A program made the translations under genes and the position numbers. A DNA stretch of 64,000 bases from Desulfobacteraceae bacterium. GTDB taxonomy: Bacteria; Desulfobacterota; Desulfobacteria; Desulfobacterales; Desulfococcaceae. Of this stretch, positions 1-64,000 are shown piece after piece (within the stretch, counting starts at the first letter, position 1; each line of letters opens with the position of its first letter). The notes below the pieces were generated by a model. The model was not told the DNA's origin, did not search any database, and saw only the letters and a list, made by a program, of their open reading frames with translations. The stretch spans positions 62,001-126,000 of the forward strand of contig JAABRU010000001.1 of NCBI GenBank assembly GCA_011390755.1. Direction: 5' to 3'.

Positions 1-2
1 TT

Positions 3-854
3 CCCCATACCGGAAAAGCGGTACGCTTGGGGATTACCGGTGTACCCGGCGCGGGAAAAAGCACTTTTATTGAAAGTTTCGGAACCATGCTTACGGAAAA
101 AGGCTTCCGGGTGGCTGTTCTGGCCATTGATCCCAGCAGCACCCGAAGCGGCGGCAGTATCCTGGGGGATAAAACCCGCATGGAAAAACTGGCCGTCAAT
201 GACATGGCCTTTATCCGTCCCTCCCCTTCGTCCGGAACCCTGGGCGGTGTTGCCCGGAAAACCAGGGAAAGCATGATGGTCTGCGAAGCTGCGGGATTTG
301 ATATCATTATTGTGGAAACGGTCGGGGTCGGACAGTCGGAAACCACCGTGGCATCCATGGTGGATTTTTTCCTGGTCCTGATGATTGCCGGAGCCGGGGA
401 TGAACTGCAGGGAATCAAAAAAGGCGTGCTGGAAGTCGCGGATGCCATTGTCATTAACAAAGCCGACGGCGACAATGTCACACGGGCACAGATGGCGCAG
501 AAGGAATATCAGGCCGCCCTGCATCTGCTCATGCCTGCCAGCCCCACCTGGTCTCCCCCTGTGCTGACCTGCAGCGCGCTGGAAATGACGGGAGTGGAGC
601 ATGTATGGGAAACCATTCTGGATTACAAGGAAAAAATGACTGCCAGCGGGGAGCTGCGGGAACGACGCAGAGAACAGTCCCTGGAATGGATGTGGTTTCT
701 GCTCAAAGACGGACTGGAAAACTGGTTTTACAATCATCCGGAGGTCAAAGACCGGGTGCAGCAGTTGAAAAAAGATGTGGAAAAGGGTGTGACAGCGCCC
801 ACAGTCGCGGCTGCGGAGCTGCTGGCCTTTCTGAATGCGGGGAAATCGGATTGA
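3..854 (+). CDS. meaB: Methylmalonyl-CoA mutase-associated GTPase MeaB (5' partial)
   Basis: G3E-family GTPase that loads adenosylcobalamin onto methylmalonyl-CoA mutase and protects it. The frame is already open at the window edge, so about 30-40 N-terminal residues are missing (family about 320 aa; 283 visible). The P-loop GVPGAGKST is near the visible N-terminus. It is followed by the AIDPSST segment, the switch II-like [10 protein letters not shown] and the NKADG guanine-specificity motif. The mutase gene is expected just upstream. The pathway continues downstream with the carboxyltransferase and sucCD genes, but about 5 kb of toxin-antitoxin genes now lies between. The internal TTG at 27 is not the true start because the homology begins before it. 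Confidence 0.95.
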
Positions 855-991
855 ATTTTTTTGAATTGCTCTGAGTAATTACATTTCCGGAAGTTTTACA
901 TGTATCTAAAAAATCGGATTTTCAGAAAACTGCATAAAAATATGCGGAAATGTATTGATGAAAGAAAAAAAATGAAAACCCGGAGCCGTTC

Positions 992-1282
992 ATGATTGAA
1001 ATCCGTCAGACTGACACATACAGTGAATGGTTTGACAGTCTGCGTGATCGTCAGGCCAAAGCACGCATAAATATTCGTATCCGTCGATTATCTATGGGTA
1101 ATCCCGGTGATGTAAAACCTGTGGGAGAAGGAGTTTCCGAATTAAGAATTGACTATGGCCCCGGTTATCGGGTGTATTTTGTTCGTCGCGGACAAACTTT
1201 GATTGTCCTGCTTGCCGGAGGAGATAAACGCAGTCAGCATAAAGATATTCAGTTGGCAATAAATTTATCGCGGGAAGTTTAA
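992..1282 (+). CDS. RelE/ParE-superfamily toxin, HigB-like (TIGR02683 type)
   Basis: 96-aa basic protein of the addiction-module killer family, predicted to cut mRNA in a translation-dependent way. Recognised features are the N-terminal stretch ending in SLRDRQAKARI, the central VGEGVSELRI strand, YRVYFVRRG, and the C-terminal LLAGGDKRSQHKDI typical of TIGR02683. It is followed after 9 bp by its antidote gene, in the toxin-first order usual for this family. First gene of the accessory island after meaB. Start ATG at 992 has only a weak purine-rich ribosome site. Family call is firm; activity is inferred. Confidence 0.9.
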   Translation: MIEIRQTDTYSEWFDSLRDRQAKARINIRIRRLSMGNPGDVKPVGEGVSELRIDYGPGYRVYFVRRGQTLIVLLAGGDKRSQHKDIQLAINLSREV

Positions 1283-1291
1283 GAGGATATC

Positions 1292-1576
1292 ATGGCAAAA
1301 ATAAAAACCCGGCTGTGGGATGCAGCAGAACACCTGAAAACAGATGAAGATATGGCGGCTTATCTGGAAGCTGCTCTGGAAGAAGGTGATCCTGCTTTGG
1401 TTGCAGCAGCGTTGGGAGATATTGCGCGTGCCAAAGGTCTGAGCCGGATTGAGGGATTGGGACATGAAAATCTGTTTCAGGCATTATCCCCTGAAGGCAA
1501 ACCGGAATTTTCCACAGTTTTTAAAATTATACAATTGCTTGGTTTTCGCCTGCACGCCACTGTAGTGCAGGCATAA
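1292..1576 (+). CDS. HigA-like antidote (TIGR02684 type, C-terminal HTH)
   Basis: 94-aa partner of the preceding toxin. The N-terminal part (WDAAEHLKTDEDMAAYLEAA) is the characteristic segment of the addiction-module antidote family. Residues about 50-90 form a helix-turn-helix like that of lambda-repressor-type antitoxins (SRIEGLGHENLFQAL). Expected to neutralise the toxin and repress the shared promoter. The ribosome site AGAGGA lies just upstream of ATG 1292. Complete in length for the family. Confidence 0.9.
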   Translation: MAKIKTRLWDAAEHLKTDEDMAAYLEAALEEGDPALVAAALGDIARAKGLSRIEGLGHENLFQALSPEGKPEFSTVFKIIQLLGFRLHATVVQA

Positions 1577-1617
1577 TCTGATTATTTAATATTTTCTGCA
1601 ACTGGTATATTGGAAAA

Positions 1618-1815
1618 ATGAACAGACAGTTTACAGCAATCATAGAACGGGAAGGCAGCGGATATGTTTCATTTTGTCCTGAACTGAATATAGCCAGTCA
1701 GGGAGATACTGTTGCAAAAGCAGGAAATAATCTTACAGAAGCACTGGAACTTTTTTTTGAAACTGCTTCAGCACAGGAAATTCAAACAAGGAATCATTCA
1801 TTATGCCCTATGTGA
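1618..1815 (+). CDS. HicB-family antitoxin, orphan and C-terminally shortened
   Basis: 65-aa HicB/UPF0150-like domain: FTAIIEREGSGYVSFCPEL followed by ASQGDTVAKAGNNLTEALELFFE, the partially degraded RNase H-like fold of HicB antitoxins. No hicA toxin gene lies on either side. The usual tail of this subfamily after the ETAS segment is cut short, because the frame runs into the start of the tautomerase gene and overlaps it by 13 nt. Probably a surviving antitoxin fragment of a decayed HicAB pair. It might still act as a solitary regulator or antidote. Confidence 0.75.
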   Translation: MNRQFTAIIEREGSGYVSFCPELNIASQGDTVAKAGNNLTEALELFFETASAQEIQTRNHSLCPM

Positions 1816-2006
1816 ATATCAAAATCACCAATGAGGGAACCACTGCCGGGCAGAAGGCGGAACTGATCAAAGGCGTGACCAATCTGCTCGCGAATGTGCT
1901 GGGGAAAAATCCGCAGACAACCGTTGTGGTCATTGAAGAAGTCAGCACCGACAACTGGGGCATCGGCGGAGAGACAGTGACAAAAAGGCGGCAGCAGGGG
2001 AAATAA
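1803..2006 (+). CDS. 4-oxalocrotonate tautomerase family protein
   Basis: 67-aa small tautomerase. After removal of Met the catalytic Pro is N-terminal (MPYVNIKIT), with the family pattern of one beta strand, a helix (AELIKGVTNLLANVLG), a second strand containing VVVIEEV, and the WGIGGE loop before the C-terminus. These enzymes work as hexamers on keto-enol substrates; the substrate here is unknown. The start overlaps the end of the HicB-like frame, so the two may be co-translated. It is a metabolic gene stranded among toxin-antitoxin genes. Confidence 0.88.
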   Translation: MPYVNIKITNEGTTAGQKAELIKGVTNLLANVLGKNPQTTVVVIEEVSTDNWGIGGETVTKRRQQGK

Positions 2007-2061
2007 AGGTGTATTGTTTCCTGAAAATTTAATATATTATACTCCGGACAAGGACAATACC

Positions 2062-2310
2062 ATGCAGCATATAATAAATAAAAATGAAATCGTATATGGA
2101 ATAAGACATCTGAATGTCATTGAACGACTTAATATTATAACAGATATTTGGGATGAAATCAAAGAGTCACAGGAACTGGAGACTGTCTCGGAGGATGACA
2201 AAAAACTTCTTCTGAACAGACTGGAAAATTACAGAGCAAACCCGGATTCTGCCACAGACTGGAAGGAACTGAGACAGGAGATTCATAACAGATATGCTGA
2301 AAAAAGTTAA
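2062..2310 (+). CDS. Addiction-module antitoxin component (PF09720/TIGR02574-like)
   Basis: 82-aa acidic protein resembling the putative addiction-module component family: a helical N-terminus with LNVIERLNIITDIWDEI, then a C-terminal WKELRQEI segment that in relatives wraps the RelE-type toxin. I chose ATG 2062 because AAGGAC lies six bases upstream. The frame can be extended to TTG 2014, but that has no ribosome site. No RelE-like toxin follows; about 40 bp of AAA-rich sequence leads straight into the nucleotidyltransferase gene. An orphan antitoxin is likely. Confidence 0.75.
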   Translation: MQHIINKNEIVYGIRHLNVIERLNIITDIWDEIKESQELETVSEDDKKLLLNRLENYRANPDSATDWKELRQEIHNRYAEKS

Positions 2311-2352
2311 ATTTGCCAAAGAAGCATACTGTAACATGTTGAGAAAAAGAGT

Positions 2353-2652
2353 ATGAACAAAGACAGTGTTATTCAAAAAATCAGAAAAGAATATCCCTAT
2401 CTTATATCCGAATACGGTATAAAAAGAATTGGTCTGTTCGGTTCCTATTCCAGAGATGAACAGACAGAAAACAGCGATATAGACATTATAGCGGAATTTG
2501 AAAAACCGATAGGGCTTAAATTTGTGGAATTTGCTGAATACCTTGAAAAAATACTGGGCAGGAAAGCTGATGTTCTGACTCCCGAAGGAGTAAAAGGAAT
2601 TACCATCGGAAGAATTTCACAGCACATTGAAAAGAATATAATTTATGTCTGA
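2353..2652 (+). CDS. mntA: MntA-like minimal nucleotidyltransferase antitoxin
   Basis: 99-aa MNT-fold protein with the nucleotidyltransferase signature GSYSRDEQTENSDIDIIAEF (GS...DxD: two of the three metal-binding acidic residues), then the third acidic position near KADVLTP. In MntA-HepT systems this enzyme AMPylates a tyrosine next to the HEPN active site and so silences the toxin. The next gene, overlapping by 8 nt, is exactly such a HEPN protein, although frameshifted. The symbol is by analogy to characterised MntA. Confidence 0.88.
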   Translation: MNKDSVIQKIRKEYPYLISEYGIKRIGLFGSYSRDEQTENSDIDIIAEFEKPIGLKFVEFAEYLEKILGRKADVLTPEGVKGITIGRISQHIEKNIIYV

Positions 2653-2999
2653 AAAAACCGATACTGATTTTCTGCTTCATATCACTGAAGCAATCAGCAG
2701 AGCAGTCAGATACACAGAGGGGATGAGCTATGAGGAATTTGTTCAGGATACCAAAAACCATGATGCTGTTATCCGCAATATTGAAATAATCGGAGAGGCG
2801 GTAAAGCATATATCTGATGATATAAAAGTATTTTATGATGAAATCCCATGGAAAGATATGGCAGGAATGAGAGACCGTCTCATACATCATTATTTCGGAG
2901 TTAATCTCTATCGTGTGGACTGTGGTAAAAAAAGAACTGCCCTCAGTCAATGAACAACTCCTTAATATTGCTCATGAAATAATGAAATATGCCAGCTAA
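2645..2999 (+). pseudogene. hepT: HepT-like HEPN (DUF86) ribonuclease with C-terminal frameshift
   Basis: The frame from ATG 2645 gives a normal DUF86/HEPN domain up to the active-site R-x4-H motif and following tyrosine (RDRLIHHYFGVNLYRV). It then runs out of frame and stops at 2953. Reading the next frame from about 2919 restores the family C-terminus (WTVVKKELPSVNEQLLN...MKYAS) to a stop at 2997-2999. Homology requires GTGTGTGG where the sequence has GTGTGG, so a 2-bp loss in a short GT repeat explains the break. Either a real inactivating or phase-variable mutation, or a sequence error. The catalytic motif lies before the break. Confidence 0.82.
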
Positions 3000-3025
3000 T
3001 CCGGTTCTGAGAAAGTAAATGTTTT

Positions 3026-3442
3026 ATGCCTGCAAAAGATATATATCACAATAATTTCAAAAATGCGCTGATAAAGGACAAATGGGAAATCACCCATGAT
3101 CCATATACAATTACATTTGGCTCCAAAGGCATATTTGTTGATATTGGTGCAGAACGTATGCTTGCCGCCGCGAGAAACAATGAAAAAATAGCTGTGGAAA
3201 TAAAAAGTTTCCGCAGCGCATCCGATATATATGACTTGGAAACAGCCATAGGACAATATGTATTTTACCGGTCACTTCTTACGCGTTATGAACCAGATCG
3301 CAAACTTTACCTTGCTGTCCCGGCCAGTGTTTTTATGAGTACATTCAATGAGCCCATAGCCCGTCCGGTATTGGAAGATTTATCAATAGCTGTCATAGCC
3401 TTTGAACCTCAGCAGGAGTTGATTGTAAAATGGATTCCCTGA
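3026..3442 (+). CDS. xisH: XisH-like protein (PF08814)
   Basis: 138-aa protein matching the cyanobacterial XisH family from end to end: it opens MPAKDIYHNNFKNAL, then has WEITHDPY, the acidic/lysine endonuclease-like stretch IFVDIGAER...KIAVEIKSF, the GQYVFYRSLL helix and a C-terminal WIP. The fold suggests a restriction-endonuclease-like core. In Anabaena XisH/XisI are needed together with XisF for excision of the fdxN element. Here there is no XisF-type recombinase, so the pair more likely acts as a stand-alone accessory or defence-like module. It overlaps xisI by 13 nt. Confidence 0.9.
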   Translation: MPAKDIYHNNFKNALIKDKWEITHDPYTITFGSKGIFVDIGAERMLAAARNNEKIAVEIKSFRSASDIYDLETAIGQYVFYRSLLTRYEPDRKLYLAVPASVFMSTFNEPIARPVLEDLSIAVIAFEPQQELIVKWIP

Positions 3443-3765
3443 ACCAATACAGAGAAATCATCAAAAATATCATTGAAGAATATGCACAATTCCAGCCTGC
3501 CCGCGGGGATGTTCAGATTGAAGTTGTACTGGATGAAAAAAATGACCATTATGACCTGGTTTACACAGGCTGGAACGGGGCATACCGCATTCATGGCAGT
3601 GTGATCCATATTGATATCCGGAATGAAAAGGTATGGGTTCAGTATGACGGAACAGAGGATGGAGTGGCCGAGGTTCTGGCCCAGAAAGGGATTCCCCGTG
3701 ACCGGATTGTGCTGGGGTTCAAGCCTCCGGAAATACGGCCATATACGGATTTTGCAGCAGGATGA
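3430..3765 (+). CDS. xisI: XisI-like protein (PF08869)
   Basis: 111-aa partner of XisH. Family features: an N-terminal helix (YREIIKNIIEEYAQF), VYTGWNG, IHIDIRNEKVWVQYDGTE, and the ending GIPRDRIVLGFKPPEIRPYT. Translation probably couples to xisH through the 13-nt overlap. Biochemical role is unknown outside Anabaena; a complex with XisH is inferred from the invariant pairing of the two genes. Confidence 0.9.
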   Translation: MDSLNQYREIIKNIIEEYAQFQPARGDVQIEVVLDEKNDHYDLVYTGWNGAYRIHGSVIHIDIRNEKVWVQYDGTEDGVAEVLAQKGIPRDRIVLGFKPPEIRPYTDFAAG

Positions 3766-3778
3766 CAGAAGAGAAAAT

Positions 3779-4096
3779 ATGAAAACATCGGTCGTCAAAA
3801 CAAAACAGAATATCATCACAATTCTCAGAGATAATGATAATATTCTGAAAAATTTAGGGATTAAAAAAGTCGGATTATTCGGTTCCTTTGTGCGGGAAGA
3901 ACAGAATAATGACAGCGATGTTGATTTACTGGCAGAATTTGAAAAAGAGCAGAAAACATTTGACAATTTCATGAATGCCGCATTTTTTCTGGAAGATTTG
4001 CTGGGAATTCCTGTTGAACTGGTGACAGAAGACTCCATCAGTCCCTATCTGAAGCCGCATATCATGAAAGAAGTGGAATATGTCAATATCATTTAA
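3779..4096 (+). CDS. MNT-domain nucleotidyltransferase, no adjacent HEPN partner
   Basis: 105-aa protein with GLFGSFVREEQNNDSDVDLLAEF, the GS...DxD signature of minimal nucleotidyltransferases, and a C-terminal half like MntA-type antitoxins. Start ATG 3779 fits the gene spacing (14 nt after xisI); an upstream extension would overlap xisI out of phase. Unlike the pairs at 2353 and 5125, no HEPN gene follows, so it is an orphan or acts on a HEPN protein encoded elsewhere, possibly in the same island. Confidence 0.82.
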   Translation: MKTSVVKTKQNIITILRDNDNILKNLGIKKVGLFGSFVREEQNNDSDVDLLAEFEKEQKTFDNFMNAAFFLEDLLGIPVELVTEDSISPYLKPHIMKEVEYVNII

Positions 4097-4153
4097 GCAA
4101 TAGTTCGATAACTTTTTATAGTAAATAAATTCAGTGTGATAATGGAGTAACTT

Positions 4154-4747
4154 ATGGGCGAATGGTCAGATTTTTTTGAAGATTTTCCTGAGCATAATCC
4201 AGCGAATTATGTTGGAGATCGTTTTGCACCTCAGGAAGCAAAGCGATTACGAGAGCAAGAAGCTTTATATCATGAACAGCAACGCAGATTAAATTCGGAA
4301 ATTTTTGGATTGATACGAGATTCATTTCTGAAATCTGAGCACAAGAAAAAACTTGCAACAATGGTTTCAGTAGAACGTTGTGTTCAATGTGGTGAAATGA
4401 AAATGTATCTATATCAATTAGATAATTATTTTTTCCGTTGTGAATGTGATAAATGCGGTATTCACGGAAAGGGTAAAACAAAAGAAGCAGCATTAACAGC
4501 AGCATTAACTTTTGCTGAATCACAAAAACAAAAACTCAACGCAATAATGGTATCTGTTGAATATTGTGTTCAATGCGGTGAAATGAAAATGAATGTATAT
4601 CAATTTCATGAGAATTATTTTAGTTGTGAATGCGATGAGTGTGGTATTTATGGAGAGGGTGAAACAAAAGAATCTGCATTAGACCTAGCTGAATCAAGAA
4701 TCGGCGAAGGTTTTGATTGGCGAGAAAAAGACGAATCGGATATTTAA
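4154..4747 (+). CDS. Hypothetical protein with duplicated Cys-rich domain
   Basis: 197 aa, no family recognised. Residues about 1-65 are charged and helical. Two tandem copies of a roughly 60-residue unit follow: C76/C79 with C96-C98-C101, and C138/C141 with C158-C160-C163. Each unit starts with CVQCGEMKM and ends CDxCGIxGxGxTKE. Five cysteines per unit suggest zinc binding or a small ribbon fold. The repeats are also similar at DNA level, pointing to a recent internal duplication. GGAG upstream supports ATG 4154. AT-rich codon use matches the accessory island, not the metabolic genes. Confidence 0.7.
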   Translation: MGEWSDFFEDFPEHNPANYVGDRFAPQEAKRLREQEALYHEQQRRLNSEIFGLIRDSFLKSEHKKKLATMVSVERCVQCGEMKMYLYQLDNYFFRCECDKCGIHGKGKTKEAALTAALTFAESQKQKLNAIMVSVEYCVQCGEMKMNVYQFHENYFSCECDECGIYGEGETKESALDLAESRIGEGFDWREKDESDI

Positions 4748-4756
4748 ATCTAAGTT

Positions 4757-4931
4757 TGTAATGTAACATAGTCTTTGAGAAAGGAGTGCGAAAATTATTT
4801 TTCGCCCACGCTCCGAAGGAGCGTGGGCGGAAGACCGCACCGCCCAACTTTCGCACTCCGGGTTTCTTTGAATAAAATATTAAATATAATCAGCATGAAA
4901 CAGTTTTTCTCAAAGGGTATGTTACATTACA
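4757..4931 (+). repeat. MITE-like element, family A, copy A1
   Basis: 175-bp element bounded by terminal inverted repeats: TGTAATGTAACATAGTCTTT at the left and the inverse of AAAGGGTATGTTACATTACA at the right. Inside is a strong hairpin around CCACGCTCCGAAGGAGCGTGG. Three further copies lie at 21163, 31433 (inverted) and 47024 (truncated). No coding capacity. Confidence 0.85.
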
Positions 4932-5100
4932 GCATTACCTTTTACCTATTCATGCAGCAATCATAAATCAACCATTTAAATTATAACAAAAAATTGTTAT
5001 AATGAAAAAATAGTAACTTATGTTATATATCAATATTTCGGTAATTTTTTCAGAATAAATAAATTCAGTATGTTATAAACTTACGAATGAGATTTCGGAT

Positions 5101-5124
5101 TCGATAATTTAAAAAAATTATCGA
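5101..5124. promoter_or_regulatory. Perfect 10-bp inverted repeat abutting an MNT gene start
   Basis: TCGATAATTT-aaaa-AAATTATCGA, a perfect palindrome ending one base before ATG 5125. Its position directly in front of a toxin-antitoxin pair fits an operator for autoregulation or a translation-blocking hairpin. Function is inferred. Bases 4932-5100 upstream are AT-rich with no gene. Confidence 0.5.
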
Positions 5125-5478
5125 ATGATTATATTAATTATGAAATCTGTCTCCGATAAGGCCGTCCGGCAAAAGGCCATGAAAGAATTGAAAGAACTGC
5201 TGTTCCGTGATTTTCCCGATGATGTGGAGAGAGTGATTCTTTTTGGTTCCCGTGCCAAAGGAAATGCGGGAGAGGGAGCAGATTTTGATATTCTTGTGAT
5301 TCTGAAGAAAATGTATGACTGGAAATTTAAAGACAGGATTTATGACAGAACATGGGAAATTGATTTTAAATACGATATTCTGACAGACATCAGGCTGATT
5401 GCAAAAAATGAACTGGAAACATGCAGGGGGAAGCAGCCCTATATCATGGATGCCATTGAGAATGGTATTGTACTGTGA
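5125..5478 (+). CDS. Nucleotidyltransferase (MNT fold), antitoxin-like
   Basis: 117-aa protein with ILFGSRAKGNAGEGADFDILVIL, a GS...DxD nucleotidyltransferase signature of the GSRARG subtype. The C-terminal half has a third acidic strand (IDFKYDILTD). It is followed, with a 4-nt overlap, by a HEPN-domain gene, the classical MNT/HEPN arrangement. The start could be ATG 5125 or ATG 5140; neither has a clear ribosome site, and the palindrome just upstream would influence initiation. Confidence 0.82.
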   Translation: MIILIMKSVSDKAVRQKAMKELKELLFRDFPDDVERVILFGSRAKGNAGEGADFDILVILKKMYDWKFKDRIYDRTWEIDFKYDILTDIRLIAKNELETCRGKQPYIMDAIENGIVL

Positions 5479-5867
5479 CACTGACAGACGAAGACCGGAA
5501 AAATCTGACAGAAAACTATGTGAACAAAAGTATTTCAACCATTGAGACTGTCCGGTTTCTGATAGAAAACAATCAATTTTCTCTGGCAATCAACCGGATT
5601 TACTATGGTATTTACTATATTCTGTCAGGATTGGGAATTAAATATCATTTCAGAACATCCAAACATGCACAGTTAATCGGATGGTTTAATAAAGAATTTG
5701 TCAAAACCGGAAAAATTCATCCTCAATACAGCAAAATGATACGGAAAGCATTTGAAAACAGGATGCAGGGCGATTACGATGTTTTTACCGTATTTACAAA
5801 AGAAGAAAGTGAACAGGCTTTTGAAGAAATGAAAGCGGTAATAACAGAAATACAAAAACTGATCTGA
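5475..5867 (+). CDS. HEPN-domain protein, partner of the MNT at 5125
   Basis: 130-aa all-helical protein starting at GTG 5475, overlapping the previous stop as GTGA. Recognised as a HEPN domain of the paired-with-nucleotidyltransferase type (COG1895/COG2250): SISTIETVRFLIENNQF, the AINRIYYGIYYI helix, and ENRMQGDYDVF, where R, D and Y occupy the usual position of the loop motif. Predicted toxin or substrate of the neighbouring nucleotidyltransferase. The full R-x4-6-H ribonuclease motif is not obvious, so catalysis is uncertain. Confidence 0.8.
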   Translation: MTLTDEDRKNLTENYVNKSISTIETVRFLIENNQFSLAINRIYYGIYYILSGLGIKYHFRTSKHAQLIGWFNKEFVKTGKIHPQYSKMIRKAFENRMQGDYDVFTVFTKEESEQAFEEMKAVITEIQKLI

Positions 5868-5924
5868 TTTGTTATCAAATTACGGATATAATTTTGTTAA
5901 CCGGACAAACGAAAGGATTAAACA

Positions 5925-7478
5925 ATGGGTAATGTTGCAGACAAGATCGAAGATCTGAAAGAGCGGAAAGCCAGGCTTTTGCAGATGGGCGGTGAAAAGG
6001 CCGTTGCCAAGCATAAAGAAAAAGGAAAGCTGACCGCAAGAGAAAGACTGGATCTTTTTTTTGATCCCGGCACATTCCGGGAAGTGGATATGTTTGTCAC
6101 ACACCGCTGTGTCAATTTCGGCATGGAAAAGGTTGATGTGCCGTCAGACGGTGTTGTTACAGGCTACGGCAAAGTGGAGGGCAGAACCGTTTACGCATTT
6201 GCCCAGGATTTTACCTCACGGGCAGGCAGCCTGGGTGAAATGCATGCAAAAAAAATCTGCAAGGTCATGGATATGGCCCTCAAATCGGGCGCGCCCTTTG
6301 TGGGATTCAATGATTCGGGCGGAGCCAGAATTCAGGAAGGCGTGGATGCCCTTTCCGGATTCGGACAGATTTTCTACCGCAATTCCATTTCCTCCGGCGT
6401 AATTCCCCAGATTTCCGCCATTATGGGAACCACAGCGGGCGGTGCGGTTTACTCCCCGGCCATGACCGATTATATCTTCATGGTCAAAAACACCAGTTTC
6501 ATGTTCATCACCGGCCCACAGGTTATCAAGGCTGTCACGGGTGAGGAAATCAGTTTTGAAGATTTGGGTGGAGCATCCGCTCACAATGAAAAAAGCGGGG
6601 TTTCCCATTTTGCCTGTGAATCCGAGCAGGATGCCATAGACAAAATCAAAAAACTCCTGTCCTATCTGCCGTCCAATAATATGGAGGATCCGCCCATTGT
6701 TGACACCGGCGACAGCCCCAAACGTATGGATGCGGAACTGGATACCATTATCCCGGACAATCCCAACCAGTCTTACAATATGAAGGATGTGATTGCACAT
6801 ATTGTGGACAACGGGGAAATCTTTGAACCCCATGAATACTACGCTCCCAATATTGTCATCTGCTTTGCCCGGCTCAACGGACGCAGCATCGGTATTATTG
6901 CCAATCAGCCCGCGTATATGGGCGGCGCGCTGGACATCAACGCATCAGACAAGGCCTCCCGCTTTATCCGCTTCTGCGATGCCTTCAATATTCCCATGCT
7001 GACCATTGCCGATGTTCCCGGTTATCTGCCCGGCAGCGACCAGGAATGGGGCGGCATTATCCGCCACGGCGCAAAACTGCTCTGGACCTATTCCGAAGCC
7101 ACGGTTCCCAAGCTGCTGCTGGTGACCCGTAAGGACTACGGCGGATCCTATCTGGCCATGTGTTCCAAAGACCTGGGCGCGGATATGGCCCTGGCCTGGC
7201 CCACTGCGGAAATCGCTGTAATGGGAGCTTCGGGTGCGGCCAATATCATTCACGCCAGAGAAATCAAAGCCGCGGATGATCCGGCTGCCAAACGCAAAGA
7301 AAAAATCGCAGAATATGAAGAACTCTTTTCCAATCCCTACCGTGCAGCGGAAAGAGGTTATATTGACGATATTATTGTACCCAGCGAAACCCGGCCCCGG
7401 CTCATTGACGCGCTGGAAGCCCTGTGCAGCAAACGGGAACTCCGTCCGCCCAAGAAACACGGCAATATACCGCTGTAA
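5925..7478 (+). CDS. mmdA: Methylmalonyl-CoA/propionyl-CoA carboxyltransferase 12S-type subunit
   Basis: 517-aa crotonase-fold carboxyltransferase. It transfers the carboxyl group between methylmalonyl-CoA and the biotin carrier (PccB/MmdA/transcarboxylase 12S family). Landmarks: KGKLTARERLDLFFD, the N-half oxyanion segment FNDSGGARIQEG, MGTTAGGAVYSPAMTD, and the C-half NQPAYMGGALDINASDK and KDYGGSYLAM. Ribosome site AAAGGA before ATG 5925. Downstream genes encode a small subunit-like protein and a 5S-plus-biotin polypeptide with no biotin carboxylase. A methylmalonyl-CoA:pyruvate transcarboxylase is therefore the best reading. PccB of a split carboxylase is the alternative. Confidence 0.93.
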   Translation: MGNVADKIEDLKERKARLLQMGGEKAVAKHKEKGKLTARERLDLFFDPGTFREVDMFVTHRCVNFGMEKVDVPSDGVVTGYGKVEGRTVYAFAQDFTSRAGSLGEMHAKKICKVMDMALKSGAPFVGFNDSGGARIQEGVDALSGFGQIFYRNSISSGVIPQISAIMGTTAGGAVYSPAMTDYIFMVKNTSFMFITGPQVIKAVTGEEISFEDLGGASAHNEKSGVSHFACESEQDAIDKIKKLLSYLPSNNMEDPPIVDTGDSPKRMDAELDTIIPDNPNQSYNMKDVIAHIVDNGEIFEPHEYYAPNIVICFARLNGRSIGIIANQPAYMGGALDINASDKASRFIRFCDAFNIPMLTIADVPGYLPGSDQEWGGIIRHGAKLLWTYSEATVPKLLLVTRKDYGGSYLAMCSKDLGADMALAWPTAEIAVMGASGAANIIHAREIKAADDPAAKRKEKIAEYEELFSNPYRAAERGYIDDIIVPSETRPRLIDALEALCSKRELRPPKKHGNIPL

Positions 7479-7483
7479 AAAAG

Positions 7484-7581
7484 TTTCAGGTGACAGGTTT
7501 CAGGTGACAGGTTTCAGGTGACAGGTTTCAGGTGACAGGTTTCAGGTGACAGGTTTCAGGTGACAGGTTTCAGGTGACAGG
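7484..7581 (+). repeat. 14-bp tandem array 1 (about seven units)
   Basis: Unit TTTCAGGTGACAGG repeated about seven times with no spacers, starting six bases after the stop codon of the 12S gene. Followed within eight bases by array 2, whose unit is roughly complementary, so the two together could fold into a long hairpin. Confidence 0.95.
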
Positions 7582-7587
7582 TAAAAA

Positions 7588-7715
7588 CCTGACACCGAAC
7601 CCCTGACACCGAACCCCTGACACCGAACCCCTGACACCGAACCCCTGACACCGAACCCCTGACACCGAACCCCTGACACCGAACACCTGACACCAAACAC
7701 CTGACACCGAACACT
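7588..7715 (+). repeat. 14-bp tandem array 2 (about nine units)
   Basis: Unit CTGACACCGAACCC repeated about nine times, the last units drifting to ACAC variants. The reverse complement shares GGTG.CAGG with array 1. Same 14-bp period in both arrays, which suggests one origin followed by inversion. No gene in 7479-7738. Confidence 0.95.
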
Positions 7716-7738
7716 GATAACTGAAAAAAGGGGTGCAA

Positions 7739-7978
7739 ATGGATAATAAGACTTTGACAGATAAAAAGAAAAGGGTGGCGGCCATTGCCGCGGTGACGAC
7801 CTATATTAAGAGTCAGGAAGAAATGATGGCTGCAATGGCAGCAGCGGATCAGTCTGCCGAAGCTGCCCCGAAACCGGTGGCTCTGCCATCCCTGTGGGGT
7901 GTCAGCGGCCGCCAGGATCTCATGCAGTACCGCAACCTGATGCAGATGAAAGCCTTTCACGGTCTAAGATTTAAATAA
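7739..7978 (+). CDS. Small soluble OadG-tail-like protein of the transcarboxylase locus
   Basis: 79 aa. The N-terminal helix (DKKKRVAAIAAVTTYIKSQ) is followed by an Ala-rich linker and a conserved-looking C-terminus (LWGVSGRQDLMQYRNLMQM). This ending is reminiscent of the tail of decarboxylase gamma subunits (OadG/MmdD), which assemble the alpha subunit with its partners, but the usual N-terminal membrane helix is absent. Purine-rich AAAAAAGGGG precedes it; ATG 7739 chosen over GTG 7733. Sits between the 12S-type and 5S-type genes, so a structural or assembly subunit of the transcarboxylase is inferred. Confidence 0.7.
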   Translation: MDNKTLTDKKKRVAAIAAVTTYIKSQEEMMAAMAAADQSAEAAPKPVALPSLWGVSGRQDLMQYRNLMQMKAFHGLRFK

Positions 7979-8037
7979 TACATCGTTATTTTATATTTTA
8001 ACATAATGTTTTAACCATTTTACAGGGAGAATCAAAT

Positions 8038-10062
8038 ATGAGCGATCAAGTAACCATGACCGAAATGAATTACGGCCCGGACAGACCGACTGCCAAAAAT
8101 CCGGTAAAAGTGATGGATTTGTCTCTGCGGGACGGGCATCAGTCCCTTTTTGCCACCCGCGGACGCACCGAAGACATGATTCCCGTGGCCGAACTGATGG
8201 ATGAAGTCGGTTTCTGGGCAATTGAAACCTGGGGCGGTGCCACCTTTGACACCATGCACCGCTTTCTTAATGAAGATCCCTGGGAACGGCTCCGCACCCT
8301 GAAACGCTATATCAAAAAGACCCCCTTTTCCATGCTGCTCCGGGCGCAGAACCTGGTGGGCTACCGCAATTATGCCGATGATCTGGCCGAAGTATTTGTG
8401 GAAAGAGCCGCGGAAAACGGCATGGATGTCTTCCGCACCTTTGACGCGCTCAATGACTACCGCAATTTTGAAACCGTAGTCAAAGGCATCAAAAAAGCCG
8501 GAAAACATTTCCAGGGCTGTATCTGCTACACCATGACCGAACCCCGTCTGGGCGGCGAGGTCTATAATCTGGATTATTATATCAATAAAGCCAAAGACCT
8601 GGAATCCATGGGTGCGGACAGTATCTGTATCAAAGATATGGCCGGTCTGATTGCTCCCTATGATGCATACAAACTCATCAAAGCCCTGAAAGAATCGGTC
8701 AAACCGCCCATTCATCTGCACAGTCATTTCACCTCCGGCATGTCTCCCATGAGTCATCTCAAAGCCATTGAGGCCGGTGTGGATATTGTGGATACCTGCA
8801 TGACCCCCTATGCCTACCGCACCTCCCATGCGGCTGTGGAGCCTTTGGTCATGGCTCTTCTGGGAACCAACCGGGACACCGGCTTTGATATTAAAAAACT
8901 GGCTGTCATCAATGAGATTCTTGAAAAAGAGGTCATGCCCAAATACAAACACCTGCTGGATGACAGCAAGGTTTCTGTTATTGACATTAACGTGCTGCTG
9001 CACCAGACACCCGGCGGAATGCTCTCCAACCTGGTCAACCAGCTTCGGGAAATGGATGCTTTGGACAAAATCGGTGAAGTTTACAAAGAACTTCCCAGGG
9101 TACGGAAGGATCTGGGGCAGATTCCCCTGGTTACACCCACCAGCCAGATTGTGGGGATTCAGACCGTCAACAACGTGCTCTTTGACGATGAAAATGAGCG
9201 TTACAAAATGATTACCGGTCAGGTGAAGGACCTTTGTTACGGTCTGTACGGAAAAACAGCAGTTCCCATCAATCCCGAAGTGCAGAAAAAGGCCCTCAAA
9301 GGTTATGCCAGAGGCGAGGAACCCATTAGCTGCCGTCCCGCGGAAGTGCTGGAACCTGAACTGGAAAAAGCCAAAGCCGAAATCGGCGATCTGGCCAAAG
9401 ATATTGATGATGTGGTGCTCTACGCCATCTACCCCGTAACCGGAAAGAAATTCCTGAAATGGAAATACGGTGTGGAAGCTCCGCCCAAAGAAGTGCTGCC
9501 CAGAACGATGGAGGATGTGAAAAAACAGGATGAGCTTATCAAAAAAGCCAAAGCCGGAAAACTGTATGAAAAGAAAGAAGCTCCGGAAAAAGGCGAAGCC
9601 ACCCGTACCTTCAACGTCTTTATTGACGGCGATTTCTTTGAAGTGGATGTGGATGAACCGGGCGGCGCTCCGGTCATTGCCTACCAGGCTCCGGCTGCAT
9701 CTGCTGCCGCACCGGCACCCGCAGGTGCTCCTGCTCCGGCCGCAGCGCCCAAACCGGCGGCTCCGGCTGCCCCCAAACCGGCCGCACCGAAACCGGCCGC
9801 CCCCAAAGCCGCCGCAGCACCTGCCCCGGCCGCCGCAGCCAATGTGGACGGAACACCCCTGAATGCCCCCATGCCCGGTATGATCGTGGATTTCAAGAAA
9901 AATGTGGGGGACAGTGTGGAAAAAGGCGAAACCGTCGTCATTCTCGAAGCCATGAAGATGGAAAACGCACTTCCGGCCCCGGTCGGCGGAACCATCAAAG
10001 CCATCAATTTTGCCAGCGGGGATTCTGTTGCCAAAAATGCAGTTCTCTGCGTAATCGGATAA
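8038..10062 (+). CDS. Transcarboxylase 5S / pyruvate carboxylase subunit B fused to biotin carrier domain
   Basis: 674 aa. Residues about 18-290 form an HMGL-like TIM barrel (DLSLRDGHQSLFATRGRT, metal-site HLHSHFTSG). About 300-500 is the conserved carboxylase (PYC_OADA) domain. About 540-600 is an Ala/Pro/Lys linker, and the C-terminus is a biotinyl domain with the EAMKMEN motif, biotin-accepting lysine K640. It carboxylates pyruvate to oxaloacetate from carboxybiotin. With the 12S subunit this gives methylmalonyl-CoA + pyruvate <-> propionyl-CoA + oxaloacetate. No biotin carboxylase gene is nearby. The 5S and 1.3S parts, separate in Propionibacterium, are fused here. Confidence 0.93.
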   Translation: MSDQVTMTEMNYGPDRPTAKNPVKVMDLSLRDGHQSLFATRGRTEDMIPVAELMDEVGFWAIETWGGATFDTMHRFLNEDPWERLRTLKRYIKKTPFSMLLRAQNLVGYRNYADDLAEVFVERAAENGMDVFRTFDALNDYRNFETVVKGIKKAGKHFQGCICYTMTEPRLGGEVYNLDYYINKAKDLESMGADSICIKDMAGLIAPYDAYKLIKALKESVKPPIHLHSHFTSGMSPMSHLKAIEAGVDIVDTCMTPYAYRTSHAAVEPLVMALLGTNRDTGFDIKKLAVINEILEKEVMPKYKHLLDDSKVSVIDINVLLHQTPGGMLSNLVNQLREMDALDKIGEVYKELPRVRKDLGQIPLVTPTSQIVGIQTVNNVLFDDENERYKMITGQVKDLCYGLYGKTAVPINPEVQKKALKGYARGEEPISCRPAEVLEPELEKAKAEIGDLAKDIDDVVLYAIYPVTGKKFLKWKYGVEAPPKEVLPRTMEDVKKQDELIKKAKAGKLYEKKEAPEKGEATRTFNVFIDGDFFEVDVDEPGGAPVIAYQAPAASAAAPAPAGAPAPAAAPKPAAPAAPKPAAPKPAAPKAAAAPAPAAAANVDGTPLNAPMPGMIVDFKKNVGDSVEKGETVVILEAMKMENALPAPVGGTIKAINFASGDSVAKNAVLCVIG

Positions 10063-10084
10063 ATCCTTCGTTCCTCCTCCCCGG

Positions 10085-10122
10085 CAGGGGAAGACCGGAA
10101 ATGCCGGCCCGGTCTTCCCCTG
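10085..10122 (+). terminator. Hairpin after the 5S/biotin gene
   Basis: CAGGGGAAGACCGG pairs perfectly with CCGGTCTTCCCCTG about 20 nt after the stop codon. There is no clean U tract, so it may be a processing or stability hairpin, or a weak terminator. Confidence 0.6.
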
Positions 10123-10148
10123 TTACAAAGAGATGAGTAATGCGTAGG

Positions 10149-10211
10149 GTGGGCACGGTTTTTTGTGCCCACCATAGATGAGTAGGTCGGGTTAGCGAAG
10201 CGTAACCCGAC
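10149..10211. repeat. Two adjacent short palindromes (REP-like)
   Basis: First hairpin GGTGGGCAC...GTGCCCACC (10149-10173), second GTCGGGTTAGCG..CGTAACCCGAC (10186-10211). Both types are common intergenic palindromes in unrelated bacteria. They fill the gap between the carboxylase gene and sucC. Confidence 0.7.
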
Positions 10212-10314
10212 ATTTCAGAAAAAAATGTTGCTAATTTTCAGAAACCGGAAATCAATATATATCCTCCTGAATTCTGACTCCTGAATTCAGAATTCTTTAT
10301 AATAAGGAAATACC

Positions 10315-11478
10315 ATGAAAATCCATGAATATCAGGCAAAAGAGTTATTCAGAAAACACAATGTGGCTGTTCCCGACGGCGGCCCGGCTTTTACCGTGGA
10401 AGAAGCCAAAGCCCTGGCTGAAAAACTGGGGTCCTTCCCGGTTGTCGTCAAAGCCCAGATCCATGCAGGCGGACGCGGCAAGGGCGGCGGCGTGAAAGTG
10501 GCCAAAAACATGGCCGAATTTGAAAAATACGCCAGCGAAATTCTGGGCATGACCCTGGTGACCAAACAGACCGGCCCTGAAGGCAGACTGGTGAAAAAAC
10601 TGCTTGTCGAACAGGGACTCAATATTGCCAAAGAACTGTACCTGAGCATCCTTCCGGACCGGGCCACAGCCAAAATGGTCATCATGGCCAGCGAAGCGGG
10701 CGGTATGGATATTGAGGAAGTCGCGGAAGCCACACCCGAAAAAATCATCAAGGTCTATGTGGATCCCATGGCCGGTCTCCAGGCCTATCATCTGCGGGAT
10801 GCGGCCTTCGGTCTCAATATCCCCGCAGCAGCCCAGAAAGCCTTCATGGGTCTGCTGAAAAACCTCTTCAACTTCTGCGTCAGCTATGACTGCTCCATGG
10901 TGGAAATCAATCCCCTGGTACTGACCGCAGAAAACAATGTGCTCGCACTGGATGCCAAGGTGGATTTCGACTCCAACGCCCTTTACCGTCATAAAGACGT
11001 GGTGGAATACCGCGATCTGGACGAGGAGGATCCCAATGAGGTGGAAGCCTCCAAATTCGGTCTCAATTATATCCAGCTGGGCAGCGGCAATGTGGGCAAT
11101 ATGGTCAACGGCGCGGGCCTTGCAATGGCAACAATGGACTGCATCAATTTGGCGGGCGGCAATCCGGTCAACTTCCTGGATGTCGGGGGCGGAGCCAGTG
11201 CCGAGCAGATTGAAAACGGTTTCCGCATTCTCCAGAGTGATCCCGAAGTCAAAGCCATCCTCATCAATATTTTCGGCGGCATCCTCCGATGCGACCGCCT
11301 GGCCAACGGTGTGGTGCAGGCCGCGGAAAAAGTCGGCCTGAGAGTGCCGGTCATCATCCGCATGGAAGGCACCAACCTGGCAGAAGGAAAGAAAATTCTG
11401 GCTGATTCCGGTCTGGATCTTATCAATGCTGCGGATCTCAAAGATGCGGCCGAAAAGCTCAAAGCAGCCATTCAGTAA
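10315..11478 (+). CDS. sucC: Succinate--CoA ligase (ADP-forming) beta subunit
   Basis: 387 aa, full length. ATP-grasp N-terminus starting [17 protein letters not shown], with [18 protein letters not shown] as nucleotide-binding region, [10 protein letters not shown], and the C-terminal CoA-ligase domain with [14 protein letters not shown] and [10 protein letters not shown]. Together with sucD it interconverts succinyl-CoA and succinate with ATP or GTP formation, linking the methylmalonyl-CoA branch to the citric-acid-cycle acids. Followed by sucD after 26 bp. Confidence 0.97.
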
Positions 11479-11504
11479 CCCATATTGAAAAAGAGGATAA
11501 TAAA

Positions 11505-12380
11505 GTGAGCATACTTGTCAATAAAGACACGAAACTGTTGGTCCAGGGAATTACAGGAAAAGAAGGGCAGTTCCACACCCGTGCCTGCGTGGAATACGGC
11601 ACAAATGTGGTGGCCGGTGTGACACCGGGCAAGGGCGGCCAGAAAATGGATGAAATCCCGGTGTTCAATACCGTGAAGGATGCGGTAAAGACCACGGGCG
11701 CAGATGCCAGCATGATTTTTGTTCCGCCCCCCTTTGCCGCAGATGCGATTATGGAAGCCACGGACGCGGAAGTTCCCCTGATCGTATGCATTACCGAGGG
11801 CATTCCGGTCATGGACATGATGAAGGTGAAAAACTATATCAAGGGCAAACCCGTGCGCCTCATCGGTCCCAACTGCCCCGGTATCATCACACCGGGCGAA
11901 TGCAAAATCGGCATTATGCCGGCCGTGATCCACAAACCCGGAAAAATCGGTGTGGTTTCCCGCTCCGGAACCCTCACCTATGAAGCCGTCCACGCACTGA
12001 CCCTGGCGGGACTGGGCCAGACCACCTGTATCGGTATCGGCGGAGACCCGGTCAACGGAACCAATTTCATTGACTGCCTCAGCCGCTTCAAAGACGACCC
12101 GGCCACCAAAGGTATCGTCATGATCGGTGAAATCGGCGGTTCCGCAGAGGAAGAGGCCGCGGATTATATCAAAGTCAATGTGAAAAAGCCGGTGGTGGGA
12201 TTCATCGCGGGACTCACCGCACCTCCGGGACGCCGCATGGGCCACGCGGGCGCCATCATCAGCGGCAACAGCGGCACCGGCCAGAGCAAAGTGGCCGCCA
12301 TGAAAGCCAACGGCATCAGCGTATGCGAAAACCTGGCCTATCTCAAAGATGTCTGCCAGGAGACATTTGCAAACGTGTAA
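11505..12380 (+). CDS. sucD: Succinate--CoA ligase alpha subunit
   Basis: 291 aa, GTG start at 11505 with AGAGGA upstream. Rossmann CoA-binding N-terminus ([21 protein letters not shown]), [13 protein letters not shown], the phospho-histidine segment GHAGAIISG and the ending [11 protein letters not shown]. The 3' third of this gene reappears at 19915-20222. Short sucD-like pieces recur in repeats at 23011 and 29938. Confidence 0.97.
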
Positions 12381-12409
12381 TCAGAATAAAAATCTCTCCT
12401 TTCAATAAC

Positions 12410-12446
12410 AAAGCGGCATGGGAAATCTTTTCCCAGCCGCTTTTTT
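12410..12446 (+). terminator. Rho-independent terminator of sucCD
   Basis: Stem AAAGCGGC-a-TGGGAAA with TTTCCCA-GCCGCTTT and a run of six T, 30 nt after the sucD stop codon. Confidence 0.9.
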
Positions 12447-12638
12447 GTCCTGACCGTAAGATGCAAACCTGAAGTTCTTCGGCCCCTTGCCAAAAAAGAT
12501 AAATAATGTTAAAAGATTGTTTCGTATTATTGTCATCAGGAGAGGACGCACATATCCGAAGCATATTTCCAATGTATTTAAATTCCTGCTTCTGAATATC
12601 TTGATTCATGAAACCGAAACAGTGAAAGGCGGGAAACC

Positions 12639-12884
12639 ATGCAGACAGTTATTTCCATTCGCGATGAACTGGTACAAAGAGTCCGGCAGGCAACATTGCT
12701 GACGCATTTTAAAAATATGGGAGAATTTGTGGAGTTTCTGATTGAAGAAAAGATAAAAGAAACGGAAAATCAGAAAAACGATCCCATATTCCGGATGCGC
12801 GGAATGCTGAAAGGCAAAATCGGAGGAACAGAGTTGTTTATGCAGGATAAACAGTCTGAAATTCAGAAGGAATATGCCGGATGA
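12639..12884 (+). CDS. VapB-like antitoxin of a PIN-domain pair
   Basis: 81-aa protein with an N-terminal DNA-binding-like segment (TVISIRDELVQRVRQA...NMGEFVEFLIEEKI), resembling ribbon-helix-helix antitoxins, and a charged toxin-binding C-terminus. The next gene overlaps it by 4 nt (ATGA) and encodes a PIN nuclease, the standard VapBC arrangement. No clear family beyond this could be assigned. Confidence 0.75.
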   Translation: MQTVISIRDELVQRVRQATLLTHFKNMGEFVEFLIEEKIKETENQKNDPIFRMRGMLKGKIGGTELFMQDKQSEIQKEYAG

Positions 12885-13294
12885 ACATTTTTGTCATTGA
12901 TGCCTGTACGTTGATTGCATATCTGTTTGATGAAAAAGGAGCAGATATTTTTGAACGTATGCTGATTCAGGCCCGTCATAATGAAATCAGGCTGGTGATG
13001 CACGCCGTCAATCTGGGAGAAGTGTATTACGATATTCTCAAGCGGAACGACTATGCAACCGCCCAACTGACATATCGCAGCATCAGGCAGTTGCCAATCC
13101 GGTTTGAAGATCGGATTGATGATCCCATGATTTTCAAAGTCGGTGAATTGAAAAGTTCATACCGCATTTCCTATGCCGATGCCTTTGCATCAGCCCATAC
13201 CCTGCTTCTGAATGCCCGCCTGATTACAACAGATCATAAGGAATTTGAACCGCTGGAAAAGGCTGAAGTCCTTTCAGTTTTTTGGTTGCGTTAA
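12881..13294 (+). CDS. VapC-like PIN-domain ribonuclease toxin
   Basis: 137-aa PIN domain. Acidic active-site candidates are Asp7 in VIDACTLIAYLF, the Glu in NLGEVYYDI, the Asp in ISYADAFASAHT and the Asp in RLITTDHKEFE. Such enzymes cleave tRNA or rRNA. Coupled to the upstream antitoxin gene. Its stop codon lies 14 bp from the convergent end of the dynamin operon, so the toxin pair borders that cluster. Confidence 0.88.
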   Translation: MNIFVIDACTLIAYLFDEKGADIFERMLIQARHNEIRLVMHAVNLGEVYYDILKRNDYATAQLTYRSIRQLPIRFEDRIDDPMIFKVGELKSSYRISYADAFASAHTLLLNARLITTDHKEFEPLEKAEVLSVFWLR

Positions 13295-13307
13295 AAAACA
13301 ATATTTC

Positions 13308-15116
13308 TTACCCCATCTGCCGAAGCATATCATTCAGTGCATTGACCAGCGGAGCATGCTCCTGTTTCACAGCTTCACTGCCTGTTTTCTTTTTCTCCCG
13401 TTCCGATACGGCTTCAGCATGTTTCCGCTGTATTTCGCTGAGCATGGATTCCTTTGACTTTTCCAGATATGCCAAAGCCTGATCCCGAATCAATGAGAGA
13501 GATGTTCCCTGATTCTCATCTCTGCCGTAAACAGCTCGGTGAGAAGCATCTTTGATCAGTTGAACTGCCTGTTCTTTCATGGCATTCACTTTTTTGCGTT
13601 TGGCAAAATACATTCCGCCGATAAGAGCAACCGGTATCAGAATCCCTCCGGATGCCAATGCCGCTCCCATTGAGAAAACCGCTCCTGTGGAAATACCGGT
13701 AAGAGAAGCCAGTGCTGCTGAACCCAACAGTGTGGGAGTACTCATCAGAGAACCCATCAGCACTGCGCCGCCCACACCAGATATAACTCCGGCTCCGGCA
13801 TAACCCGCACCGGAACCTTCTGTTTCCTTCAGATGCAGAGCGCTTCGGAGACTGTCCTGATACATGCCGAATGTGGTATTGTTGAATGTGTTAAGCATCT
13901 CCTGACAGGAACAGGCATATGCCTCAATACTTTTGGCAATGGACTTACCCGTATCCTCAGCAGCGGTTTTTATCAGATCCGTATCATTCATCTGAAGAAT
14001 CCTTTCGATCCTTTCTTTTGCCAGACTCTCAATTTCAGATGTCCTCCTGTAACAAATCCCGTTAATCTCATTTCTTGTTCGGGCAAGGGTATCATTGCAT
14101 TTGCGTTCAAGAGATTTCATTTCTGTTTCCAATGAACTGACGAGTTCATCCATCTCTGATGCTTCCCTGTTCACAATGCTCATCTGATAGTCAATATCTG
14201 CAAGAGATTTCTGAATTCCTTGTGTGAGTTGCTGCCGAATAACGGGAAGCCTGATGGCATTTTTGCTGTTTTTCAGCAGGTCAGCAAAAATTCTCTCTCG
14301 GCATTCACGTATTTTTGATTTCTCAATTTCTGCCGGTCTGTTCTCCTCTTCACCGCAAAGCGCAGTCCATGCACTGAGGGATAAAATCCGTTCACGGGGA
14401 AGCCCTGTATTTTTCTGAACATATTCAATGTAACCGGCCAGTTCTTTGTCATTGAATTCAGTCTGATCAATTTTGTTGACAAGAATGCTGAACCAGCGTT
14501 TTTTCTCCCGCACCAGTTCGAAAAGGGTTTTATCAGTCCTTCCGTAGGGCGGCTGGGTTGCAAGAACCAGAAGAAATCCGTCTCCTTTGTTTATGGCATC
14601 CAGCATTTCCTGATCATGCCGTTCAATAACAGAATCAAATCCGGGTGTATCCTGAAGAATCAGTCCGTCTTTCAGATATTGCGAAGGATAGTGAACACGC
14701 AGCATTTTCCGGGCTTGGGAAGACGGATTATCCTGTGGGATATTCAGTTCCGTACCCCATTCACGGACAATATTTCTGGCTTCCGTGAGATCGGGGCAGC
14801 GAAACTGACGGATCACATTGCCTCCGGTATCCAGAATCTCCACCCTGATAGGATCACCGTAGCAAATCTCTGTCAGAAGCGAGGTTGTCGGGGTAAGGTC
14901 TTCCGGCAGCAGACGCACACCAAGCAGGGCATTGATGACGGCTGACTTGCCCCGCGAAAATCCTCCGCATACCATCAGCCGGAATATGTCTGACTTCAAT
15001 TCCAGACGGGCATTCTGAATCAGTTGCAACAATTCTTCCGGAGCCCTGTTTTGTTTCAGCACTTTTTCATGTTCTGACAGCACCCTTGAAAAATCAGACA
15101 GTTCTGAAGATATCAT
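13308..15116 (-). CDS. Dynamin-like GTPase 1 (last gene of DLP operon)
   Basis: 602-aa dynamin-family protein. G1 GGFSRGKS (residues 51-58), putative G2 Thr around 75-78, G3 DTPG (156-159), G4 NKID (214-217). A helical stalk-like region (about 290-430) contains a coiled coil, a long hydrophobic Gly/Ala/Ser-rich stretch (about 437-505) looks like a membrane hairpin, and a charged helical C-terminus follows. This layout matches bacterial dynamin-like proteins (BDLP, DynA, LeoA) that remodel or fuse membranes. Start ATG overlaps the stop of the TerB-like gene by 4 nt. Substrate membrane and role unknown. Confidence 0.88.
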   Translation of the reverse strand: MISSELSDFSRVLSEHEKVLKQNRAPEELLQLIQNARLELKSDIFRLMVCGGFSRGKSAVINALLGVRLLPEDLTPTTSLLTEICYGDPIRVEILDTGGNVIRQFRCPDLTEARNIVREWGTELNIPQDNPSSQARKMLRVHYPSQYLKDGLILQDTPGFDSVIERHDQEMLDAINKGDGFLLVLATQPPYGRTDKTLFELVREKKRWFSILVNKIDQTEFNDKELAGYIEYVQKNTGLPRERILSLSAWTALCGEEENRPAEIEKSKIRECRERIFADLLKNSKNAIRLPVIRQQLTQGIQKSLADIDYQMSIVNREASEMDELVSSLETEMKSLERKCNDTLARTRNEINGICYRRTSEIESLAKERIERILQMNDTDLIKTAAEDTGKSIAKSIEAYACSCQEMLNTFNNTTFGMYQDSLRSALHLKETEGSGAGYAGAGVISGVGGAVLMGSLMSTPTLLGSAALASLTGISTGAVFSMGAALASGGILIPVALIGGMYFAKRKKVNAMKEQAVQLIKDASHRAVYGRDENQGTSLSLIRDQALAYLEKSKESMLSEIQRKHAEAVSEREKKKTGSEAVKQEHAPLVNALNDMLRQMG

Positions 15117-15541
15117 GATTCCGCTCCTTCATGAATAAGCTGTTCACCTTTGTCCTGCCATGCCTGCCCTTCCTGCGCCCATTGTGTAAAGCGATCTGCC
15201 AGTTCTTCTGATATGCCCAGATTCATCCGGACAGACTCCAGCATGAGACGTTCCAGCGGATGAAAAATCCGGTCTGCAAATGCCATGATCACGCAGTCTC
15301 TGAAAATGGTGCGTCTGAGTGTTTCCGGACGGACAGATTTCAGGAGTTTCACACACGAGGGCTCATCTTTTGCCATTGCCAAAATCCGCTCTGCCTCTGC
15401 ACGGTCAATTCCCATCGCCTCTCTGACCTGTTCAAGGAATTTGAGTTCCTCATCAGCAAGCACCTGATCTGACAAAGCAATCAGACTCAGTGCCAGAAAA
15501 TACATTTTGCTTTCCTCATCCGTCCAATCTCCTGTTTTCAT
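15113..15541 (-). CDS. TerB-like (tellurite-resistance TerB fold) protein
   Basis: 142-aa helical protein. Acidic, metal-binding-like helices typical of the TerB fold: LIALSDQVLADEELKFLEQV and the second half FADRIFHPLERLMLESV. TerB-like domains often serve as Ca-binding or membrane-associated scaffold modules in stress and phage-response islands. Here the gene is wedged between two dynamin-like GTPase genes with 4-nt overlaps on both sides. A partner or regulator of the GTPases is therefore inferred. Confidence 0.78.
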   Translation of the reverse strand: MKTGDWTDEESKMYFLALSLIALSDQVLADEELKFLEQVREAMGIDRAEAERILAMAKDEPSCVKLLKSVRPETLRRTIFRDCVIMAFADRIFHPLERLMLESVRMNLGISEELADRFTQWAQEGQAWQDKGEQLIHEGAES

Positions 15542-17427
15542 AACATCTCCTTTTGCACATAGGTTTCAATTTCCATTAAACGGTTGCGGATAATCCCAAT
15601 TTCATTTTCCGCATGGCTCAGTTCTTCAATCCGCTTTTCAAAATTCCCTTCGGCAAGTTGGCGTTCAGCCTCTGCCAGTCCTTTGTCTATGGGGTCAACC
15701 ATTATCCGAAAGTTTTCCCAGACCAGTTTTTCGCCATCCGATTTTATGGTTCGGATGTTTTCTGCAAACTTATTCTTTACAGATTCAATTATTTGGGGAA
15801 TACTTGTGAACAGTTCATTTCGAAATTTCTCTTTGAGACTGCCAAGAGCTTTCACAGTTCCCCATATACCTGTTCCGAGACCTACTGCAATAAGTCCCCA
15901 TCCCAACGGATTCCAAAGGTTTGCTGTTCCGCCCGCAAGAGCTGCCCACGCTGTCCTGATCCAGCCAATTGAAAGACTGTAACCGAGGAGACTTGCACCG
16001 CCTGTTATGATTGTCGCCCCTGCAAAAGCCCCTTTCAAAAAGTTAAAACCGCTTATATCCACTCGGATAAACTCAAAATGAAACTGACAGTCTTCTGAAA
16101 ATTTAATCAGAAGCTGCTCCAGATTGCTTGCCAGATCTTTCATTGCCGGAATTGCTTTTTCACCTAAACTTCGGTTAACCGCGTTTAAAATATCCTCTTT
16201 GAACATGTTCTCTGTCTCGGATTGAATTTCGGTCAGTCTCTTTTTCACAGCCAATATATCCCTGAAGCCGATTTCACTTATCCGTTTGGTGATATAATTC
16301 TCTGTTTTGCTTTTTATTTCAGCACACAGTCCGGCAAATTGCGGTTCACAGAGTTCCATGCTCCTGAGAAATAATTGACATTCTCTGTCAAGGTTTTTTC
16401 TCAGTTTTTCTTTCTCTTCCACCCATCGGATTTTTTCACTTGTGAGATCTTTCAACTGCCTGTTCAGGGCGGATTTTTCCGTTTGCATCTGATTTGTAAA
16501 CTGTCCCAGTTCACCTGCTGCTGCCCTCATACCGGATCGGATGGCTTCGGCTCCCCGCTGTTTTTCAAGATATTTTCTGAGTTCTGTCTCCAGACGGGGA
16601 AATCCGGAAGCATTGCTGATGGGCGTATTGCTGATCAGTGATTCCAAAGCGAATTTGGAAGAAATGCAGAACACCGCATCCGGGGTAAGTTTGCTGAACT
16701 TTCCAAATTCGCGGATGACATTGATATTGTACTCCACACCGCGTCTGAGCTGATCCTCTGCGGAATCTCCTGTCACCGGATCATGGTTCACCGCATCCAC
16801 CTTGTTCATGACAAAAAAAATCCGCTCCGTGCCTTCCTCACTGATACGCTTGAGCAAATCAAACTCTCCTCTGCATATGGGAAGTTCTGCGGTAAAAACA
16901 TACAGTATCGCATCCGCTTTTGGAATAAATTCGTAAACAATTTCATCATGGTAAGCATTGACAGAACCTTCACCGGGTGTATCCACAATAATCACACCGT
17001 CTTTTAGCCAGTCTGACTGATATTCCACCATAATACGGGACACATTTTTCTCATTGCCGGGGTTTTGCTCCTCTGTGCAGAATTCCGCTATTGTTTCAAG
17101 CGGATGTATCTGATTTTGCCCGTTTTTGAAATATACTGTAATCTGCTCTTTTTCCCCGTGCTGAACAGAAACAATTGCGGAACTGACAGGTATCAGTCCT
17201 GTGGGCATAAGTTTCGGATTACGAAGCAGTGCATTCACAAATGAGGATTTTCCCCGTTTCAACTGCCCCATTACCGCAACCTGAAATTTGTTTTCATGGA
17301 GTTTTTTCTTGGCAAAGCCGATATTTTTCACAGCTTCCGCACGTCCGTTTTTCTCCATCAGTTTTTCAGCCCGTTCCATAACCGGTATCAGCCGTTCCTT
17401 TGCCTGGTAATATGACTCCAAAAGCAT
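15538..17427 (-). CDS. Dynamin-like GTPase 2
   Basis: 629 aa. G1 GQLKRGKS (54-61), G3 DTPG (149-152), G4 NKVD (208-211). A long helical region (about 300-450) is followed by a hydrophobic, Gly/Trp-rich membrane segment (about 462-525) and a coiled-coil tail. Clearly a paralogue-type dynamin-like protein, but only distantly similar to its two neighbours outside the GTPase motifs, so not a recent duplicate. Overlaps the TerB-like gene by 4 nt. Predicted to tubulate or fuse membranes with DLP1 and DLP3. Confidence 0.88.
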   Translation of the reverse strand: MLLESYYQAKERLIPVMERAEKLMEKNGRAEAVKNIGFAKKKLHENKFQVAVMGQLKRGKSSFVNALLRNPKLMPTGLIPVSSAIVSVQHGEKEQITVYFKNGQNQIHPLETIAEFCTEEQNPGNEKNVSRIMVEYQSDWLKDGVIIVDTPGEGSVNAYHDEIVYEFIPKADAILYVFTAELPICRGEFDLLKRISEEGTERIFFVMNKVDAVNHDPVTGDSAEDQLRRGVEYNINVIREFGKFSKLTPDAVFCISSKFALESLISNTPISNASGFPRLETELRKYLEKQRGAEAIRSGMRAAAGELGQFTNQMQTEKSALNRQLKDLTSEKIRWVEEKEKLRKNLDRECQLFLRSMELCEPQFAGLCAEIKSKTENYITKRISEIGFRDILAVKKRLTEIQSETENMFKEDILNAVNRSLGEKAIPAMKDLASNLEQLLIKFSEDCQFHFEFIRVDISGFNFLKGAFAGATIITGGASLLGYSLSIGWIRTAWAALAGGTANLWNPLGWGLIAVGLGTGIWGTVKALGSLKEKFRNELFTSIPQIIESVKNKFAENIRTIKSDGEKLVWENFRIMVDPIDKGLAEAERQLAEGNFEKRIEELSHAENEIGIIRNRLMEIETYVQKEML

Positions 17428-17511
17428 AAAGTTTCCTCCTATGTCTATCTTTTTGCTTTGATTGAATATGCTGCTGAAATTCCAATCTGTTCCGACTATC
17501 TTGCGGCCCGC

Positions 17512-19260
17512 TTACGGAGCATAAAATGAAGACATATCCGTCAATTCCCGGATTTTTGCCAAATCTCTGCGGATTTCCTCTGCCTTTGTCCCGGTTTTGG
17601 GTTCATTGAAACTGAGCATCAGATTTCTGACAGACTGTTCCACCATATCCAGATTGGCATCATAATCTGCCATATTCTCTGTAAGACGGCTTTGAAACCT
17701 GTTCATCAAATCCTCGGAAAAACGCTGATACAGGCTTTGCTGGATTTCTTCGAGTTTTTGGCAGACCTGATCCGCAAAATCCGATTTTACTTTTGAAGGG
17801 TTGGCAATAAGCGACAGAACTGCGGATTTGATTGTGTCTCCTGCATAATGTGTTGCCAGCAGGAGCAGAAGGAAATTCATCATACCCAGAAAAACCCATC
17901 CGCCGATCAGCAGACCCGGTATGACAAAACTGTCATTCCGGTATATCTGGGGCAGAATCGCTGTCAGATTGGCTGTTCCGTGCCGCAGAAGCGAACTGAA
18001 CTGCGCCTCGGTATCTTCATTCCATTCCTCAAACACCTCATCCAGCAGAGGAGAAATCTTTCGTGCCTCCCGCTCCATAAAGCATTTCATTTGCAGGTTT
18101 ACACCGGATTGCAGTTCAGAGGCAAGTCCGGGGTCTTTCAAATCATCCATGCTCAGCATCATAATGGCGGTGCGGAGTTTGGAAGAATACCGGGAGATGA
18201 AATCTGCAAGACTTCCCTGAAATTTTAAAAGAATATCTTCCACTTTGCGCCGGGCTTTCTTATCAATCTCCACCATCTTTTCCTGTATCCGGGTGCGATC
18301 CTTTTGCAGGGTTTCTATACGCGTCTGCAATTCCTCTTTGGATTCGGAAAGTGATTTCAATTGTGTTTCAAGTCCTGAACCCACAGCACGGGCAAGGTTT
18401 CCGAAATCCCGCATCATGGAATTCACCACCGCTGATCCGGCTTCTTTTTCGACATAATCCGTCAGTGCCTGCCGAAGTTCCGGAATTCCGCTTGGAAAAT
18501 CTGTTTCTGCTCCCTGCATAATCTTTTGCAGTTCATTTCGGGAAGAAACGACAAAGACACGCTGATGATCTGTGAAGGCTTTGACAACAGCGTTTATATA
18601 TCCAAGCAACTGCTCCACACCTTTCTGTTCGCCGACTTTGTCACTTTTGTTCATTGCAAAAAATATTTTCCCGGTATGTGTGGAAAACACCTGTGTGGCA
18701 AGAAATTCTTTTTCGCTGGCATCAATTCCCCCGGATTCCGTATCCAGCACCACAACCAGCGCATCAACCTGGGGGATCACTGTGTTAACCACTTCGGAAC
18801 GGATTTCATCCACATCCGCAAAACCGGGGGTATCCACAAGGCGCAGCCCTGTTTTCAAAAACTGTGACGGGAGAGTCACCTCCGCTTTTCGGGCATTTGC
18901 AAGTTTTCCGCAGGAAATGCTTTCCCGGAGTTTTTGCCGGGACACATGGGACAGGTGTCCCTGTTTATCCATAATAACGGCATCCTCTTTGTCGCCGTAA
19001 CGCACAAGCACATTGCACACACTGGCAGGCAGAATGTCCGAGGGAAGCAGAGGTTCACCGACAAGCGCATTGATCAGGCTGGATTTGCCTTTTTTCACTT
19101 TCCCGACAAATGCAATGGTCAGATCATGCTGTTTTCTGCGTTCCTGAATTTTCTGAAACCGGGATTCCGCGTGAGTGAATCCCCATTTGTTTGCAACAGC
19201 CTGCAACTCTGAAGCACGCTGTCCGATTTCATCCATGCGTTCTTTGTACATCTCAAACAT
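17512..19260 (-). CDS. Dynamin-like GTPase 3
   Basis: 582 aa. GGGAGG just upstream selects ATG 19260 rather than the longer frame from 19290. G1 GKVKKGKS (53-60), G3 DTPG (143-146), G4 NKSD (204-207). Coiled-coil region about 300-350. A single strong hydrophobic segment (about 444-470: IPGLLIGGWVFLGMMNF...) differs from the double segments of DLP1 and DLP2. Ends 84 bp upstream of DLP2. Together the three proteins form a heterotypic set, as in tandem bacterial dynamins that work in pairs. Confidence 0.87.
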   Translation of the reverse strand: MFEMYKERMDEIGQRASELQAVANKWGFTHAESRFQKIQERRKQHDLTIAFVGKVKKGKSSLINALVGEPLLPSDILPASVCNVLVRYGDKEDAVIMDKQGHLSHVSRQKLRESISCGKLANARKAEVTLPSQFLKTGLRLVDTPGFADVDEIRSEVVNTVIPQVDALVVVLDTESGGIDASEKEFLATQVFSTHTGKIFFAMNKSDKVGEQKGVEQLLGYINAVVKAFTDHQRVFVVSSRNELQKIMQGAETDFPSGIPELRQALTDYVEKEAGSAVVNSMMRDFGNLARAVGSGLETQLKSLSESKEELQTRIETLQKDRTRIQEKMVEIDKKARRKVEDILLKFQGSLADFISRYSSKLRTAIMMLSMDDLKDPGLASELQSGVNLQMKCFMEREARKISPLLDEVFEEWNEDTEAQFSSLLRHGTANLTAILPQIYRNDSFVIPGLLIGGWVFLGMMNFLLLLLATHYAGDTIKSAVLSLIANPSKVKSDFADQVCQKLEEIQQSLYQRFSEDLMNRFQSRLTENMADYDANLDMVEQSVRNLMLSFNEPKTGTKAEEIRRDLAKIRELTDMSSFYAP

Positions 19261-19283
19261 ACAGCCTCCCTTGTAAGATAAAA

Positions 19284-19691
19284 TCAGCAAAGTTCCGGGA
19301 AAAAGAAACGGTTGGCAGTTTCTGTTCTGTCTTCAGCACGAATTTGCGGCTCAGCAGTTTTGGCATAGTCACCCCTTTGAAATTTATCCAGTTCACTGCT
19401 GATATACGGTATCAGAAACGTGGCAACGACAATGTCATCTACAGGCCCCAACAAAGGATCAGGAATAACGATCCACATGATTCCCCCCAAAATCAATGCT
19501 CTTTTGGATAAGGGAACCTGCGATGACAGAAGATAGTCCTTTAATCCTGTCCATTTTTGGATAAGAGAGGAATAACGGGGTTGGTTGACAATTTTCTGAT
19601 GAAGTGAATCCAGTTTGCTGCTGACCGTCACGGAATTCTGCTGAAGAATTTCGCGGGCTTCATCCTTTGCCTGCTTTGGAATCTGAGACAT
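19284..19691 (-). CDS. DUF1232 (YkvA-type) membrane protein, first gene of DLP operon
   Basis: 135 aa. AAGGAGA upstream selects ATG 19691. The N-terminal half is helical; the C-terminal half holds the DUF1232 signature with LILGGIMWIVIPDPLLGPVDD followed by a hydrophobic VATFLIPYI, so one or two membrane-associated helices. DUF1232 proteins are small inner-membrane proteins of unknown role. The stop codon is 23 bp before DLP3, on the same strand, suggesting co-transcription and perhaps a membrane anchor for the GTPases. Confidence 0.82.
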   Translation of the reverse strand: MSQIPKQAKDEAREILQQNSVTVSSKLDSLHQKIVNQPRYSSLIQKWTGLKDYLLSSQVPLSKRALILGGIMWIVIPDPLLGPVDDIVVATFLIPYISSELDKFQRGDYAKTAEPQIRAEDRTETANRFFFPELC

Positions 19692-19914
19692 GGGTTTCTC
19701 CTTTTCTTTTTCTGATTGCCTGTGTATCTCTGCCACATCCTGCGGATGAGAAAATTTTTCCGCATACGGGATTTCAGCCGGAATTCAGAAATAATACCGA
19801 TAACCAACCGAACCATTGAGTATTTTCTCATTTTTATAGTTATATATTGGCTCTGTGGCAAAGTCAAATCAGAATGAGCAAAGAAGTAAAAGAAATTCGA
19901 TAGCATCTTTACGG

Positions 19915-20222
19915 ATTGCCTGAGCCGCTTCAAAGACGACCCGGCCACCAAAGGCATTGTTATGATTGGCGAAATCGGCGGATCTGCGGAAGAAGAAGCC
20001 GCGGATTATATCAAAGCCAATGTGAAAAAACCGGTGGTGGGATTCATCGCGAGACTCACCGCACCTCCGGGACGCCGCATGGGCCACGCAGGCGCCATCA
20101 TCAGCGGCAACAGCGGAACCGGCCAGAGCAAAGTGGCCGCCATGAAAGCCAACGGCATCAGCGTATGCGAAAACCTGGCCTATCTCAAAGATGTCTGCCA
20201 GGAGACATTCGCAAACGTGTAA
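19915..20222 (+). pseudogene. Partial copy of sucD (3' third)
   Basis: Matches sucD from about 12077 to its stop codon. ATG 19962 to 20222 is still an open frame of 86 codons with only two amino-acid changes visible (V to A, G to R). The last 190 bp differ at about 4 positions from sucD, while the preceding 85 bp differ at about 12, mostly silently. Lacks the CoA-binding domain, so not functional as a ligase subunit. Confidence 0.9.
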
Positions 20223-20371
20223 ATTTCCTTAAAACTCCCCTCACTTGAGGGAGAGGAAGGGGAGGGTGAAAACGGTCATTAATTACAGTCTGTTGTTTCT
20301 CCCCCTCCCGACCTGCCCGCCGGGGGAGGAGAAAGAAGTAATATTGTAAGCCTGTTTCTCTCCTTTCCTTG

Positions 20372-20407
20372 AAACCGGCACCGGGATTGGCCCGGTGCCG
20401 GTTTTTA
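20372..20407 (+). terminator. Rho-independent terminator downstream of sucD fragment
   Basis: AAACCGGCACCGGG pairs with CCCGGTGCCGGTTTTTA, followed by T-rich sequence. It may have terminated the ancestral second sucD gene. Bases 20223-20371 contain CT/AG-rich sequence related to 26604-26740. Confidence 0.85.
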
Positions 20408-20519
20408 TTCATTCAGGAATCTGTCATTTTGATATGCTGGTCCACTGTACAGGACAAAAAATTACATTCTGATATTATTGTATTATGTACGAATATCTGC
20501 ACGAAATATTATTAAAATC

Positions 20520-20589
20520 AGCCACGAATAACACGAATCCGCACGAATCGCATAAACCGTAATTCGTGTAATTTGTGTAATTCGTGGCT
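20520..20589. repeat. Palindromic ACGAAT-type repeat
   Basis: AGCCACGAATAACACGAAT at the left pairs with the inverse of ATTTGTGTAATTCGTGGCT at the right. Internal CGAAT/ATTCG steps make a long imperfect hairpin. This palindrome type is known from many genomes. No gene nearby. Confidence 0.75.
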
Positions 20590-20717
20590 GCAATATTAAA
20601 TCTTCTGAGCAATGGCAAAGATTAAATATTTGATATTAAATAATTTTTTTTCAAATCGTAAATATATTTTATCCTGTACAGTGATGTTGGTCAATATGCC
20701 GGAATTCAGATGCGCTT

Positions 20718-20978
20718 TTATGCCGCAGCCTCCGCTTCTTCTGCTTCGGCAGGTGTCATTGTCAGAATTCCGATTATCTTTGACCGCTTTTCTTCATCCA
20801 GAATCCTGTCCAACTGTTCCCAGAGCATATTCTGACGATCCATCTGGGATTTTCCTGAAAAACTGTCGGAGATGACAAATCCGCCGATTTTCCCTGCCGG
20901 TGTTTTTTCAAGTTCCAGTTCCTGTGCTGAAAACCCCATATCGGATAAAATGTTTTCTAATTCTTCTTTGAAGTCCAT
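20718..20978 (-). CDS. Small protein with BolA-like pattern
   Basis: 86 aa. The middle GGFVISDSFSGKSQMDRQNM resembles the BolA/IbaG segment in which a strand ending in S-x-x-F-x-G is followed by a helix starting with Arg. The conserved His usual in BolA is replaced (RQNM instead of RHRM). The ending is acidic and Ala/Glu-rich. I am not certain of the family; a hypothetical protein is the safe alternative. It stands alone between repeats. Confidence 0.6.
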   Translation of the reverse strand: MDFKEELENILSDMGFSAQELELEKTPAGKIGGFVISDSFSGKSQMDRQNMLWEQLDRILDEEKRSKIIGILTMTPAEAEEAEAAA

Positions 20979-21162
20979 CTTCGTACTCCTATACTGATAA
21001 TTTCAATAGCATTTTCAATTATAACAGAGGAAATAGCTATCTTTAATATTATTCAAATATCACTATAACTCAAATGATTTTTATCATGGTCATCATTTCA
21101 TCATTGAATCATGGTTCAAATACGATTTTCCCATTGATTTAAAACTCGTTTTGCAATAACTC

Positions 21163-21336
21163 TTTAATGTAACATAGTATTTGAGAAAGGAGTGCGAAAA
21201 TTGTTTTTCGCCCACGCTCCGAAGGAGCGTGGGCGAAAGACCGCTCCGCTTAACTTTCGCACTCCGGGTGTCTTTGAATACAATACTGAATATAATCAGC
21301 GTAAAATTTTTTTCTCAAAGGGTATGTTACATTACA
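21163..21336 (+). repeat. MITE-like element, family A, copy A2
   Basis: Same layout as A1: left end TTAATGTAACATAGTATTTG, internal GCTCCGAAGGAGC hairpin, right end AAAGGGTATGTTACATTACA. The left terminal bases have drifted (TTTAATG instead of TGTAATG). Confidence 0.85.
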
Positions 21337-21399
21337 GTAGCAGACGGTTTCCCGAAACAAAGGAGTGCGAAAATTAAGGCGAATGCCGGTTTTTCGCAA

Positions 21400-21492
21400 A
21401 CATTTTTGCTCGTTACCGGTTTCTGCCCGGTAACTCCGATCAGGAGGCAGAGCCTCTCCTGATGCGTTACGAGGCGGAGCCTCGTAACGAGT
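21400..21492 (+). repeat. GC-rich palindrome block, family K (copy without sucD part)
   Basis: Three palindromes in a row: GTTACCGG...CCGGTAAC, ATCAGGAGGCAGAG/CTCTCCTGAT and CGTTACGAGGCGGAGCCTCG-TAACG. Same module as at 23011 and 29938. Lies upstream of the DUF900 gene, whose leader it would form. No gene in 20979-21526. Confidence 0.75.
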
Positions 21493-21526
21493 CCGTAATA
21501 AACATATTCAGAAAGGAATTCACCCC

Positions 21527-23005
21527 ATGCCAAATAACGCCATCCGATCATTTTTCATCTTTCAGATTTTTCTGATGATAGCTGTTCTCCCCTGTTCCGC
21601 CGGAAAAGAGGATGTCTATTTCCGGAACAAAACGGACGGGAGCATCAAGAAAAACTGTTTCCGCATTCAGGGCAGGCATGATGCTTTTCCGGTGCTGAAA
21701 TGTATGGACGAAAACGGTGTCGCTTCGGAGTTTGAGCCGGGGGATGTGTGGGAAGAAGTGGAGATTATTCCGCTCTGTTTTGAATACACAGGGAATGACC
21801 CGGCCATCGGCAAAGGCACGGTCAGGGGCCGGTGCGTGAAGATTGCGGGCAAAGAAAATCCGGAGCCGCTTTATCGCTGTTTTGATGAGGAGATGAATCA
21901 GACGGATTTTGATCCCGGTGCAGACTGGCGGGAAATCCCCATGACAGATGAACGGTGCAAAGCCTTTGCCTGGAAGGATGTGCTGCGGGGCGGTGGGACA
22001 GAAAAGAAATATGTGGAAGTGCAGGTCTTTTACGGCACGGACCGCAAACGCAGCGGTTCCCCAAAACCTGCAAAATTTTACGGGGGCGATAGGGGAAAAT
22101 TGGAATACGGCAAATGCAAAGTGAGCATTCCCGAAGATCACCGCATGGGGAAGCTGGAAAGCCCCTTATGGAAAAAGTATAAACAGAATCCGGAAAAACA
22201 TGTGGTGCTGCTGTCCGTAAATCCGCAGGGCAAGGAGCTGTTTTTTGGGGAGCTGAAAAAAGAGATGCAGCAGGCCAAAGGCAGACAGGCCCTGGTTTTT
22301 GTCCACGGTTTCAATGTGACTTTTGAAGATGCGGCCCGACGCACCGCGCAGATGGCCTATGATTTACAGTTTGCGGGTCTGCCGCTCTTTTACTCCTGGC
22401 CTTCGGAAGGGGATATGAAAAAATATGTGGTGGATGAAACCAATGTGCGCTGGACAGTGCCGCATCTCAAGAATTTTCTGGAAGATGTGGCCCTGCAGAC
22501 CGGTGCGGAAGATATTTTTCTCATCGCCCACAGCATGGGCAACCGGGCATTGACGGCTGCGCTGGGGCTGTTTGCGGATGATGTGGAAAAAGGACGGAAT
22601 GAGAAAACCGTATCCGGATTCAAAGAAATCATCCTGGCGGCTCCGGATATTGATGCGGAGATTTTCAAAAGGGATATTGCCCCCGCGCTGCTCCGCCTGG
22701 GAGCCGGAGTGACATTATATGCCTCATCCGAAGATATGGCCCTGAAAGCATCGGAAACCCTGCACAAATACCCCAGAGCCGGGGATACGGACAACGGTGT
22801 CATCCCGGTTCCGGGCATCCATTTCATAGACGTAAGTGATGTGGACACCAGTTTCATGGAGCATTCCTATTACGGGGATAATGTTTCGGTGATTACGGAT
22901 ATTTTTTACCTGCTCAGGGGATTGAAAAAACCTTCGGAAAGAAGCAATCTGAAAAATATGAAAAAAGGAAGCCGGGTGTATTGGAAGTTTGGGAAGGTGA
23001 AATAA
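21527..23005 (+). CDS. Secreted DUF900-type alpha/beta hydrolase
   Basis: 492 aa with a signal peptide (FFIFQIFLMIAVLPCSA). Residues about 30-140 hold two similar units of about 55 aa, each with C..I.G....P...C.DE and a F(E/D)PG..W.E ending. From about 160 the PF05990 hydrolase begins (VEVQVFYGTDRKRSG). The catalytic triad is probably Ser336 in AHSMGNR, Asp374 in APDID and His446 in MEHSYYG; VFVHGFNV is the oxyanion region. Substrate unknown; esterase or lipase-like activity in the periplasm is inferred. AAGGA lies upstream of ATG 21527. Confidence 0.85.
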   Translation: MPNNAIRSFFIFQIFLMIAVLPCSAGKEDVYFRNKTDGSIKKNCFRIQGRHDAFPVLKCMDENGVASEFEPGDVWEEVEIIPLCFEYTGNDPAIGKGTVRGRCVKIAGKENPEPLYRCFDEEMNQTDFDPGADWREIPMTDERCKAFAWKDVLRGGGTEKKYVEVQVFYGTDRKRSGSPKPAKFYGGDRGKLEYGKCKVSIPEDHRMGKLESPLWKKYKQNPEKHVVLLSVNPQGKELFFGELKKEMQQAKGRQALVFVHGFNVTFEDAARRTAQMAYDLQFAGLPLFYSWPSEGDMKKYVVDETNVRWTVPHLKNFLEDVALQTGAEDIFLIAHSMGNRALTAALGLFADDVEKGRNEKTVSGFKEIILAAPDIDAEIFKRDIAPALLRLGAGVTLYASSEDMALKASETLHKYPRAGDTDNGVIPVPGIHFIDVSDVDTSFMEHSYYGDNVSVITDIFYLLRGLKKPSERSNLKNMKKGSRVYWKFGKVK

Positions 23006-23010
23006 CTATT

Positions 23011-23158
23011 TCTCGTTACGAGGCTCTGCCTCGTAACGAGTCAAAGCTTGTCAATAAATACACAAACCCCTTATCACACCGGGCCAATGCAAAACCGTAT
23101 GCGAAAACCCGGCCTGTCTCAAAGATGTATCTTTGCAACCGTTTAAATTTTATGAAAA
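23011..23158 (+). repeat. Compound repeat K + internally deleted sucD, copy 2
   Basis: Begins with the palindrome CGTTACGAGGCTCTGCCTCG, then a stretch like the 5' end of sucD (CTTGTCAATAAATACACAAA versus CTTGTCAATAAAGACACGAA). It then jumps to the 3' end (GTATGCGAAAACCCGGCCTG, CTCAAAGATGTAT, TTTGCAACCGTTTAA). The same junctions occur in the copy at 29938, so the unit moved after the deletion formed. Confidence 0.75.
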
Positions 23159-23282
23159 AAAACAAGGGCGAACCTTGTTTTCGCCCTTGTGTTCTCTAAA
23201 ATATTGACGGATTTTTTTTCAACAGTTATATTCAGTATCAGGACATAAAAGCACATTTTTTTTATGAATCATTTTTTTATTT

Positions 23283-23442
23283 ACTATAGTTTTGCATTTT
23301 TTATAAGCATTTGATTTTATTTTAACCACGAAATACACGAAAGACTACCGGAAAATATTCATATTCTGCTGTTTTTTTTATATTTTTTTTCGTATATTCC
23401 GTGTGTTTCACGGTTAACTGTAAAAAAATGCAAAAGTACAGT
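23283..23442. repeat. MITE-like element, family J, copy J1
   Basis: 160 bp with ends ACTATAGTTTTGCATTTTTT and the inverse of AAAAAATGCAAAAGTACAGT. An inner ACGAAATACACGA/CGTATATTCCGTGTG palindrome. Second copy at 46847. Lies about 115 bp before the diguanylate cyclase start. Confidence 0.8.
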
Positions 23443-23556
23443 TATTTATTAACGGTATTATTTATGAACAGGGATGAAAAAGCCTCTGTCCGGACGATAT
23501 TCCGCTGCAGAATTCCCGTTTTCTGAATACCATGCCGGGGAGAAGGGGAAAGCATA

Positions 23557-26346
23557 ATGAAAATTACTGACAAATTCGCCAGAAGACGCGGATCGCGCCA
23601 TGAAAGAACCTTAAAAGGAAAAAAGCGTGAGCATAATCTGACGGTCTTAGGGGCAGCGCTGTTTGCAGTGCTCCTGAGTCTGTTTCTGCTGATCGGAGTG
23701 CTGCTTTCCCGCTTTGAATCTGAGCGATACAAACAGCAGGAACCTGAAAAGGTTCAGCAGATGCTGGATGTCATGAAGACTTCCCTTAAGAACCGCATAT
23801 ACTCGAATATCTATAAAGTCTCGGCTGTTAAAGCACTGGTGGCCATGAATCCGGATCTGACGCAGGATGATTTTGCCCGGGCCATGGAGGTTCAGTTCAG
23901 TGGGGAAGGCGACTTGCGGAACATCGGCCTTGCCCAAGACATGGTCATTCAGTTTATGTACCCAATCGAAGGAAATGAAGCTGCCCTTGGGTTAGACTAT
24001 ACAAGGCTTCCCGACCAGTTCGAGGCGGTTGACCTGGCCCGAAGACGTAACAGAATTGTACTTGCCGGTCCTCTTGCACTTGTGCAGGGCGGAGAGGGGA
24101 TTATTGCCCGAATCCCCATCCACATCAAAGATGCAGCCTCAAATCAGGACGAATTCTGGGGGTTTGCCTCGGTGGTTATGAACAGTGAGGCAATTTTTGC
24201 CGGGGCAGGGATGACAGAGGAGAATGATTCTTTGCGCATTGCCATCAGGGGCAGGGATGCCCGCGGTGCAAAAGGAGATGTTTTCTGGGGCGATCCATCG
24301 GTGTTTGAAAATAATCCGGTGACCCGGACCATAGAACTTCCCTACGGAAGCTGGCAGATGGGAGCGATCCCCTCTGCAGGATGGCGTTCATACTCGGCAC
24401 TCTCCACTCCTCTGATGGGGGCCTACCTGTCTGCTGCCTTTATTATCCTTGCCTTTACCGCATTCATGGTTTTTTTACTCGACAAAATGGCCAGGACAGA
24501 GAGCGAGCGTCTTGGCCTGAGCCGCAGTTTTGAACTTATTCTGAAACAAACAAGCGATTTTATCTACTACAAAGATATTAACAGCCGCTTTGTCTTTTGC
24601 AGCCAAACCCTGGCCGGTATTACCCATCATAAGCACTGGAAGGAGATGGTTGGAAAACATGATTTTGAAGTGTTTCCCCATGATATTGCTGCAATTTACA
24701 ATAAAGAAGAAGAACCTGTTTTCAGGGAGGGAAAACCCCTTCTGAACAAAGTCAATCCATATTGCTCAGCAGATGGAAAAACAGGATATGTACAGACCAG
24801 CAAATGGCCTATTTTTGACGATGACAACGCCGTGATTGGTATTTTTGGAATTAGCAGAGATATTACCGGGCAAAAGAAAGCTGCGGAGGCGCTGGAAAGG
24901 GAGCGGAACCTTTTTGCCGAAGGGCCTGTGTTCACCATGGAATGGGGTACAGAACCTTACGGCAACTGGTCTGTAACGTATGCTTCATCCAATGTGGAGC
25001 AGATTCTTGGATACCGCCCCGCGGAGATGCTGCACCCGGAATTTTCCTATAATGACATTATTCATCCTGATGATACTGATCGTATCGTCAAGGAACTCAA
25101 ACATCACATTGCAAACCGGGTTGATTCATTCGGACAGTCTTACAGATTGCGGACAAAAAACGGTCGGCACATCTGGTGTTATGATTTCACGATGCTGATT
25201 CGCGATGAAGAAGGCAGCCTGACGGCTATCCGCAGTTATCTGTATGACCAGAGTGCCCAAAAAAAGGCGGAAGAGGCCCTGCGCATCGCCGAGGAAAGAT
25301 TGGAGAAAACAGCTTATGACCTGACCGAGAATATTCCGGTTGGCACATACACCATGGTGCAGCCCGCCCATGGGGGAATGGCGAATTTCGCGTTCATGAG
25401 CAGTCGTTTTCTGGAGTTGACAGGACTGACCCGCGAAGAGGCCGCCTCCGATCCGTTGAAAGGGTTTGCGTGCGTACATCCTGATGACTTTGATGAATGG
25501 GTGGCCCTGAATGCGAAGACCTTTGAAGAAAAAAAGCCTTTTTTCGGTGAGACGAGACTTGTTGTCAATGGTGAAATCCGGTGGATAACCGCCGAGTCCA
25601 TTCCACGCACCCTGCCGGACGGAACGACAGTGTGGGAGGGCGTACTGGCCGACATCACCGACCGCAAACAGGCAGAAGCAATTTTGCATGAAACCAACGC
25701 CGCTCTTGAAAAAGAGGTGGCGGAGCGAAGAATCATCGAAGAGGAACTCAGGATCAAGACCGATATGCTGGAGAAGCTCTCCATGCGAGACGGTCTTACA
25801 GACATCCCCAACCGCCGCTACTTTGATGAACGGGCAAATCTGGAGTGGCGGCGCGCCGTGCGGAGCGGACTCCCCCTTTCCCTGGTGATGATGGATATTG
25901 ACCACTTCAAACTTTACAACGACCACTACGGCCACGGAGCCGGGGATGACTGCCTGAAGCAGGTGGCCCGGGCGCTGATGAAGTCCTGCACCCGTCCCTC
26001 GGATCTGGTGGCGCGCTACGGGGGCGAGGAATTTGTCGCCCTGCTGCCGGAAACAGATGCGGAGGGAGCGCGCTGTCTCGCCGAGAAAATGCGGGCAGCT
26101 GCAGAGGCTCTCTCTGTCCCCCACGATTTTTCCGGTACCGCCGGGGTAGTGACTTTGAGTGTGGGGGTGGCAACCCATGGAAGCGAAAGTGTCAAGACCG
26201 ATCTGCAGCACCTGCACAAGTGTGCGGACCGGGCCCTTTACCGCGCCAAGGCACAGGGACGAAACCGGGTGCAGGGGGAGGCCGCGGCTGCGGACATGGA
26301 AACTGACGCGGAGACCGCAGCCGGAAATCGCAGTCCGTCCTCATGA
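23557..26346 (+). CDS. Membrane diguanylate cyclase: CHASE-like sensor, three PAS, GGDEF
   Basis: 929 aa. TM helix 29-50, periplasmic CHASE-like region about 85-275, TM 286-308, PAS domains about 320-440, 450-570 and 585-705 (each ending in a PAC-type DITxxK segment), GGDEF domain about 745-905. Active-site motif GGEEF (822-826) is intact. RPSD (813-816), the RxxD inhibitory site five residues before it, is present, so product inhibition by c-di-GMP is likely. Predicted to make c-di-GMP in response to an external ligand. The acidic 25-residue tail is not part of the domain and overlaps a CHAT fragment in another frame. Good ribosome site GAGAAGGGG. Confidence 0.93.
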   Translation: MKITDKFARRRGSRHERTLKGKKREHNLTVLGAALFAVLLSLFLLIGVLLSRFESERYKQQEPEKVQQMLDVMKTSLKNRIYSNIYKVSAVKALVAMNPDLTQDDFARAMEVQFSGEGDLRNIGLAQDMVIQFMYPIEGNEAALGLDYTRLPDQFEAVDLARRRNRIVLAGPLALVQGGEGIIARIPIHIKDAASNQDEFWGFASVVMNSEAIFAGAGMTEENDSLRIAIRGRDARGAKGDVFWGDPSVFENNPVTRTIELPYGSWQMGAIPSAGWRSYSALSTPLMGAYLSAAFIILAFTAFMVFLLDKMARTESERLGLSRSFELILKQTSDFIYYKDINSRFVFCSQTLAGITHHKHWKEMVGKHDFEVFPHDIAAIYNKEEEPVFREGKPLLNKVNPYCSADGKTGYVQTSKWPIFDDDNAVIGIFGISRDITGQKKAAEALERERNLFAEGPVFTMEWGTEPYGNWSVTYASSNVEQILGYRPAEMLHPEFSYNDIIHPDDTDRIVKELKHHIANRVDSFGQSYRLRTKNGRHIWCYDFTMLIRDEEGSLTAIRSYLYDQSAQKKAEEALRIAEERLEKTAYDLTENIPVGTYTMVQPAHGGMANFAFMSSRFLELTGLTREEAASDPLKGFACVHPDDFDEWVALNAKTFEEKKPFFGETRLVVNGEIRWITAESIPRTLPDGTTVWEGVLADITDRKQAEAILHETNAALEKEVAERRIIEEELRIKTDMLEKLSMRDGLTDIPNRRYFDERANLEWRRAVRSGLPLSLVMMDIDHFKLYNDHYGHGAGDDCLKQVARALMKSCTRPSDLVARYGGEEFVALLPETDAEGARCLAEKMRAAAEALSVPHDFSGTAGVVTLSVGVATHGSESVKTDLQHLHKCADRALYRAKAQGRNRVQGEAAAADMETDAETAAGNRSPSS

Positions 26347-26537
26347 CCCTCTGGCCTGTGGGCGATGCATCCTCCGGCATCTTCATGGAAACCTTCTGCG
26401 ACACCCGGCTTTTCTCCGACAGGCTCACCCCATCCGAAGTCCTGCACAAAACCCGGCTTCGCTTCATTGAAAATCCGCCCAAACCCGGATATGATGACCC
26501 CGCTGTCTGGTCGCCCTGCGGCCTCGCGGGGCCGTGA
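26343..26537 (+). pseudogene. C-terminal fragment of a CHAT-domain protein
   Basis: 64 codons overlapping the cyclase stop codon. LMTLWPVGDASSGIFMETF, then SDRLTPSEVLHKTRL and the ending DPAVWSPCGLAGP fit the last third of CHAT (caspase-like) domains, which end W-x-P-x-x-L-x-G. Similarity extends a few codons upstream in the same frame (QSVLMTLW). The catalytic His/Cys part is missing. Probably a remnant left by recombination. Confidence 0.6.
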
Positions 26538-26551
26538 GCAGAAATGACTCA

Positions 26552-26844
26552 ATTTTTCAACAGACCTCCTGCAAAACTAAAATCAATACCGTTTCCGTAA
26601 GCAGAAAATCCCCCTCCCCCTGTGGGAGGGGTTAGGGGAGGGGTAAAATAACAGTCTGTAATTAAAAACAGTTTTCCCCCTCCCCCGGCGGCAATGCTGT
26701 TGACTTAAGAAAAAAATCCCCCTCCCCAGGGGAGGGGAGTCTTAGGGAAACGGCATTGAAACTAAAATTGCTCATTATAACTATTTGTTTTTATAGCTCC
26801 ATAAAATGAGATAAATGAGTTTTGCAGGAGGTCTGCTGAAAAAT
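26552..26844. repeat. Element L with 27-bp terminal inverted repeats
   Basis: About 293 bp between TTTTTCAACAGACCTCCTGC and the inverse GCAGGAGGTCTGCTGAAAAA. Interior has CCCCTCCCC/GGGGAGGGG stretches related to 20230-20330 and no gene. Its right end is 9 bp from the stop codon of the permease gene. Confidence 0.75.
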
Positions 26845-26853
26845 ACAGGGCAA

Positions 26854-28077
26854 CTACTCATTACGGAGGGCAGTTACGGGATCCATACAGGCTGCCTGCC
26901 AGGCAGGATAAAGACCGAAAAAGACACCGATAAACACAGACATCAGCAGAGGAAGGAATACAGAAAAAAAAGTAATGACAGTATCCCAGTCGGCGACAGC
27001 GGAGAGACATTTTGCTGCTGCGGCTCCCAGCAGAATACCGGCAGAGCCTCCCAGGGATGTGAGAATGACAGATTCCGCTAAAAACTGAAAAATGATATCC
27101 TTTTTTGTTGCTCCGACAGCCCGCCGGATACCGATTTCTTTGGTGCGTTCGGAAACACCGGCAAGCATGATATTCATAATGCCGATACCGCCTACAAGCA
27201 GGGAGATACCGGCAACAGCACTCAGAAACATACTGAAAGTACGTCGGGTTTTCTGTGCCTGCCGGAGAATCTCCCGCGGGATAATGATCTGATAGTCTTC
27301 AACCTGATGGTGGGCCACTTCCATAATTCTCTTTATTATTTTTCCGGAAATAATAACCTGCTCTGTTTCTTTGATCTGTACAACGATTTCTGTCAGGTCA
27401 TTCTCTGTATCCAGGATATCCGGTGGGATAAAAATGATTTCATTGTAATTTCTGACAGATATTGAAGTGTTTCCTTCTCTTTCCCGGTAAAAAGGATTGA
27501 GAATTCCGATAATGCTCAATACCCGGTTTTCAATTCGGAGGGTTCTGCCGATATTTCCTTCCACCCCCATATTCTCCGCAAGTCCCGCTCCGATGATACA
27601 GATCGGATTTTTTTGTATCATGTCCGTTTCCGAAATAAAACGGCCGTGCTGCACAGAAAGATTCAGTACATCAGCATATTCCGGAGATGTCTGGAGAATC
27701 TGGGGGGATAATTCTGCACCTGCACTGAAAACTGCTGCCTTTACCTCTTTTACACAGGCCGCTGTTCTGACATAGGGAATTCCTTTTATGATTCGCACGG
27801 CATCATCGGCATTCAATCCCGGGGATAAGTGTTCACTGGCCTTTTGTTTCTGTACTTCGGTCAGGGGAATGCTTTTGATAAAGATATTCCTGATTCCCAA
27901 CTGCCCGATCTGTGAGATGATTTTCTGCCTGGCTCCTTCTCCGATACTGAGCATTGTCAGTACGGCCATAGTTCCGCATATAATGCCGATAATACTCAGC
28001 GCCGATCGGAGTTTATGCTGCAAAAGGCTTCGGAAGGATGTTTTCAGGATGATGTATATTTTGAAGTAATCAAACAA
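26854..28077 (-). CDS. MacB-like ABC transporter permease
   Basis: 407 aa of the FtsX/MacB type: N-terminal TM about 20-42 after SLLQHKLRSALSIIGIICGT, a periplasmic MacB_PCD domain (about 50-270), and three C-terminal TM helices including SERTKEIGIRRAVGATKKDI, the conserved coupling loop. Works with the ATPase at 28070 (8-nt overlap) and the adaptor at 28713 to move substrates across the envelope or drive a tripartite pump. Substrate unknown. Confidence 0.92.
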   Translation of the reverse strand: MFDYFKIYIILKTSFRSLLQHKLRSALSIIGIICGTMAVLTMLSIGEGARQKIISQIGQLGIRNIFIKSIPLTEVQKQKASEHLSPGLNADDAVRIIKGIPYVRTAACVKEVKAAVFSAGAELSPQILQTSPEYADVLNLSVQHGRFISETDMIQKNPICIIGAGLAENMGVEGNIGRTLRIENRVLSIIGILNPFYREREGNTSISVRNYNEIIFIPPDILDTENDLTEIVVQIKETEQVIISGKIIKRIMEVAHHQVEDYQIIIPREILRQAQKTRRTFSMFLSAVAGISLLVGGIGIMNIMLAGVSERTKEIGIRRAVGATKKDIIFQFLAESVILTSLGGSAGILLGAAAAKCLSAVADWDTVITFFSVFLPLLMSVFIGVFFGLYPAWQAACMDPVTALRNE

Positions 28078-28738
28078 ATATATTCCCGTCCTTCATCTGA
28101 ATGCATTTTCCGGCATGGGATGCCACTTCCCTGTCATGGGTAATCATAATAATTGTTCCGCCCGCATCATGAAAGGTATGAAACAGTGCCAGTATTTCTC
28201 TGCCGGTTTTTGAATCCAGATTTCCGGTCGGTTCATCTGCCAGAATGATTTCAGGCTTCATTACCATAGCTCTGGCAATGGCAACCCGCTGCATTTCGCC
28301 GCCTGAAAGTTCTGACGGTCTGTGATTTACCCTGTCCGCCAGTCCCACCTGCCGGATCACTTCTGCAACCTTCTGTCTCATTTCAGGCTGCTGCATGTCT
28401 GTATGGGCATACAAAAAGGGAAGTTCTATATTTTCAAATACATTCAGTACCGGGATCAGGTGAAAATTCTGAAAAACAAAACCGATATGCGCTGCTCTGA
28501 ACCGGGACAGTTGCTTGTCTGATGCCTCAAAAACATTCTTCCCGTTCAGGCAGTATGTGCCGGATGTGGGACGATCCAGGCAGCCCAGTATATGCAGGAG
28601 GGTAGATTTCCCCGAACCGGAAGGCCCCATAATGGCCAGGAAATCTCCGCCGCTTACTGACAGATCAATATTGCGCAGTACCGTGACCTGCCTGCTCCCC
28701 ATCTGATACTTTTTACGGATTTTCCTGAGATGTATCAA
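28070..28738 (-). CDS. MacB/LolD-type ABC transporter ATP-binding protein
   Basis: 222 aa. Walker [11 protein letters not shown]-loop in [13 protein letters not shown], signature [14 protein letters not shown], Walker [11 protein letters not shown]-loop ITHD. I choose TTG 28738 because GAGG lies six bases upstream and it gives the usual start [11 protein letters not shown]. The start sits inside the last codons of the adaptor gene, so the three genes are translationally coupled. Confidence 0.92.
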
Positions 28739-29990
28739 TCTTTGCCTCAATACTTTCCGGAGACGGTCGCAGCAGACTGACCTGCTCCCCCTTTTTCAGA
28801 CCGGAAAGAGTTTCAAGCATATCTTCATTCTGCCTTCCGGCTGTGATGAATGTTTTTCTGAATATATTCTTTTCAAAACGGTAACAGTACAAACTTCCCT
28901 TTTCTTCAAAAACTGCCTGGACGGGCACAGACAATGCACCTTTTATCTGCTCAACAAGTATGGATACCCGCGCCGTCATACCGGGACGAAGCCTGCTGTC
29001 TTCACCGTTTAAAGAGATGGTCAGCTGAAAGTATTTTTCACCTGTTCTTCTTCCCTCCCTGGCAGCCATAATGCCGATAAAAGTAATTTTGCCTTCAAAC
29101 AGGATATCCGGGTAGGCATCGGCCCGGATGAAGCATTTCTGCTCCAAAGCGGTTTTATGAAGATCCGTTTCCCGTATCTGTGTTTTGACAATCATGGAAG
29201 ATATGTCCGGAAGATAGAGAAGGGGCTGATTTTTTAAGACCCGGTCCCCCACCCTGGGCTTTCTTTTCTGCCCGTCACGAAATGCTTCATACAGAATGCT
29301 GATACCGGCAAAAGGGGCTTTGATTTCGGTTTTTTCCAGTTCTTTTTTTGCCTGATGCAAAGATTTTTCCGTCATATCAAATTTTTTTTTAGTTTCATTC
29401 AGCCCGGTAATTGCCTTGGCAATTTTAAAAGCACTTCCTTTCTGGGTCTGCTCCAGTTCCATTTCCGCTTTTTCCACTCTTGCCCTGGCTGTTTCTTTAA
29501 GGGAAGGAAAAACATGCTGGGTATAACTGATGTATTTTTTGTTGGCAGATTCATATTTTTCTTTCAGTTCTGCCGATTTTTTTTCTGCCATCTTTATTTC
29601 TGTTGTATTTTCATATCCTTTTTTCTGCAAAATTTTTAAATCGGCGATATAGGCAAGATACCGCTTATATTCTTCCGCGCTTTTTTCCATTTCTTCTTTG
29701 AACTGGGATATCTGCAAAGGGCCGTCCCCTTCTGTGAGTTTTTTCAGTTCCAGACGGGCTATTTTCAGATTGAATTCCGCGGTTCTGGTTTCCCTTACGA
29801 CCTGGCTTTTTTCCCATTCCAGTATCTGTTCCCCTGCCTCGACAGCAGATTGAAGACTATGTAATTCAGCTTCCAGACGATGCACTTCCTCTTCAAAAGG
29901 GGTGGGGTCCAGTTTAACCAGTATATCCCCTTTTTTATTTCTCGTTACGAGGCTCTGCCTCGTAACGCATAAGGTGAGGCTCTGCCTCAT
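28713..29990 (-). CDS. MacA/HlyD-type periplasmic adaptor, 5' end replaced by a repeat
   Basis: The family part begins at KKGDILVKLDPTPFEEEV (the first half of the lipoyl-like hairpin), goes through a long coiled coil (about 35-215), the second lipoyl half, and beta-barrel domains with RPGMTARVSILVE. The N-terminal signal or membrane anchor and first strand are missing. Sequence upstream of about 29938 is repeat K, from which the first codons of the 425-codon frame derive. Probably non-functional, or made as a cytoplasmic stump. The permease and ATPase genes are intact. Confidence 0.85.
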   Translation of the reverse strand: MRQSLTLCVTRQSLVTRNKKGDILVKLDPTPFEEEVHRLEAELHSLQSAVEAGEQILEWEKSQVVRETRTAEFNLKIARLELKKLTEGDGPLQISQFKEEMEKSAEEYKRYLAYIADLKILQKKGYENTTEIKMAEKKSAELKEKYESANKKYISYTQHVFPSLKETARARVEKAEMELEQTQKGSAFKIAKAITGLNETKKKFDMTEKSLHQAKKELEKTEIKAPFAGISILYEAFRDGQKRKPRVGDRVLKNQPLLYLPDISSMIVKTQIRETDLHKTALEQKCFIRADAYPDILFEGKITFIGIMAAREGRRTGEKYFQLTISLNGEDSRLRPGMTARVSILVEQIKGALSVPVQAVFEEKGSLYCYRFEKNIFRKTFITAGRQNEDMLETLSGLKKGEQVSLLRPSPESIEAKIDTSQENP

Positions 29991-30175
29991 CCTGTGCAGG
30001 GGGCAGAGCCCCGGAAGAATGCGTTACGAGGCAGAGCCTCGTAACGAGTCAAAGCTTGTCAATAAATACACAAACCCCTTATCACACCGGGCCAATGCAA
30101 AACCGTATGCGAAAACCTGACCTGTCTCAAGGATGTATGCCGGGAGACCTTTGCAAACGTATAAATTTTATGAAA
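29938..30175 (+). repeat. Compound repeat K + internally deleted sucD, copy 3
   Basis: Longer K part than the 23011 copy: CGTTACGAGGCTCTGCCTCG-TAACG, AGGTGAGGCTCTGCCTCA, then a second CGTTACGAGGCAGAGCCTCG-TAACG. The sucD-derived part (30052-30165) has CTTGTCAATAAATACACAAA and a better-preserved 3' end (GGGAGACCTTTGCAAACGTA-TAA). Its left end marks the break of the macA-like gene. Confidence 0.8.
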
Positions 30176-30211
30176 AACGATAGGGGCGTACATAGTCTCA
30201 CTCAACCCGTT

Positions 30212-30306
30212 GCGGGAAAGTCTGTGAGAGGGACTGTCATTCCGCCGGACACTGCCACACTTTCAGTTCGGCACTCCTCCGGTATCATCTTTTCCGGAAA
30301 TCACCT
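30212..30306 (-). repeat. MITE-like element, family P, partial copy P1
   Basis: Starts on the minus strand with AGGTGATTTCCGGAAAAGAT and follows copy P3 (45377) through GTGCCGAACTGAAAGT and GACAGTCCC to CAGACTTTCC. The distal third is absent. Its start lies on the stop codon of the truncated CHAT frame. Confidence 0.75.
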
Positions 30307-30475
30307 ACAGGGGATAATCTTCCAGATACCAGCGGATGCTTTCCTGTTCCTGGGGACTGAGGGAAAAGGAAAACTCTGTTTGTGCGGTTTTCTCAAATTC
30401 CCCGCCTTTTAAAGCGATTTCCACTCTGTATCTGTCTGTACCGATGCTGTGCTGGGTCATGCGAAGGGTATGCAT
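30305..30475 (-). pseudogene. N-terminal fragment of a CHAT-type protein
   Basis: 56 codons with a perfect ribosome site (AGGAG, spacing 7) before ATG 30475. DRYRVEIALKGGEFEKTA...FSFSLSPQEQESIRWYLEDY is the typical opening of CHAT/TPR proteins of filamentous bacteria, in which F-x-L-x-x-Q-x-x-x-x-RWYLEDY precedes the long helical region. The frame ends at a TAG formed at the edge of repeat P1, so the gene was cut by that insertion. Confidence 0.65.
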
Positions 30476-30732
30476 GGGTTACTCCTTTCTGTATGCGATC
30501 CATTTTTCTGTTTTTACCCTGTCTGCCATGAATGAATCAATACAAAATGAAAAATGCCGTCACGTTACCGAAAGTCGGAGTCCATAAGTTTCTGAAAATT
30601 TTGGCTTCCGCAGGAATGGCAGAAAATTTGAAATTCAGACTTTACAAATCAGGAACATAAGGCTCTTGCATCAAATTCTATGATTCGGTATTTGAAAGTG
30701 TCTGTTAAAAAAACAAGCGGATGATAAATATA

Positions 30733-31395
30733 TTATGAAGGAGAAAATTCCTGTTTATGAAGGGGAAACAGGAAAGCTGATAAAGTATGATTTATTTTTT
30801 CAATAACTTCTTCCGGAGAAAGGGATGCGTCAATAATCCGGAACCGCTCCGGTTCCTGCCGGGCGATTTCCAGGTATCCGGCCCGCACTTTTTCATGAAA
30901 GGCGATTTTTTCCGCTTCAAAACGGCTTTCGGCATCGGTCCGTTGCCCGCTGTTTATCTGTTTCCATGCCCGTTTCAGTCCGGTTTCCGGGGGCAGATCC
31001 AGCAAAAGGGTCAGATCCGGTTTCAGGTCATCCATTAACAGCCGGTGCAGGTTTTTCAGCATTGCCAAATCCAGTCCCCTGGCGTATCCCTGGTAGGCAA
31101 GGGTGGCATCAGAATAACGGTCGCAGAGAACCGTTTTACCTTCTGCCAGCGCAGGCCGGATGACGGTGGCTATATGATGCGCCCGGTCGGCCATATACAG
31201 CAGCAGTTCGGCCATAGGATCCAGTTCCCGGCTGGCCGGGTCCAGCAGAATGGCCCGGATTTTTGCCCCGATACGGGTGCTGCCCGGTTCCCGTGTGAGA
31301 ATGCAGTCTTTTCCCTGTTTTTTCAGAAAAGCCGCGGCATCGGCAATCCGGCTGCTTTTTCCGGATCCTTCTGTTCCTTCAAATGTGATAAACAT
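30733..31395 (-). CDS. tmk: Thymidylate kinase
   Basis: 220 aa. P-loop FEGTEGSGKSS, DRX motif region LTREPGST, CDRYSDATLAYQGYARG, and the lid-side SGQRTDAESRFEAE. Phosphorylates dTMP to dTDP. Full length, and its C-terminal tail (LFPLHKQEFSPS) is slightly longer than usual. Stands alone, with repeats on both sides. Confidence 0.95.
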   Translation of the reverse strand: MFITFEGTEGSGKSSRIADAAAFLKKQGKDCILTREPGSTRIGAKIRAILLDPASRELDPMAELLLYMADRAHHIATVIRPALAEGKTVLCDRYSDATLAYQGYARGLDLAMLKNLHRLLMDDLKPDLTLLLDLPPETGLKRAWKQINSGQRTDAESRFEAEKIAFHEKVRAGYLEIARQEPERFRIIDASLSPEEVIEKINHTLSAFLFPLHKQEFSPS

Positions 31396-31432
31396 AGCTT
31401 CTTTTTCAATTCTGTAATATTTGGAATGATGC

Positions 31433-31585
31433 TGTAATGTAACATACCCTTTGAAAAAATTGTTTCATGCTGATTATATTCGGTATTTTATTCAGAGAAA
31501 CCCGGAGTGTCTTTCGCCCGCGCTCCGAAGGAGCGCGGGCGAAAAATAATTTTCACTCCTTTCTCAAAGACAATGTTACATTACA
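31433..31585 (-). repeat. MITE-like element, family A, copy A3 (inverted)
   Basis: 153 bp, same ends as A1 in opposite orientation, with the hairpin CCGCGCTCCGAAGGAGCGCGG. About 20 bp of the interior present in A1 (GAAGACCGCACC...) is lost. Lies 37 bp upstream of tmk, so it may carry or block its promoter. Confidence 0.85.
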
Positions 31586-31759
31586 AAATGATGCGCTTAC
31601 CGGAACCGTATTTCCGATAATGTCTATTGTCTGAAAGCCTCCTGTTATGCTTTTTTTCTTCAGGCAAAATGATGAATCTCTGAAAATGATTCATGCAGAA
31701 AGTGTCCTGTTTCCGGTTTGAAAACAGCACCCCCAATGTCGCTGACTTAAGGAGGCCGG

Positions 31760-31829
31760 GTGTCCAAAACTGAAAGTTTGGGACTGAAATTATTACAGAT
31801 TATTCTGACAAACTTTCAGTTTGGCACTC
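31760..31829. repeat. Imperfect palindrome related to element B1
   Basis: GTCCAAAACTGAAAGTTTGG and the inverse of CAAACTTTCAGTTTGGCACT, about 30 bp apart. The same arms form the perfect palindrome at 40481-40531. Bases 31586-31889 contain no gene. Confidence 0.65.
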
Positions 31830-31889
31830 CGTTGTTTTCTTACGCCAATGACATTGAACAGCATCCTGTAAACAGAGAAATTCTGAATT

Positions 31890-32636
31890 TTATATTTCAA
31901 GAATACGGAATCCGTCTTCCGCGCGGGAATGCTGCTGCGGATAGCCGAAGGGATGGGCCACAGAAAGGATTCCTTCTTTTTTTTCCGGCCCGTAGCGTCT
32001 GTGTCTGTGCCCGTGAATGAGCAGGACAATCCGGGAAGCAAAGGCATGGATAACAGTCTGCATGTGCCGGTTGACTTTAGCGGTTTCTTCCTTTTTTTCC
32101 TGCGGCAGGCAGGCGGGGAGCGGGAGATGATGGCTTACAATTATCCTTTTTTCAGTTTTGGACTGCGCCAGATTTTTCCGCAGACTGACGGCCATTTTGT
32201 ATGCCAGTTTTTCATCCCGTATACCGGCCTCGCAGTCATACCATTCAGAATATCCCCTGCCGGTGAACCATCCGGTTGTTCCCATGATTTCTGTTTGAAA
32301 TTCATGCAGATACAGGCTGTTGGACGGCAGATAGTGCCATCCGGTTTTTCGGGAAATACGGGGAAACAGATAATAATAACGATAGGCTGCGCAATCCCAT
32401 AAGCCTTCTTTGTCTATCACCCAAATATCATGATTGCCGGGAACCCAGCATTTGGGGCAGAAAAGACGGATACTGCTGAGAAAAGCGGCCACTTCTTTGC
32501 TTCTGTGTGAAATATCTCCGGCGCAGATCAGCAGATCGGTATCGGAAGCGGAATTGATATAGGCTGTCAGTTCTTTTATCTGATTCTGCTGATCATGGCG
32601 ATGTGCGTGTATGTCGGAACAAATACCTATTTTCAT
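31890..32636 (-). CDS. Metallophosphoesterase
   Basis: 248 aa calcineurin-type phosphoesterase. Metal ligands: D-x-H in ICSDIHAHR, GD in LICAGDISHRS, GNHD in WVPGNHDIW, a single H in SHHLPLP, and G-H-x-H in LIHGHRHRRYG. Substrate unknown; a nucleotide or phosphodiester hydrolase is typical. ATG 32636 preferred over TTG 32651 because family homology begins at MKIGICSDIH. No good ribosome site for either. Confidence 0.88.
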   Translation of the reverse strand: MKIGICSDIHAHRHDQQNQIKELTAYINSASDTDLLICAGDISHRSKEVAAFLSSIRLFCPKCWVPGNHDIWVIDKEGLWDCAAYRYYYLFPRISRKTGWHYLPSNSLYLHEFQTEIMGTTGWFTGRGYSEWYDCEAGIRDEKLAYKMAVSLRKNLAQSKTEKRIIVSHHLPLPACLPQEKKEETAKVNRHMQTVIHAFASRIVLLIHGHRHRRYGPEKKEGILSVAHPFGYPQQHSRAEDGFRILEI

Positions 32637-32674
32637 AGGAGAAAATACCAAATATTTTTTCTGCAGGAGTTTGT

Positions 32675-32812
32675 CCTGAATTATTCACAAATCAGTTTTT
32701 TACAGTAAATACAGGAAGACACAAAAAAACTGAGTTTTGCAGCCGTATTTTCGTATAAGCAAAATAATCAGCAGTTTATCTGCCAGAGACTAAGACGTGT
32801 GAATAATGCAGC
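32675..32812. repeat. MITE-like element, family M, copy M1
   Basis: 138 bp with ends CCTGAATTATTCACAAAT and the inverse of GTGTGAATAATGCAG. The second copy (60640) has the same length and similar interior. Ends exactly at the stop codon of the VWA protein gene. Confidence 0.7.
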
Positions 32813-34435
32813 CTAGCGGCTCAGCATTTCCGCCTGCTCGGCCATGCGGATAAATTCGGCCCGGTAACCTTCTTCATCTTTTCCCCTGGCTTTCCGGGCC
32901 ATTCCGATGATTTTTCCGTATGTCGTATTCCCCTTGTATTCGGAATTGCGTAAAAGCATTCCGAAGGCTGCCACAGATGCGGAAAAACGCAGATTTTCCG
33001 ATGCCTTTTCAAAGGAGGTGTGCCTGTCAGTCAGAGAACGGACCAGTAAGCGGCTCTGACTGCCGTCCGGTTCTTTATAGCGGAGTTTCAAAGTCAGCAT
33101 TTCCGCGGAATCCGCTGCGCTGCTTTGCACCTGTGTTTTCTGATATTTCAGATCATCCACCCCCGGTACGGATTCCGCAGATCCCGCGGGAATGATCTCA
33201 TACAGGGCAGTAACACTGTGGCCCGCTCCCAGCTCCCCTGCATCCTTTGTATCGTCATTGAAATCCTCTTTGTTCAGCAGGCGGTTTTCATATCCGATCA
33301 GGCGGTAGGCTTTTATTTTTGCCGGATTGAATTCAATCTGTATCTTTACATCTTTGGCAATGGTAAAAAGGGTGCCGCCCATTTCTTTTACCAATACCTT
33401 TTTGGCTTCCAGAAGAGAATCAATATATGCATAATTCCCGTTTCCTTTGTCCGCCAGTTTTTCCATTTTACTGTCTTTGATATTGCCTGTTCCGAAGCCC
33501 AGAACGGTAAGAAAAATCCCTTCTTCCCGTTTCTCTTCTATCATCCGCACCAGTTCGCCGTCTGATGAAACCCCTACATTGAAATCCCCGTCTGTGGCCA
33601 GGATAACCCGGTTGTTTCCTCCGGAAATAAAGTTTTCTTTGGCGACCTTATACGCATGCACGATGCCCTGTGCACCGGCTGTGGAACCGCCCGCTTCCAG
33701 TTTTTCCAGGGCATTGAGAATGGTTTCTTTTTTGCTGCCCGGGGTGGATTCCAGCACCAGACCGGCCGCGCCCGCATAAACCACAATGGCCACCCGGTCT
33801 TTTTCCCGCAGTTCATCACAGAGCAGCCGGAATGCTTTTTTGAGTAAAGGCAGTTTGTCGGGTGAATTCATGGAACCGGATACATCCAGCAGAAACACCA
33901 GATTCATGGCCGGAATTTTATCCATCGGGATATTTTTGCCCTGTATTCCCACATGGAGCAGACGGTGTTCATTTTTCCAGGGACAGTCGGCGGTTTCCAT
34001 GTGAAGGGAAAAAGGTTCTTTTCCTTCCGGCTGCGGATAGTCATAGTCAAAATAATTGATGAGTTCCTCAATGCGCACAGCATCTGCGGGCGGCAGGCGG
34101 TTTGCATTGAGAAAACGCCGGACATTGGCATAGGAGGCCGTATCCACATCAATGGAAAAGGTGGACAGGGGATCATGGCGGGGAGATTTGAACCCCTTTT
34201 CCTGTATATTGTCATACTGCTCCGTATTGAAATCTGTCACTGCCGCAGCGCGGTACAGAACCGCGGAGCCGCTGTATGCATCGGGAACCGCTTCCGCAGC
34301 CGGAGACAGCATCATCGTGCAGGGCACGGGAGCGTTTACCGCAGTTCTTTCTTTCCGATCATCCATTGTGCAGGCAAAAATAAGGCACAGAGAGATTATC
34401 CATCCTGTTTTCAGAACATCCTTTTTTGATTTCAT
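32813..34435 (-). CDS. VWA-domain lipoprotein, YfbK-like
   Basis: 540 aa. Lipobox-like N-terminus (IISLCLIFAC, Cys22). Residues about 80-150 form the VWF-associated N domain (STFSIDVDTASYANVRRFL). The VWA domain (about 178-350) has the MIDAS motif DVSGSMNSP and TDGDFNVG, and the C-terminal DUF3520-like part follows. Such proteins bind divalent metal and probably act as periplasmic or outer-membrane adhesion or assembly factors. Role here unknown. Element M1 abuts its stop codon. Confidence 0.88.
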   Translation of the reverse strand: MKSKKDVLKTGWIISLCLIFACTMDDRKERTAVNAPVPCTMMLSPAAEAVPDAYSGSAVLYRAAAVTDFNTEQYDNIQEKGFKSPRHDPLSTFSIDVDTASYANVRRFLNANRLPPADAVRIEELINYFDYDYPQPEGKEPFSLHMETADCPWKNEHRLLHVGIQGKNIPMDKIPAMNLVFLLDVSGSMNSPDKLPLLKKAFRLLCDELREKDRVAIVVYAGAAGLVLESTPGSKKETILNALEKLEAGGSTAGAQGIVHAYKVAKENFISGGNNRVILATDGDFNVGVSSDGELVRMIEEKREEGIFLTVLGFGTGNIKDSKMEKLADKGNGNYAYIDSLLEAKKVLVKEMGGTLFTIAKDVKIQIEFNPAKIKAYRLIGYENRLLNKEDFNDDTKDAGELGAGHSVTALYEIIPAGSAESVPGVDDLKYQKTQVQSSAADSAEMLTLKLRYKEPDGSQSRLLVRSLTDRHTSFEKASENLRFSASVAAFGMLLRNSEYKGNTTYGKIIGMARKARGKDEEGYRAEFIRMAEQAEMLSR

Positions 34436-34694
34436 TATATATTCTCCTTTATATACTGCTGAATGGACTGTCAGTTATACCTTTACTCAAAAGATTTTCC
34501 CCCACTTTTCCGGGGGAATCCAATATCCGGGCATCTTTCGGAAACCCGGGGAACCGGAAATCCTTTGAGTAATGGCATATATTTCAATAATAAATTTTTG
34601 TGTAAACATTTAAAATAACTTTGAACAGAATCCATGCACCGGTTTGATGCATATTGCGGACAGAAAGCAGGGGAACCGGTGTATTATGATTTCA

Positions 34695-35357
34695 TTACCA
34701 CCAGGGGTACAGAATCCCCACATTTTTTACTGTTGCAGAAAACGAATGCTGACTTCCGTCCTGGGCCCAGGCCCATATTTCCATTGCCTCATCCGGCGCG
34801 TCTGTCATGGATTCCATCATCAGAATTTTTACCAGACCTGCCCCCTTTTCCGGGGTATAAAACCAGATTTCATCATTCACACGGGCAAAGGCAATCAGCA
34901 GATTCCGGCCATTTTCCCAGGCATTCTGAAAATCTCCCAGATAGCCCCGTGCATACATTTTCAGGGTGCTGCCGTCCGGGTCCCTTTTTCTGACTTTGTA
35001 CTGAATGCGTTTGTTTCCGTTATATTCATTGACATACACTTCCGCCATAATCCTGTTTCCGTCTGCGGCAGTGCCCACATTCTGCCGCAGTCCGACCCCG
35101 ACTTCACCTGAACTTTGGGATATATTCACCTCGGCAAATATGCCCGCGGCATTGTCAAATGTCCTGTATATCTTTCCCAGAGCTTCTTTCCGATCTCCTT
35201 TGGCAATGATGCGGAGTTCTGTTTCGGAAGCCGACAGGGTGATATTGCCCTGCCAGATATACTGCTCCCATTCATCCGGTTTTTCTCCCGCGTACAGGGG
35301 AAAAGAAACCAGTGTGATCAGAAATGCAAAAATCGGGATACAGCTTTTCTTTTTCAT
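34695..35357 (-). CDS. Secreted hypothetical protein (beta-rich)
   Basis: 220 aa with a clear signal peptide (IPIFAFLITLVSFPLYA). The rest is strand-rich with alternating patterns (GNITLSASETELRIIAKG, RIMAEVYVNEYN) and ends YPWW, suggesting a jelly-roll or concanavalin-like sandwich. No family recognised and no catalytic motif. Upstream of and on the same strand as the VWA gene (260 bp gap), so they could be co-expressed. Confidence 0.7.
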   Translation of the reverse strand: MKKKSCIPIFAFLITLVSFPLYAGEKPDEWEQYIWQGNITLSASETELRIIAKGDRKEALGKIYRTFDNAAGIFAEVNISQSSGEVGVGLRQNVGTAADGNRIMAEVYVNEYNGNKRIQYKVRKRDPDGSTLKMYARGYLGDFQNAWENGRNLLIAFARVNDEIWFYTPEKGAGLVKILMMESMTDAPDEAMEIWAWAQDGSQHSFSATVKNVGILYPWW

Positions 35358-35398
35358 TGCGCCCTCCTTTTCGGGTAAATTGACGAAATAAGGTGATA

Positions 35399-35692
35399 AG
35401 GTGATTTCCTGAACAATGGTTCGGTAATTTTCTCTGATTTGCAGAGCATAAAATATAACTGTCTGAAATCATTAAATCTGAATATTTTCTTTGCGTTTTA
35501 CAACCTGCTGAAATTATTCAGTCCGAATTTTTTTTACCGAACTGTTGCTGAAAAAAAATGCAGCAAAGGAGTGCCGGACTGAAAGATTTCGGCGGGCCCG
35601 GCCGGGTCGTCCGGCAGTGTCTGACAGCCCGCGCACAGACTTTCCGTCTGTGAGTCCTTAAGAAGCGGTACATTCATATTTGGAAATCGCCT
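35399..35692 (+). repeat. MITE-like element, family P, copy P2, interrupted by C1
   Basis: Starts AGGTGATTTC, is broken at CTGAA by element C1, resumes at 35548 with CTGAAAAAAAATGCAGCAAA and GGAGTGCCGGACTGAAAG. It ends with GTACATTCATATTTGGAAAT-CGCCT, the inverse of the left end. Confidence 0.8.
35414..35547 (+). repeat. MITE-like element, family C, copy C1 (nested in P2)
   Basis: 134 bp with ends CAATGGTTCGGTAA and the inverse of TTACCGAACTGTTG. Flanked by a 5-bp direct duplication CTGAA (35409-35413 and 35548-35552), the hallmark of transposition. The second copy at 45566 is also exactly 134 bp. Confidence 0.88.
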
Positions 35693-35900
35693 ATGGCATG
35701 ACTCAATTAAAGAGATACAAAATCTCACCCGGTATCTCAGCAGGAATGCGGCTTAACGCCGTAAAATTTCTATCTGCCTAATTGGGTCAAACCATAATTG
35801 GATCAGTATATTTCACCAGACGTTACGCAGTTGAATTTTACCGGCTGAATTTACTATATGCGCCAAAAAGTCACAGTCAATAAAAACAGAGACTTATATT

Positions 35901-36003
35901 TGATGAACCCGTAAAAAGTCAGATTTCTGAAAATCGCTGTTAATAAAATCAGCAGATTAATGTGTATCAAAACCTGATTTTTTGACTTTTTACGAGATCA
36001 TCA
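35901..36003. repeat. MITE-like element, family N, copy N1
   Basis: 103 bp with ends TGATGAACCCGTAAAAAGTC and the inverse of GACTTTTTACGAGATCATCA. Copies N2 (44511, inverted), N3 (45522, interrupted) and N4 (45893, different interior). Confidence 0.85.
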
Positions 36004-36137
36004 TATTTCAATTGCGTAACTCCTGTCACTCTGTGGCATTCAAGAAAAGGCTTTGGGCTTGTCCAAATTTATAAAGTATTTAAATTCAGCATGTTGAAAA
36101 TATCAGATGCCCCAAAACCATTATATTGCGTACTATA

Positions 36138-36261
36138 GTGCTTAAGATAATTGTTTTGGGGCAGGCCGGGGTGAACGCAGTGAATCCCAACATACTGAAT
36201 CTGCCGGGGTTCGTTCCTTACCCCAACCTGCAGGAAGCCCCAAATCTTTTTTCTTAAACAC
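36138..36261 (+). repeat. MITE-like element, family D, copy D1
   Basis: 124 bp, ends GTGCTTAAGATAATTGTTTT and the inverse of AGATTTGGGGC-type right end TTCTTAAACAC. The inverted copy D2 (44980) is also 124 bp with about three-quarters identity. Confidence 0.8.
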
Positions 36262-36728
36262 TGTATATCAGTATCCGCCTTTCCGGTGCAATACTATTCT
36301 TTCTGTCAGATATGAAATATTTTCTTTTTGATGAAATATAATTTTTGTATTGATTTTTCGCATATATTATTGGAAGTATATAAACAGCAGAAAATAAAAT
36401 CCCGCATGTCGGCATTATCTGTAATATTTTGAAAATAAATCTGATTTTTTATAGCATTTTGCATGACAGAAAATTCAGACGGAATAAATGCGGGCAGTCA
36501 GAGTATATCCGGCAAAATACGGGTAAGGGAGGACTGCTGAATAACTTCGGCATTTGAAAATTCGCCTGTGTCCCGCGATTGCTGAAATGACTCCGGTGTC
36601 CGTTTATAAATGCACTGATTCAGAAACGGATTCCGAAGTTTTCAGGAGCATCCGCAAAAAGCACGGTTGGCAGAGTATTTCAGGGGAAGCGGGACACAGG
36701 TGAAAATTATGAACAAACGTTTTACAAT
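36262..36728. other. Gene-free stretch
   Basis: AT-rich sequence with no open frame that looks coding, no recognisable RNA gene and no paired repeat that I could find. Part of a 1.6-kb non-coding gap whose other half is elements P2, C1, N1, D1 and H. Confidence 0.5.
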
Positions 36729-36868
36729 CAGTAGATCGAAAAGTTTCCGGAGGAGTGCAAAAACTGTATTTTTGCATGTAACCGGGAGATGCGGCGATGC
36801 AAAAATACAGTTTCCGCACTCCGGGACAGCCGTAAAACCGTATCCGGGGGAAACTTTTCGATCTGCTG
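36729..36868. repeat. Element H, nested palindrome
   Basis: Outer arms CAGTAGATCGAAAAGTTTCC and the inverse GGAAACTTTTCGATCTGCTG. Inner arms GGAGTGCAAAAACTGTATTT and the inverse AAATACAGTTTCCGCACTCC. 140 bp in all, about 90 bp upstream of the TPR lipoprotein start. Confidence 0.75.
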
Positions 36869-36960
36869 ACAATGGATCGGGAATACAGAACGGGCAGATT
36901 ATTTCGTACTCATGCCCAAACAGGGACGGATTTTATTTTATTATAACGCGGAGGATAAAA

Positions 36961-39243
36961 ATGAGAAAACCAAAACAGACCATTTTCCTTTTTATATGTC
37001 TTACACTTGTCCTGTACGGCTGTTCTTCGGATGAAGAAAAAAAAGTATCCCATTTTGAAAGCGGGAAATCTTATTTTGAAAAAGGGAAATATAAAGAAGC
37101 GGAACTGGAGTTCCGGAATGCACTGAAAACAGACCCCAAATACAAAGATGTGTATCCGTATCTGGGAGAAACCTATCTGAAACTGGGGAAAGCCAGAGAG
37201 GCTTTCCGGGAATACACCCGCCTGGAAATACTTGCACCGGAGGATACGGAAGCCAAACGCAAACTGGCCACTTTCTATTTTCTCGGCAAAAATTTTGATG
37301 AGGCCGAAAAACGGATCGATGCGGTTTTGGAAAAAAAACCCAATGATACGGAGATGCTTTTTCTGCGGGGCGGTATTTTGGAACAGCAGGAAAAAACAGA
37401 GGAGGCCGTAGCCGTATTTGAAGAGATTATCCGCACAGATCCCGGACAGCAGAGGGCATATATGGCCCTTGCCCGCCTGCAGGCCCGGCAGAATCAGCCG
37501 GAGGCAGCCGAGGCCAACCTGAAAAAAGCCGCAGAACTGCTGCCCGGAGAGGTGAAGCCGCAACTGACGCTTTTCAGTTTTTATGTTTCCCAAAAACAGC
37601 ATGAAAAGGCAGAGGCTTTGATTCTTCAGATTGTGAAAGAGCATCCCAAAGATTCGGATTTGCAGGTGCTGCTGGGAAATTATTATTTCCGTATGCAGAA
37701 AAACGATATGGCAGAAAAAACCTATCTCAAAGCCATTGAAACAGAACCGGGGAATATGAAAGGATATATGGCCGCGGCTGAATTTTATAAAGCCATCGGG
37801 GACAAAGATAATGAAAGGGGCATGTATGAAAAGGCCCTGAAGGCACATCCGGATGACTTGAATATTATGGCTTCTCTTGCCGGATTCCACCTGGAAAACC
37901 GCCAGGCCGGGGAGGCCGAGAAATACATTTCGCAGATACTGAAAAAAAATGCCGGGCATTTCCGTGGCCGGATGCTGAAAGGGGAACTTCTTATCAGCAA
38001 AAAAGAGTTTGGACCGGCCGCCGAAATTTTCAGCCGACTGGTTTCAGAAGAACCTGCATCGGACAGGGCACATTATTACAAAGGGCTGGCAGATATGGGG
38101 AAGGGAGATAACCGGAGTGCAAAAACGGCTCTGCTCAAAGCTGTGGAATTACAGCCCCGCAATATGAAAGCCCGGCTGCTGCTGGCAGAAATTTACTTCC
38201 GTGAAAAAGATTTTGCGCAGGCCATGGAGGAAAGTGAAAAAGTGCTGCAGATGATGCCCGATAATTATCAGGCAAAACTGCTGTTGGGAAACTGCCATAT
38301 GTACCGGAAAGAAATGGAAAAAGCACAGCAGGCTTTTGAATCCCTGATTGCCATGGGGCCGAAAAATCCGGTTGCCTATTACCGGATGGGCCTGCTGCAG
38401 CGTATGCAGAAAAAATATGATGAGGCCATGAAAAATTTTGACAAAGCCCTGTCCCTGAATCCCCGGCTGATGGATGTCTTTACCCAGCAGATTCTTTTGC
38501 ATACAGCACAGAAGGATTTTGACAGGGCCCTTGCAGAATGTGCCGATCATCTGGAAACCGTATCGGATTCTCCCGTATCCCAGGCTGTGGTATATAATAT
38601 GCAGGGGGGACTGTATATGTCCATGGGAAAAAAGAAGGAAGCGGAAAAAGCTTTTCAGAACGCGCTGTCAAAAAATCCCGAATTCCTGCCCCCCTATTAT
38701 GCACTTGCCAGAATTTATCTGATGGATGACAAAGCGGATAAGGCGATTTCCCAGTATCAGATGCTTCTGGATAAAAATCCGGATCAGGCGGGTCCCCATA
38801 TGCTGATGGGAACCATATATGATATGCAGAAAAAAAGTGAACTTTCGGAAAAACATTACCGGAAGGCACTGGAAATCAAAACGGATTTTGCACCGGCTGC
38901 CAATAATCTGGCCTATCTGCTGGCGGAAAAGGGGGAAAATCTGAATGAGGCCCTGGGGCTGGCCCAGAAGGCCAGGGAGATGCGGCCCGATGATCCGGGT
39001 ATTATGGATACTCTGGGATGGGTGTATTATAAAAAAGGACTCTATTCCAGCGCGATCCGGGAATTTTCCGACAGCATTGCCAAAAGCGGGGACAACGCGC
39101 TTATTTACTACCATCTGGGACTGGCATATTATAAAAACGGGGAAAATTCCCGGGCGGTTGAACCCTTTGAAAAAGCCCTGGAACTGGATGAAAACTTTGA
39201 CGGGGCCGAAGAAGCCCGGCGTATTCTTACTGAAATCCGATAA
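36961..39243 (+). CDS. Large TPR lipoprotein (PrsT/XrtA-associated type)
   Basis: 760 aa. GCGGAGGAT upstream selects ATG 36961, which gives a lipoprotein signal (FICLTLVLYGC, Cys21). The rest is a continuous superhelix of about 20 TPR units (for example AELEFRNALKTDPKYKDVYP, AEKAFQNALSKNPEFLPPYY). Resembles the TPR lipoproteins found with exopolysaccharide export or PEP-CTERM systems, but no such genes are in the window. A protein-protein scaffold in the periplasm or outer membrane is likely. Confidence 0.85.
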   Translation: MRKPKQTIFLFICLTLVLYGCSSDEEKKVSHFESGKSYFEKGKYKEAELEFRNALKTDPKYKDVYPYLGETYLKLGKAREAFREYTRLEILAPEDTEAKRKLATFYFLGKNFDEAEKRIDAVLEKKPNDTEMLFLRGGILEQQEKTEEAVAVFEEIIRTDPGQQRAYMALARLQARQNQPEAAEANLKKAAELLPGEVKPQLTLFSFYVSQKQHEKAEALILQIVKEHPKDSDLQVLLGNYYFRMQKNDMAEKTYLKAIETEPGNMKGYMAAAEFYKAIGDKDNERGMYEKALKAHPDDLNIMASLAGFHLENRQAGEAEKYISQILKKNAGHFRGRMLKGELLISKKEFGPAAEIFSRLVSEEPASDRAHYYKGLADMGKGDNRSAKTALLKAVELQPRNMKARLLLAEIYFREKDFAQAMEESEKVLQMMPDNYQAKLLLGNCHMYRKEMEKAQQAFESLIAMGPKNPVAYYRMGLLQRMQKKYDEAMKNFDKALSLNPRLMDVFTQQILLHTAQKDFDRALAECADHLETVSDSPVSQAVVYNMQGGLYMSMGKKKEAEKAFQNALSKNPEFLPPYYALARIYLMDDKADKAISQYQMLLDKNPDQAGPHMLMGTIYDMQKKSELSEKHYRKALEIKTDFAPAANNLAYLLAEKGENLNEALGLAQKAREMRPDDPGIMDTLGWVYYKKGLYSSAIREFSDSIAKSGDNALIYYHLGLAYYKNGENSRAVEPFEKALELDENFDGAEEARRILTEIR

Positions 39244-39260
39244 AACCGGGGCTGTCTTTT

Positions 39261-40424
39261 ATGAAATTTCTTCCCTTCCGATCCCTGATTCCGGCTATAC
39301 TTCTGCCGCCGCTTCTCTATATATTTTCTGTGGAAATGATTCAGAAAATATATATAGACGGCTATCTTGAAGAAAAATATCTGACCCGGATTGAAGAGAT
39401 TGCCATCGGCAACCCCCAGTCCCTGTTCAGCGGTACTGCCCGGCTCAAAGACAGGATACGGGAAAATATCCGCGATTATCTGAGTGATCATCCGGCAGTG
39501 TGGCTGGGCCTCCGGCTCAGAATTGCCGTACTCACCAAAAAAGGAAGTGTTTTATACCCCCCCCTTATTGAAACCGATGATGATTTTCTGGCCCGTCATG
39601 CAGATTATATGCAGATTGCCGCCGAGAATCTGAGACTGATGGAAGAAGGACTGCTTTTCAAAGGCGACCTGATTATAGAGTATAATTCTCTGATCTCGGT
39701 TCTGCTGCTTCTTCTTTATATCACCCTGTCTTTATGTTTTCTGTCATATTTTTACCGCAAAGGAAGCCGGAAGGCTCTTTTGGAGGCCGAGGAAAAAAAT
39801 ACAGAAATTCAGCGACTTTCCGAACAGGAAAAACAGCACAGCGACCGCCTGCGGCAATTGGGGGAAGAAAGATCACGTCTGCGCGATGAATTTGCCCGCA
39901 TCCGGGATACCCTGGAAGAAGAAAAAGCAAAGGCCCTGCGCAATGAAGATGAGCTGGTGCGGGAGATTATCGCACTGGAAGAAAAACTGCAGAAAAATCT
40001 GGCACATCAGGAGGAACAGCAGGCCGAGATAGACATCCTGCGGGAGCAGCTGGAATTGCTGGATAAAGAAAAAGAAAAAGGCGGTCCGCCCCGCAAAGAA
40101 GTGAATCTTGTACAGAAGCGTTTTAAAACATTGTATAAAAATGTTTCATTCAGCAAAAAGGCGGTACAGGGTTTTGCTTCTCTGGAAGATGATCTGAAAA
40201 TCAAATGTGAAGAACTCGTCCACCTTTTAAATAACAATCCGGATCTGGTGACCATCAAACGGAAGGTATTCGGTAAAAAAGGAAGGCAGACCGTGCTGGA
40301 AGTGGTTTTTGCCTATAAAGGGCGGCTTTATTTCCGTAAAAACAAAGAGGGACGCATTGAAATACTGACAGTCGGAACCAAAAACAGCCAGGGGAAGGAT
40401 TTGGAATATCTGAACAGTCTCTGA
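39261..40424 (+). CDS. Membrane coiled-coil protein with RelE-like C-terminal domain
   Basis: 387 aa. TM about 10-30, extracytoplasmic loop about 35-130, TM about 134-158, long coiled coil about 165-275, and a C-terminal domain about 285-387. The last domain (KRFKTLYKNVSFSKKAVQGF...IKRKVFGKKGRQTVLEVVF...RLYFRKNK...ILTVGTKNSQGKDLEYL) has the strand order and GTKxxQxKD ending seen in RelE/HigB-fold proteins. This is inference from pattern only. 17 bp after the TPR gene, same strand, so probably one operon. Confidence 0.6.
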   Translation: MKFLPFRSLIPAILLPPLLYIFSVEMIQKIYIDGYLEEKYLTRIEEIAIGNPQSLFSGTARLKDRIRENIRDYLSDHPAVWLGLRLRIAVLTKKGSVLYPPLIETDDDFLARHADYMQIAAENLRLMEEGLLFKGDLIIEYNSLISVLLLLLYITLSLCFLSYFYRKGSRKALLEAEEKNTEIQRLSEQEKQHSDRLRQLGEERSRLRDEFARIRDTLEEEKAKALRNEDELVREIIALEEKLQKNLAHQEEQQAEIDILREQLELLDKEKEKGGPPRKEVNLVQKRFKTLYKNVSFSKKAVQGFASLEDDLKIKCEELVHLLNNNPDLVTIKRKVFGKKGRQTVLEVVFAYKGRLYFRKNKEGRIEILTVGTKNSQGKDLEYLNSL

Positions 40425-40432
40425 CCTGCATA

Positions 40433-40574
40433 AGTGGTCTGACAAATAAATTTTTTACCCTCTTAAAAAATCCGGACAGGGGAGTCCAAACTGAAAGTTT
40501 GGCAGTCTGCCAAACTTTCAGTTTGGACTCCTCCGCAGCTTTTCTGAGTGTGCAGAAATATATTTCAGTCCGCT
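40433..40574. repeat. MITE-like element, family B, copy B1, with near-perfect palindrome
   Basis: 142 bp. Ends AGTGGTCTGACAAATAAATT and the inverse of AATATATTTCAGTCCGCT. Centre is a palindrome with 25-bp perfect arms (40481-40505 and 40507-40531) and a single-base spacer. Lies between two convergent stop codons and could act as a bidirectional terminator. Confidence 0.85.
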
Positions 40575-40932
40575 AAAAAGAACGCCGCAGCCGTAACTGG
40601 GTGTCCCGCAGTCCGTCTTTGATGCCCTGCTGTGTTTCCGGCCGGCTGTTGCATTTTTTCGGAATCTGCACATCTTTTTGCGGATCGCAGCTGCCGTCTG
40701 CCGTATTTTTTGCTGTGCAGACCCCCCATTGATATCCGATTTGATAACAGGGGCCTTTTCCGGTGGCGGGAATCATTCCCGAAGGCTTTTTCCCGGGCGG
40801 CTGTGCATTATTTTCGCGGGATTTTTGCCCGGGTGTGCCGCGGATGGGATTTTGGGGGGAAAGATTTGTATCCGTACTGCTGCATGCAGCAAAAAATGCG
40901 GTGAGCAGAAAAAACAGGCAGATTTTCTTCAT
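40573..40932 (-). CDS. Small lipoprotein
   Basis: 119 aa with a lipobox (LLTAFFAACSS, Cys17), then a Pro/Lys/Asn-rich linker and a region with three or four cysteines (GPCYQIGYQWGVCTA, DGSCDPQKD, KKCNSRP). No family recognised. The stop codon lies at the edge of element B1. Upstream gene on the same strand is the zinc-ribbon TPR protein, 23 bp away. Confidence 0.75.
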   Translation of the reverse strand: MKKICLFFLLTAFFAACSSTDTNLSPQNPIRGTPGQKSRENNAQPPGKKPSGMIPATGKGPCYQIGYQWGVCTAKNTADGSCDPQKDVQIPKKCNSRPETQQGIKDGLRDTQLRLRRSF

Positions 40933-40955
40933 TTTTTTTCCTTTCCGGATTATAT

Positions 40956-41903
40956 TTACCTGGCATGGGATGCTTCGGCTTTCATCATCAGCAGATCCTT
41001 GGCCTTTTCATGGCCCAGCCGGGAAGCCTCTTCCAGATCGGCTTTGGCCATTTTGTATTTTCCCATCTTGTTATATACGATGGCCCGGTTGAAATAGGCC
41101 TCTTTATCATCCGGTTTTTCCGTAATGGCAGAACCGAATTCCCGGATGGCTTCTGCATATCGTCCCGTTTTATAAAATTTTCTGCCTCTTTCAATGGGAT
41201 TCAGGGAAATCACCTTTCCGGTTTTTGCGCGGATTTCATAACCGCAGTGCCTGCAGATCTTTGCCTGGGGCATAATCTTTTCCGCGCAGCGGGGGCAGCG
41301 TTTCATTCTCTCGGAAATATCCTGTTCAATTTTTTCCCGGATTTTCTTTTCCACTGTCACAGTGTATTTTTTCATAATCCGTTCCAGAAACAGGGCAAAG
41401 GGATTTTCATCAATGCGGTATATCTGGATCTGGTGGACAATTTCTTCTTCCACGATTTTTTTATTTTCTTTAATATCCGGAAGAATCAGGGAAAAATCCG
41501 CCAGCAGTTCGATAATCTGCCCGTATTTGTCCAGCTGCAGATTTTCTATGGCCGCGGAGCTGCCGATTTCATTTTTAATATTTTCGATTTTAAAATAATC
41601 CAGTGCATTCTTGATCAGGGTCTGGGTTCCGTCCCGGATGGTTTTTTCCAAAGTGGCCGTATCATGCTCTTTTTTCAGATGACTGATTCTGCGGTCGCTT
41701 TCCTCTTTTGTTTTCATCACCTTCAGCTGAAACTGCTCTTCCAGTTTTTTTTTGGTAACCATAAAAGTCACCAGCAGGGTGAAAACCGAAGCCAGAATGA
41801 CCGTCAGCAGGGAAATGGCCGGATTCGGAATCAGAAAGGGCAAAATCGCAGACATACTTACACCGAATGCACCCAGTGCAATCAGTCCGATATATGTATT
41901 CAT
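40956..41903 (-). CDS. Membrane protein with zinc ribbon and TPR repeats
   Basis: About 315 aa from the start I prefer (ATG 41903, with GGGGAT 8 nt upstream); ATG 41918 is an alternative, and the frame is open further up without a ribosome site. Two N-terminal TM helices (YIGLIALGAFGVS..., ISLLTVILASVFTLLVTF), a coiled-coil middle, a zinc ribbon CPRCAEKIMPQAKICRHCG, then one or two TPR units (GRKFYKTGRYAEAIREFGSA). Function unknown. Zinc ribbon plus TPR points to a scaffold at the inner membrane. Confidence 0.75.
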   Translation of the reverse strand: MNTYIGLIALGAFGVSMSAILPFLIPNPAISLLTVILASVFTLLVTFMVTKKKLEEQFQLKVMKTKEESDRRISHLKKEHDTATLEKTIRDGTQTLIKNALDYFKIENIKNEIGSSAAIENLQLDKYGQIIELLADFSLILPDIKENKKIVEEEIVHQIQIYRIDENPFALFLERIMKKYTVTVEKKIREKIEQDISERMKRCPRCAEKIMPQAKICRHCGYEIRAKTGKVISLNPIERGRKFYKTGRYAEAIREFGSAITEKPDDKEAYFNRAIVYNKMGKYKMAKADLEEASRLGHEKAKDLLMMKAEASHAR

Positions 41904-42238
41904 ATTTCCAATCCCCATGTACAACAGTTTTTTCGGAAATTCGTTTTCACTCCGCATCCTTCGGAAAACCACGTCTTCCGGATAGTCCTTCCGGCTGCGT
42001 TTCCCGCTGCCCCTTTTCCGGCAGCTGCAGCCTTCTTCTGTGAAACGGAATTTCTGAAAATTCTGTATGTTAAAAGTGAAATAAGATGAACTCCTGAAAA
42101 ATCCGGATTTCAAATTTTCCGTCCTTCCGGCCAAAGCCGGACGGACGGTTTTTTTTGACTGTTCAGCGGCTCATCCGGTAATATACGGCAATATATTCCC
42201 GAAACCTGCAAATCTATATATACTTTCTTATAAAAAGT

Positions 42239-43177
42239 TCATTCTTGCAAGAATTTTTTTATATCCGGGGATAAGTTTTTCAAATTTTCCGCTTTGACCC
42301 ATATCATTTCCGGATCTGCACGGAACCAGGTGAACTGCCGTTTTGCATATCGCCGGGTATCCCGTTTCATTGTGCGGACGGCTTCTGTATAATCCATAAG
42401 TCCCCGGATATATTCATTCATATGACGATAGCCGATGGACTGCATGGATTTTAATTCATGGGAATATCCTTTTTCCGTCAGTTCCCGGACCTCATCTTCC
42501 AGTCCGGCATCCAGCATGGCATCCACCCGCCGGTTGATGCGTTCATAAAGGATTTCCCGCTCACTGTGCAGTGCAATTTTGAAGGTGCGGTATTTTTTTT
42601 CCGCAAACAGATGCTTTTTCTGATATTCCCGGATGCTTTTTCCCGTGCTTTCATAAATTTCCAGGGCCCGGATAATGCGGTAGCTGTCATTGGGATGGAT
42701 TTTCCGGGCACTTTCCGGATCACAGTTCAGAAGGCGCCGGTGGAGAAATGGGCTGCCGGATTCTTCTGCAATGCGCCGGAGTTCCTCCCGCAGGGCAGGA
42801 GGGGAGGGGGGGGCCTGAAATATGCCGTGCAGAAGGGTTTTGAGATACAGACCGGTTCCGCCCACCACAAAGGGGGGGATGCCCCGGTGATGCAGTTCCG
42901 AGATGATCCCGCGGGCTTCTTCGGCATAGCGGGCCGCATCAAATTCCTCATCCGGTGCAGCAATATCAATCATATGATGCTTTACAGCCGCTTTTTCTTC
43001 TGCCGTGGGTTTGGCGGTACCGATATCCATATACTGATAAATCTGCATGGAATCCGCGCTGACAATTTCCCCCTGAAATTTTTGCGCCAGTCCGATGGCA
43101 GCGCCGGTTTTTCCGATGGCCGTCGGGCCGCAGATAACAATGATTTTCCCTTTACTGTCCGCTTCTGTGTTTTTCAA
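42239..43177 (-). CDS. miaA: tRNA dimethylallyltransferase
   Basis: 312 aa. P-loop ICGPTAIGKTG, ADSMQIYQYMDIGTAKP, and VGGTGLYLKTLLHG. The C-terminal part ends RRYAKRQFTWFRAD, the tRNA-binding region. Adds dimethylallyl to A37 of UNN-reading tRNAs. Start is TTG 43177, four bases after the fabH-like stop codon, so the two genes are coupled. Confidence 0.95.
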   Translation of the reverse strand: MKNTEADSKGKIIVICGPTAIGKTGAAIGLAQKFQGEIVSADSMQIYQYMDIGTAKPTAEEKAAVKHHMIDIAAPDEEFDAARYAEEARGIISELHHRGIPPFVVGGTGLYLKTLLHGIFQAPPSPPALREELRRIAEESGSPFLHRRLLNCDPESARKIHPNDSYRIIRALEIYESTGKSIREYQKKHLFAEKKYRTFKIALHSEREILYERINRRVDAMLDAGLEDEVRELTEKGYSHELKSMQSIGYRHMNEYIRGLMDYTEAVRTMKRDTRRYAKRQFTWFRADPEMIWVKAENLKNLSPDIKKFLQE

Positions 43178-43180
43178 ATT

Positions 43181-44200
43181 TCAGTACCGTACAATCGCGG
43201 CCCCCCAGGTAAATCCGGAGCCGAAGGCAGGCATGAGCAGCAGATCGCCCCGCCGGATGACTCCTTTGTCCACATATTCGGTCAGAACAAGGGGAATTGT
43301 GGCCGCTGTGGTATTGGCATAGCGCTGCAGATTATACAGCACCTTGTCCTTGGCAATGCCCAGATGATCCGTTACCGAATTGTTGATACGGAAATTGGCC
43401 TGATGGGGCACCACCCAGTCAATATCCTCCACGCGCAGACCCAGTTTTTTCAAAACCGATTTGCTGACTTCCGTCATCCGGCGCACGGCATTGGAAAAAA
43501 GATTTTTGGAAGAGGGCATTGCCGGGTATAAATCCGCATTCTGCTCAAAATCCAAAGGATCATAATCAATCACCGGGCGTTTACCGATGTCGTGCAGTTT
43601 CATATGAATACCGTTCAATGCCCCGGAACCGTCTGCATGAATCTCTGTCATCAGGATTTGGGAATTCTCATCTTTTGCCGGGGAAACCACCACAGCCGCG
43701 GCCCCGTCTCCGAAAAGCACGGTCACTGCCCTGCCCCGTTTACTGAAATCCAGGGCATTGGAATGGATTTCCGCACCGATGAGCAGCACATTCTGATACA
43801 TGCCCGTTTCCACAAAAGCCTGGGCCATCTGAAGACCATAAACAAAACCGCTGCACTGCTGGCGGATATCATAACAGGGTATCAGACCGGCCGACCATCC
43901 CAGTTTGTCCTGCACAATTACCCCGGCTCCCGGGAAAAAATAATCCGGGCTCAGGGTGGCCAGTATCATGCAGTCAATTTCCTCTGCCTGCACATCCCCC
44001 CTGGACAGCAGGTTTTCCACTGCCCGCGCGGCCAGATCCGATGTCCTTTGGCCCGGTTTGGCATATCGGCGTTCTTCAATTCCCGAACGCTGGCGGATCC
44101 ATTCATCACTGGTTTCCACTTCCGGCGGAAGGTCTTCATTTTTTACAATGACTTCCGGAACATACATCCCCAGACTTCGGATATGGGCTTTCATTTTCAT
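43181..44200 (-). CDS. fabH: 3-oxoacyl-ACP synthase III family (FabH-like)
   Basis: 339 aa from ATG 44200 (AGGTGA 8 nt upstream). Thiolase-fold enzyme with catalytic Cys in DIRQQCSGFVYG, His in VVPHQANFRI and Asn in QRYANTTAAT. Condenses an acyl-CoA with malonyl-ACP. The insert with a longer AGFxxG-distal loop (MHKLHDIGKRP region) is typical of the subgroup seen in delta-proteobacteria. It could serve a secondary pathway instead of general initiation, as no other fab gene is adjacent. Confidence 0.9.
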   Translation of the reverse strand: MKMKAHIRSLGMYVPEVIVKNEDLPPEVETSDEWIRQRSGIEERRYAKPGQRTSDLAARAVENLLSRGDVQAEEIDCMILATLSPDYFFPGAGVIVQDKLGWSAGLIPCYDIRQQCSGFVYGLQMAQAFVETGMYQNVLLIGAEIHSNALDFSKRGRAVTVLFGDGAAAVVVSPAKDENSQILMTEIHADGSGALNGIHMKLHDIGKRPVIDYDPLDFEQNADLYPAMPSSKNLFSNAVRRMTEVSKSVLKKLGLRVEDIDWVVPHQANFRINNSVTDHLGIAKDKVLYNLQRYANTTAATIPLVLTEYVDKGVIRRGDLLLMPAFGSGFTWGAAIVRY

Positions 44201-44510
44201 ATGATATTTCACCTGTTTATCTGTATAAATTAATGGAGACGGTTCTGCTGGGAACCGTTAGTGATGCTCCCCGCAAAGGGGAAAAAAACGTCACTCGGGC
44301 GGAATCCGGAACTTCCTGAAATCAGGGGATTCATTCTTTTTGCCGGAATGACGCAGAATCCGTGTACTTTTCGGAGAGCATCATTATTATTTATCATTAT
44401 AGTATTCCAATTTAGGTTTTCCCGGGCACGAAATTTGCTTCAACTGTCAACCGCAACCGTCCGGCGGACAGATTATAAGATACTGTGCCCGCTTTTGGAA
44501 AAACCAAAAT
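44201..44510. other. Gene-free stretch upstream of fabH-like gene
   Basis: No coding-like frame. Contains the presumable promoter region of the fabH-miaA pair, which I could not define. The 44614-44979 stretch beyond element N2 is likewise empty except for a short palindrome TTCACCCGCCGGGTGAA at 44744. Confidence 0.5.
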
Positions 44511-44613
44511 TGATGATCTCGTAAAAAGTCAAAAAATCAGGTTTTGATACAGATTAATCTTCTGATTTTATTAACAGCGATTTTCAGAAATCTGACTTTT
44601 TACGGGTTCATCA
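44511..44613. repeat. MITE-like element, family N, copy N2 (inverted)
   Basis: 103 bp, the same length as N1 and nearly its reverse complement from end to end (TGATGATCTCGTAAAAAGTC ... GACTTTTTACGGGTTCATCA). Confidence 0.85.
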
Positions 44614-44979
44614 AAATTGGATCAGTATATTTATCCGGATCCTTTTTCATCACATTCTGACATTTATACCTAAATTGAGCAATTCACAGACCTGAAAATG
44701 ATTTCCAACCGGAAATATCAGGGGCTCAGCGGTTTCCGACTCTTCACCCGCCGGGTGAAAAGCGTAAAACAGGCAAAGTTCCGCTTACCGGACATTCAGT
44801 CGGTTTATATGAAAGTGTCTGCGAAAAACCGCTCAATTTAGGTTATATCCCATATTTCGCTCTTTGCACTCCAAATATTTGAATTTATTAAATCCGATTG
44901 TTCGTTCATGTAAAAAGTTATCAAAAAAACAATTTAATTTTCAAAGTGTTACAGAGACAAGCGAAATGCGGGTTACATA

Positions 44980-45103
44980 GTGTTTAAAAAAATATTTTTG
45001 GAGCTTTCTGCAGGTTGGGGCAAGGAATAAACTTCAACAGATTCAGTATGTTGGAGTTCACTGCGTTCATCCCGGCCTGGCCCAAAACAATTATCCTGAA
45101 TAC
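44980..45103 (-). repeat. MITE-like element, family D, copy D2 (inverted)
   Basis: 124 bp. GTGTTTAAAAAAATATTTTT at the left, CCCAAAACAATTATCCTGAA near the right. Shares CTGCAGGTTGGGG and GATTCAGTATGTTGG with D1. Confidence 0.8.
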
Positions 45104-45269
45104 TATATATACGATATCTGTAAAAGACAATAAATACTTCTCTCAATTCCGACATCCCGCCTTCGGCAAAACCGGATAAATAATGCCAGTTAAGAGTCAG
45201 AAACTTCGGATAAAGTAAAACAGGGCATTATAAAATCAGACTTCCGGCACAGGCTTTGTAAGGGGTCAG

Positions 45270-45374
45270 TACACAACTTCGTAAGTTTGTCACCCTCCTT
45301 ATAACGTTGGCTGATCATGTAAAATCAGACTGTTAAAATCATGAGAGGGGGGTACGGATTTAAAAAGTGCTGTA
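45270..45374 (-). repeat. MITE-like element, family F, copy F1
   Basis: 105 bp, ends TACACAACTTCGTAAGTTTG and the inverse of AAAAAGTGCTGTA. Middle GGCTGATCATGTAAAATCAG is shared with F2 (50244) in reverse orientation. Confidence 0.8.
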
Positions 45375-45376
45375 TT

Positions 45377-45515
45377 AGGTGATTTCCGGAAAAGATGATA
45401 CCAAAGAAGTGCCGAACTGAAAGTCCGGCAGTGTCCGGCGGATGACAGTCCCACTCACAGACTTTCCGTCTTTGACTCCTTCAGATTTCGGTACATTCAT
45501 ATTCGGAAATTGCCT
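45377..45515 (+). repeat. MITE-like element, family P, copy P3 (complete)
   Basis: 139 bp, ends AGGTGATTTCCGG and the inverse of CGGAAATTGCCT. Uninterrupted reference copy for the family. Starts 2 bp after F1. Confidence 0.8.
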
Positions 45516-45521
45516 TACTTT

Positions 45522-45764
45522 TGATGAACCGGTAAAAAATCCAAATTTCAAAAAACGCTATTAAGCAATGGCTCGGTAATTTTTTCTGATTTGCAGAGCA
45601 TAAAAATTTAACTGTCTGAAATCATTAAATACGAATGTTTTATATACGCCCTATAACCTGCTGAAATTATTCATGCCGGTTTCTTTTACCGGACTGTTGA
45701 TTAATAAAATCAGAGTATTAATATGTATCAAAACCTGATTTTCGGACTTTTTACGAGACCGTCA
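45522..45764 (+). repeat. MITE-like element, family N, copy N3, interrupted by C2
   Basis: Left end TGATGAACCGGTAAAAAATC, right end ATCAAAACCTGATTTTCGGA-CTTTTTACGAG. Without the insert it matches N1 in order and length. Confidence 0.82.
45566..45699 (+). repeat. MITE-like element, family C, copy C2 (nested in N3)
   Basis: 134 bp, same length as C1. Ends CAATGGCTCGGTAA and inverse of TTACCGGACTGTTG; interior shares TCTGATTTGCAGAGCATAAA and CTGTCTGAAATCATTAAAT. ATTAA lies on both sides (with one extra G at the left), compatible with a 4-5 bp target duplication. Confidence 0.85.
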
Positions 45765-45823
45765 ATTTTACAATACCGGATTTAACCCTTAATTCGCCTA
45801 AATAATAACGCTGTTCTTTCTTA

Positions 45824-45852
45824 TTGACACTGTTCTGCGAAATTGATAAAAA
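45824..45852 (+). promoter_or_regulatory. Sigma-70-like promoter upstream of cytochrome c3 gene
   Basis: TTGACA, 17-bp spacer, TAAAAA. About 190 bp before the cytochrome start codon, with element N4 between promoter and gene. Prediction only. Confidence 0.45.
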
Positions 45853-45892
45853 TTCAGCCGTGTTTACGGGGAAAGAAACTGTTCTTTCCGGA

Positions 45893-46011
45893 TGATGATC
45901 CCGTAAAAAGTCCGGTTTTCCCTCATGCCGGTCAAGGTCCGCATCCGCTGATTTCCGGATGCCGGTTTTTGCCGGAGTGACGGATTTTCTGACTTTTTAC
46001 CGAATCCGTCA
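45893..46011. repeat. N-type element with different interior (N4)
   Basis: Ends TGATGATCCCGTAAAAAGTC and inverse of GACTTTTTACCGAATCCGTC-A as in family N. The middle (CATGCCGGTCAAGGTCCGCA... ATGCCGGTTTTTGCCGGAGT) is unrelated to N1-N3. Ends 38 bp before the cytochrome c3 start codon. Confidence 0.7.
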
Positions 46012-46048
46012 ATTATCAAACAATAATTTTACAGGAGGAAATGTTCGG

Positions 46049-46516
46049 ATGAAAAGAAAATTTTTGCCGGTGGTATCTTTGATTGCAGGAATGACAATTA
46101 TTTTTGCAGGCGCGGCCCTTTATGCCGGAACCAACGCTGCGGATGTGATGGAACTGAAAGCGGATTATGAGCATAAAAAAGGAATTATCCAGTTTTCTCA
46201 TAAAAAACATGCGGAAGAATACAAAAACGGGGAAAACCGGAAAATCACCTGCGGCGAATGTCACCATGACAAAGACGGGAAAGCCCTTGCAGACCTGAAA
46301 GACGGCGACAATGTACAGAAATGTTTTGAATGTCATAATAAACCGGGTGAAATCAAAGGAAAGAATGCCAAGGACCTGAGCGACAGACAGAAACGGGAGT
46401 ACCACGCCAATGCCCTGCATGACAACTGCATTGACTGCCATAAGGCATACAATAAAAAAAATAAGACCAAAGACGCACCCCAGACATGCAGCAAATGTCA
46501 TCCCAAAACAAAGTAA
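46049..46516 (+). CDS. Tetraheme cytochrome c3 family protein
   Basis: 155 aa. AGGAGG and ATG 46049 give a signal peptide (SLIAGMTIIFAGAALYAG). Four c-type heme motifs CGECH, CFECH, CIDCH and CSKCH, plus FSHKKHAEEY supplying further His ligands. Periplasmic electron carrier that in sulfate reducers links hydrogenases or formate dehydrogenases with membrane complexes. Short for its class and monocistronic, between N4 and a strong terminator. Confidence 0.93.
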   Translation: MKRKFLPVVSLIAGMTIIFAGAALYAGTNAADVMELKADYEHKKGIIQFSHKKHAEEYKNGENRKITCGECHHDKDGKALADLKDGDNVQKCFECHNKPGEIKGKNAKDLSDRQKREYHANALHDNCIDCHKAYNKKNKTKDAPQTCSKCHPKTK

Positions 46517-46535
46517 CAGAAAAAGCGCATAAACA

Positions 46536-46574
46536 ACTGCGGGCAGCCCTGTATAACAGACTGCCCGTTTTTTT
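46536..46574 (+). terminator. Rho-independent terminator of cytochrome c3 gene
   Basis: CGGGCAG...CTGCCCG stem followed by seven T, about 20 nt after the stop codon. Confidence 0.9.
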
Positions 46575-46587
46575 ATGCCCGGAAATA

Positions 46588-46756
46588 ATAATGCCAATTA
46601 AGAGTTAAAATTTTTATAAATTATATTGACAATCCGAATGAAGGGTTAAATCCGGTGCTGTAAAATCAGCCGCTTATGAAGTCAGTTCCGGAAGTCTGAC
46701 TTTATAATACCCTGTTTTTACTTCATCCGAAGTTTCTGACTCTTCATTGGCATTAT
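46588..46756 (+). repeat. MITE-like element, family E, copy E2 (complete)
   Basis: 169 bp with ends ATAATGCCAATTAAGAGT and the inverse of ACTCTTCATTGGCATTAT. Starts 14 bp after the cytochrome terminator. Serves as reference for split copy E1. Confidence 0.8.
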
Positions 46757-46779
46757 CTGAAAAAAACCGCTCAATTCAG

Positions 46780-46832
46780 GTTTCCGTCTGTGACTCCTTC
46801 AGATTCGGTACATTCATATTCGGAAATCGCCT
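46780..46832 (+). repeat. MITE-like element, family P, 3' fragment P4
   Basis: GTTTCCGTCTGTGACTCCTT followed by GGTACATTCATATTCGGAAA-TCGCCT, the right third of P3. The left part is missing. Confidence 0.7.
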
Positions 46833-46846
46833 AAGTGAAACAAAGC

Positions 46847-47006
46847 ACCTGCAGTTTCGCATTTTTTTATCACCATATGATTTTATTTTTGCCGCGAAAA
46901 ACACGGACCGCTACCGGAAAATGTTTATATCCTATTGTTTTTTTAAATATTTTTCGTGTATTTTGTGTGTTTCGCGGTTTCCTGTAAAAAAATGCAAAAG
47001 TACAGA
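46847..47006. repeat. MITE-like element, family J, copy J2
   Basis: 160 bp, same length as J1. Shares CTACCGGAAAAT, TTTTTTAAATATTTTTCGTG and the right end AAAAAAATGCAAAAGTACAG. Confidence 0.8.
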
Positions 47007-47023
47007 AAGCACTAATATTGTAT

Positions 47024-47143
47024 TGTAATGTAACGTAGTCTTTGAGAAAGGAGTGCGAAAATTATTTTTCGCCCGGGCTCCGAAGGAGCGCGGGCCAAAG
47101 ACCGCTTCGCCCGGCTTTCGCACTTCGGGTTTTTCTGAATAAT
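47024..47143 (+). repeat. MITE-like element, family A, copy A4 (right end missing)
   Basis: TGTAATGTAACGTAGTCTTT, the GCTCCGAAGGAGC core and GCACTTCGGGTTTTTCTGAA as in A1, then diverges before the right inverted repeat. Bases 47144-47275 hold nothing recognised. Confidence 0.82.
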
Positions 47144-47275
47144 CTTGTTTTTACCGGGTTTAAAAATCGGTTTCAAAGGTTTTCGGATAGGTTCTTAATG
47201 TTGAATGTTTAATTATTACAGACTGTAACAGTTCTTTATTTTCATATTTCGTTGTGAGTCATGGCTCATGGCGGT

Positions 47276-49774
47276 TTATAAGACTTTCAGAATCCGGGCC
47301 GTCCGCAACGCATCTTTTTCCAAAGCGAATATAATCTCCAGAGCCTCTGCCGGGCGCACCGTCTTCCCCTCTGTCTTCCGCAGGCGGATTTCCACTTCGC
47401 GGGGGGAGATTCTTTCCAGCACGATCACCGCTTTTTTCAGATCAATATGACTGACTTTCCCTTTCCGGTTCCGTTTGCTCAAAAGGATTTCCGGCGAAGT
47501 TTCAAAATATGCAAATCCGCTTTCTGCAAACTCCCCATGGCCTGATGTTACCCGGTAAGAGACGATATCCTTTTTTTCCCGTGCAAAACGGGCCGCTGCA
47601 ATCCGGCATCCGGTCACCCGCAGCCCTGCGGGAAGCTGCGCATTGAGCTGCTCCGGAATATCCTGCAGGGAAACAGATTCTGCCAGACGCATAAAAAAAC
47701 TTTCTTCCATGCTTTCCATGCCCACCGGCAGAGGATCGTCAAAAGAGATTTTGGGCATGGGATGAAAGCCCCGGGAGTAGCAGATGGGAACAGCTGCCCG
47801 GCGGATGGCCCGCACAAAAATGCTGACCATTTCCAGATGGCCGAAAAAACGGGCCTTACCGGTTTTGGAAAAGAAAAGCTGCACTGGGAAAACTTCCGGA
47901 TTTTCCCCGGGCATTTTCTTTTTTTCTGCAGGGAATTCCGGGAAATGCCCATGCACAATCGGCTGAATATGCTCAAAATCACAGACACCGCAGCCCCGGC
48001 AGTCCCCCTGCCTGCAGTCCTGGGTTTTTTCACCCTTCAGAGCTTTTTCCCATTCATCCCGCAGAAAATCCTTTTCCACCCCGATGTGAATGTGATCCCA
48101 GGGAAAAATTTCGGCCGGATCCCGTTCCCGGTGCAGCCGGAAATCCGTATTTATGCCGCATTCTTCCAAAGCCTCCTGCCAGAGATCGAAACGGAAATGA
48201 TCGCTCCATCCGTCCAGACGGCATCCTTTTTCATAGGCCCGGATCAGCAGACGGGAAAAACTGCGATCCCCCCCGGCCCACAGACCTTCCATAAAACTGA
48301 TTTCCGGATGCTGCCATTTGTACTGTACGCCCGGCATTTTCAGCATATCCCGGAGCCGGTTGATTTTTTCCCGGGATTCATCCGGGGATATCTGCGGGCA
48401 CCACTGAAAGGGGGTATGGGATTTGGGAATAAAAGTGCCCACACTCACATTGATTCTGCCTTTGCGTCCCCCCGGGCCTTTGATTTTTTTCAACTCCCTT
48501 ACCAGTCGGGCAATGGCTTCCACATCTGCGTCTTCCTCTGTGGGCAGTCCGATCATAAAATAGAGTTTGATGACCTGCCAGCCCGCGGCAAAAGCATCCC
48601 GCACCGTATCGAAAATATCCTGCTCACAGATATTTTTGTTAATAACATCACGCAGTCGCTGACTTCCTGCTTCGGGCGCAATGGTGAAGCCGGTTTTCCG
48701 TACCTTTTTGATCAGTTCCATCAGCTCCGGTGTCAGGGTTCCGGCCCGCAGGGATGGCATGGAAAGGGCTATATGCTCTGCTGTACACTGTTCTGTCATC
48801 CGGGCGATGAGTTCACGGATACAGCCGTAATCCCCGGTACTCAGGGAAAGCAGGGAAACATCTTCATAGCCGCTTGCTTTTACTGCCGATGCAAAAAGGT
48901 GTAATATGTTTTGGGGAGAACGTTCCCGTACCGGCCGGTAAATCATTCCGGCCTGACAGAAACGGCAGCCCCGCGTGCATCCCCTGGCCAGCTCCAGGCG
49001 AAGACGGTCATGCACGGGCCGGCCGAAAGGCAGCACAGGTGCGGGGGGAAAGGGCGCCTGATCCAAATCCGGCACAACAGCCCGTTTTACCAAAAAATAA
49101 TCCGGGAAGCGGGGCAGCAGTGTCTGTATGCTGTTTTCACAGGAGGGAGTGAAAAAGGAGGGAATGTAGACCCCCCGGATCCCCGCCCATTTTTTAAAAA
49201 GGATTTCCCTGTCATCAGTGCCTCCTTCCTTCCATTTGATCCAGGTGTCGGCCATTTCCGAAATTACGGTTTCTCCGTCCCCTATCACAAGGGCATCAAA
49301 AAAATCCGCCACCGGTTCGGGATTGCAGGTGCATGGCCCGCCTGCGATCAGAAGGGGATGGGAATTGTCACGTTCTTTGGCCCGGAAGGGAATGCCCGCC
49401 AGATCCAGTATTGTAAGAATATTGGTATAATTCAGTTCATAGAGCAGGCTGAAACCGATGATGTCAAAATCGCTCAGAACAGTCTCCGATTCCAGGCTTT
49501 GCAGAGGAACACCGTTTTGGCGGAGTTCATTTTCCATATCCCGTCCCGGGGTGAAAACCCGCTCCGCGGCAATGTCATCCCGGCAGTTCAGAATATGGTA
49601 AAGGATCTGAATCCCGAAATGGGAAGTACCGATTTCATATACATCCGGAAAAGCCAGCAGCATGTGCAGTTTCACCTGCTCCGGATTTTTTTTGACACTG
49701 TTGATTTCCGTACCCAGGTAGGTCGAAGGTTTTTCCACCCGGGGCAGAATATCTTGCATATTTTTATGTTTCAT
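47276..49774 (-). CDS. TIGR03960-type radical SAM protein fused to DUF2344 domain
   Basis: 832 aa. N-terminal B12-binding-like domain (about 30-200) and a radical SAM domain with the cluster motif C-x3-C-x2-C in RGCTRGCRFCQAGMIYRP. A small Cys cluster follows (DCRQGDCRGCGVCDF), then a C-terminal TIGR03936/DUF2344 domain (KTGKARFFGHLEM...YSRGFHPMPKISF). In many bacteria the two parts are separate genes next to RNase E/G; here they are fused and no rng gene is nearby. Predicted to modify RNA, or a ribosome- or tRNA-related substrate, in a radical reaction; exact substrate not known to me. Confidence 0.92.
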   Translation of the reverse strand: MKHKNMQDILPRVEKPSTYLGTEINSVKKNPEQVKLHMLLAFPDVYEIGTSHFGIQILYHILNCRDDIAAERVFTPGRDMENELRQNGVPLQSLESETVLSDFDIIGFSLLYELNYTNILTILDLAGIPFRAKERDNSHPLLIAGGPCTCNPEPVADFFDALVIGDGETVISEMADTWIKWKEGGTDDREILFKKWAGIRGVYIPSFFTPSCENSIQTLLPRFPDYFLVKRAVVPDLDQAPFPPAPVLPFGRPVHDRLRLELARGCTRGCRFCQAGMIYRPVRERSPQNILHLFASAVKASGYEDVSLLSLSTGDYGCIRELIARMTEQCTAEHIALSMPSLRAGTLTPELMELIKKVRKTGFTIAPEAGSQRLRDVINKNICEQDIFDTVRDAFAAGWQVIKLYFMIGLPTEEDADVEAIARLVRELKKIKGPGGRKGRINVSVGTFIPKSHTPFQWCPQISPDESREKINRLRDMLKMPGVQYKWQHPEISFMEGLWAGGDRSFSRLLIRAYEKGCRLDGWSDHFRFDLWQEALEECGINTDFRLHRERDPAEIFPWDHIHIGVEKDFLRDEWEKALKGEKTQDCRQGDCRGCGVCDFEHIQPIVHGHFPEFPAEKKKMPGENPEVFPVQLFFSKTGKARFFGHLEMVSIFVRAIRRAAVPICYSRGFHPMPKISFDDPLPVGMESMEESFFMRLAESVSLQDIPEQLNAQLPAGLRVTGCRIAAARFAREKKDIVSYRVTSGHGEFAESGFAYFETSPEILLSKRNRKGKVSHIDLKKAVIVLERISPREVEIRLRKTEGKTVRPAEALEIIFALEKDALRTARILKVL

Positions 49775-49967
49775 GGTATCCGTATTTCATTTGTTAACAA
49801 ATTAAAATTTCAGCAGATCGGAACAATTTTCAATAATGCACTGTCACAGCCGGATTTTAGGGTAAACGGATTCCGGTTTATAATTGCCCCGGCAATTTAC
49901 CTTATGTTCAACCTAAATTTCAGCCGCGACAAAGCACCGGTACAGAACTTTGTAAATCCCCCGCCAG

Positions 49968-50113
49968 TGCTCCGTCAACATTAAAATGACGGGTGACATT
50001 ATTGCAGGGGCGTATCGCATACGCCCGAAGCCGCTCATGGCGGGCGTATGCAATACGCCCCTGCGGTTTAAGCAGATGTTCCGGATATTCGTCATTTTCA
50101 TGCTGACAGAGCA
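49968..50113. repeat. MITE-like element, family G, copy G1
   Basis: 146 bp, ends TGCTCCGTCAACATTAAAAT and inverse of ATTTTCATGCTGACAGAGCA. Core hairpin of GGGGCGTATCGCATACGCCC and GGGCGTATGCAATACGCCCC. Second copy at 56271 with decayed core. Upstream of the radical SAM gene, head-on. Confidence 0.82.
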
Positions 50114-50243
50114 GTCGTGTCCCGAAACTGCAAAAGCCCGGTTTAATTGCCCGGCCATAAGTTTTTCCGGATAATAATTTCGGAACGTCCTGAAAATCAA
50201 TGCAGATGACATTCTTTATACCGTTATACCGAAGAACCTGTAA

Positions 50244-50349
50244 TACACCACTTTGTAAATACATGACCCCCTTCTCAAGATTGTAACATGCTGATTTTAC
50301 ATGACCAGCCAAAGTCATCAGGGGGGTCACGAACTTACAAAGTGGTGTA
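50244..50349. repeat. MITE-like element, family F, copy F2
   Basis: 106 bp, ends TACACCACTTTGTAAATACA and inverse of AACTTACAAAGTGGTGTA. Near-perfect terminal repeats, better preserved than F1. Confidence 0.85.
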
Positions 50350-50820
50350 GTAACCTGATTACTTATTCCGGTTCCGGGCATAATCACATAAAAATACAGA
50401 GGTTCTGTTTTTTTAACCGAACTGAATCGTCCTTTGCCGTCTGAAATCCAATATAGCATCCGGGGAAAGAAACTGAAATACATTTTCTGAAAGGGGAAAA
50501 GAAAAATGCAGATTATGTCGGCAGAAATGCTTTCAGATATTGACAAATATCATAGTTTCACCTATACTGTACTATTCCAGATTATGAGATAAACACGATT
50601 CTGCAGGATGCGGAAATTCTGCTTTATATCCGAGGGATTCGGATTTGCTTACATATTCAAAAATTATCTGACAATGAATAAAAGGTCGGCAAAGAAAGGA
50701 GGGAAATGACTGATACAGGGCAAAGAGTATAGCACTCTGCGCCTTTTTTTTTGGGTTCATCATTTGTGCATCGAGTCCGAATGATTCATAATGTCGAAAC
50801 ATCCAGAGGAGGTATGAACA
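50350..50820 (+). other. Gene-free leader region of the acs operon
   Basis: About 470 bp with no coding-like frame. It must contain the acsDBCE promoter. I see no clear -35/-10 pair and no cobalamin-riboswitch-like folding pattern. AGAGGAGGT at 50806-50813 is the ribosome site of acsD. Confidence 0.5.
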
Positions 50821-52383
50821 TTGGCTTTTCAATTTTACAAAGAATCCTATTCCGGCGCGGTAAAAGAAGTCACGCTGGGAAAAACAAAAACCGTTACCGT
50901 CGGTGGTGAAACCTGTTATCCCTTCTATCAGTTTGAAGGGGAAATGCCGCATAAACCCAAAATCGCTATGGAAGTATGGGATATAAAACCCGATGACTGG
51001 GCAGAAGCGGTGGTGAAACCTTTTGAGGATGTCATTGATGACCCGGCGGCCTGGGCCAAAAAATGTGTGGAATACGGGGCGGACATGATCGCCCTGCAGC
51101 TCAGAAGCACCGATCCCAATGACAAAAATGCCAGCCCGGCGGATGCGGTTGCAACCGTGAAAAAAGTACTGGCGGCCGTGGATGTACCGCTTATCGTCTG
51201 GGGGACAGCCTCCCCGCAGAAAGATGAAGAGGTACTGAAAAAAATTGCAGAGGACTGCCAGGGGGAAAACCTGATTCTCGGCCCGGTGGAAGACAAAAAC
51301 CACAAAGGTATCGGCGCGGCCGCCATGGGTTTCGGTCACTCCGTCATTTCTTCCTCCCCTATTGATGTCAACCTGGCCAAACAGGTCAATATTCTCCTGG
51401 AAAATCTGGGAATGCCCATGAACCGTGTGATTGTGGACCCCACCACCGGCGGTCTGGGGTACGGTCTGGAATACACCTTTTCGGTCATGGAACGGCTGAG
51501 AATGGCCGCCATGAACCAGGGCGATGACAAACTGCAGTATCCCCTCTACAATAATCTCGGCTTTGAGGTATGGAAGGCCAAAGAGGCAAAACAGAAACTG
51601 GAGGAGGCCCCTGCCCAGGGAGACCCGGAACGCCGCGGCATTCTGATGGAAGCTGTGGGAGCTGTTACCTACCTGACGGCCGGTGCGGATATTCTGATGA
51701 TGCGTCATCCCGAGGCTGTCCGCATGGTACGGGCTTTTATTGATATGGCCGTTGACGGCGGTGCATGTCCGGATATTGCCCCCATTGCCAAAAAACTGGC
51801 GGATTCCGACATTGATTATGCATCCCTGGCCCCGGCCCCGGATCTGACCATTGAGGAAGAAAAAGCCAAAGCAGCCCCCAAAAAGGCAGCTCCCAAAGCC
51901 GCTGCCCCGGCTGCCCCCAAAGCAGAGGCCAAACCGGCTGCTGCCCCTGAGGCAAAGGCCGAACCGGCTGCCGCTCCGGCTGCTGCTCCCGCGGCCGCTG
52001 CTCCGGCAGATGAGGCTGCAATGAAAGCCAGAATCGAAGCCGAAATCCGGGCAAAAATGGAAGCCGAAGCCCAGGCCAAAGTAAATGCGGAAGCCGAAGC
52101 AAAAGCTGCAGAGGCCAAAAAGAAAGCCGAAGCCGAAGCAAAAGCTGCGGCAGAGGCCGAGGCCAAAGCCAAAGAAGAAGCCGAACTGATGAAAAAACTG
52201 GAAGCCGAAGCCAGTGTTATTCGGGAAGCAATGAACAGGTCCAGAGCAGAACGCCTGGCCGGTCTGGAAGATCAGAAAGCCAAGGAAGTCGGAGAAATGG
52301 CCAGGCTGACACCGGAAATGCTGACCAAGACCCACTTTGACAATGTGGTGGAATACATGAACTGGGCCAATACCAGACCCTAG
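50821..52383 (+). CDS. acsD: CODH/ACS delta subunit (corrinoid iron-sulfur protein, small subunit) with long Ala-rich tail
   Basis: 520 aa, TTG start at 50821, seven bases after AGAGGAGGT; the ATG at 50814 is out of frame. Residues about 1-330 are the TIM-barrel delta subunit (KPKIAMEVWDIKPDDW, ADMIALQLRSTDPN, VIVDPTTGGLGYGLEYTFS). About 340-460 is an Ala/Lys/Glu/Pro low-complexity and coiled-coil extension, and the end (LTPEMLTKTHFDNVVEYMNW) looks structured. Binds cobamide with AcsC and carries the methyl group to AcsB. The usual family length is about 310-320 aa, so the tail is extra. Confidence 0.95.
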   Translation: MAFQFYKESYSGAVKEVTLGKTKTVTVGGETCYPFYQFEGEMPHKPKIAMEVWDIKPDDWAEAVVKPFEDVIDDPAAWAKKCVEYGADMIALQLRSTDPNDKNASPADAVATVKKVLAAVDVPLIVWGTASPQKDEEVLKKIAEDCQGENLILGPVEDKNHKGIGAAAMGFGHSVISSSPIDVNLAKQVNILLENLGMPMNRVIVDPTTGGLGYGLEYTFSVMERLRMAAMNQGDDKLQYPLYNNLGFEVWKAKEAKQKLEEAPAQGDPERRGILMEAVGAVTYLTAGADILMMRHPEAVRMVRAFIDMAVDGGACPDIAPIAKKLADSDIDYASLAPAPDLTIEEEKAKAAPKKAAPKAAAPAAPKAEAKPAAAPEAKAEPAAAPAAAPAAAAPADEAAMKARIEAEIRAKMEAEAQAKVNAEAEAKAAEAKKKAEAEAKAAAEAEAKAKEEAELMKKLEAEASVIREAMNRSRAERLAGLEDQKAKEVGEMARLTPEMLTKTHFDNVVEYMNWANTRP

Positions 52384-52468
52384 TCAGTCCGGTCTGTGTT
52401 TTTCAGGTATAATCAGTCAAAGAGAAATATATACAGGATAAATCCTCAACGAAGGAGGAAAAGGATAA

Positions 52469-54682
52469 ATGTCAAGACTAGTTGCATTCGCCGGAATTCA
52501 GGGCGGTTATAATATTGTATCCAAAGTGGAAGGTCGCCTGCAAAGAGCATTGGAGAGCTTTGATGCCACCACAAAGGTCGGTTTTCCCAATACGGCCTAC
52601 TATCTTCCGGTTATCTACTCCCTGCTGGGTATCAAGGTGGAAAAACTGGAAGATATGCGGAAACCCCTGGAAGTTACCCGTCAGCTTCTGCCACCCCATA
52701 TCAAAGGTTCCCATCATCTGCCTTACCTGGGCTCCCTGCTGGATGCGGGAATGGCCGCTCTGTTTGCTTTTGAAATTGACGAGGCCCTCCGTTATCTGGA
52801 AGAACCGGATTTTTATTTTGTTTCTGAAGAGACAGAACCGGAAAACGGGAAAATATGGCTGGGTGCTGCCGAAGATACCATTTTCAGAAAACGCGGCGTG
52901 GAATTTGTGGACGGTTCCGCTCCCGGATTTGCCGCCATCGTAGGCGCTGCACCGAACCCGGAAATTGCCAAAAAAATTATTGAAGAATACCAGAAACGCT
53001 CCATTTATGTATTCCTGGCCGCCAATCAGAACGGCACCACCATGTCCGAACAGCTTGTCGAAGCCGGTGTGGAAATCGGCTGGAATACCAAAATTGTTCC
53101 TTTCGGTCCGGATATTTCTTCGGCCATTTTCGCCCTGGGCTTTGCCAACCGTGTTGCCATGGCCTTCGGCGGTGTGCCGGCCGGTGATTACAAAAAAATC
53201 CTGATGTACAACAAAGACCGTGTATTTGCCTTTGTCAACGCACTGGGTGATGTCAATGCGGAATGGGCCGCAGCCGCAGCCGGCTGTGTCAACTGGGGCT
53301 TCCCCACCATCGCAGACACCGACATTCCGGAAATTCTGCCCACCGGTATCTGTACCTACGAACATGTTGTCGGCAACATCGGTCATGATGAAATCGTGGA
53401 AAAATCCATTGAAACCCGCGGTCTCAAAGTCCATGTGGCCCAGATTGACATTCCCTGCTCCTTTGGCCCTGCATATGAGGGCGAGCGTGTCCGCGGCAAA
53501 GACCTCTTTGCCCAGGCGGGCGGCGGCAAAACCCAGTGTACGGAGTACCTGGAAATAGCCGATATGAATGCCATTGATGACGGTAAGGTCACCGTAATCG
53601 GCAAAGACATTCCGGATATGAAAGAAGGGGATGTATTCCCCCTGGCCATCTTCCTGCAGGTGGCGGGCCGGGAATTCCAGAAAGACTTCGAACCCATCCT
53701 GGAACGGCAGATTCACCACCTCATCAACTATATCCAGGGTGTCATGCATGCCGGACAGCGGGATATCGCCTGGGTCCGCATCAGCAAAGCTGCTGTGGAA
53801 AAAGGTTTTACCCTGCAGGATCTCGGCAAAGTGCTGCACAACAAACTCCACGGCGATTTCTCTGCCATTCTGGACAAAATCGAGGTCACACTTTATACCG
53901 ACCAGAAAGATGTGGATAAAATCACTGCCAAAGCCAGGGCCGCCTATAAATACAGAGATGAGCGCGTGGATCAGATGACGGACGAGGATGTGGAAACCTT
54001 CTATTCCTGTACCCTCTGCCAGTCTTTTGCCCCCAGTCATGTCTGCTCCGTCAGCCCCGAAAGAACCGGTCTCTGCGGCGCGTACAACTGGATGGACTGC
54101 AAGGCCGCCTATCAGATCAATCCCACCGGCCCCAACCAGCCCATTCAGAAAGGTGAGGTTCTGGATCCCAAACTGGGGCGGTTCAAAGGTGTGGATGAAT
54201 TCGTTTCCAAGGCATCCCGCGGCGCTATTACCCATTACAACTTTTATTCCATGGTTCATGCGCCCATGACCACCTGCGGCTGCTGCGAATGTATTGCTGC
54301 CATGCTGCCGGCCTGTAACGGTGTGATGACAGTTAACCGGGAATACACCGGGGAAACCCCCTGCGGCATGAAGTTTACCACACTGGCCGGTGTGATGGGC
54401 GGCGGTGCTTCTTCTCCGGGCTTTGTGGGCCATTCCAAATACAACATTACCCAGCGCAAGTTCATTCTGGGCGACGGCGGTCTCCTCCGCATGGTATGGA
54501 TGCCCAAAATGCTCAAAGAGGAACTCAGGGAACGCCTGGAAAAACGCGGGGCGGAAATGGGGATGCCGGATCTGATTGACAGAATCGCGGATGAAACCGT
54601 CGGTCTCACCGAGGAAGAAATTCTGCCCTTCCTCCAGGAAAAGAAACATCCGGCCCTGGAAATGGAACAGCTGGTCGGATAA
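52469..54682 (+). CDS. acsB: Acetyl-CoA synthase (CODH/ACS alpha/beta subunit)
   Basis: 737 aa, full length, GGAGGA before ATG 52469. Bears the A-cluster ligands: CTLCQSFAPSHVC with GLCGAYNW, and the Cys-Gly-Cys of TTCGCCEC that binds the distal nickel. Makes or splits acetyl-CoA from CO, CoA and the methyl group of the corrinoid protein. In a complete-oxidising sulfate reducer it runs mostly in the splitting direction. The CO dehydrogenase gene (acsA) is not in the window. Confidence 0.97.
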   Translation: MSRLVAFAGIQGGYNIVSKVEGRLQRALESFDATTKVGFPNTAYYLPVIYSLLGIKVEKLEDMRKPLEVTRQLLPPHIKGSHHLPYLGSLLDAGMAALFAFEIDEALRYLEEPDFYFVSEETEPENGKIWLGAAEDTIFRKRGVEFVDGSAPGFAAIVGAAPNPEIAKKIIEEYQKRSIYVFLAANQNGTTMSEQLVEAGVEIGWNTKIVPFGPDISSAIFALGFANRVAMAFGGVPAGDYKKILMYNKDRVFAFVNALGDVNAEWAAAAAGCVNWGFPTIADTDIPEILPTGICTYEHVVGNIGHDEIVEKSIETRGLKVHVAQIDIPCSFGPAYEGERVRGKDLFAQAGGGKTQCTEYLEIADMNAIDDGKVTVIGKDIPDMKEGDVFPLAIFLQVAGREFQKDFEPILERQIHHLINYIQGVMHAGQRDIAWVRISKAAVEKGFTLQDLGKVLHNKLHGDFSAILDKIEVTLYTDQKDVDKITAKARAAYKYRDERVDQMTDEDVETFYSCTLCQSFAPSHVCSVSPERTGLCGAYNWMDCKAAYQINPTGPNQPIQKGEVLDPKLGRFKGVDEFVSKASRGAITHYNFYSMVHAPMTTCGCCECIAAMLPACNGVMTVNREYTGETPCGMKFTTLAGVMGGGASSPGFVGHSKYNITQRKFILGDGGLLRMVWMPKMLKEELRERLEKRGAEMGMPDLIDRIADETVGLTEEEILPFLQEKKHPALEMEQLVG

Positions 54683-54796
54683 TTGGGGAATTCGGAGCGC
54701 ATTGCTCCTTTATGAATCAATCCGTATCGGTGTCCGGATACCGGGTAATTTCCATATCCGGTATCCGCACCTGACTATATAGTAAGGAGACAAAGA

Positions 54797-56140
54797 ATGG
54801 CATTAACCGGTATTCAGATTTTCAAACTCCTGCCGAAAACCAACTGTAAAGAGTGCGGTGTTCCCACCTGTCTGGCATTTGCCATGAACCTGGCATCGGG
54901 CAAGGCAGAATTGGACGCCTGCCCTTATGTATCTGATGAAGCACGGGAAAAACTGGCGGCTGCTTCCGCTCCCCCCATCCTGCCCGTGGAAATCGGAAAA
55001 GGGGTCCGTAAACGTGTGGTCGGCGGAGAAACCGTTCTCTACCGTCATGAAAAAACTTTCTTTAACGCCACAGCATTTGCTGCCACTGTTGCATCGGATA
55101 TTGCCGATGCCGATCTGGAGAAAAAACTCAAAGGATGGAATGCCCTTCAGTATGAAAGGGTGGGCCTGAACCTGAGACCGGAACTGGTGGCAGTGAAGGA
55201 TGTGAACGGCAATGCGGATGCCTTTGCCAAAGTTGCCAAAACCGTAGCCGAAACATCGGAATTCAATGTGATTCTCATGTCGGAAAAAGAAGACGTGATG
55301 AAAGCCGGTGTGGAAGCCTGCAAATTCAAAAGACCCGTCATCTGTGCTGCCACAGCGGACAATATTGATGCCTACGGCGCACTGGCAAAAGACAATGATC
55401 TGCCCATCGTGGTCAAAGCAGAATCCGTAGATGCCCTGCAGGCCTTAACCGGCAAACTGGTGGACATGGGGCATAAAAAGATTATCCTTGACTCCGGTGC
55501 CAGAGAAGTGAAACAGGCCATGGAAGATCAGGTGGCCATGAGACGTTCCGCCCTGAAAGACGGCAACCGCAGCCTGGGATTTCCCACCATTGTCTTCCCC
55601 TGTGAAATGGCCCCCAACCTGGATATGGAAACCCTGATTGCGGGTATGTTTGTGGCCAAATACGGGGCAGTTGTGGTACTCTCCGATTTCACAGGTGAAA
55701 GCATCTTCCCGCTGCTGCTGGAACGCCTTAATATCTATACCGATCCGCAGCGACCCATGACCGTGACCGAAGGTATCTATCCCATCGGCAACCCGGATGA
55801 AAATTCACCCGTAATGGTTACCACCAACTTTGCCCTGACCTATTTCATCGTCTGCGGTGAGATCGAAGGCAGCAAAGTACCGAGCTGGCTGCTCATCAAA
55901 GATGCCGAAGGTCTGTCTGTTCTCACTGCCTGGGCCGCCGGGAAATTCTCCGGCGATGATGTGGGCATGTTTGTGAAAAAATGCGGTATTGAAGACAAAA
56001 TCAAACACAAAGAGCTCATCATCCCGGGGTATGCGGCAGCCATCGCAGGAGATGTGGAAGAGGAACTGCCCGGCTGGACCATTACGGTCGGTCCCAGAGA
56101 AGCGGCCCATATTCCCGCATTCCTGAAAGGCAAAGTCTGA
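54797..56140 (+). CDS. acsC: Corrinoid iron-sulfur protein large (gamma) subunit
   Basis: 447 aa. N-terminal [4Fe-4S] domain with CKECGVPTCLAFA and a fourth Cys in DACPYVS, then the TIM barrel and the C-terminal cobamide-binding region (GMFVKKCGIEDK...IIPGYAAAIAGDVEEELPGW). Receives the methyl group from AcsE and passes it to AcsB. Ribosome site AAGGAG before ATG 54797. Confidence 0.96.
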   Translation: MALTGIQIFKLLPKTNCKECGVPTCLAFAMNLASGKAELDACPYVSDEAREKLAAASAPPILPVEIGKGVRKRVVGGETVLYRHEKTFFNATAFAATVASDIADADLEKKLKGWNALQYERVGLNLRPELVAVKDVNGNADAFAKVAKTVAETSEFNVILMSEKEDVMKAGVEACKFKRPVICAATADNIDAYGALAKDNDLPIVVKAESVDALQALTGKLVDMGHKKIILDSGAREVKQAMEDQVAMRRSALKDGNRSLGFPTIVFPCEMAPNLDMETLIAGMFVAKYGAVVVLSDFTGESIFPLLLERLNIYTDPQRPMTVTEGIYPIGNPDENSPVMVTTNFALTYFIVCGEIEGSKVPSWLLIKDAEGLSVLTAWAAGKFSGDDVGMFVKKCGIEDKIKHKELIIPGYAAAIAGDVEEELPGWTITVGPREAAHIPAFLKGKV

Positions 56141-56249
56141 TAGCAGTCAATAGCAGACCGTTCTGATTCGACAATCCCCCTTTTCCCGAAAGGGAGGGGG
56201 GGATTTGAGCAGTATTTCCCCCTGTATATTTCTGATTCAGGGGAACTAT

Positions 56250-56285
56250 TGTATTGTCAGGTGTATTGTCAGGTGTATTGTCAGG
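56250..56285 (+). repeat. 12-bp triplet tandem repeat
   Basis: TGTATTGTCAGG three times in a row. The third unit merges with the left end of G2 (GTCAGGGTTAAAATGACGGG). May be slippage at the element edge. Confidence 0.85.
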
Positions 56286-56403
56286 GTTAAAATGACGGGT
56301 ATCCGGAACATCGGCGGAACCGCAGGGGGTGTGCGGCTTCGGGGCATATGCAGTAGGCCCTTGCAGGAATCAGTTCTCCCGTCATTTTCATGTTGACAGA
56401 ACA
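56271..56403. repeat. MITE-like element, family G, copy G2
   Basis: Right end CCGTCATTTTCATGTTGACA-GAACAC matches G1. Left end GTCAGGGTTAAAATGACGGG. The central palindrome is decayed. Inside the acs operon, between acsC and acsE. Confidence 0.75.
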
Positions 56404-56450
56404 CTATTTTATTTTACGCATAACAGATGCGTTGAGGAGGAAAGTTTTTT

Positions 56451-57377
56451 ATGGCTAAATTAAAAGATCATTTGCGTCCCCTGAATGAAGGTGAATTCTG
56501 GGTAATCGGAGAAAGTCTGAATGTCATCGGAAAAGAAATCGGACGGGCTTTCAAAGAACGCGATCCCAAACCCATTCAGCGGGAAGCACTGGTTCAGAAA
56601 GAAAAAGGCGTGGACCTGATTGATATCAACCTGGGACCGGCAAAAAAAGACGGTCACGAACTGATGCCCTGGGTGGTGGAAACGGTGCAGGAAGTGGTGG
56701 ATGATATTCCTCTGGTACTGGACACCTCCAATATCGAAGCCATCCGGGCCGCTTTGCCCAAATGCAAACTGCCCCCCATGGTCAACTCCATCATGGTACG
56801 TCCGGCACGGTATGAAGCCATGATTCCCATGGCAGCGGAATTCGGTGCGGATTTCTGCGCGCTGATGTGGGGCCCCGAAGGTCTGCCCCGTGATGAAAAC
56901 GAAAGAGCCGCACTGCTGGTGGAACTCATGACGGTTGCCAATGAAGCCGGTATTGAAAACGACCAGATGTGGGTGGACGGCATTGTAACACCCGTAAACA
57001 TTCAGCAGCCCCAGGCCATTTCCCTGCTGAATTTTATGGATATGCTGCCGGAAATTATGCCGGGCGCACTGAGCACCTGCGGTGTTTCCAACATATCCAG
57101 CGGTATTCCGGATAACCTGCGCCATGTAATGAATATCACCTATACGGCCATGCTCTGCCATCACGGCATGAAATCCTTTATTGCAGACTGCAAAGACGAC
57201 ATCACGATGGATATGGCCCACGGCAAACGGAAAGACATTCTGGATGTGGTGAAAAAAGTCATGGACGGTGAATCTGTGGATATGGCCAGTCTTTCCCAGG
57301 AACTGCAGCATTATGTAAAATCCACCAACGTAATCCTCGGGAAAACCCTGTTCTCCGATTCCTGGCTGGAAGTATAA
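56451..57377 (+). CDS. acsE: Methyltetrahydrofolate:corrinoid/iron-sulfur protein methyltransferase
   Basis: 308 aa pterin-binding TIM barrel (MeTr). GESLNVIGKEIGRAF, LIDINLGPAKKDG and LVLDTSNIEAIRAAL line the pterin site; SNISSGIPDNLRHV follows near the end. Moves the methyl group between tetrahydrofolate and the corrinoid protein AcsCD. GAGGAGG before ATG 56451. Last gene of the acs operon, followed by a terminator. Confidence 0.96.
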   Translation: MAKLKDHLRPLNEGEFWVIGESLNVIGKEIGRAFKERDPKPIQREALVQKEKGVDLIDINLGPAKKDGHELMPWVVETVQEVVDDIPLVLDTSNIEAIRAALPKCKLPPMVNSIMVRPARYEAMIPMAAEFGADFCALMWGPEGLPRDENERAALLVELMTVANEAGIENDQMWVDGIVTPVNIQQPQAISLLNFMDMLPEIMPGALSTCGVSNISSGIPDNLRHVMNITYTAMLCHHGMKSFIADCKDDITMDMAHGKRKDILDVVKKVMDGESVDMASLSQELQHYVKSTNVILGKTLFSDSWLEV

Positions 57378-57409
57378 TTTTTTCTGAACTAATTATGCGC
57401 AGCAGCATG

Positions 57410-57439
57410 AAACCCTGTCCGGACGGACAGGGTTTTTTT
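57410..57439 (+). terminator. Rho-independent terminator of the acs operon
   Basis: AACCCTGTCCG pairs with CGGACAGGGTT, followed by T-run, 33 nt after the acsE stop codon. Confidence 0.92.
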
Positions 57440-57496
57440 GTTTTCTGCAATGGGAAAGTTCCGTCCGTTCTGACCGTTCTGATCCTGCGGGGAACT

Positions 57497-59629
57497 TTAT
57501 TCCGGGATAATAAGTGTATGATCGAGAAACAGAATCCTATCTTCCGGAACAGGGGTTTCTGATATGTCCGGCACATTTTCCTTTGTGATGGGCGGAATGC
57601 TGCCGTCTTCCCTGCTCCCTCTGGGAACAGTCCTGACAAGCTGATCCGGCGGCAGTTCTTTTCTTTTTTTCAGATGTGCCAGCATCAGATCCAGGGAATG
57701 TATCATATAATAATGGATGGGAACAAACAGGGAGGCAAAACCCGGCAGTATGTTGAATGCATCCATATGGTGGGCATTGAGAATCTCATAATAACGAAGA
57801 CCGGAATTTTCCCCTTCCGTCATGCGGTTCAGCCCCAGATAGGGGCGGGAGCTGTGATTGGGGGGAAGGATGGCATCACTGCGCCCGTGGAAAATAATGA
57901 CCGGAAGTCCCCGGAGATTTCCCGAAGCCCGCACCGCTGCGATTCCTTCCTGAATCCGTTCATACTGTATTTTTTCCTCCCCCTGCAGGGGATTTCCCTT
58001 TTCATCCTTTCCTGCTGCAAGTCTGCGCAGACGCATGGCCCCTTCCGAATTCATATCCTGCACCCCTGTTCCGGATACAGAATAGCGGTTCACCATAGGG
58101 CCGGATTCGGATTCATTATTGATGATTTCGATTTCTCCCAAAGGCAGCAGGGGGCGGGACAGTTTTGGATTCAGTCGGGCAAGCGTTTCCCACTGCTCTT
58201 CTGTCACCGGGCAGGGGGGCATGGGGGGGATGCCTGCGCTTTTGCAGAAGAATGCCGCCAGCTGCGCTTTGTTCAGGGGGGCCGGTCTGAGATCGTCCCC
58301 GTATCCGGCAAAACTGAAACCCGCCAGGTTATCTGCAGGACTGAACTGTCCGTAGGCATTGGCATAGGTCAGTGCAATGCTTTCAGAAACACAGAGATTG
58401 TAATGGGCAGGCTGAATCCGGTTCTGTTCTTCCAGTATTCCATAATCATTTATTATTTTCTGGGCTTCCTTTGCCTGATCTTCCGGAAGGGATGATGTCA
58501 GCAATCCTCTTTCTGCCAAAAAGCGGCACCGGTTTTTACACAGTTCCTCATCCAGCACATTCAGGGGGGCCGTATCCCGGAGTTCCGGAGAAAGATTGGC
58601 ACAGGGCTGATAAAGACTGAGCAGGCTGTGGTAATCCAGAAGATTTCTGCTGTGATTGGGATATTTCCATATTTTATCCCCCTGCCGGATAATGAGTTTT
58701 TCCATGGGCCGGGGGCATATATTGGGTTCGGAGGCCACGACACCCCGGATCAGTCCTTTACTGTCCTGTTCGGCAGCACGGAGTACGGCACTTCCGCCGT
58801 TGGAAATTCCCGCGGCAATGACAGGGGTATTTTCCGGCCGGATGAGGGCTTTGTCCTCATTTTCCGGTTCTGCCCTGCCGAAGTTTTCCGGCAGATTCAG
58901 TATATAAAAGGCAAATGCAATGGCCTGCAGCACATTCTTTCCCCAGTCTTTTTCCGGATTCTGCCGGGAATGGGCATGTTTGACCGCGATGCGGAAAGGA
59001 TATTTGTTCCGGAATTCTTCCGAATCCGCATCTGCCCTGAAGTGGGCATTCTGTCCCGCGGATGCGGCATCCTGCCTTTGGCCGCGGAGAATACTGACCG
59101 TATCCGAATGCAAATCGTGTATACCTGTTCCCGTGCCTTTGTCCGTATATGCCACGGCAAAACCGCGCCTGAGGGCCCATTCCCCCACCACGCCGACGGC
59201 CCCGTATATGCCCCGTGAACCCGAAGAGGCCGTTGCAATGATGCAGGGATTTTCCGGATCAAAATTTTCCGGAATCTGAAGCATCAGTGTTACATTCTGC
59301 TGTCCCCGGCCTTCATCGGCAAAAGCCAGATATTCTTTTCCGGCAATTTTTCCCTCATCTTTTCGAAAAGAACCGTCCGGATTTACGCCCGGCCCGAAAA
59401 ACAGACCGTAGCCTCCGCCCTGCGACATATCCATCAGTCCCCGGTAGTCATAATAAATGGCAGCGGAACGCAGTTCCGCCCCATGGGGATTATCCGCATC
59501 CGAAAAAGCAGGTTCTTTTGCAGTCATCAGACCGCTTTTACCGAAACCGCCGGTCAGCAGATCATCTTTAATGCCGTCAAATATACTTGTATGAATCTCA
59601 CTCTGGATAAATTCAGGTTTCGGGATCAT
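57497..59629 (-). CDS. D-(-)-3-hydroxybutyrate oligomer hydrolase
   Basis: 710 aa from ATG 59629 (GGAG six bases upstream; the frame is open to GTG 59668). Matches the PF10605 family: SGLMTAKEPAFSD, ATASSGSRGIYGAVG, FAVAYTDKGTGTG, catalytic Ser in AAGISNGGSAVLRAA, and a C-terminal His in ILNAHHMDAF. Cleaves short 3-hydroxybutyrate oligomers to monomers, feeding acetoacetyl-CoA and then the acs pathway. No signal peptide is apparent, which suggests intracellular polyhydroxybutyrate turnover. Confidence 0.9.
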   Translation of the reverse strand: MIPKPEFIQSEIHTSIFDGIKDDLLTGGFGKSGLMTAKEPAFSDADNPHGAELRSAAIYYDYRGLMDMSQGGGYGLFFGPGVNPDGSFRKDEGKIAGKEYLAFADEGRGQQNVTLMLQIPENFDPENPCIIATASSGSRGIYGAVGVVGEWALRRGFAVAYTDKGTGTGIHDLHSDTVSILRGQRQDAASAGQNAHFRADADSEEFRNKYPFRIAVKHAHSRQNPEKDWGKNVLQAIAFAFYILNLPENFGRAEPENEDKALIRPENTPVIAAGISNGGSAVLRAAEQDSKGLIRGVVASEPNICPRPMEKLIIRQGDKIWKYPNHSRNLLDYHSLLSLYQPCANLSPELRDTAPLNVLDEELCKNRCRFLAERGLLTSSLPEDQAKEAQKIINDYGILEEQNRIQPAHYNLCVSESIALTYANAYGQFSPADNLAGFSFAGYGDDLRPAPLNKAQLAAFFCKSAGIPPMPPCPVTEEQWETLARLNPKLSRPLLPLGEIEIINNESESGPMVNRYSVSGTGVQDMNSEGAMRLRRLAAGKDEKGNPLQGEEKIQYERIQEGIAAVRASGNLRGLPVIIFHGRSDAILPPNHSSRPYLGLNRMTEGENSGLRYYEILNAHHMDAFNILPGFASLFVPIHYYMIHSLDLMLAHLKKRKELPPDQLVRTVPRGSREDGSIPPITKENVPDISETPVPEDRILFLDHTLIIPE

Positions 59630-59752
59630 GGGCACTCCGTTTTTTATATCAGTAACCTGCTTGTACACAATGTCATTGACGTAAGACTCCCCTTCCGCCG
59701 GGGTCTTTCCCTTTGCCTCTCCTTTGCTGTTTTCTTTTCAGGAAATGATCTG

Positions 59753-59846
59753 GGTGGTCTGTCAAATACATTTTTTACCCTTTTCAAAAGTCCGGCACTC
59801 CTCCGCAGCTTTTCTGAGTGTGCAGAAATATATTTGACAGTCCGCT
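59753..59846. repeat. MITE-like element, family B, copy B2 (no palindrome)
   Basis: 94 bp, ends TGGTCTGTCAAATACATTTT and inverse of AATATATTTGACAGTCCGCT. Shares CTCCTCCGCAGCTTTTCTGA with B1 but lacks the 51-bp central palindrome. Confidence 0.82.
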
Positions 59847-59884
59847 TATGCTTTTCACGCTTCCCTAAGATTGTCCGAACCCCT

Positions 59885-60556
59885 TTACAGACAGTTTTCA
59901 TCCCGGTATTCCTGAAAAACCGCCATTTGTTCCGGTGTCAGGATTTTTTCCAGTTCATCCGTCAGTTCCGGGGCGCATTTCCACCATTCCCGGCAGAAAC
60001 TTTTTTTCTCTCCGCAATCTCGGTCCCTGTAAGAATGCGGCCTTTTATCCCAGAAATCTGCCAAAAAGGGGCGCAGTTTTTCCGTCTGGTCCGCGCGCAG
60101 GTCCAGCCGGTGCTGCAGACGGGAGAGTATTTTCTCCGGATATCCTCTCCGGCGGGGCATATCTTTGTGACGTTTTCCCCTGTGATGCATCCATCTTTTC
60201 TGCATCCTTTCCTGTATCCGATCCATCTCTTTCTGCTGTGCCGGATTCAGCACGGATTTAATTGACAGAATATGACGGTTGACAATTTCTTCCGCATCGG
60301 GCCGGTTTTTCTCCATAAAGGTGTTCAGTTCTTCCCGCAGTGCTTCGGCATTTTTATTTACAGCAGTTTTTTGTTCCGGACTCAAATCCAGTTCTCTTTC
60401 CAGTTTTCCGATAAATCTGGGAATCAGCATTCCGGGCGGCCCCTGTATCATCTTCAGAAATCTTTCTTTCATAAAGATATAGGTTCCCAGAGAACCGAAC
60501 ATTCCCCCAAGAAGAAAAATCAGGAGAATACCTGCCATGATTTTATATTTATTCAT
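59885..60556 (-). CDS. CnrX/Spy-like membrane-anchored periplasmic protein
   Basis: 223 aa from ATG 60556. N-terminal anchor (IMAGILLIFLLGGMFGSLG), then helical repeats with the LTxxQ-type motifs LSPEQKTAVNK, LNPAQQKEMDR, LRADQTEKL and LTPEQMAVFQ. Such proteins sense metal or misfolded protein in the periplasm. Together with the sigma factor (61112) and the small membrane protein (60777) this resembles the CnrYXH layout, so it may signal through the anti-sigma protein. His and Cys clusters (HHRGKRH, CREWWKC) could bind metal. Confidence 0.8.
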   Translation of the reverse strand: MNKYKIMAGILLIFLLGGMFGSLGTYIFMKERFLKMIQGPPGMLIPRFIGKLERELDLSPEQKTAVNKNAEALREELNTFMEKNRPDAEEIVNRHILSIKSVLNPAQQKEMDRIQERMQKRWMHHRGKRHKDMPRRRGYPEKILSRLQHRLDLRADQTEKLRPFLADFWDKRPHSYRDRDCGEKKSFCREWWKCAPELTDELEKILTPEQMAVFQEYRDENCL

Positions 60557-60639
60557 TATAATCAATTCTGTAAATGTTCATGCAATTATTTTCGGGGGTA
60601 GGGCTTTCGGAAATTTCCCCTGCGTCCTTTCCTTATTAT

Positions 60640-60776
60640 CCTGCATTATTCACAAATTTTACCAGGAACACGGTATCTCATTGATAAATAGATGGATTCA
60701 TAAAAATGACAAAAAAACTCTGTTTTTTGACAATTCCTGAATTTACAGCAGAAACTGTGTTTATGAATCATTCAGG
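60640..60776. repeat. MITE-like element, family M, copy M2
   Basis: 137 bp, ends CCTGCATTATTCACAAATTT and inverse of TTTATGAATCATTCAGG. Ends one base before the stop codon of the small membrane protein gene, as M1 does at the VWA gene. Confidence 0.7.
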
Positions 60777-61094
60777 TTATAAAATCCCGAAGGTCTGCAC
60801 CATGCCGAACCCCAAAGGATCTTTCATAAAAAGCTGGGCCATTTCGTATTCCGCCTGAAAATCTGCCCGGAATGTGTACAAAGACAGAATCAGCAGCAAA
60901 ACACAGGCGGTTGCGGCAAAACGCCAGACAAAGCGGTTGAAAACTGCCAGGTCTCCGGTTTCTGAATGAATCGCTTTTGAAAGACGGATCCGCCGCATGG
61001 TCTCGTTTTGCCATCCATCCGGAATTTTAAAAAAATCTTTCTGCCTCCGGGCAGCGGCCAGCAGTTTCAGGATTTCTGTTTCTCTGTTTTTCAT
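60777..61094 (-). CDS. Small single-pass membrane protein, putative anti-sigma factor
   Basis: 105 aa: a cytoplasmic helical N-terminus (about 1-55, ending ...TGDLAVFNRFVWRF), one TM helix (AATACVLLLILSLYTF) and a short periplasmic tail. No zinc-binding HxxxCxxC motif. Lies 17 bp after the sigma factor gene and before a CnrX-like gene, so an anti-sigma role is inferred from context alone. Confidence 0.65.
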   Translation of the reverse strand: MKNRETEILKLLAAARRQKDFFKIPDGWQNETMRRIRLSKAIHSETGDLAVFNRFVWRFAATACVLLLILSLYTFRADFQAEYEMAQLFMKDPLGFGMVQTFGIL

Positions 61095-61111
61095 GTATCT
61101 GCATCCTTAAT

Positions 61112-61714
61112 TTATACATTGCCATGGAAATGGACTGTCAGCAGTTTTTTCAGTTTATTCCGTGCACGAAAGGATCGGACTTTTACATTGGCAACGCTCC
61201 AGCCCAGCATCCCCGCGGCTTCTTTTCCGGAAAGACCCTCCAGATGCACCAGTTCCAGCACCATGCGCTCTTCGGCAGAGAGATGCGCCAATGCCCAGTC
61301 CAGCAGTTCTCCGGCTTCTTTTTTCTGCGCGGCCTCTTCATAATTCTGCCCGGCTGTTTCGGAAAGGAGCCTTTCAATCCGCTCCTGCTGTGCCTCGCTC
61401 AGTGTGCTGAAAAGCACTTCCCGCTTTTTGTACTTTTCCCGCCAGTAATCATAGCAGCTTCGCACTGCTATGGCCGCGAGCCAGTTTTTAAAAGAAGATT
61501 TTTTTTTAAATTGCGGCAGAGACTCATAGGCCCGGATAAAAATATCCTGCACCTTTTCTTCCGCATCATCCGGTGGCAGATGCCGCCGGACAATGTGCAG
61601 GACAAGGGATTCATATCTGTGAAGCAGCAGCTCGAATGCATTCACATCCCCCGCGATCACTTTTTCAATAATGGCAGGATCATCGGAAGAAACGGCGGAT
61701 TGCGTGTGAGACAT
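61112..61714 (-). CDS. ECF RNA polymerase sigma factor
   Basis: 200 aa from ATG 61714. Region 2 (AFELLLHRYESLVLHIVRRHL... VQDIFIRAYESL... FKNWLAAIA) and region 4 (LSAEERMVLELVHLEGLSGK, VANVKVRSFRARNKLKKLL) are both intact. No N-terminal or C-terminal extensions. Probably directs envelope or metal stress genes, including the two flanking Spy/CnrX-like proteins. Confidence 0.93.
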   Translation of the reverse strand: MSHTQSAVSSDDPAIIEKVIAGDVNAFELLLHRYESLVLHIVRRHLPPDDAEEKVQDIFIRAYESLPQFKKKSSFKNWLAAIAVRSCYDYWREKYKKREVLFSTLSEAQQERIERLLSETAGQNYEEAAQKKEAGELLDWALAHLSAEERMVLELVHLEGLSGKEAAGMLGWSVANVKVRSFRARNKLKKLLTVHFHGNV

Positions 61715-61730
61715 TTTTTTAATAAAATAA

Positions 61731-61761
61731 GGATAATGCAGGGGGAACCCCTGCATTATCC
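61731..61761 (-). terminator. Perfect hairpin between Spy-like and sigma genes
   Basis: GGATAATGCAGGGG and CCCCTGCATTATCC form a 14-bp perfect stem with a 3-nt loop. On the minus strand it is followed by TTATTTTATT. A terminator or attenuator between the two genes, just ahead of the sigma factor start. Confidence 0.75.
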
Positions 61762-61785
61762 GAATACTGTTTATCCGAAAGGGAA

Positions 61786-62355
61786 TCAGGAATCCAGACC
61801 GTCCGGCCAGGTTTGCAGGCATTCGGTTTTTCTTTCAAAACGGTTTTTCATTCTTTCCGTCCGCAGTGCCTGCTGTTCAGCCAGCGCGCTTTTCTGTTCG
61901 TCCGTAAGAATCTGTTTGATCTCATTCATGATTTTTACCCGGAGTATCATCGCATTCTCCCTGGCACCGGATACAGCCTGAAAAGCGTTTCTCAGGTCTG
62001 TCTCACCGGGATTTTCTCCATGAATCACAGTAGCCAGGGCTGTCTGTGCAGTATATACCGCCTGCCTGTTTGTATCCAGCTCTTCCCTGTGTGTATTGAG
62101 AATATCCCGGACTTTGCCTTCCTGTTCCGCGGTGAGATTCAGACCGGCAAGAAAACGGAGTCCCATTCCCATACCGCCGTGGAATCCCTTTCCGCCCCCG
62201 TGCCGGCCTTTGCCGCCATGAAAACCTTTTCCGCCGCCGGGGCCGTCACAGTAGCCCTGTCCCGTACCTCTGTAATTCTGTGCGGATGCCATAAATACAC
62301 CGCCAAAGATCATCAGTGTCGCCAGTGCTGCAATTACAAGATGTTTTACTTTCAT
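61786..62355 (-). CDS. Spy/CpxP-like periplasmic protein (LTxxQ family)
   Basis: 189 aa. GGAG before ATG 62355; signal peptide (VIAALATLMIFGGVFMASA). Residues about 27-65 are Gly/His-rich (GGGKGFHGGKGRHGGG), probably metal-binding. Then LNLTAEQEGKVRDIL and ILTDEQKSALAEQ carry the LTxxQ motifs. Periplasmic chaperone or metal-stress protein, likely made at high level together with the ECF circuit. Confidence 0.88.
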   Translation of the reverse strand: MKVKHLVIAALATLMIFGGVFMASAQNYRGTGQGYCDGPGGGKGFHGGKGRHGGGKGFHGGMGMGLRFLAGLNLTAEQEGKVRDILNTHREELDTNRQAVYTAQTALATVIHGENPGETDLRNAFQAVSGARENAMILRVKIMNEIKQILTDEQKSALAEQQALRTERMKNRFERKTECLQTWPDGLDS

Positions 62356-62629
62356 TTTTTTCTCCTTTGTCTGATGTTTTGCGTTCATGCAGATTTTCCG
62401 AAAATCTTTGCATGTGCTTTCATAAGGTTTAGTCGGAGAAAAGGAAAAAAGGTTACAAAAAAAATGCTGCTTGCCTTTTCTTTTTTTTCCATTTATTATT
62501 TTTTTGTACTGGATTACCGTATTTTTCAATTATATAAATGCAGAAAGCATGAGGCATGAAAACAGAACACTGCCAAAATGCCTTTGCAGTCAGTTCTCAG
62601 TATTCACGAATATCCATGAAAGGACAGCA

Positions 62630-63121
62630 ATGTATTACTGTTATCAGGACAGTCCGGCCGGAAAACTCCTGCTTGCCGGAAACCGTCAGGGGCTGCATCT
62701 GATCTGCTTTCCCGGAAGCAGAAAGATGCCGGAAAAAAAATGGATAATACAGGAGGCCTGGGAAGAGAATCCCCGTTCCCTGAAAGAAGTTACAAAACAG
62801 CTGAATGCCTATTTTTCCGGAAAACTGAAAAAATTTTCCCTGCGGCTCTGTCTGCATGTCACACCTTTTCAGAAAAAAGTACTGACAGCATTACAGCAGA
62901 TTCCTTACGGGGAAACGCTTTCCTACGGAGAACTGGCCTGTAAAATCGGAAAGCCCGGAGCCGCAAGGGCAGTAGGACAGGCAAATGCCCGAAATCCCAT
63001 TCCCATTGTCATCCCCTGCCACCGCGTCATCGGCAGCAGCGGAAATCTGACCGGTTTCGGAGGGGGGCTGTCCCTCAAGCAGAAACTGCTGGATATGGAG
63101 CAGCAGAACAGAAGGGGATGA
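62630..63121 (+). CDS. ogt: Methylated-DNA--protein-cysteine methyltransferase
   Basis: 163 aa from ATG 62630 (GAAAGGA nearby). Active-site motif VIPCHRVI, HTH-like DNA-binding region (IPYGETLSYGELACKIG), Asn/Arg site ARAVGQANARNP, and GFGGGLSLKQKLL. Removes O6-alkyl groups from guanine. The N-terminal domain is short, as in Ogt-type enzymes. Confidence 0.94.
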   Translation: MYYCYQDSPAGKLLLAGNRQGLHLICFPGSRKMPEKKWIIQEAWEENPRSLKEVTKQLNAYFSGKLKKFSLRLCLHVTPFQKKVLTALQQIPYGETLSYGELACKIGKPGAARAVGQANARNPIPIVIPCHRVIGSSGNLTGFGGGLSLKQKLLDMEQQNRRG

Positions 63122-63205
63122 CTGCCCTGTATGGCTGAAGACACTGATTTTTGTTCCTGCATTTTGATTCTTGTCAAATCCCCTGCCATCTGTTAATAAA
63201 ACCGT

Positions 63206-63850
63206 ATGGAATATCATCATGAGAAACCCTATTTGATTCTGGCATCCCAGTCCCCGCGGCGAAAGTATCTTTTGGAGCAGGCCGGTTTGTCTTTTACGGT
63301 GATTCCCGGCAGTTTTGACGAGGATTCTGTAAAACTGACACAGCCGGAGGAATATGTAAAAATACTGGCCAGGGCCAAGGCCGGGGAGATATCCGAATTA
63401 TATCCCGACAGTTGGGTCATCGGGGCAGACACCATTGTGAGCATTGCCGGAATGATTCTGGGCAAACCCGCATCCCCGGAACAGGCCGGGGAAATGCTCC
63501 GGAAACTCAGCGGTCAGACCCATCAGGTTTTTACCGGATATGCTGTATGCTGCAAATCCGGGGGGAAAATGATTTCGGATGCTGTCCGGACCGATGTGCA
63601 TTTTAAAAAACTGAGTGAAGCCGAGATTGCATGGTATATTCAGAGCAAAGAGCCTTTTGACAAGGCCGGGGCCTATGCCATACAGGGGCTGGGCACTTTT
63701 CTGGTCAGAAGTATCAGCGGTTCCTATACCAATGTGGTGGGGCTGCCGGTTTGTGAAATCATTGAAATTCTGATTCGGGAAAAAATTCTGGGGCTGCGGA
63801 AAGAAGGCGGGGCAGTGTATGAACCGCTGGGGGGCAATACGGAGATATGA
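63206..63850 (+). CDS. maf: Maf-family nucleotide pyrophosphatase
   Basis: 214 aa. SxxR motif in LASQSPRRKYLLEQ, GADTIVSI with the catalytic Asp, the GKP segment and EPFDKAGAYAIQGLG. The pattern suits the dTTP/UTP-specific YhdE group. House-cleaning of nucleotides. Overlaps queH by four bases (ATGA). Confidence 0.93.
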   Translation: MEYHHEKPYLILASQSPRRKYLLEQAGLSFTVIPGSFDEDSVKLTQPEEYVKILARAKAGEISELYPDSWVIGADTIVSIAGMILGKPASPEQAGEMLRKLSGQTHQVFTGYAVCCKSGGKMISDAVRTDVHFKKLSEAEIAWYIQSKEPFDKAGAYAIQGLGTFLVRSISGSYTNVVGLPVCEIIEILIREKILGLRKEGGAVYEPLGGNTEI

Positions 63851-64000
63851 AAAAAATACTGGTGCATATGTGCTGCGCGCCCTGCTCGGTATATCCGGTC
63901 CGGCAGCTGGAAAAAGAAAATTTCCATATAATGGGATTTTTTTATAAAAACAATATCCATCCCTACAGTGAATGCCTGAAACGGCAGGAAAGTCTGGAAA
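63847..64000 (+). CDS. queH: Epoxyqueuosine reductase QueH (3' partial)
   Basis: 51 codons visible. MKKILVHMCCAPCSVYPV carries the vicinal Cys-Cys and C-x-x-C ligands of the DUF208/QueH family, followed by FFYKNNIHPYSECLKR. QueH performs the last step of queuosine synthesis in tRNA. Continues beyond the window. Coupled to maf. Confidence 0.9.
   Translation, partial: MKKILVHMCCAPCSVYPVRQLEKENFHIMGFFYKNNIHPYSECLKRQESLE

Follow-up and report, generated by a model that had tools for sequence, protein, structure and literature searches.

A five-gene operon encoding three divergent dynamin-like GTPases and a TerB-like protein in a Desulfobacteraceae genome

Introduction

Bacterial dynamin-like proteins (DLPs) mostly come as operon pairs, for which heterotypic assembly is considered fundamental (PMC6104087); those that have been published act as heterotypic pairs (PMC6104087, PMC4159319). 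The window analysed here, a 64,000-nt stretch from a Desulfobacteraceae bacterium (contig JAABRU010000001.1, positions 62,001 to 126,000), includes five minus-strand ORFs at 13308-19691, three of which encode complete, mutually distant dynamins. Together with unrelated three-dynamin operons on plasmids, the locus makes the existence of higher-order dynamin hetero-oligomers in bacteria testable. The same applies to a direct part of TerB-like proteins in remodelling membranes, and to the spread of these operons as cargo for defence or envelope repair.

Results and discussion

Arrangement of the operon

The operon and the features on either side of it are as follows.

12072..12380, plus strand: 3' end of the intact sucD gene, left copy of a flanking direct repeat (sequence comparison)
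12639..12884, plus strand: antitoxin-like gene (Pfam DUF2281, just under the cut-off, 24.3 vs 26.5)
12881..13294, plus strand: VapC-like PIN toxin gene (Pfam PIN 1.9e-13, above the cut-off)
13308..15116, minus strand: DLPa, dynamin-like GTPase, 602 aa (Pfam Dynamin_N 2.2e-19, motifs, hydropathy)
15113..15541, minus strand: TerB-like helical protein, 142 aa (Pfam TerB 1.1e-7; PDB 2ou3, E 0.003)
15538..17427, minus strand: DLPb, dynamin-like GTPase, 629 aa (Dynamin_N 8.7e-29; AlphaFold fold matches)
17512..19260, minus strand: DLPc, dynamin-like GTPase, 582 aa (Dynamin_N 3.1e-21; fold matches to BDLP and IniA)
19284..19691, minus strand: hydrophobic-hairpin protein, 135 aa (hydropathy; without a PF06803 profile match)
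19914..20222, plus strand: second 3' end of sucD, 5'-truncated, right copy of the direct repeat (94% identical)

In the direction of transcription, the order is hairpin protein, DLPc, DLPb, TerB-like protein and DLPa, with intergenic distances of 23, 84, -4 and -4 nt, the TerB-like gene overlapping both DLPb upstream and DLPa downstream by 4 nt. These ORF coordinates and overlaps are as an earlier, sequence-only reading of the same DNA had claimed. All five starts are preceded by a strong Shine-Dalgarno sequence (AAGGAG, GGGAGG, GGAGG, AAGGAG and AAGGAG, in the same order), and the start of DLPc is best set at the ATG at 19260, which follows GGGAGG. A sequence scan of the 84-nt gap between DLPc and DLPb found no minus-strand terminator-like site; the numbers of promoters and terminators predicted in the operon region were close to those in shuffled sequence and carry little weight. 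As judged by this layout, the five genes form one operon, a linkage that rests on one genome.

Three complete dynamin-like GTPases

A Dynamin_N domain was found by Pfam in each of the three GTPases, and G1, G3 (DTPG) and G4 (NKxD) are intact in all of them, DLPa having GGFSRGKS, DTPG and NKID. Inspection of the motifs thus agrees with the previous description of each GTPase, and all three are full-length Dynamin_N proteins. On the strength of this domain and its G1, G3 and G4 motifs, DLPa, DLPb and DLPc are classed as bacterial dynamin-like proteins. In an alignment with relatives, which nearly always have Thr at the G2 position, this residue is Thr in DLPa and Ser in DLPb and DLPc, a substitution that could mean weak hydrolysis.

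The claim that each GTPase has a different hydrophobic membrane part needs correction for DLPb. Hydropathy placed a hydrophobic segment at about residues 440-505 of DLPa and a hydrophobic hairpin near residues 443-474 of DLPc, but the membrane segment of DLPb is only mildly hydrophobic, with no window of 19 residues above 1.5.

In the AlphaFold models of DLPb (pLDDT 78) and DLPc (pLDDT 70), the G domain is followed by a helical neck or trunk with a membrane-contact tip, the tips being poorly resolved and of low confidence. The best fold matches found for them by Foldseek were BDLP (2j68/2j69 for DLPb), IniA, Cj-DLP1/2, SynDLP and mitofusins, and DLPb is the closest to BDLP among the three GTPases. 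The TM-scores were low, as expected for hinged molecules, and establish only the overall type of fold, so that DLPb and DLPc are modelled as dynamin-type proteins of the BDLP/IniA/mitofusin-like kind.

The mutual identity of DLPa, DLPb and DLPc, calculated from a joint alignment over the alignment length, is 18-24%, which rules out a recent tandem duplication. In a tree of G domains with 92 rows, each of the three lay on a long branch with no supported partner; in a reduced tree, DLPb and DLPc grouped together with weak support (80), and a topology test on this tree did not reject a single origin for all three (p-AU 0.53). An ancient duplication may lie behind them. These results also bear on a reading in which three dynamin genes have accreted by chance as neighbours, with no joint function. 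The 84-nt gap between DLPc and DLPb and the lack of a conserved neighbourhood elsewhere would suit such accretion, but the overlaps on either side of the TerB-like gene, the common strand, the Shine-Dalgarno sequence at each start and the absence of a terminator speak against it, as do the weakly supported grouping of DLPb with DLPc and the single origin that the topology test did not reject. Mere accretion is therefore considered highly improbable.

Small accessory proteins

The gene between DLPb and DLPa had been called TerB-like, and its product indeed scores above the gathering threshold of Pfam PF05099 (32.6 vs 24.4 bits). Only three other homologues, all weak, were found in the class sample. 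One of these is encoded in the same genome on another contig (C168), with no dynamin gene within its 2-kb locus.

The 135-aa protein encoded by the first gene includes a hydrophobic hairpin and a P-D-(x)n-G-x-x-DD motif resembling DUF1232, and had been labelled a DUF1232 membrane protein. That label is withdrawn: the Pfam scan gave no match to PF06803 (DUF1232) for this protein, and a search of the whole genome with the profile gave none either, although the same profile finds DUF1232 proteins in four relatives. What remains is a visual likeness of the motif. No homologue of the hairpin protein was detected in 379 genomes of the class.

The segment between the sucD repeats

A segment of 7.8 kb is taken up by the operon and the VapBC-type pair convergent with it; it is flanked by a direct repeat that the sequence-only reading had missed. 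The repeat consists of the last 309 bp of sucD, and no other long copy of this sucD end is present in the genome. A VapBC pair beside the operon had been noted correctly: the PIN toxin gene, which ends 13 bp from the stop of DLPa, is preceded by the antitoxin-like gene, overlapping it by 4 nt, and the DUF2281 match of the latter falls just below the cut-off.

The two copies of the repeat differ mostly in a synonymous manner. Sixteen of the 18 differing codons are synonymous and 16 of the 18 differences lie at third codon positions (P ~2e-6 under equal positions), which indicates that both sucD ends evolved in working genes. Hence, simple duplication in place followed by neutral decay is unlikely, and the pattern fits a second sucD end that would be a xenologous or once-functional copy. 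Two further sucD relics lie downstream, at 23047-23128 and 30055-30160. Both are compact and have an identical make-up, with three collinear sucD pieces that come from its start, its middle and its 3' end; they share internal deletions, and a REP-like palindrome (GAGGC..GCCTCGTAACGAG) precedes each. These relics are older than the flanking repeat. REP-like palindromic repeats were recorded at 21460-21491, 23012-23043 and 29941-30050, and occur in tens of copies genome-wide (45 among the matches listed, most of ~35 bp).

The operon is absent beside sucD in five relatives of the family; within the 5-6 kb examined there, the genes after sucD showed no detected homology to those of the window and no sucD relics were seen. 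The GC3 of the operon genes is 0.44-0.49, compared with 0.58-0.69 for sucC, sucD and the neighbours at 8038-10062, though low GC3 also occurs in some window genes outside the island (MacB, 0.47). Taken together, the sucD repeats, the lower GC3 of the operon and its absence beside sucD in relatives support acquisition of the segment, at a site that has undergone repeated rearrangement. Operon and VapBC-type pair were thus probably acquired and inserted beside sucD as one 7.8-kb segment. A 181-bp stretch at the right edge has no further copies in the genome, which speaks against an insertion sequence there, and no recombinase gene was identified.

Elsewhere in the window, positions 992-5867 hold a cluster of toxin-antitoxin-like and related genes (a Gp49/HI1420 pair, a nucleotidyltransferase, XisH and HEPN), and this stretch includes a region of low GC (0.35-0.38 at 2001-6000).

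Distribution of the gene set

The five-gene set was found in none of the collections searched, namely the class (389 and 379 genomes), the phylum (395 genomes), a contig collection of 84,980 species, plasmids, phages and IMG/VR, where scoring in the large GTPase samples was limited to three candidates per genome and the scan of contigs relied on short conserved peptide patterns. Among 50 loci drawn from the collection of 84,980 species, none matches the set either. DLPb has a match in 33 of the 389 class genomes, this genome included, and DLPc has matches in the same genomes. The relatives of DLPb in the class are 25-38% identical to it and are arranged singly, in pairs and once as a quadruple, with no homologue of the accessory genes detected beside them. 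Overall, relatives of the GTPases share 20-35% identity and are mostly single or paired genes; by sequence, they are distant homologues and not orthologues.

The conserved co-occurrence that a shared machine might leave in other genomes was hence not found in those searched, and as the set is conserved nowhere among them, co-evolution lends no support to a multi-dynamin machine. Homologues scattered singly among related genomes had been named beforehand as evidence against the proposal. Formally such scatter is what was observed, but the homologues are too distant either to prove or to exclude joint function.

At least three further dynamin genes are present in the same genome, a pair of long genes on contig C39, which is conserved in a relative of the family, and one on contig C115. 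In another genome of the same bacterial order, a single locus (L063, positions 5616-15064) contains four genes for dynamin-like GTPases, all on the same strand, and an Hsp70-like gene lies between them; a sigma-factor-like gene is located upstream of the group.

The number of dynamin genes suggests another reading, in which a bacterium with a large genome uses many dynamins and the operon has a housekeeping role in membrane traffic or the cell envelope, such as vesicle release, division or internal membranes. The links of LeoABC and IniA to vesicles and membrane fission would also be in line with this. However, the conserved C39 pair already suits such a role, and the operon is missing from the five family relatives and located in a variable insert. 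A housekeeping role is accordingly regarded as unlikely.

Possible function of the operon

The literature on heterotypic DLP pairs, on vesicle release by leo genes and on delayed lysis by DynA makes it most likely that the three GTPases form a hetero-oligomer. The leo genes promote vesicle release, and their deletion halves vesicle cargo (PMC4159319), while DynA of B. subtilis delays phage lysis (PMC8844932). The reading preferred here, to which we would give an even chance, is a hetero-oligomeric machine for membrane tethering or sealing that is equipped with an adaptor and an anchor and serves envelope protection as accessory cargo. DLPa, DLPb and DLPc would assemble at the cytoplasmic membrane, on its inner side, where GTP-driven hinge movements and membrane-inserting tips may tether, cluster or seal membrane that is damaged or budding. 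The TerB-like protein, whose translation is presumably coupled to that of DLPb and DLPa on either side, would serve as a soluble adaptor or regulator, and the small hairpin protein would provide a membrane anchor or a landing site. The cell would gain protection of its envelope under stress, which may extend to a delay of lysis in phage infection.

In favour of such a machine are the Dynamin_N domains and their motifs, the coupled layout, the fold matches of DLPb and DLPc to BDLP, IniA and Cj-DLP1/2, the hydrophobic segments of the hairpin protein and of two GTPases, DLPa and DLPc, and independent three-DLP operons with small partners on plasmids. Against it stand the failure to find an orthologous operon, the Ser at G2 in DLPb and DLPc, and the lack of a strongly hydrophobic segment in DLPb. 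A heterotrimeric membrane-remodelling machine had been the proposal of the sequence-only reading. Its core, a multi-dynamin system with accessory proteins, is still the most natural reading, but the heterotrimer is conjectural and the anchor had been wrongly assigned to DUF1232. On this analysis envelope protection appears the most likely role, and phage defence is its main rival.

Comparison with known systems

BDLP1/BDLP2 of Nostoc, Cj-DLP1/2 of Campylobacter, IniA/IniC and DynA/DynB are, like the proteins described here, Dynamin_N GTPases with a long helical trunk encoded by adjacent genes in one operon. They comprise two GTPases, whereas the present operon has three complete ones together with the TerB-like and hairpin genes. 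In structural alignments, DLPb and DLPc are ~15-20% identical to the BDLP, IniA and Cj-DLP structures. The TerB-like protein belongs by score with the TerB family (PF05099), but its gene sits inside a dynamin operon.

LeoABC/Eleos, the three-gene case already described, resembles the locus in being a multi-gene dynamin operon on mobile DNA. LeoB and LeoC represent one dynamin split in two, such that LeoABC amounts to two dynamins (PMC4159319); LeoA with a split or fused LeoBC thus differs from three full-length dynamins with accessory genes. The PADLOC LeoA/LeoBC profiles match all three GTPases (4.5e-29 for DLPb with LeoBC). However, they match non-Leo plasmid DLPs comparably, hence these matches are generic and not specific, and with the NCBIfam LeoA model NF041922 the GTPases reach 24.8-29 bits against a cut-off of 325 bits. 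Given this wide shortfall, the generic profile matches and the three complete dynamins, membership in LeoABC/Eleos was rejected.

The same scores count on both sides of the view that the operon, on a mobile insert, is dedicated to defence against phages in the manner of Eleos/LeoABC or of DynA. The profile matches, the toxin-antitoxin pair with the flanking repeats, the effect of DynA on lysis and the location of plasmid three-DLP operons near Abi genes would be in its favour. The equal scores of non-Leo proteins and the distance from the LeoA cut-off are not, the wider neighbourhood in the window is not a classical defence island, and no defence gene other than the toxin-antitoxin pair was demonstrated beside the operon. 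Dedicated defence is for these reasons held to be doubtful, and envelope protection is retained as the favoured role.

Unrelated operons, each comprising three dynamin genes that are all complete, occur on the Bacillota plasmids pFN9A and pFN9B of Lysinibacillus capsici and pART37 of Paenibacillus; no name for these operons was found in the literature searched. In pART37, a gene for a 207-aa coiled-coil protein lies between the first and second dynamin genes, and the annotation of this plasmid region includes a phage abortive infection protein. Three dynamin-family genes are also present on a plasmid of E. albertii. Like the present locus, the plasmid operons combine three dynamin genes and small partner genes in one operon. 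They differ in their GTPases, which at ~20-31% identity over parts of the sequence are as distant as any others, and in their partners, which among those scanned are coiled-coil or unknown proteins, with neither TerB nor a hairpin protein.

The statement that no described system has this gene set can hence be kept for the exact set but not for the kind: the operon is real and unusual and its exact composition is unmatched in the collections searched, yet three-dynamin operons as such exist on plasmids. It may be speculated, with considerable reserve, that they represent a recurrent, unnamed class of mobile modules for envelope protection or defence, built on an obligate GTPase hetero-oligomer whose small partners are swapped between lineages. 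The operon described here, with the TerB-like protein as adaptor and the hairpin protein as anchor, would then be a type of its own within that class.
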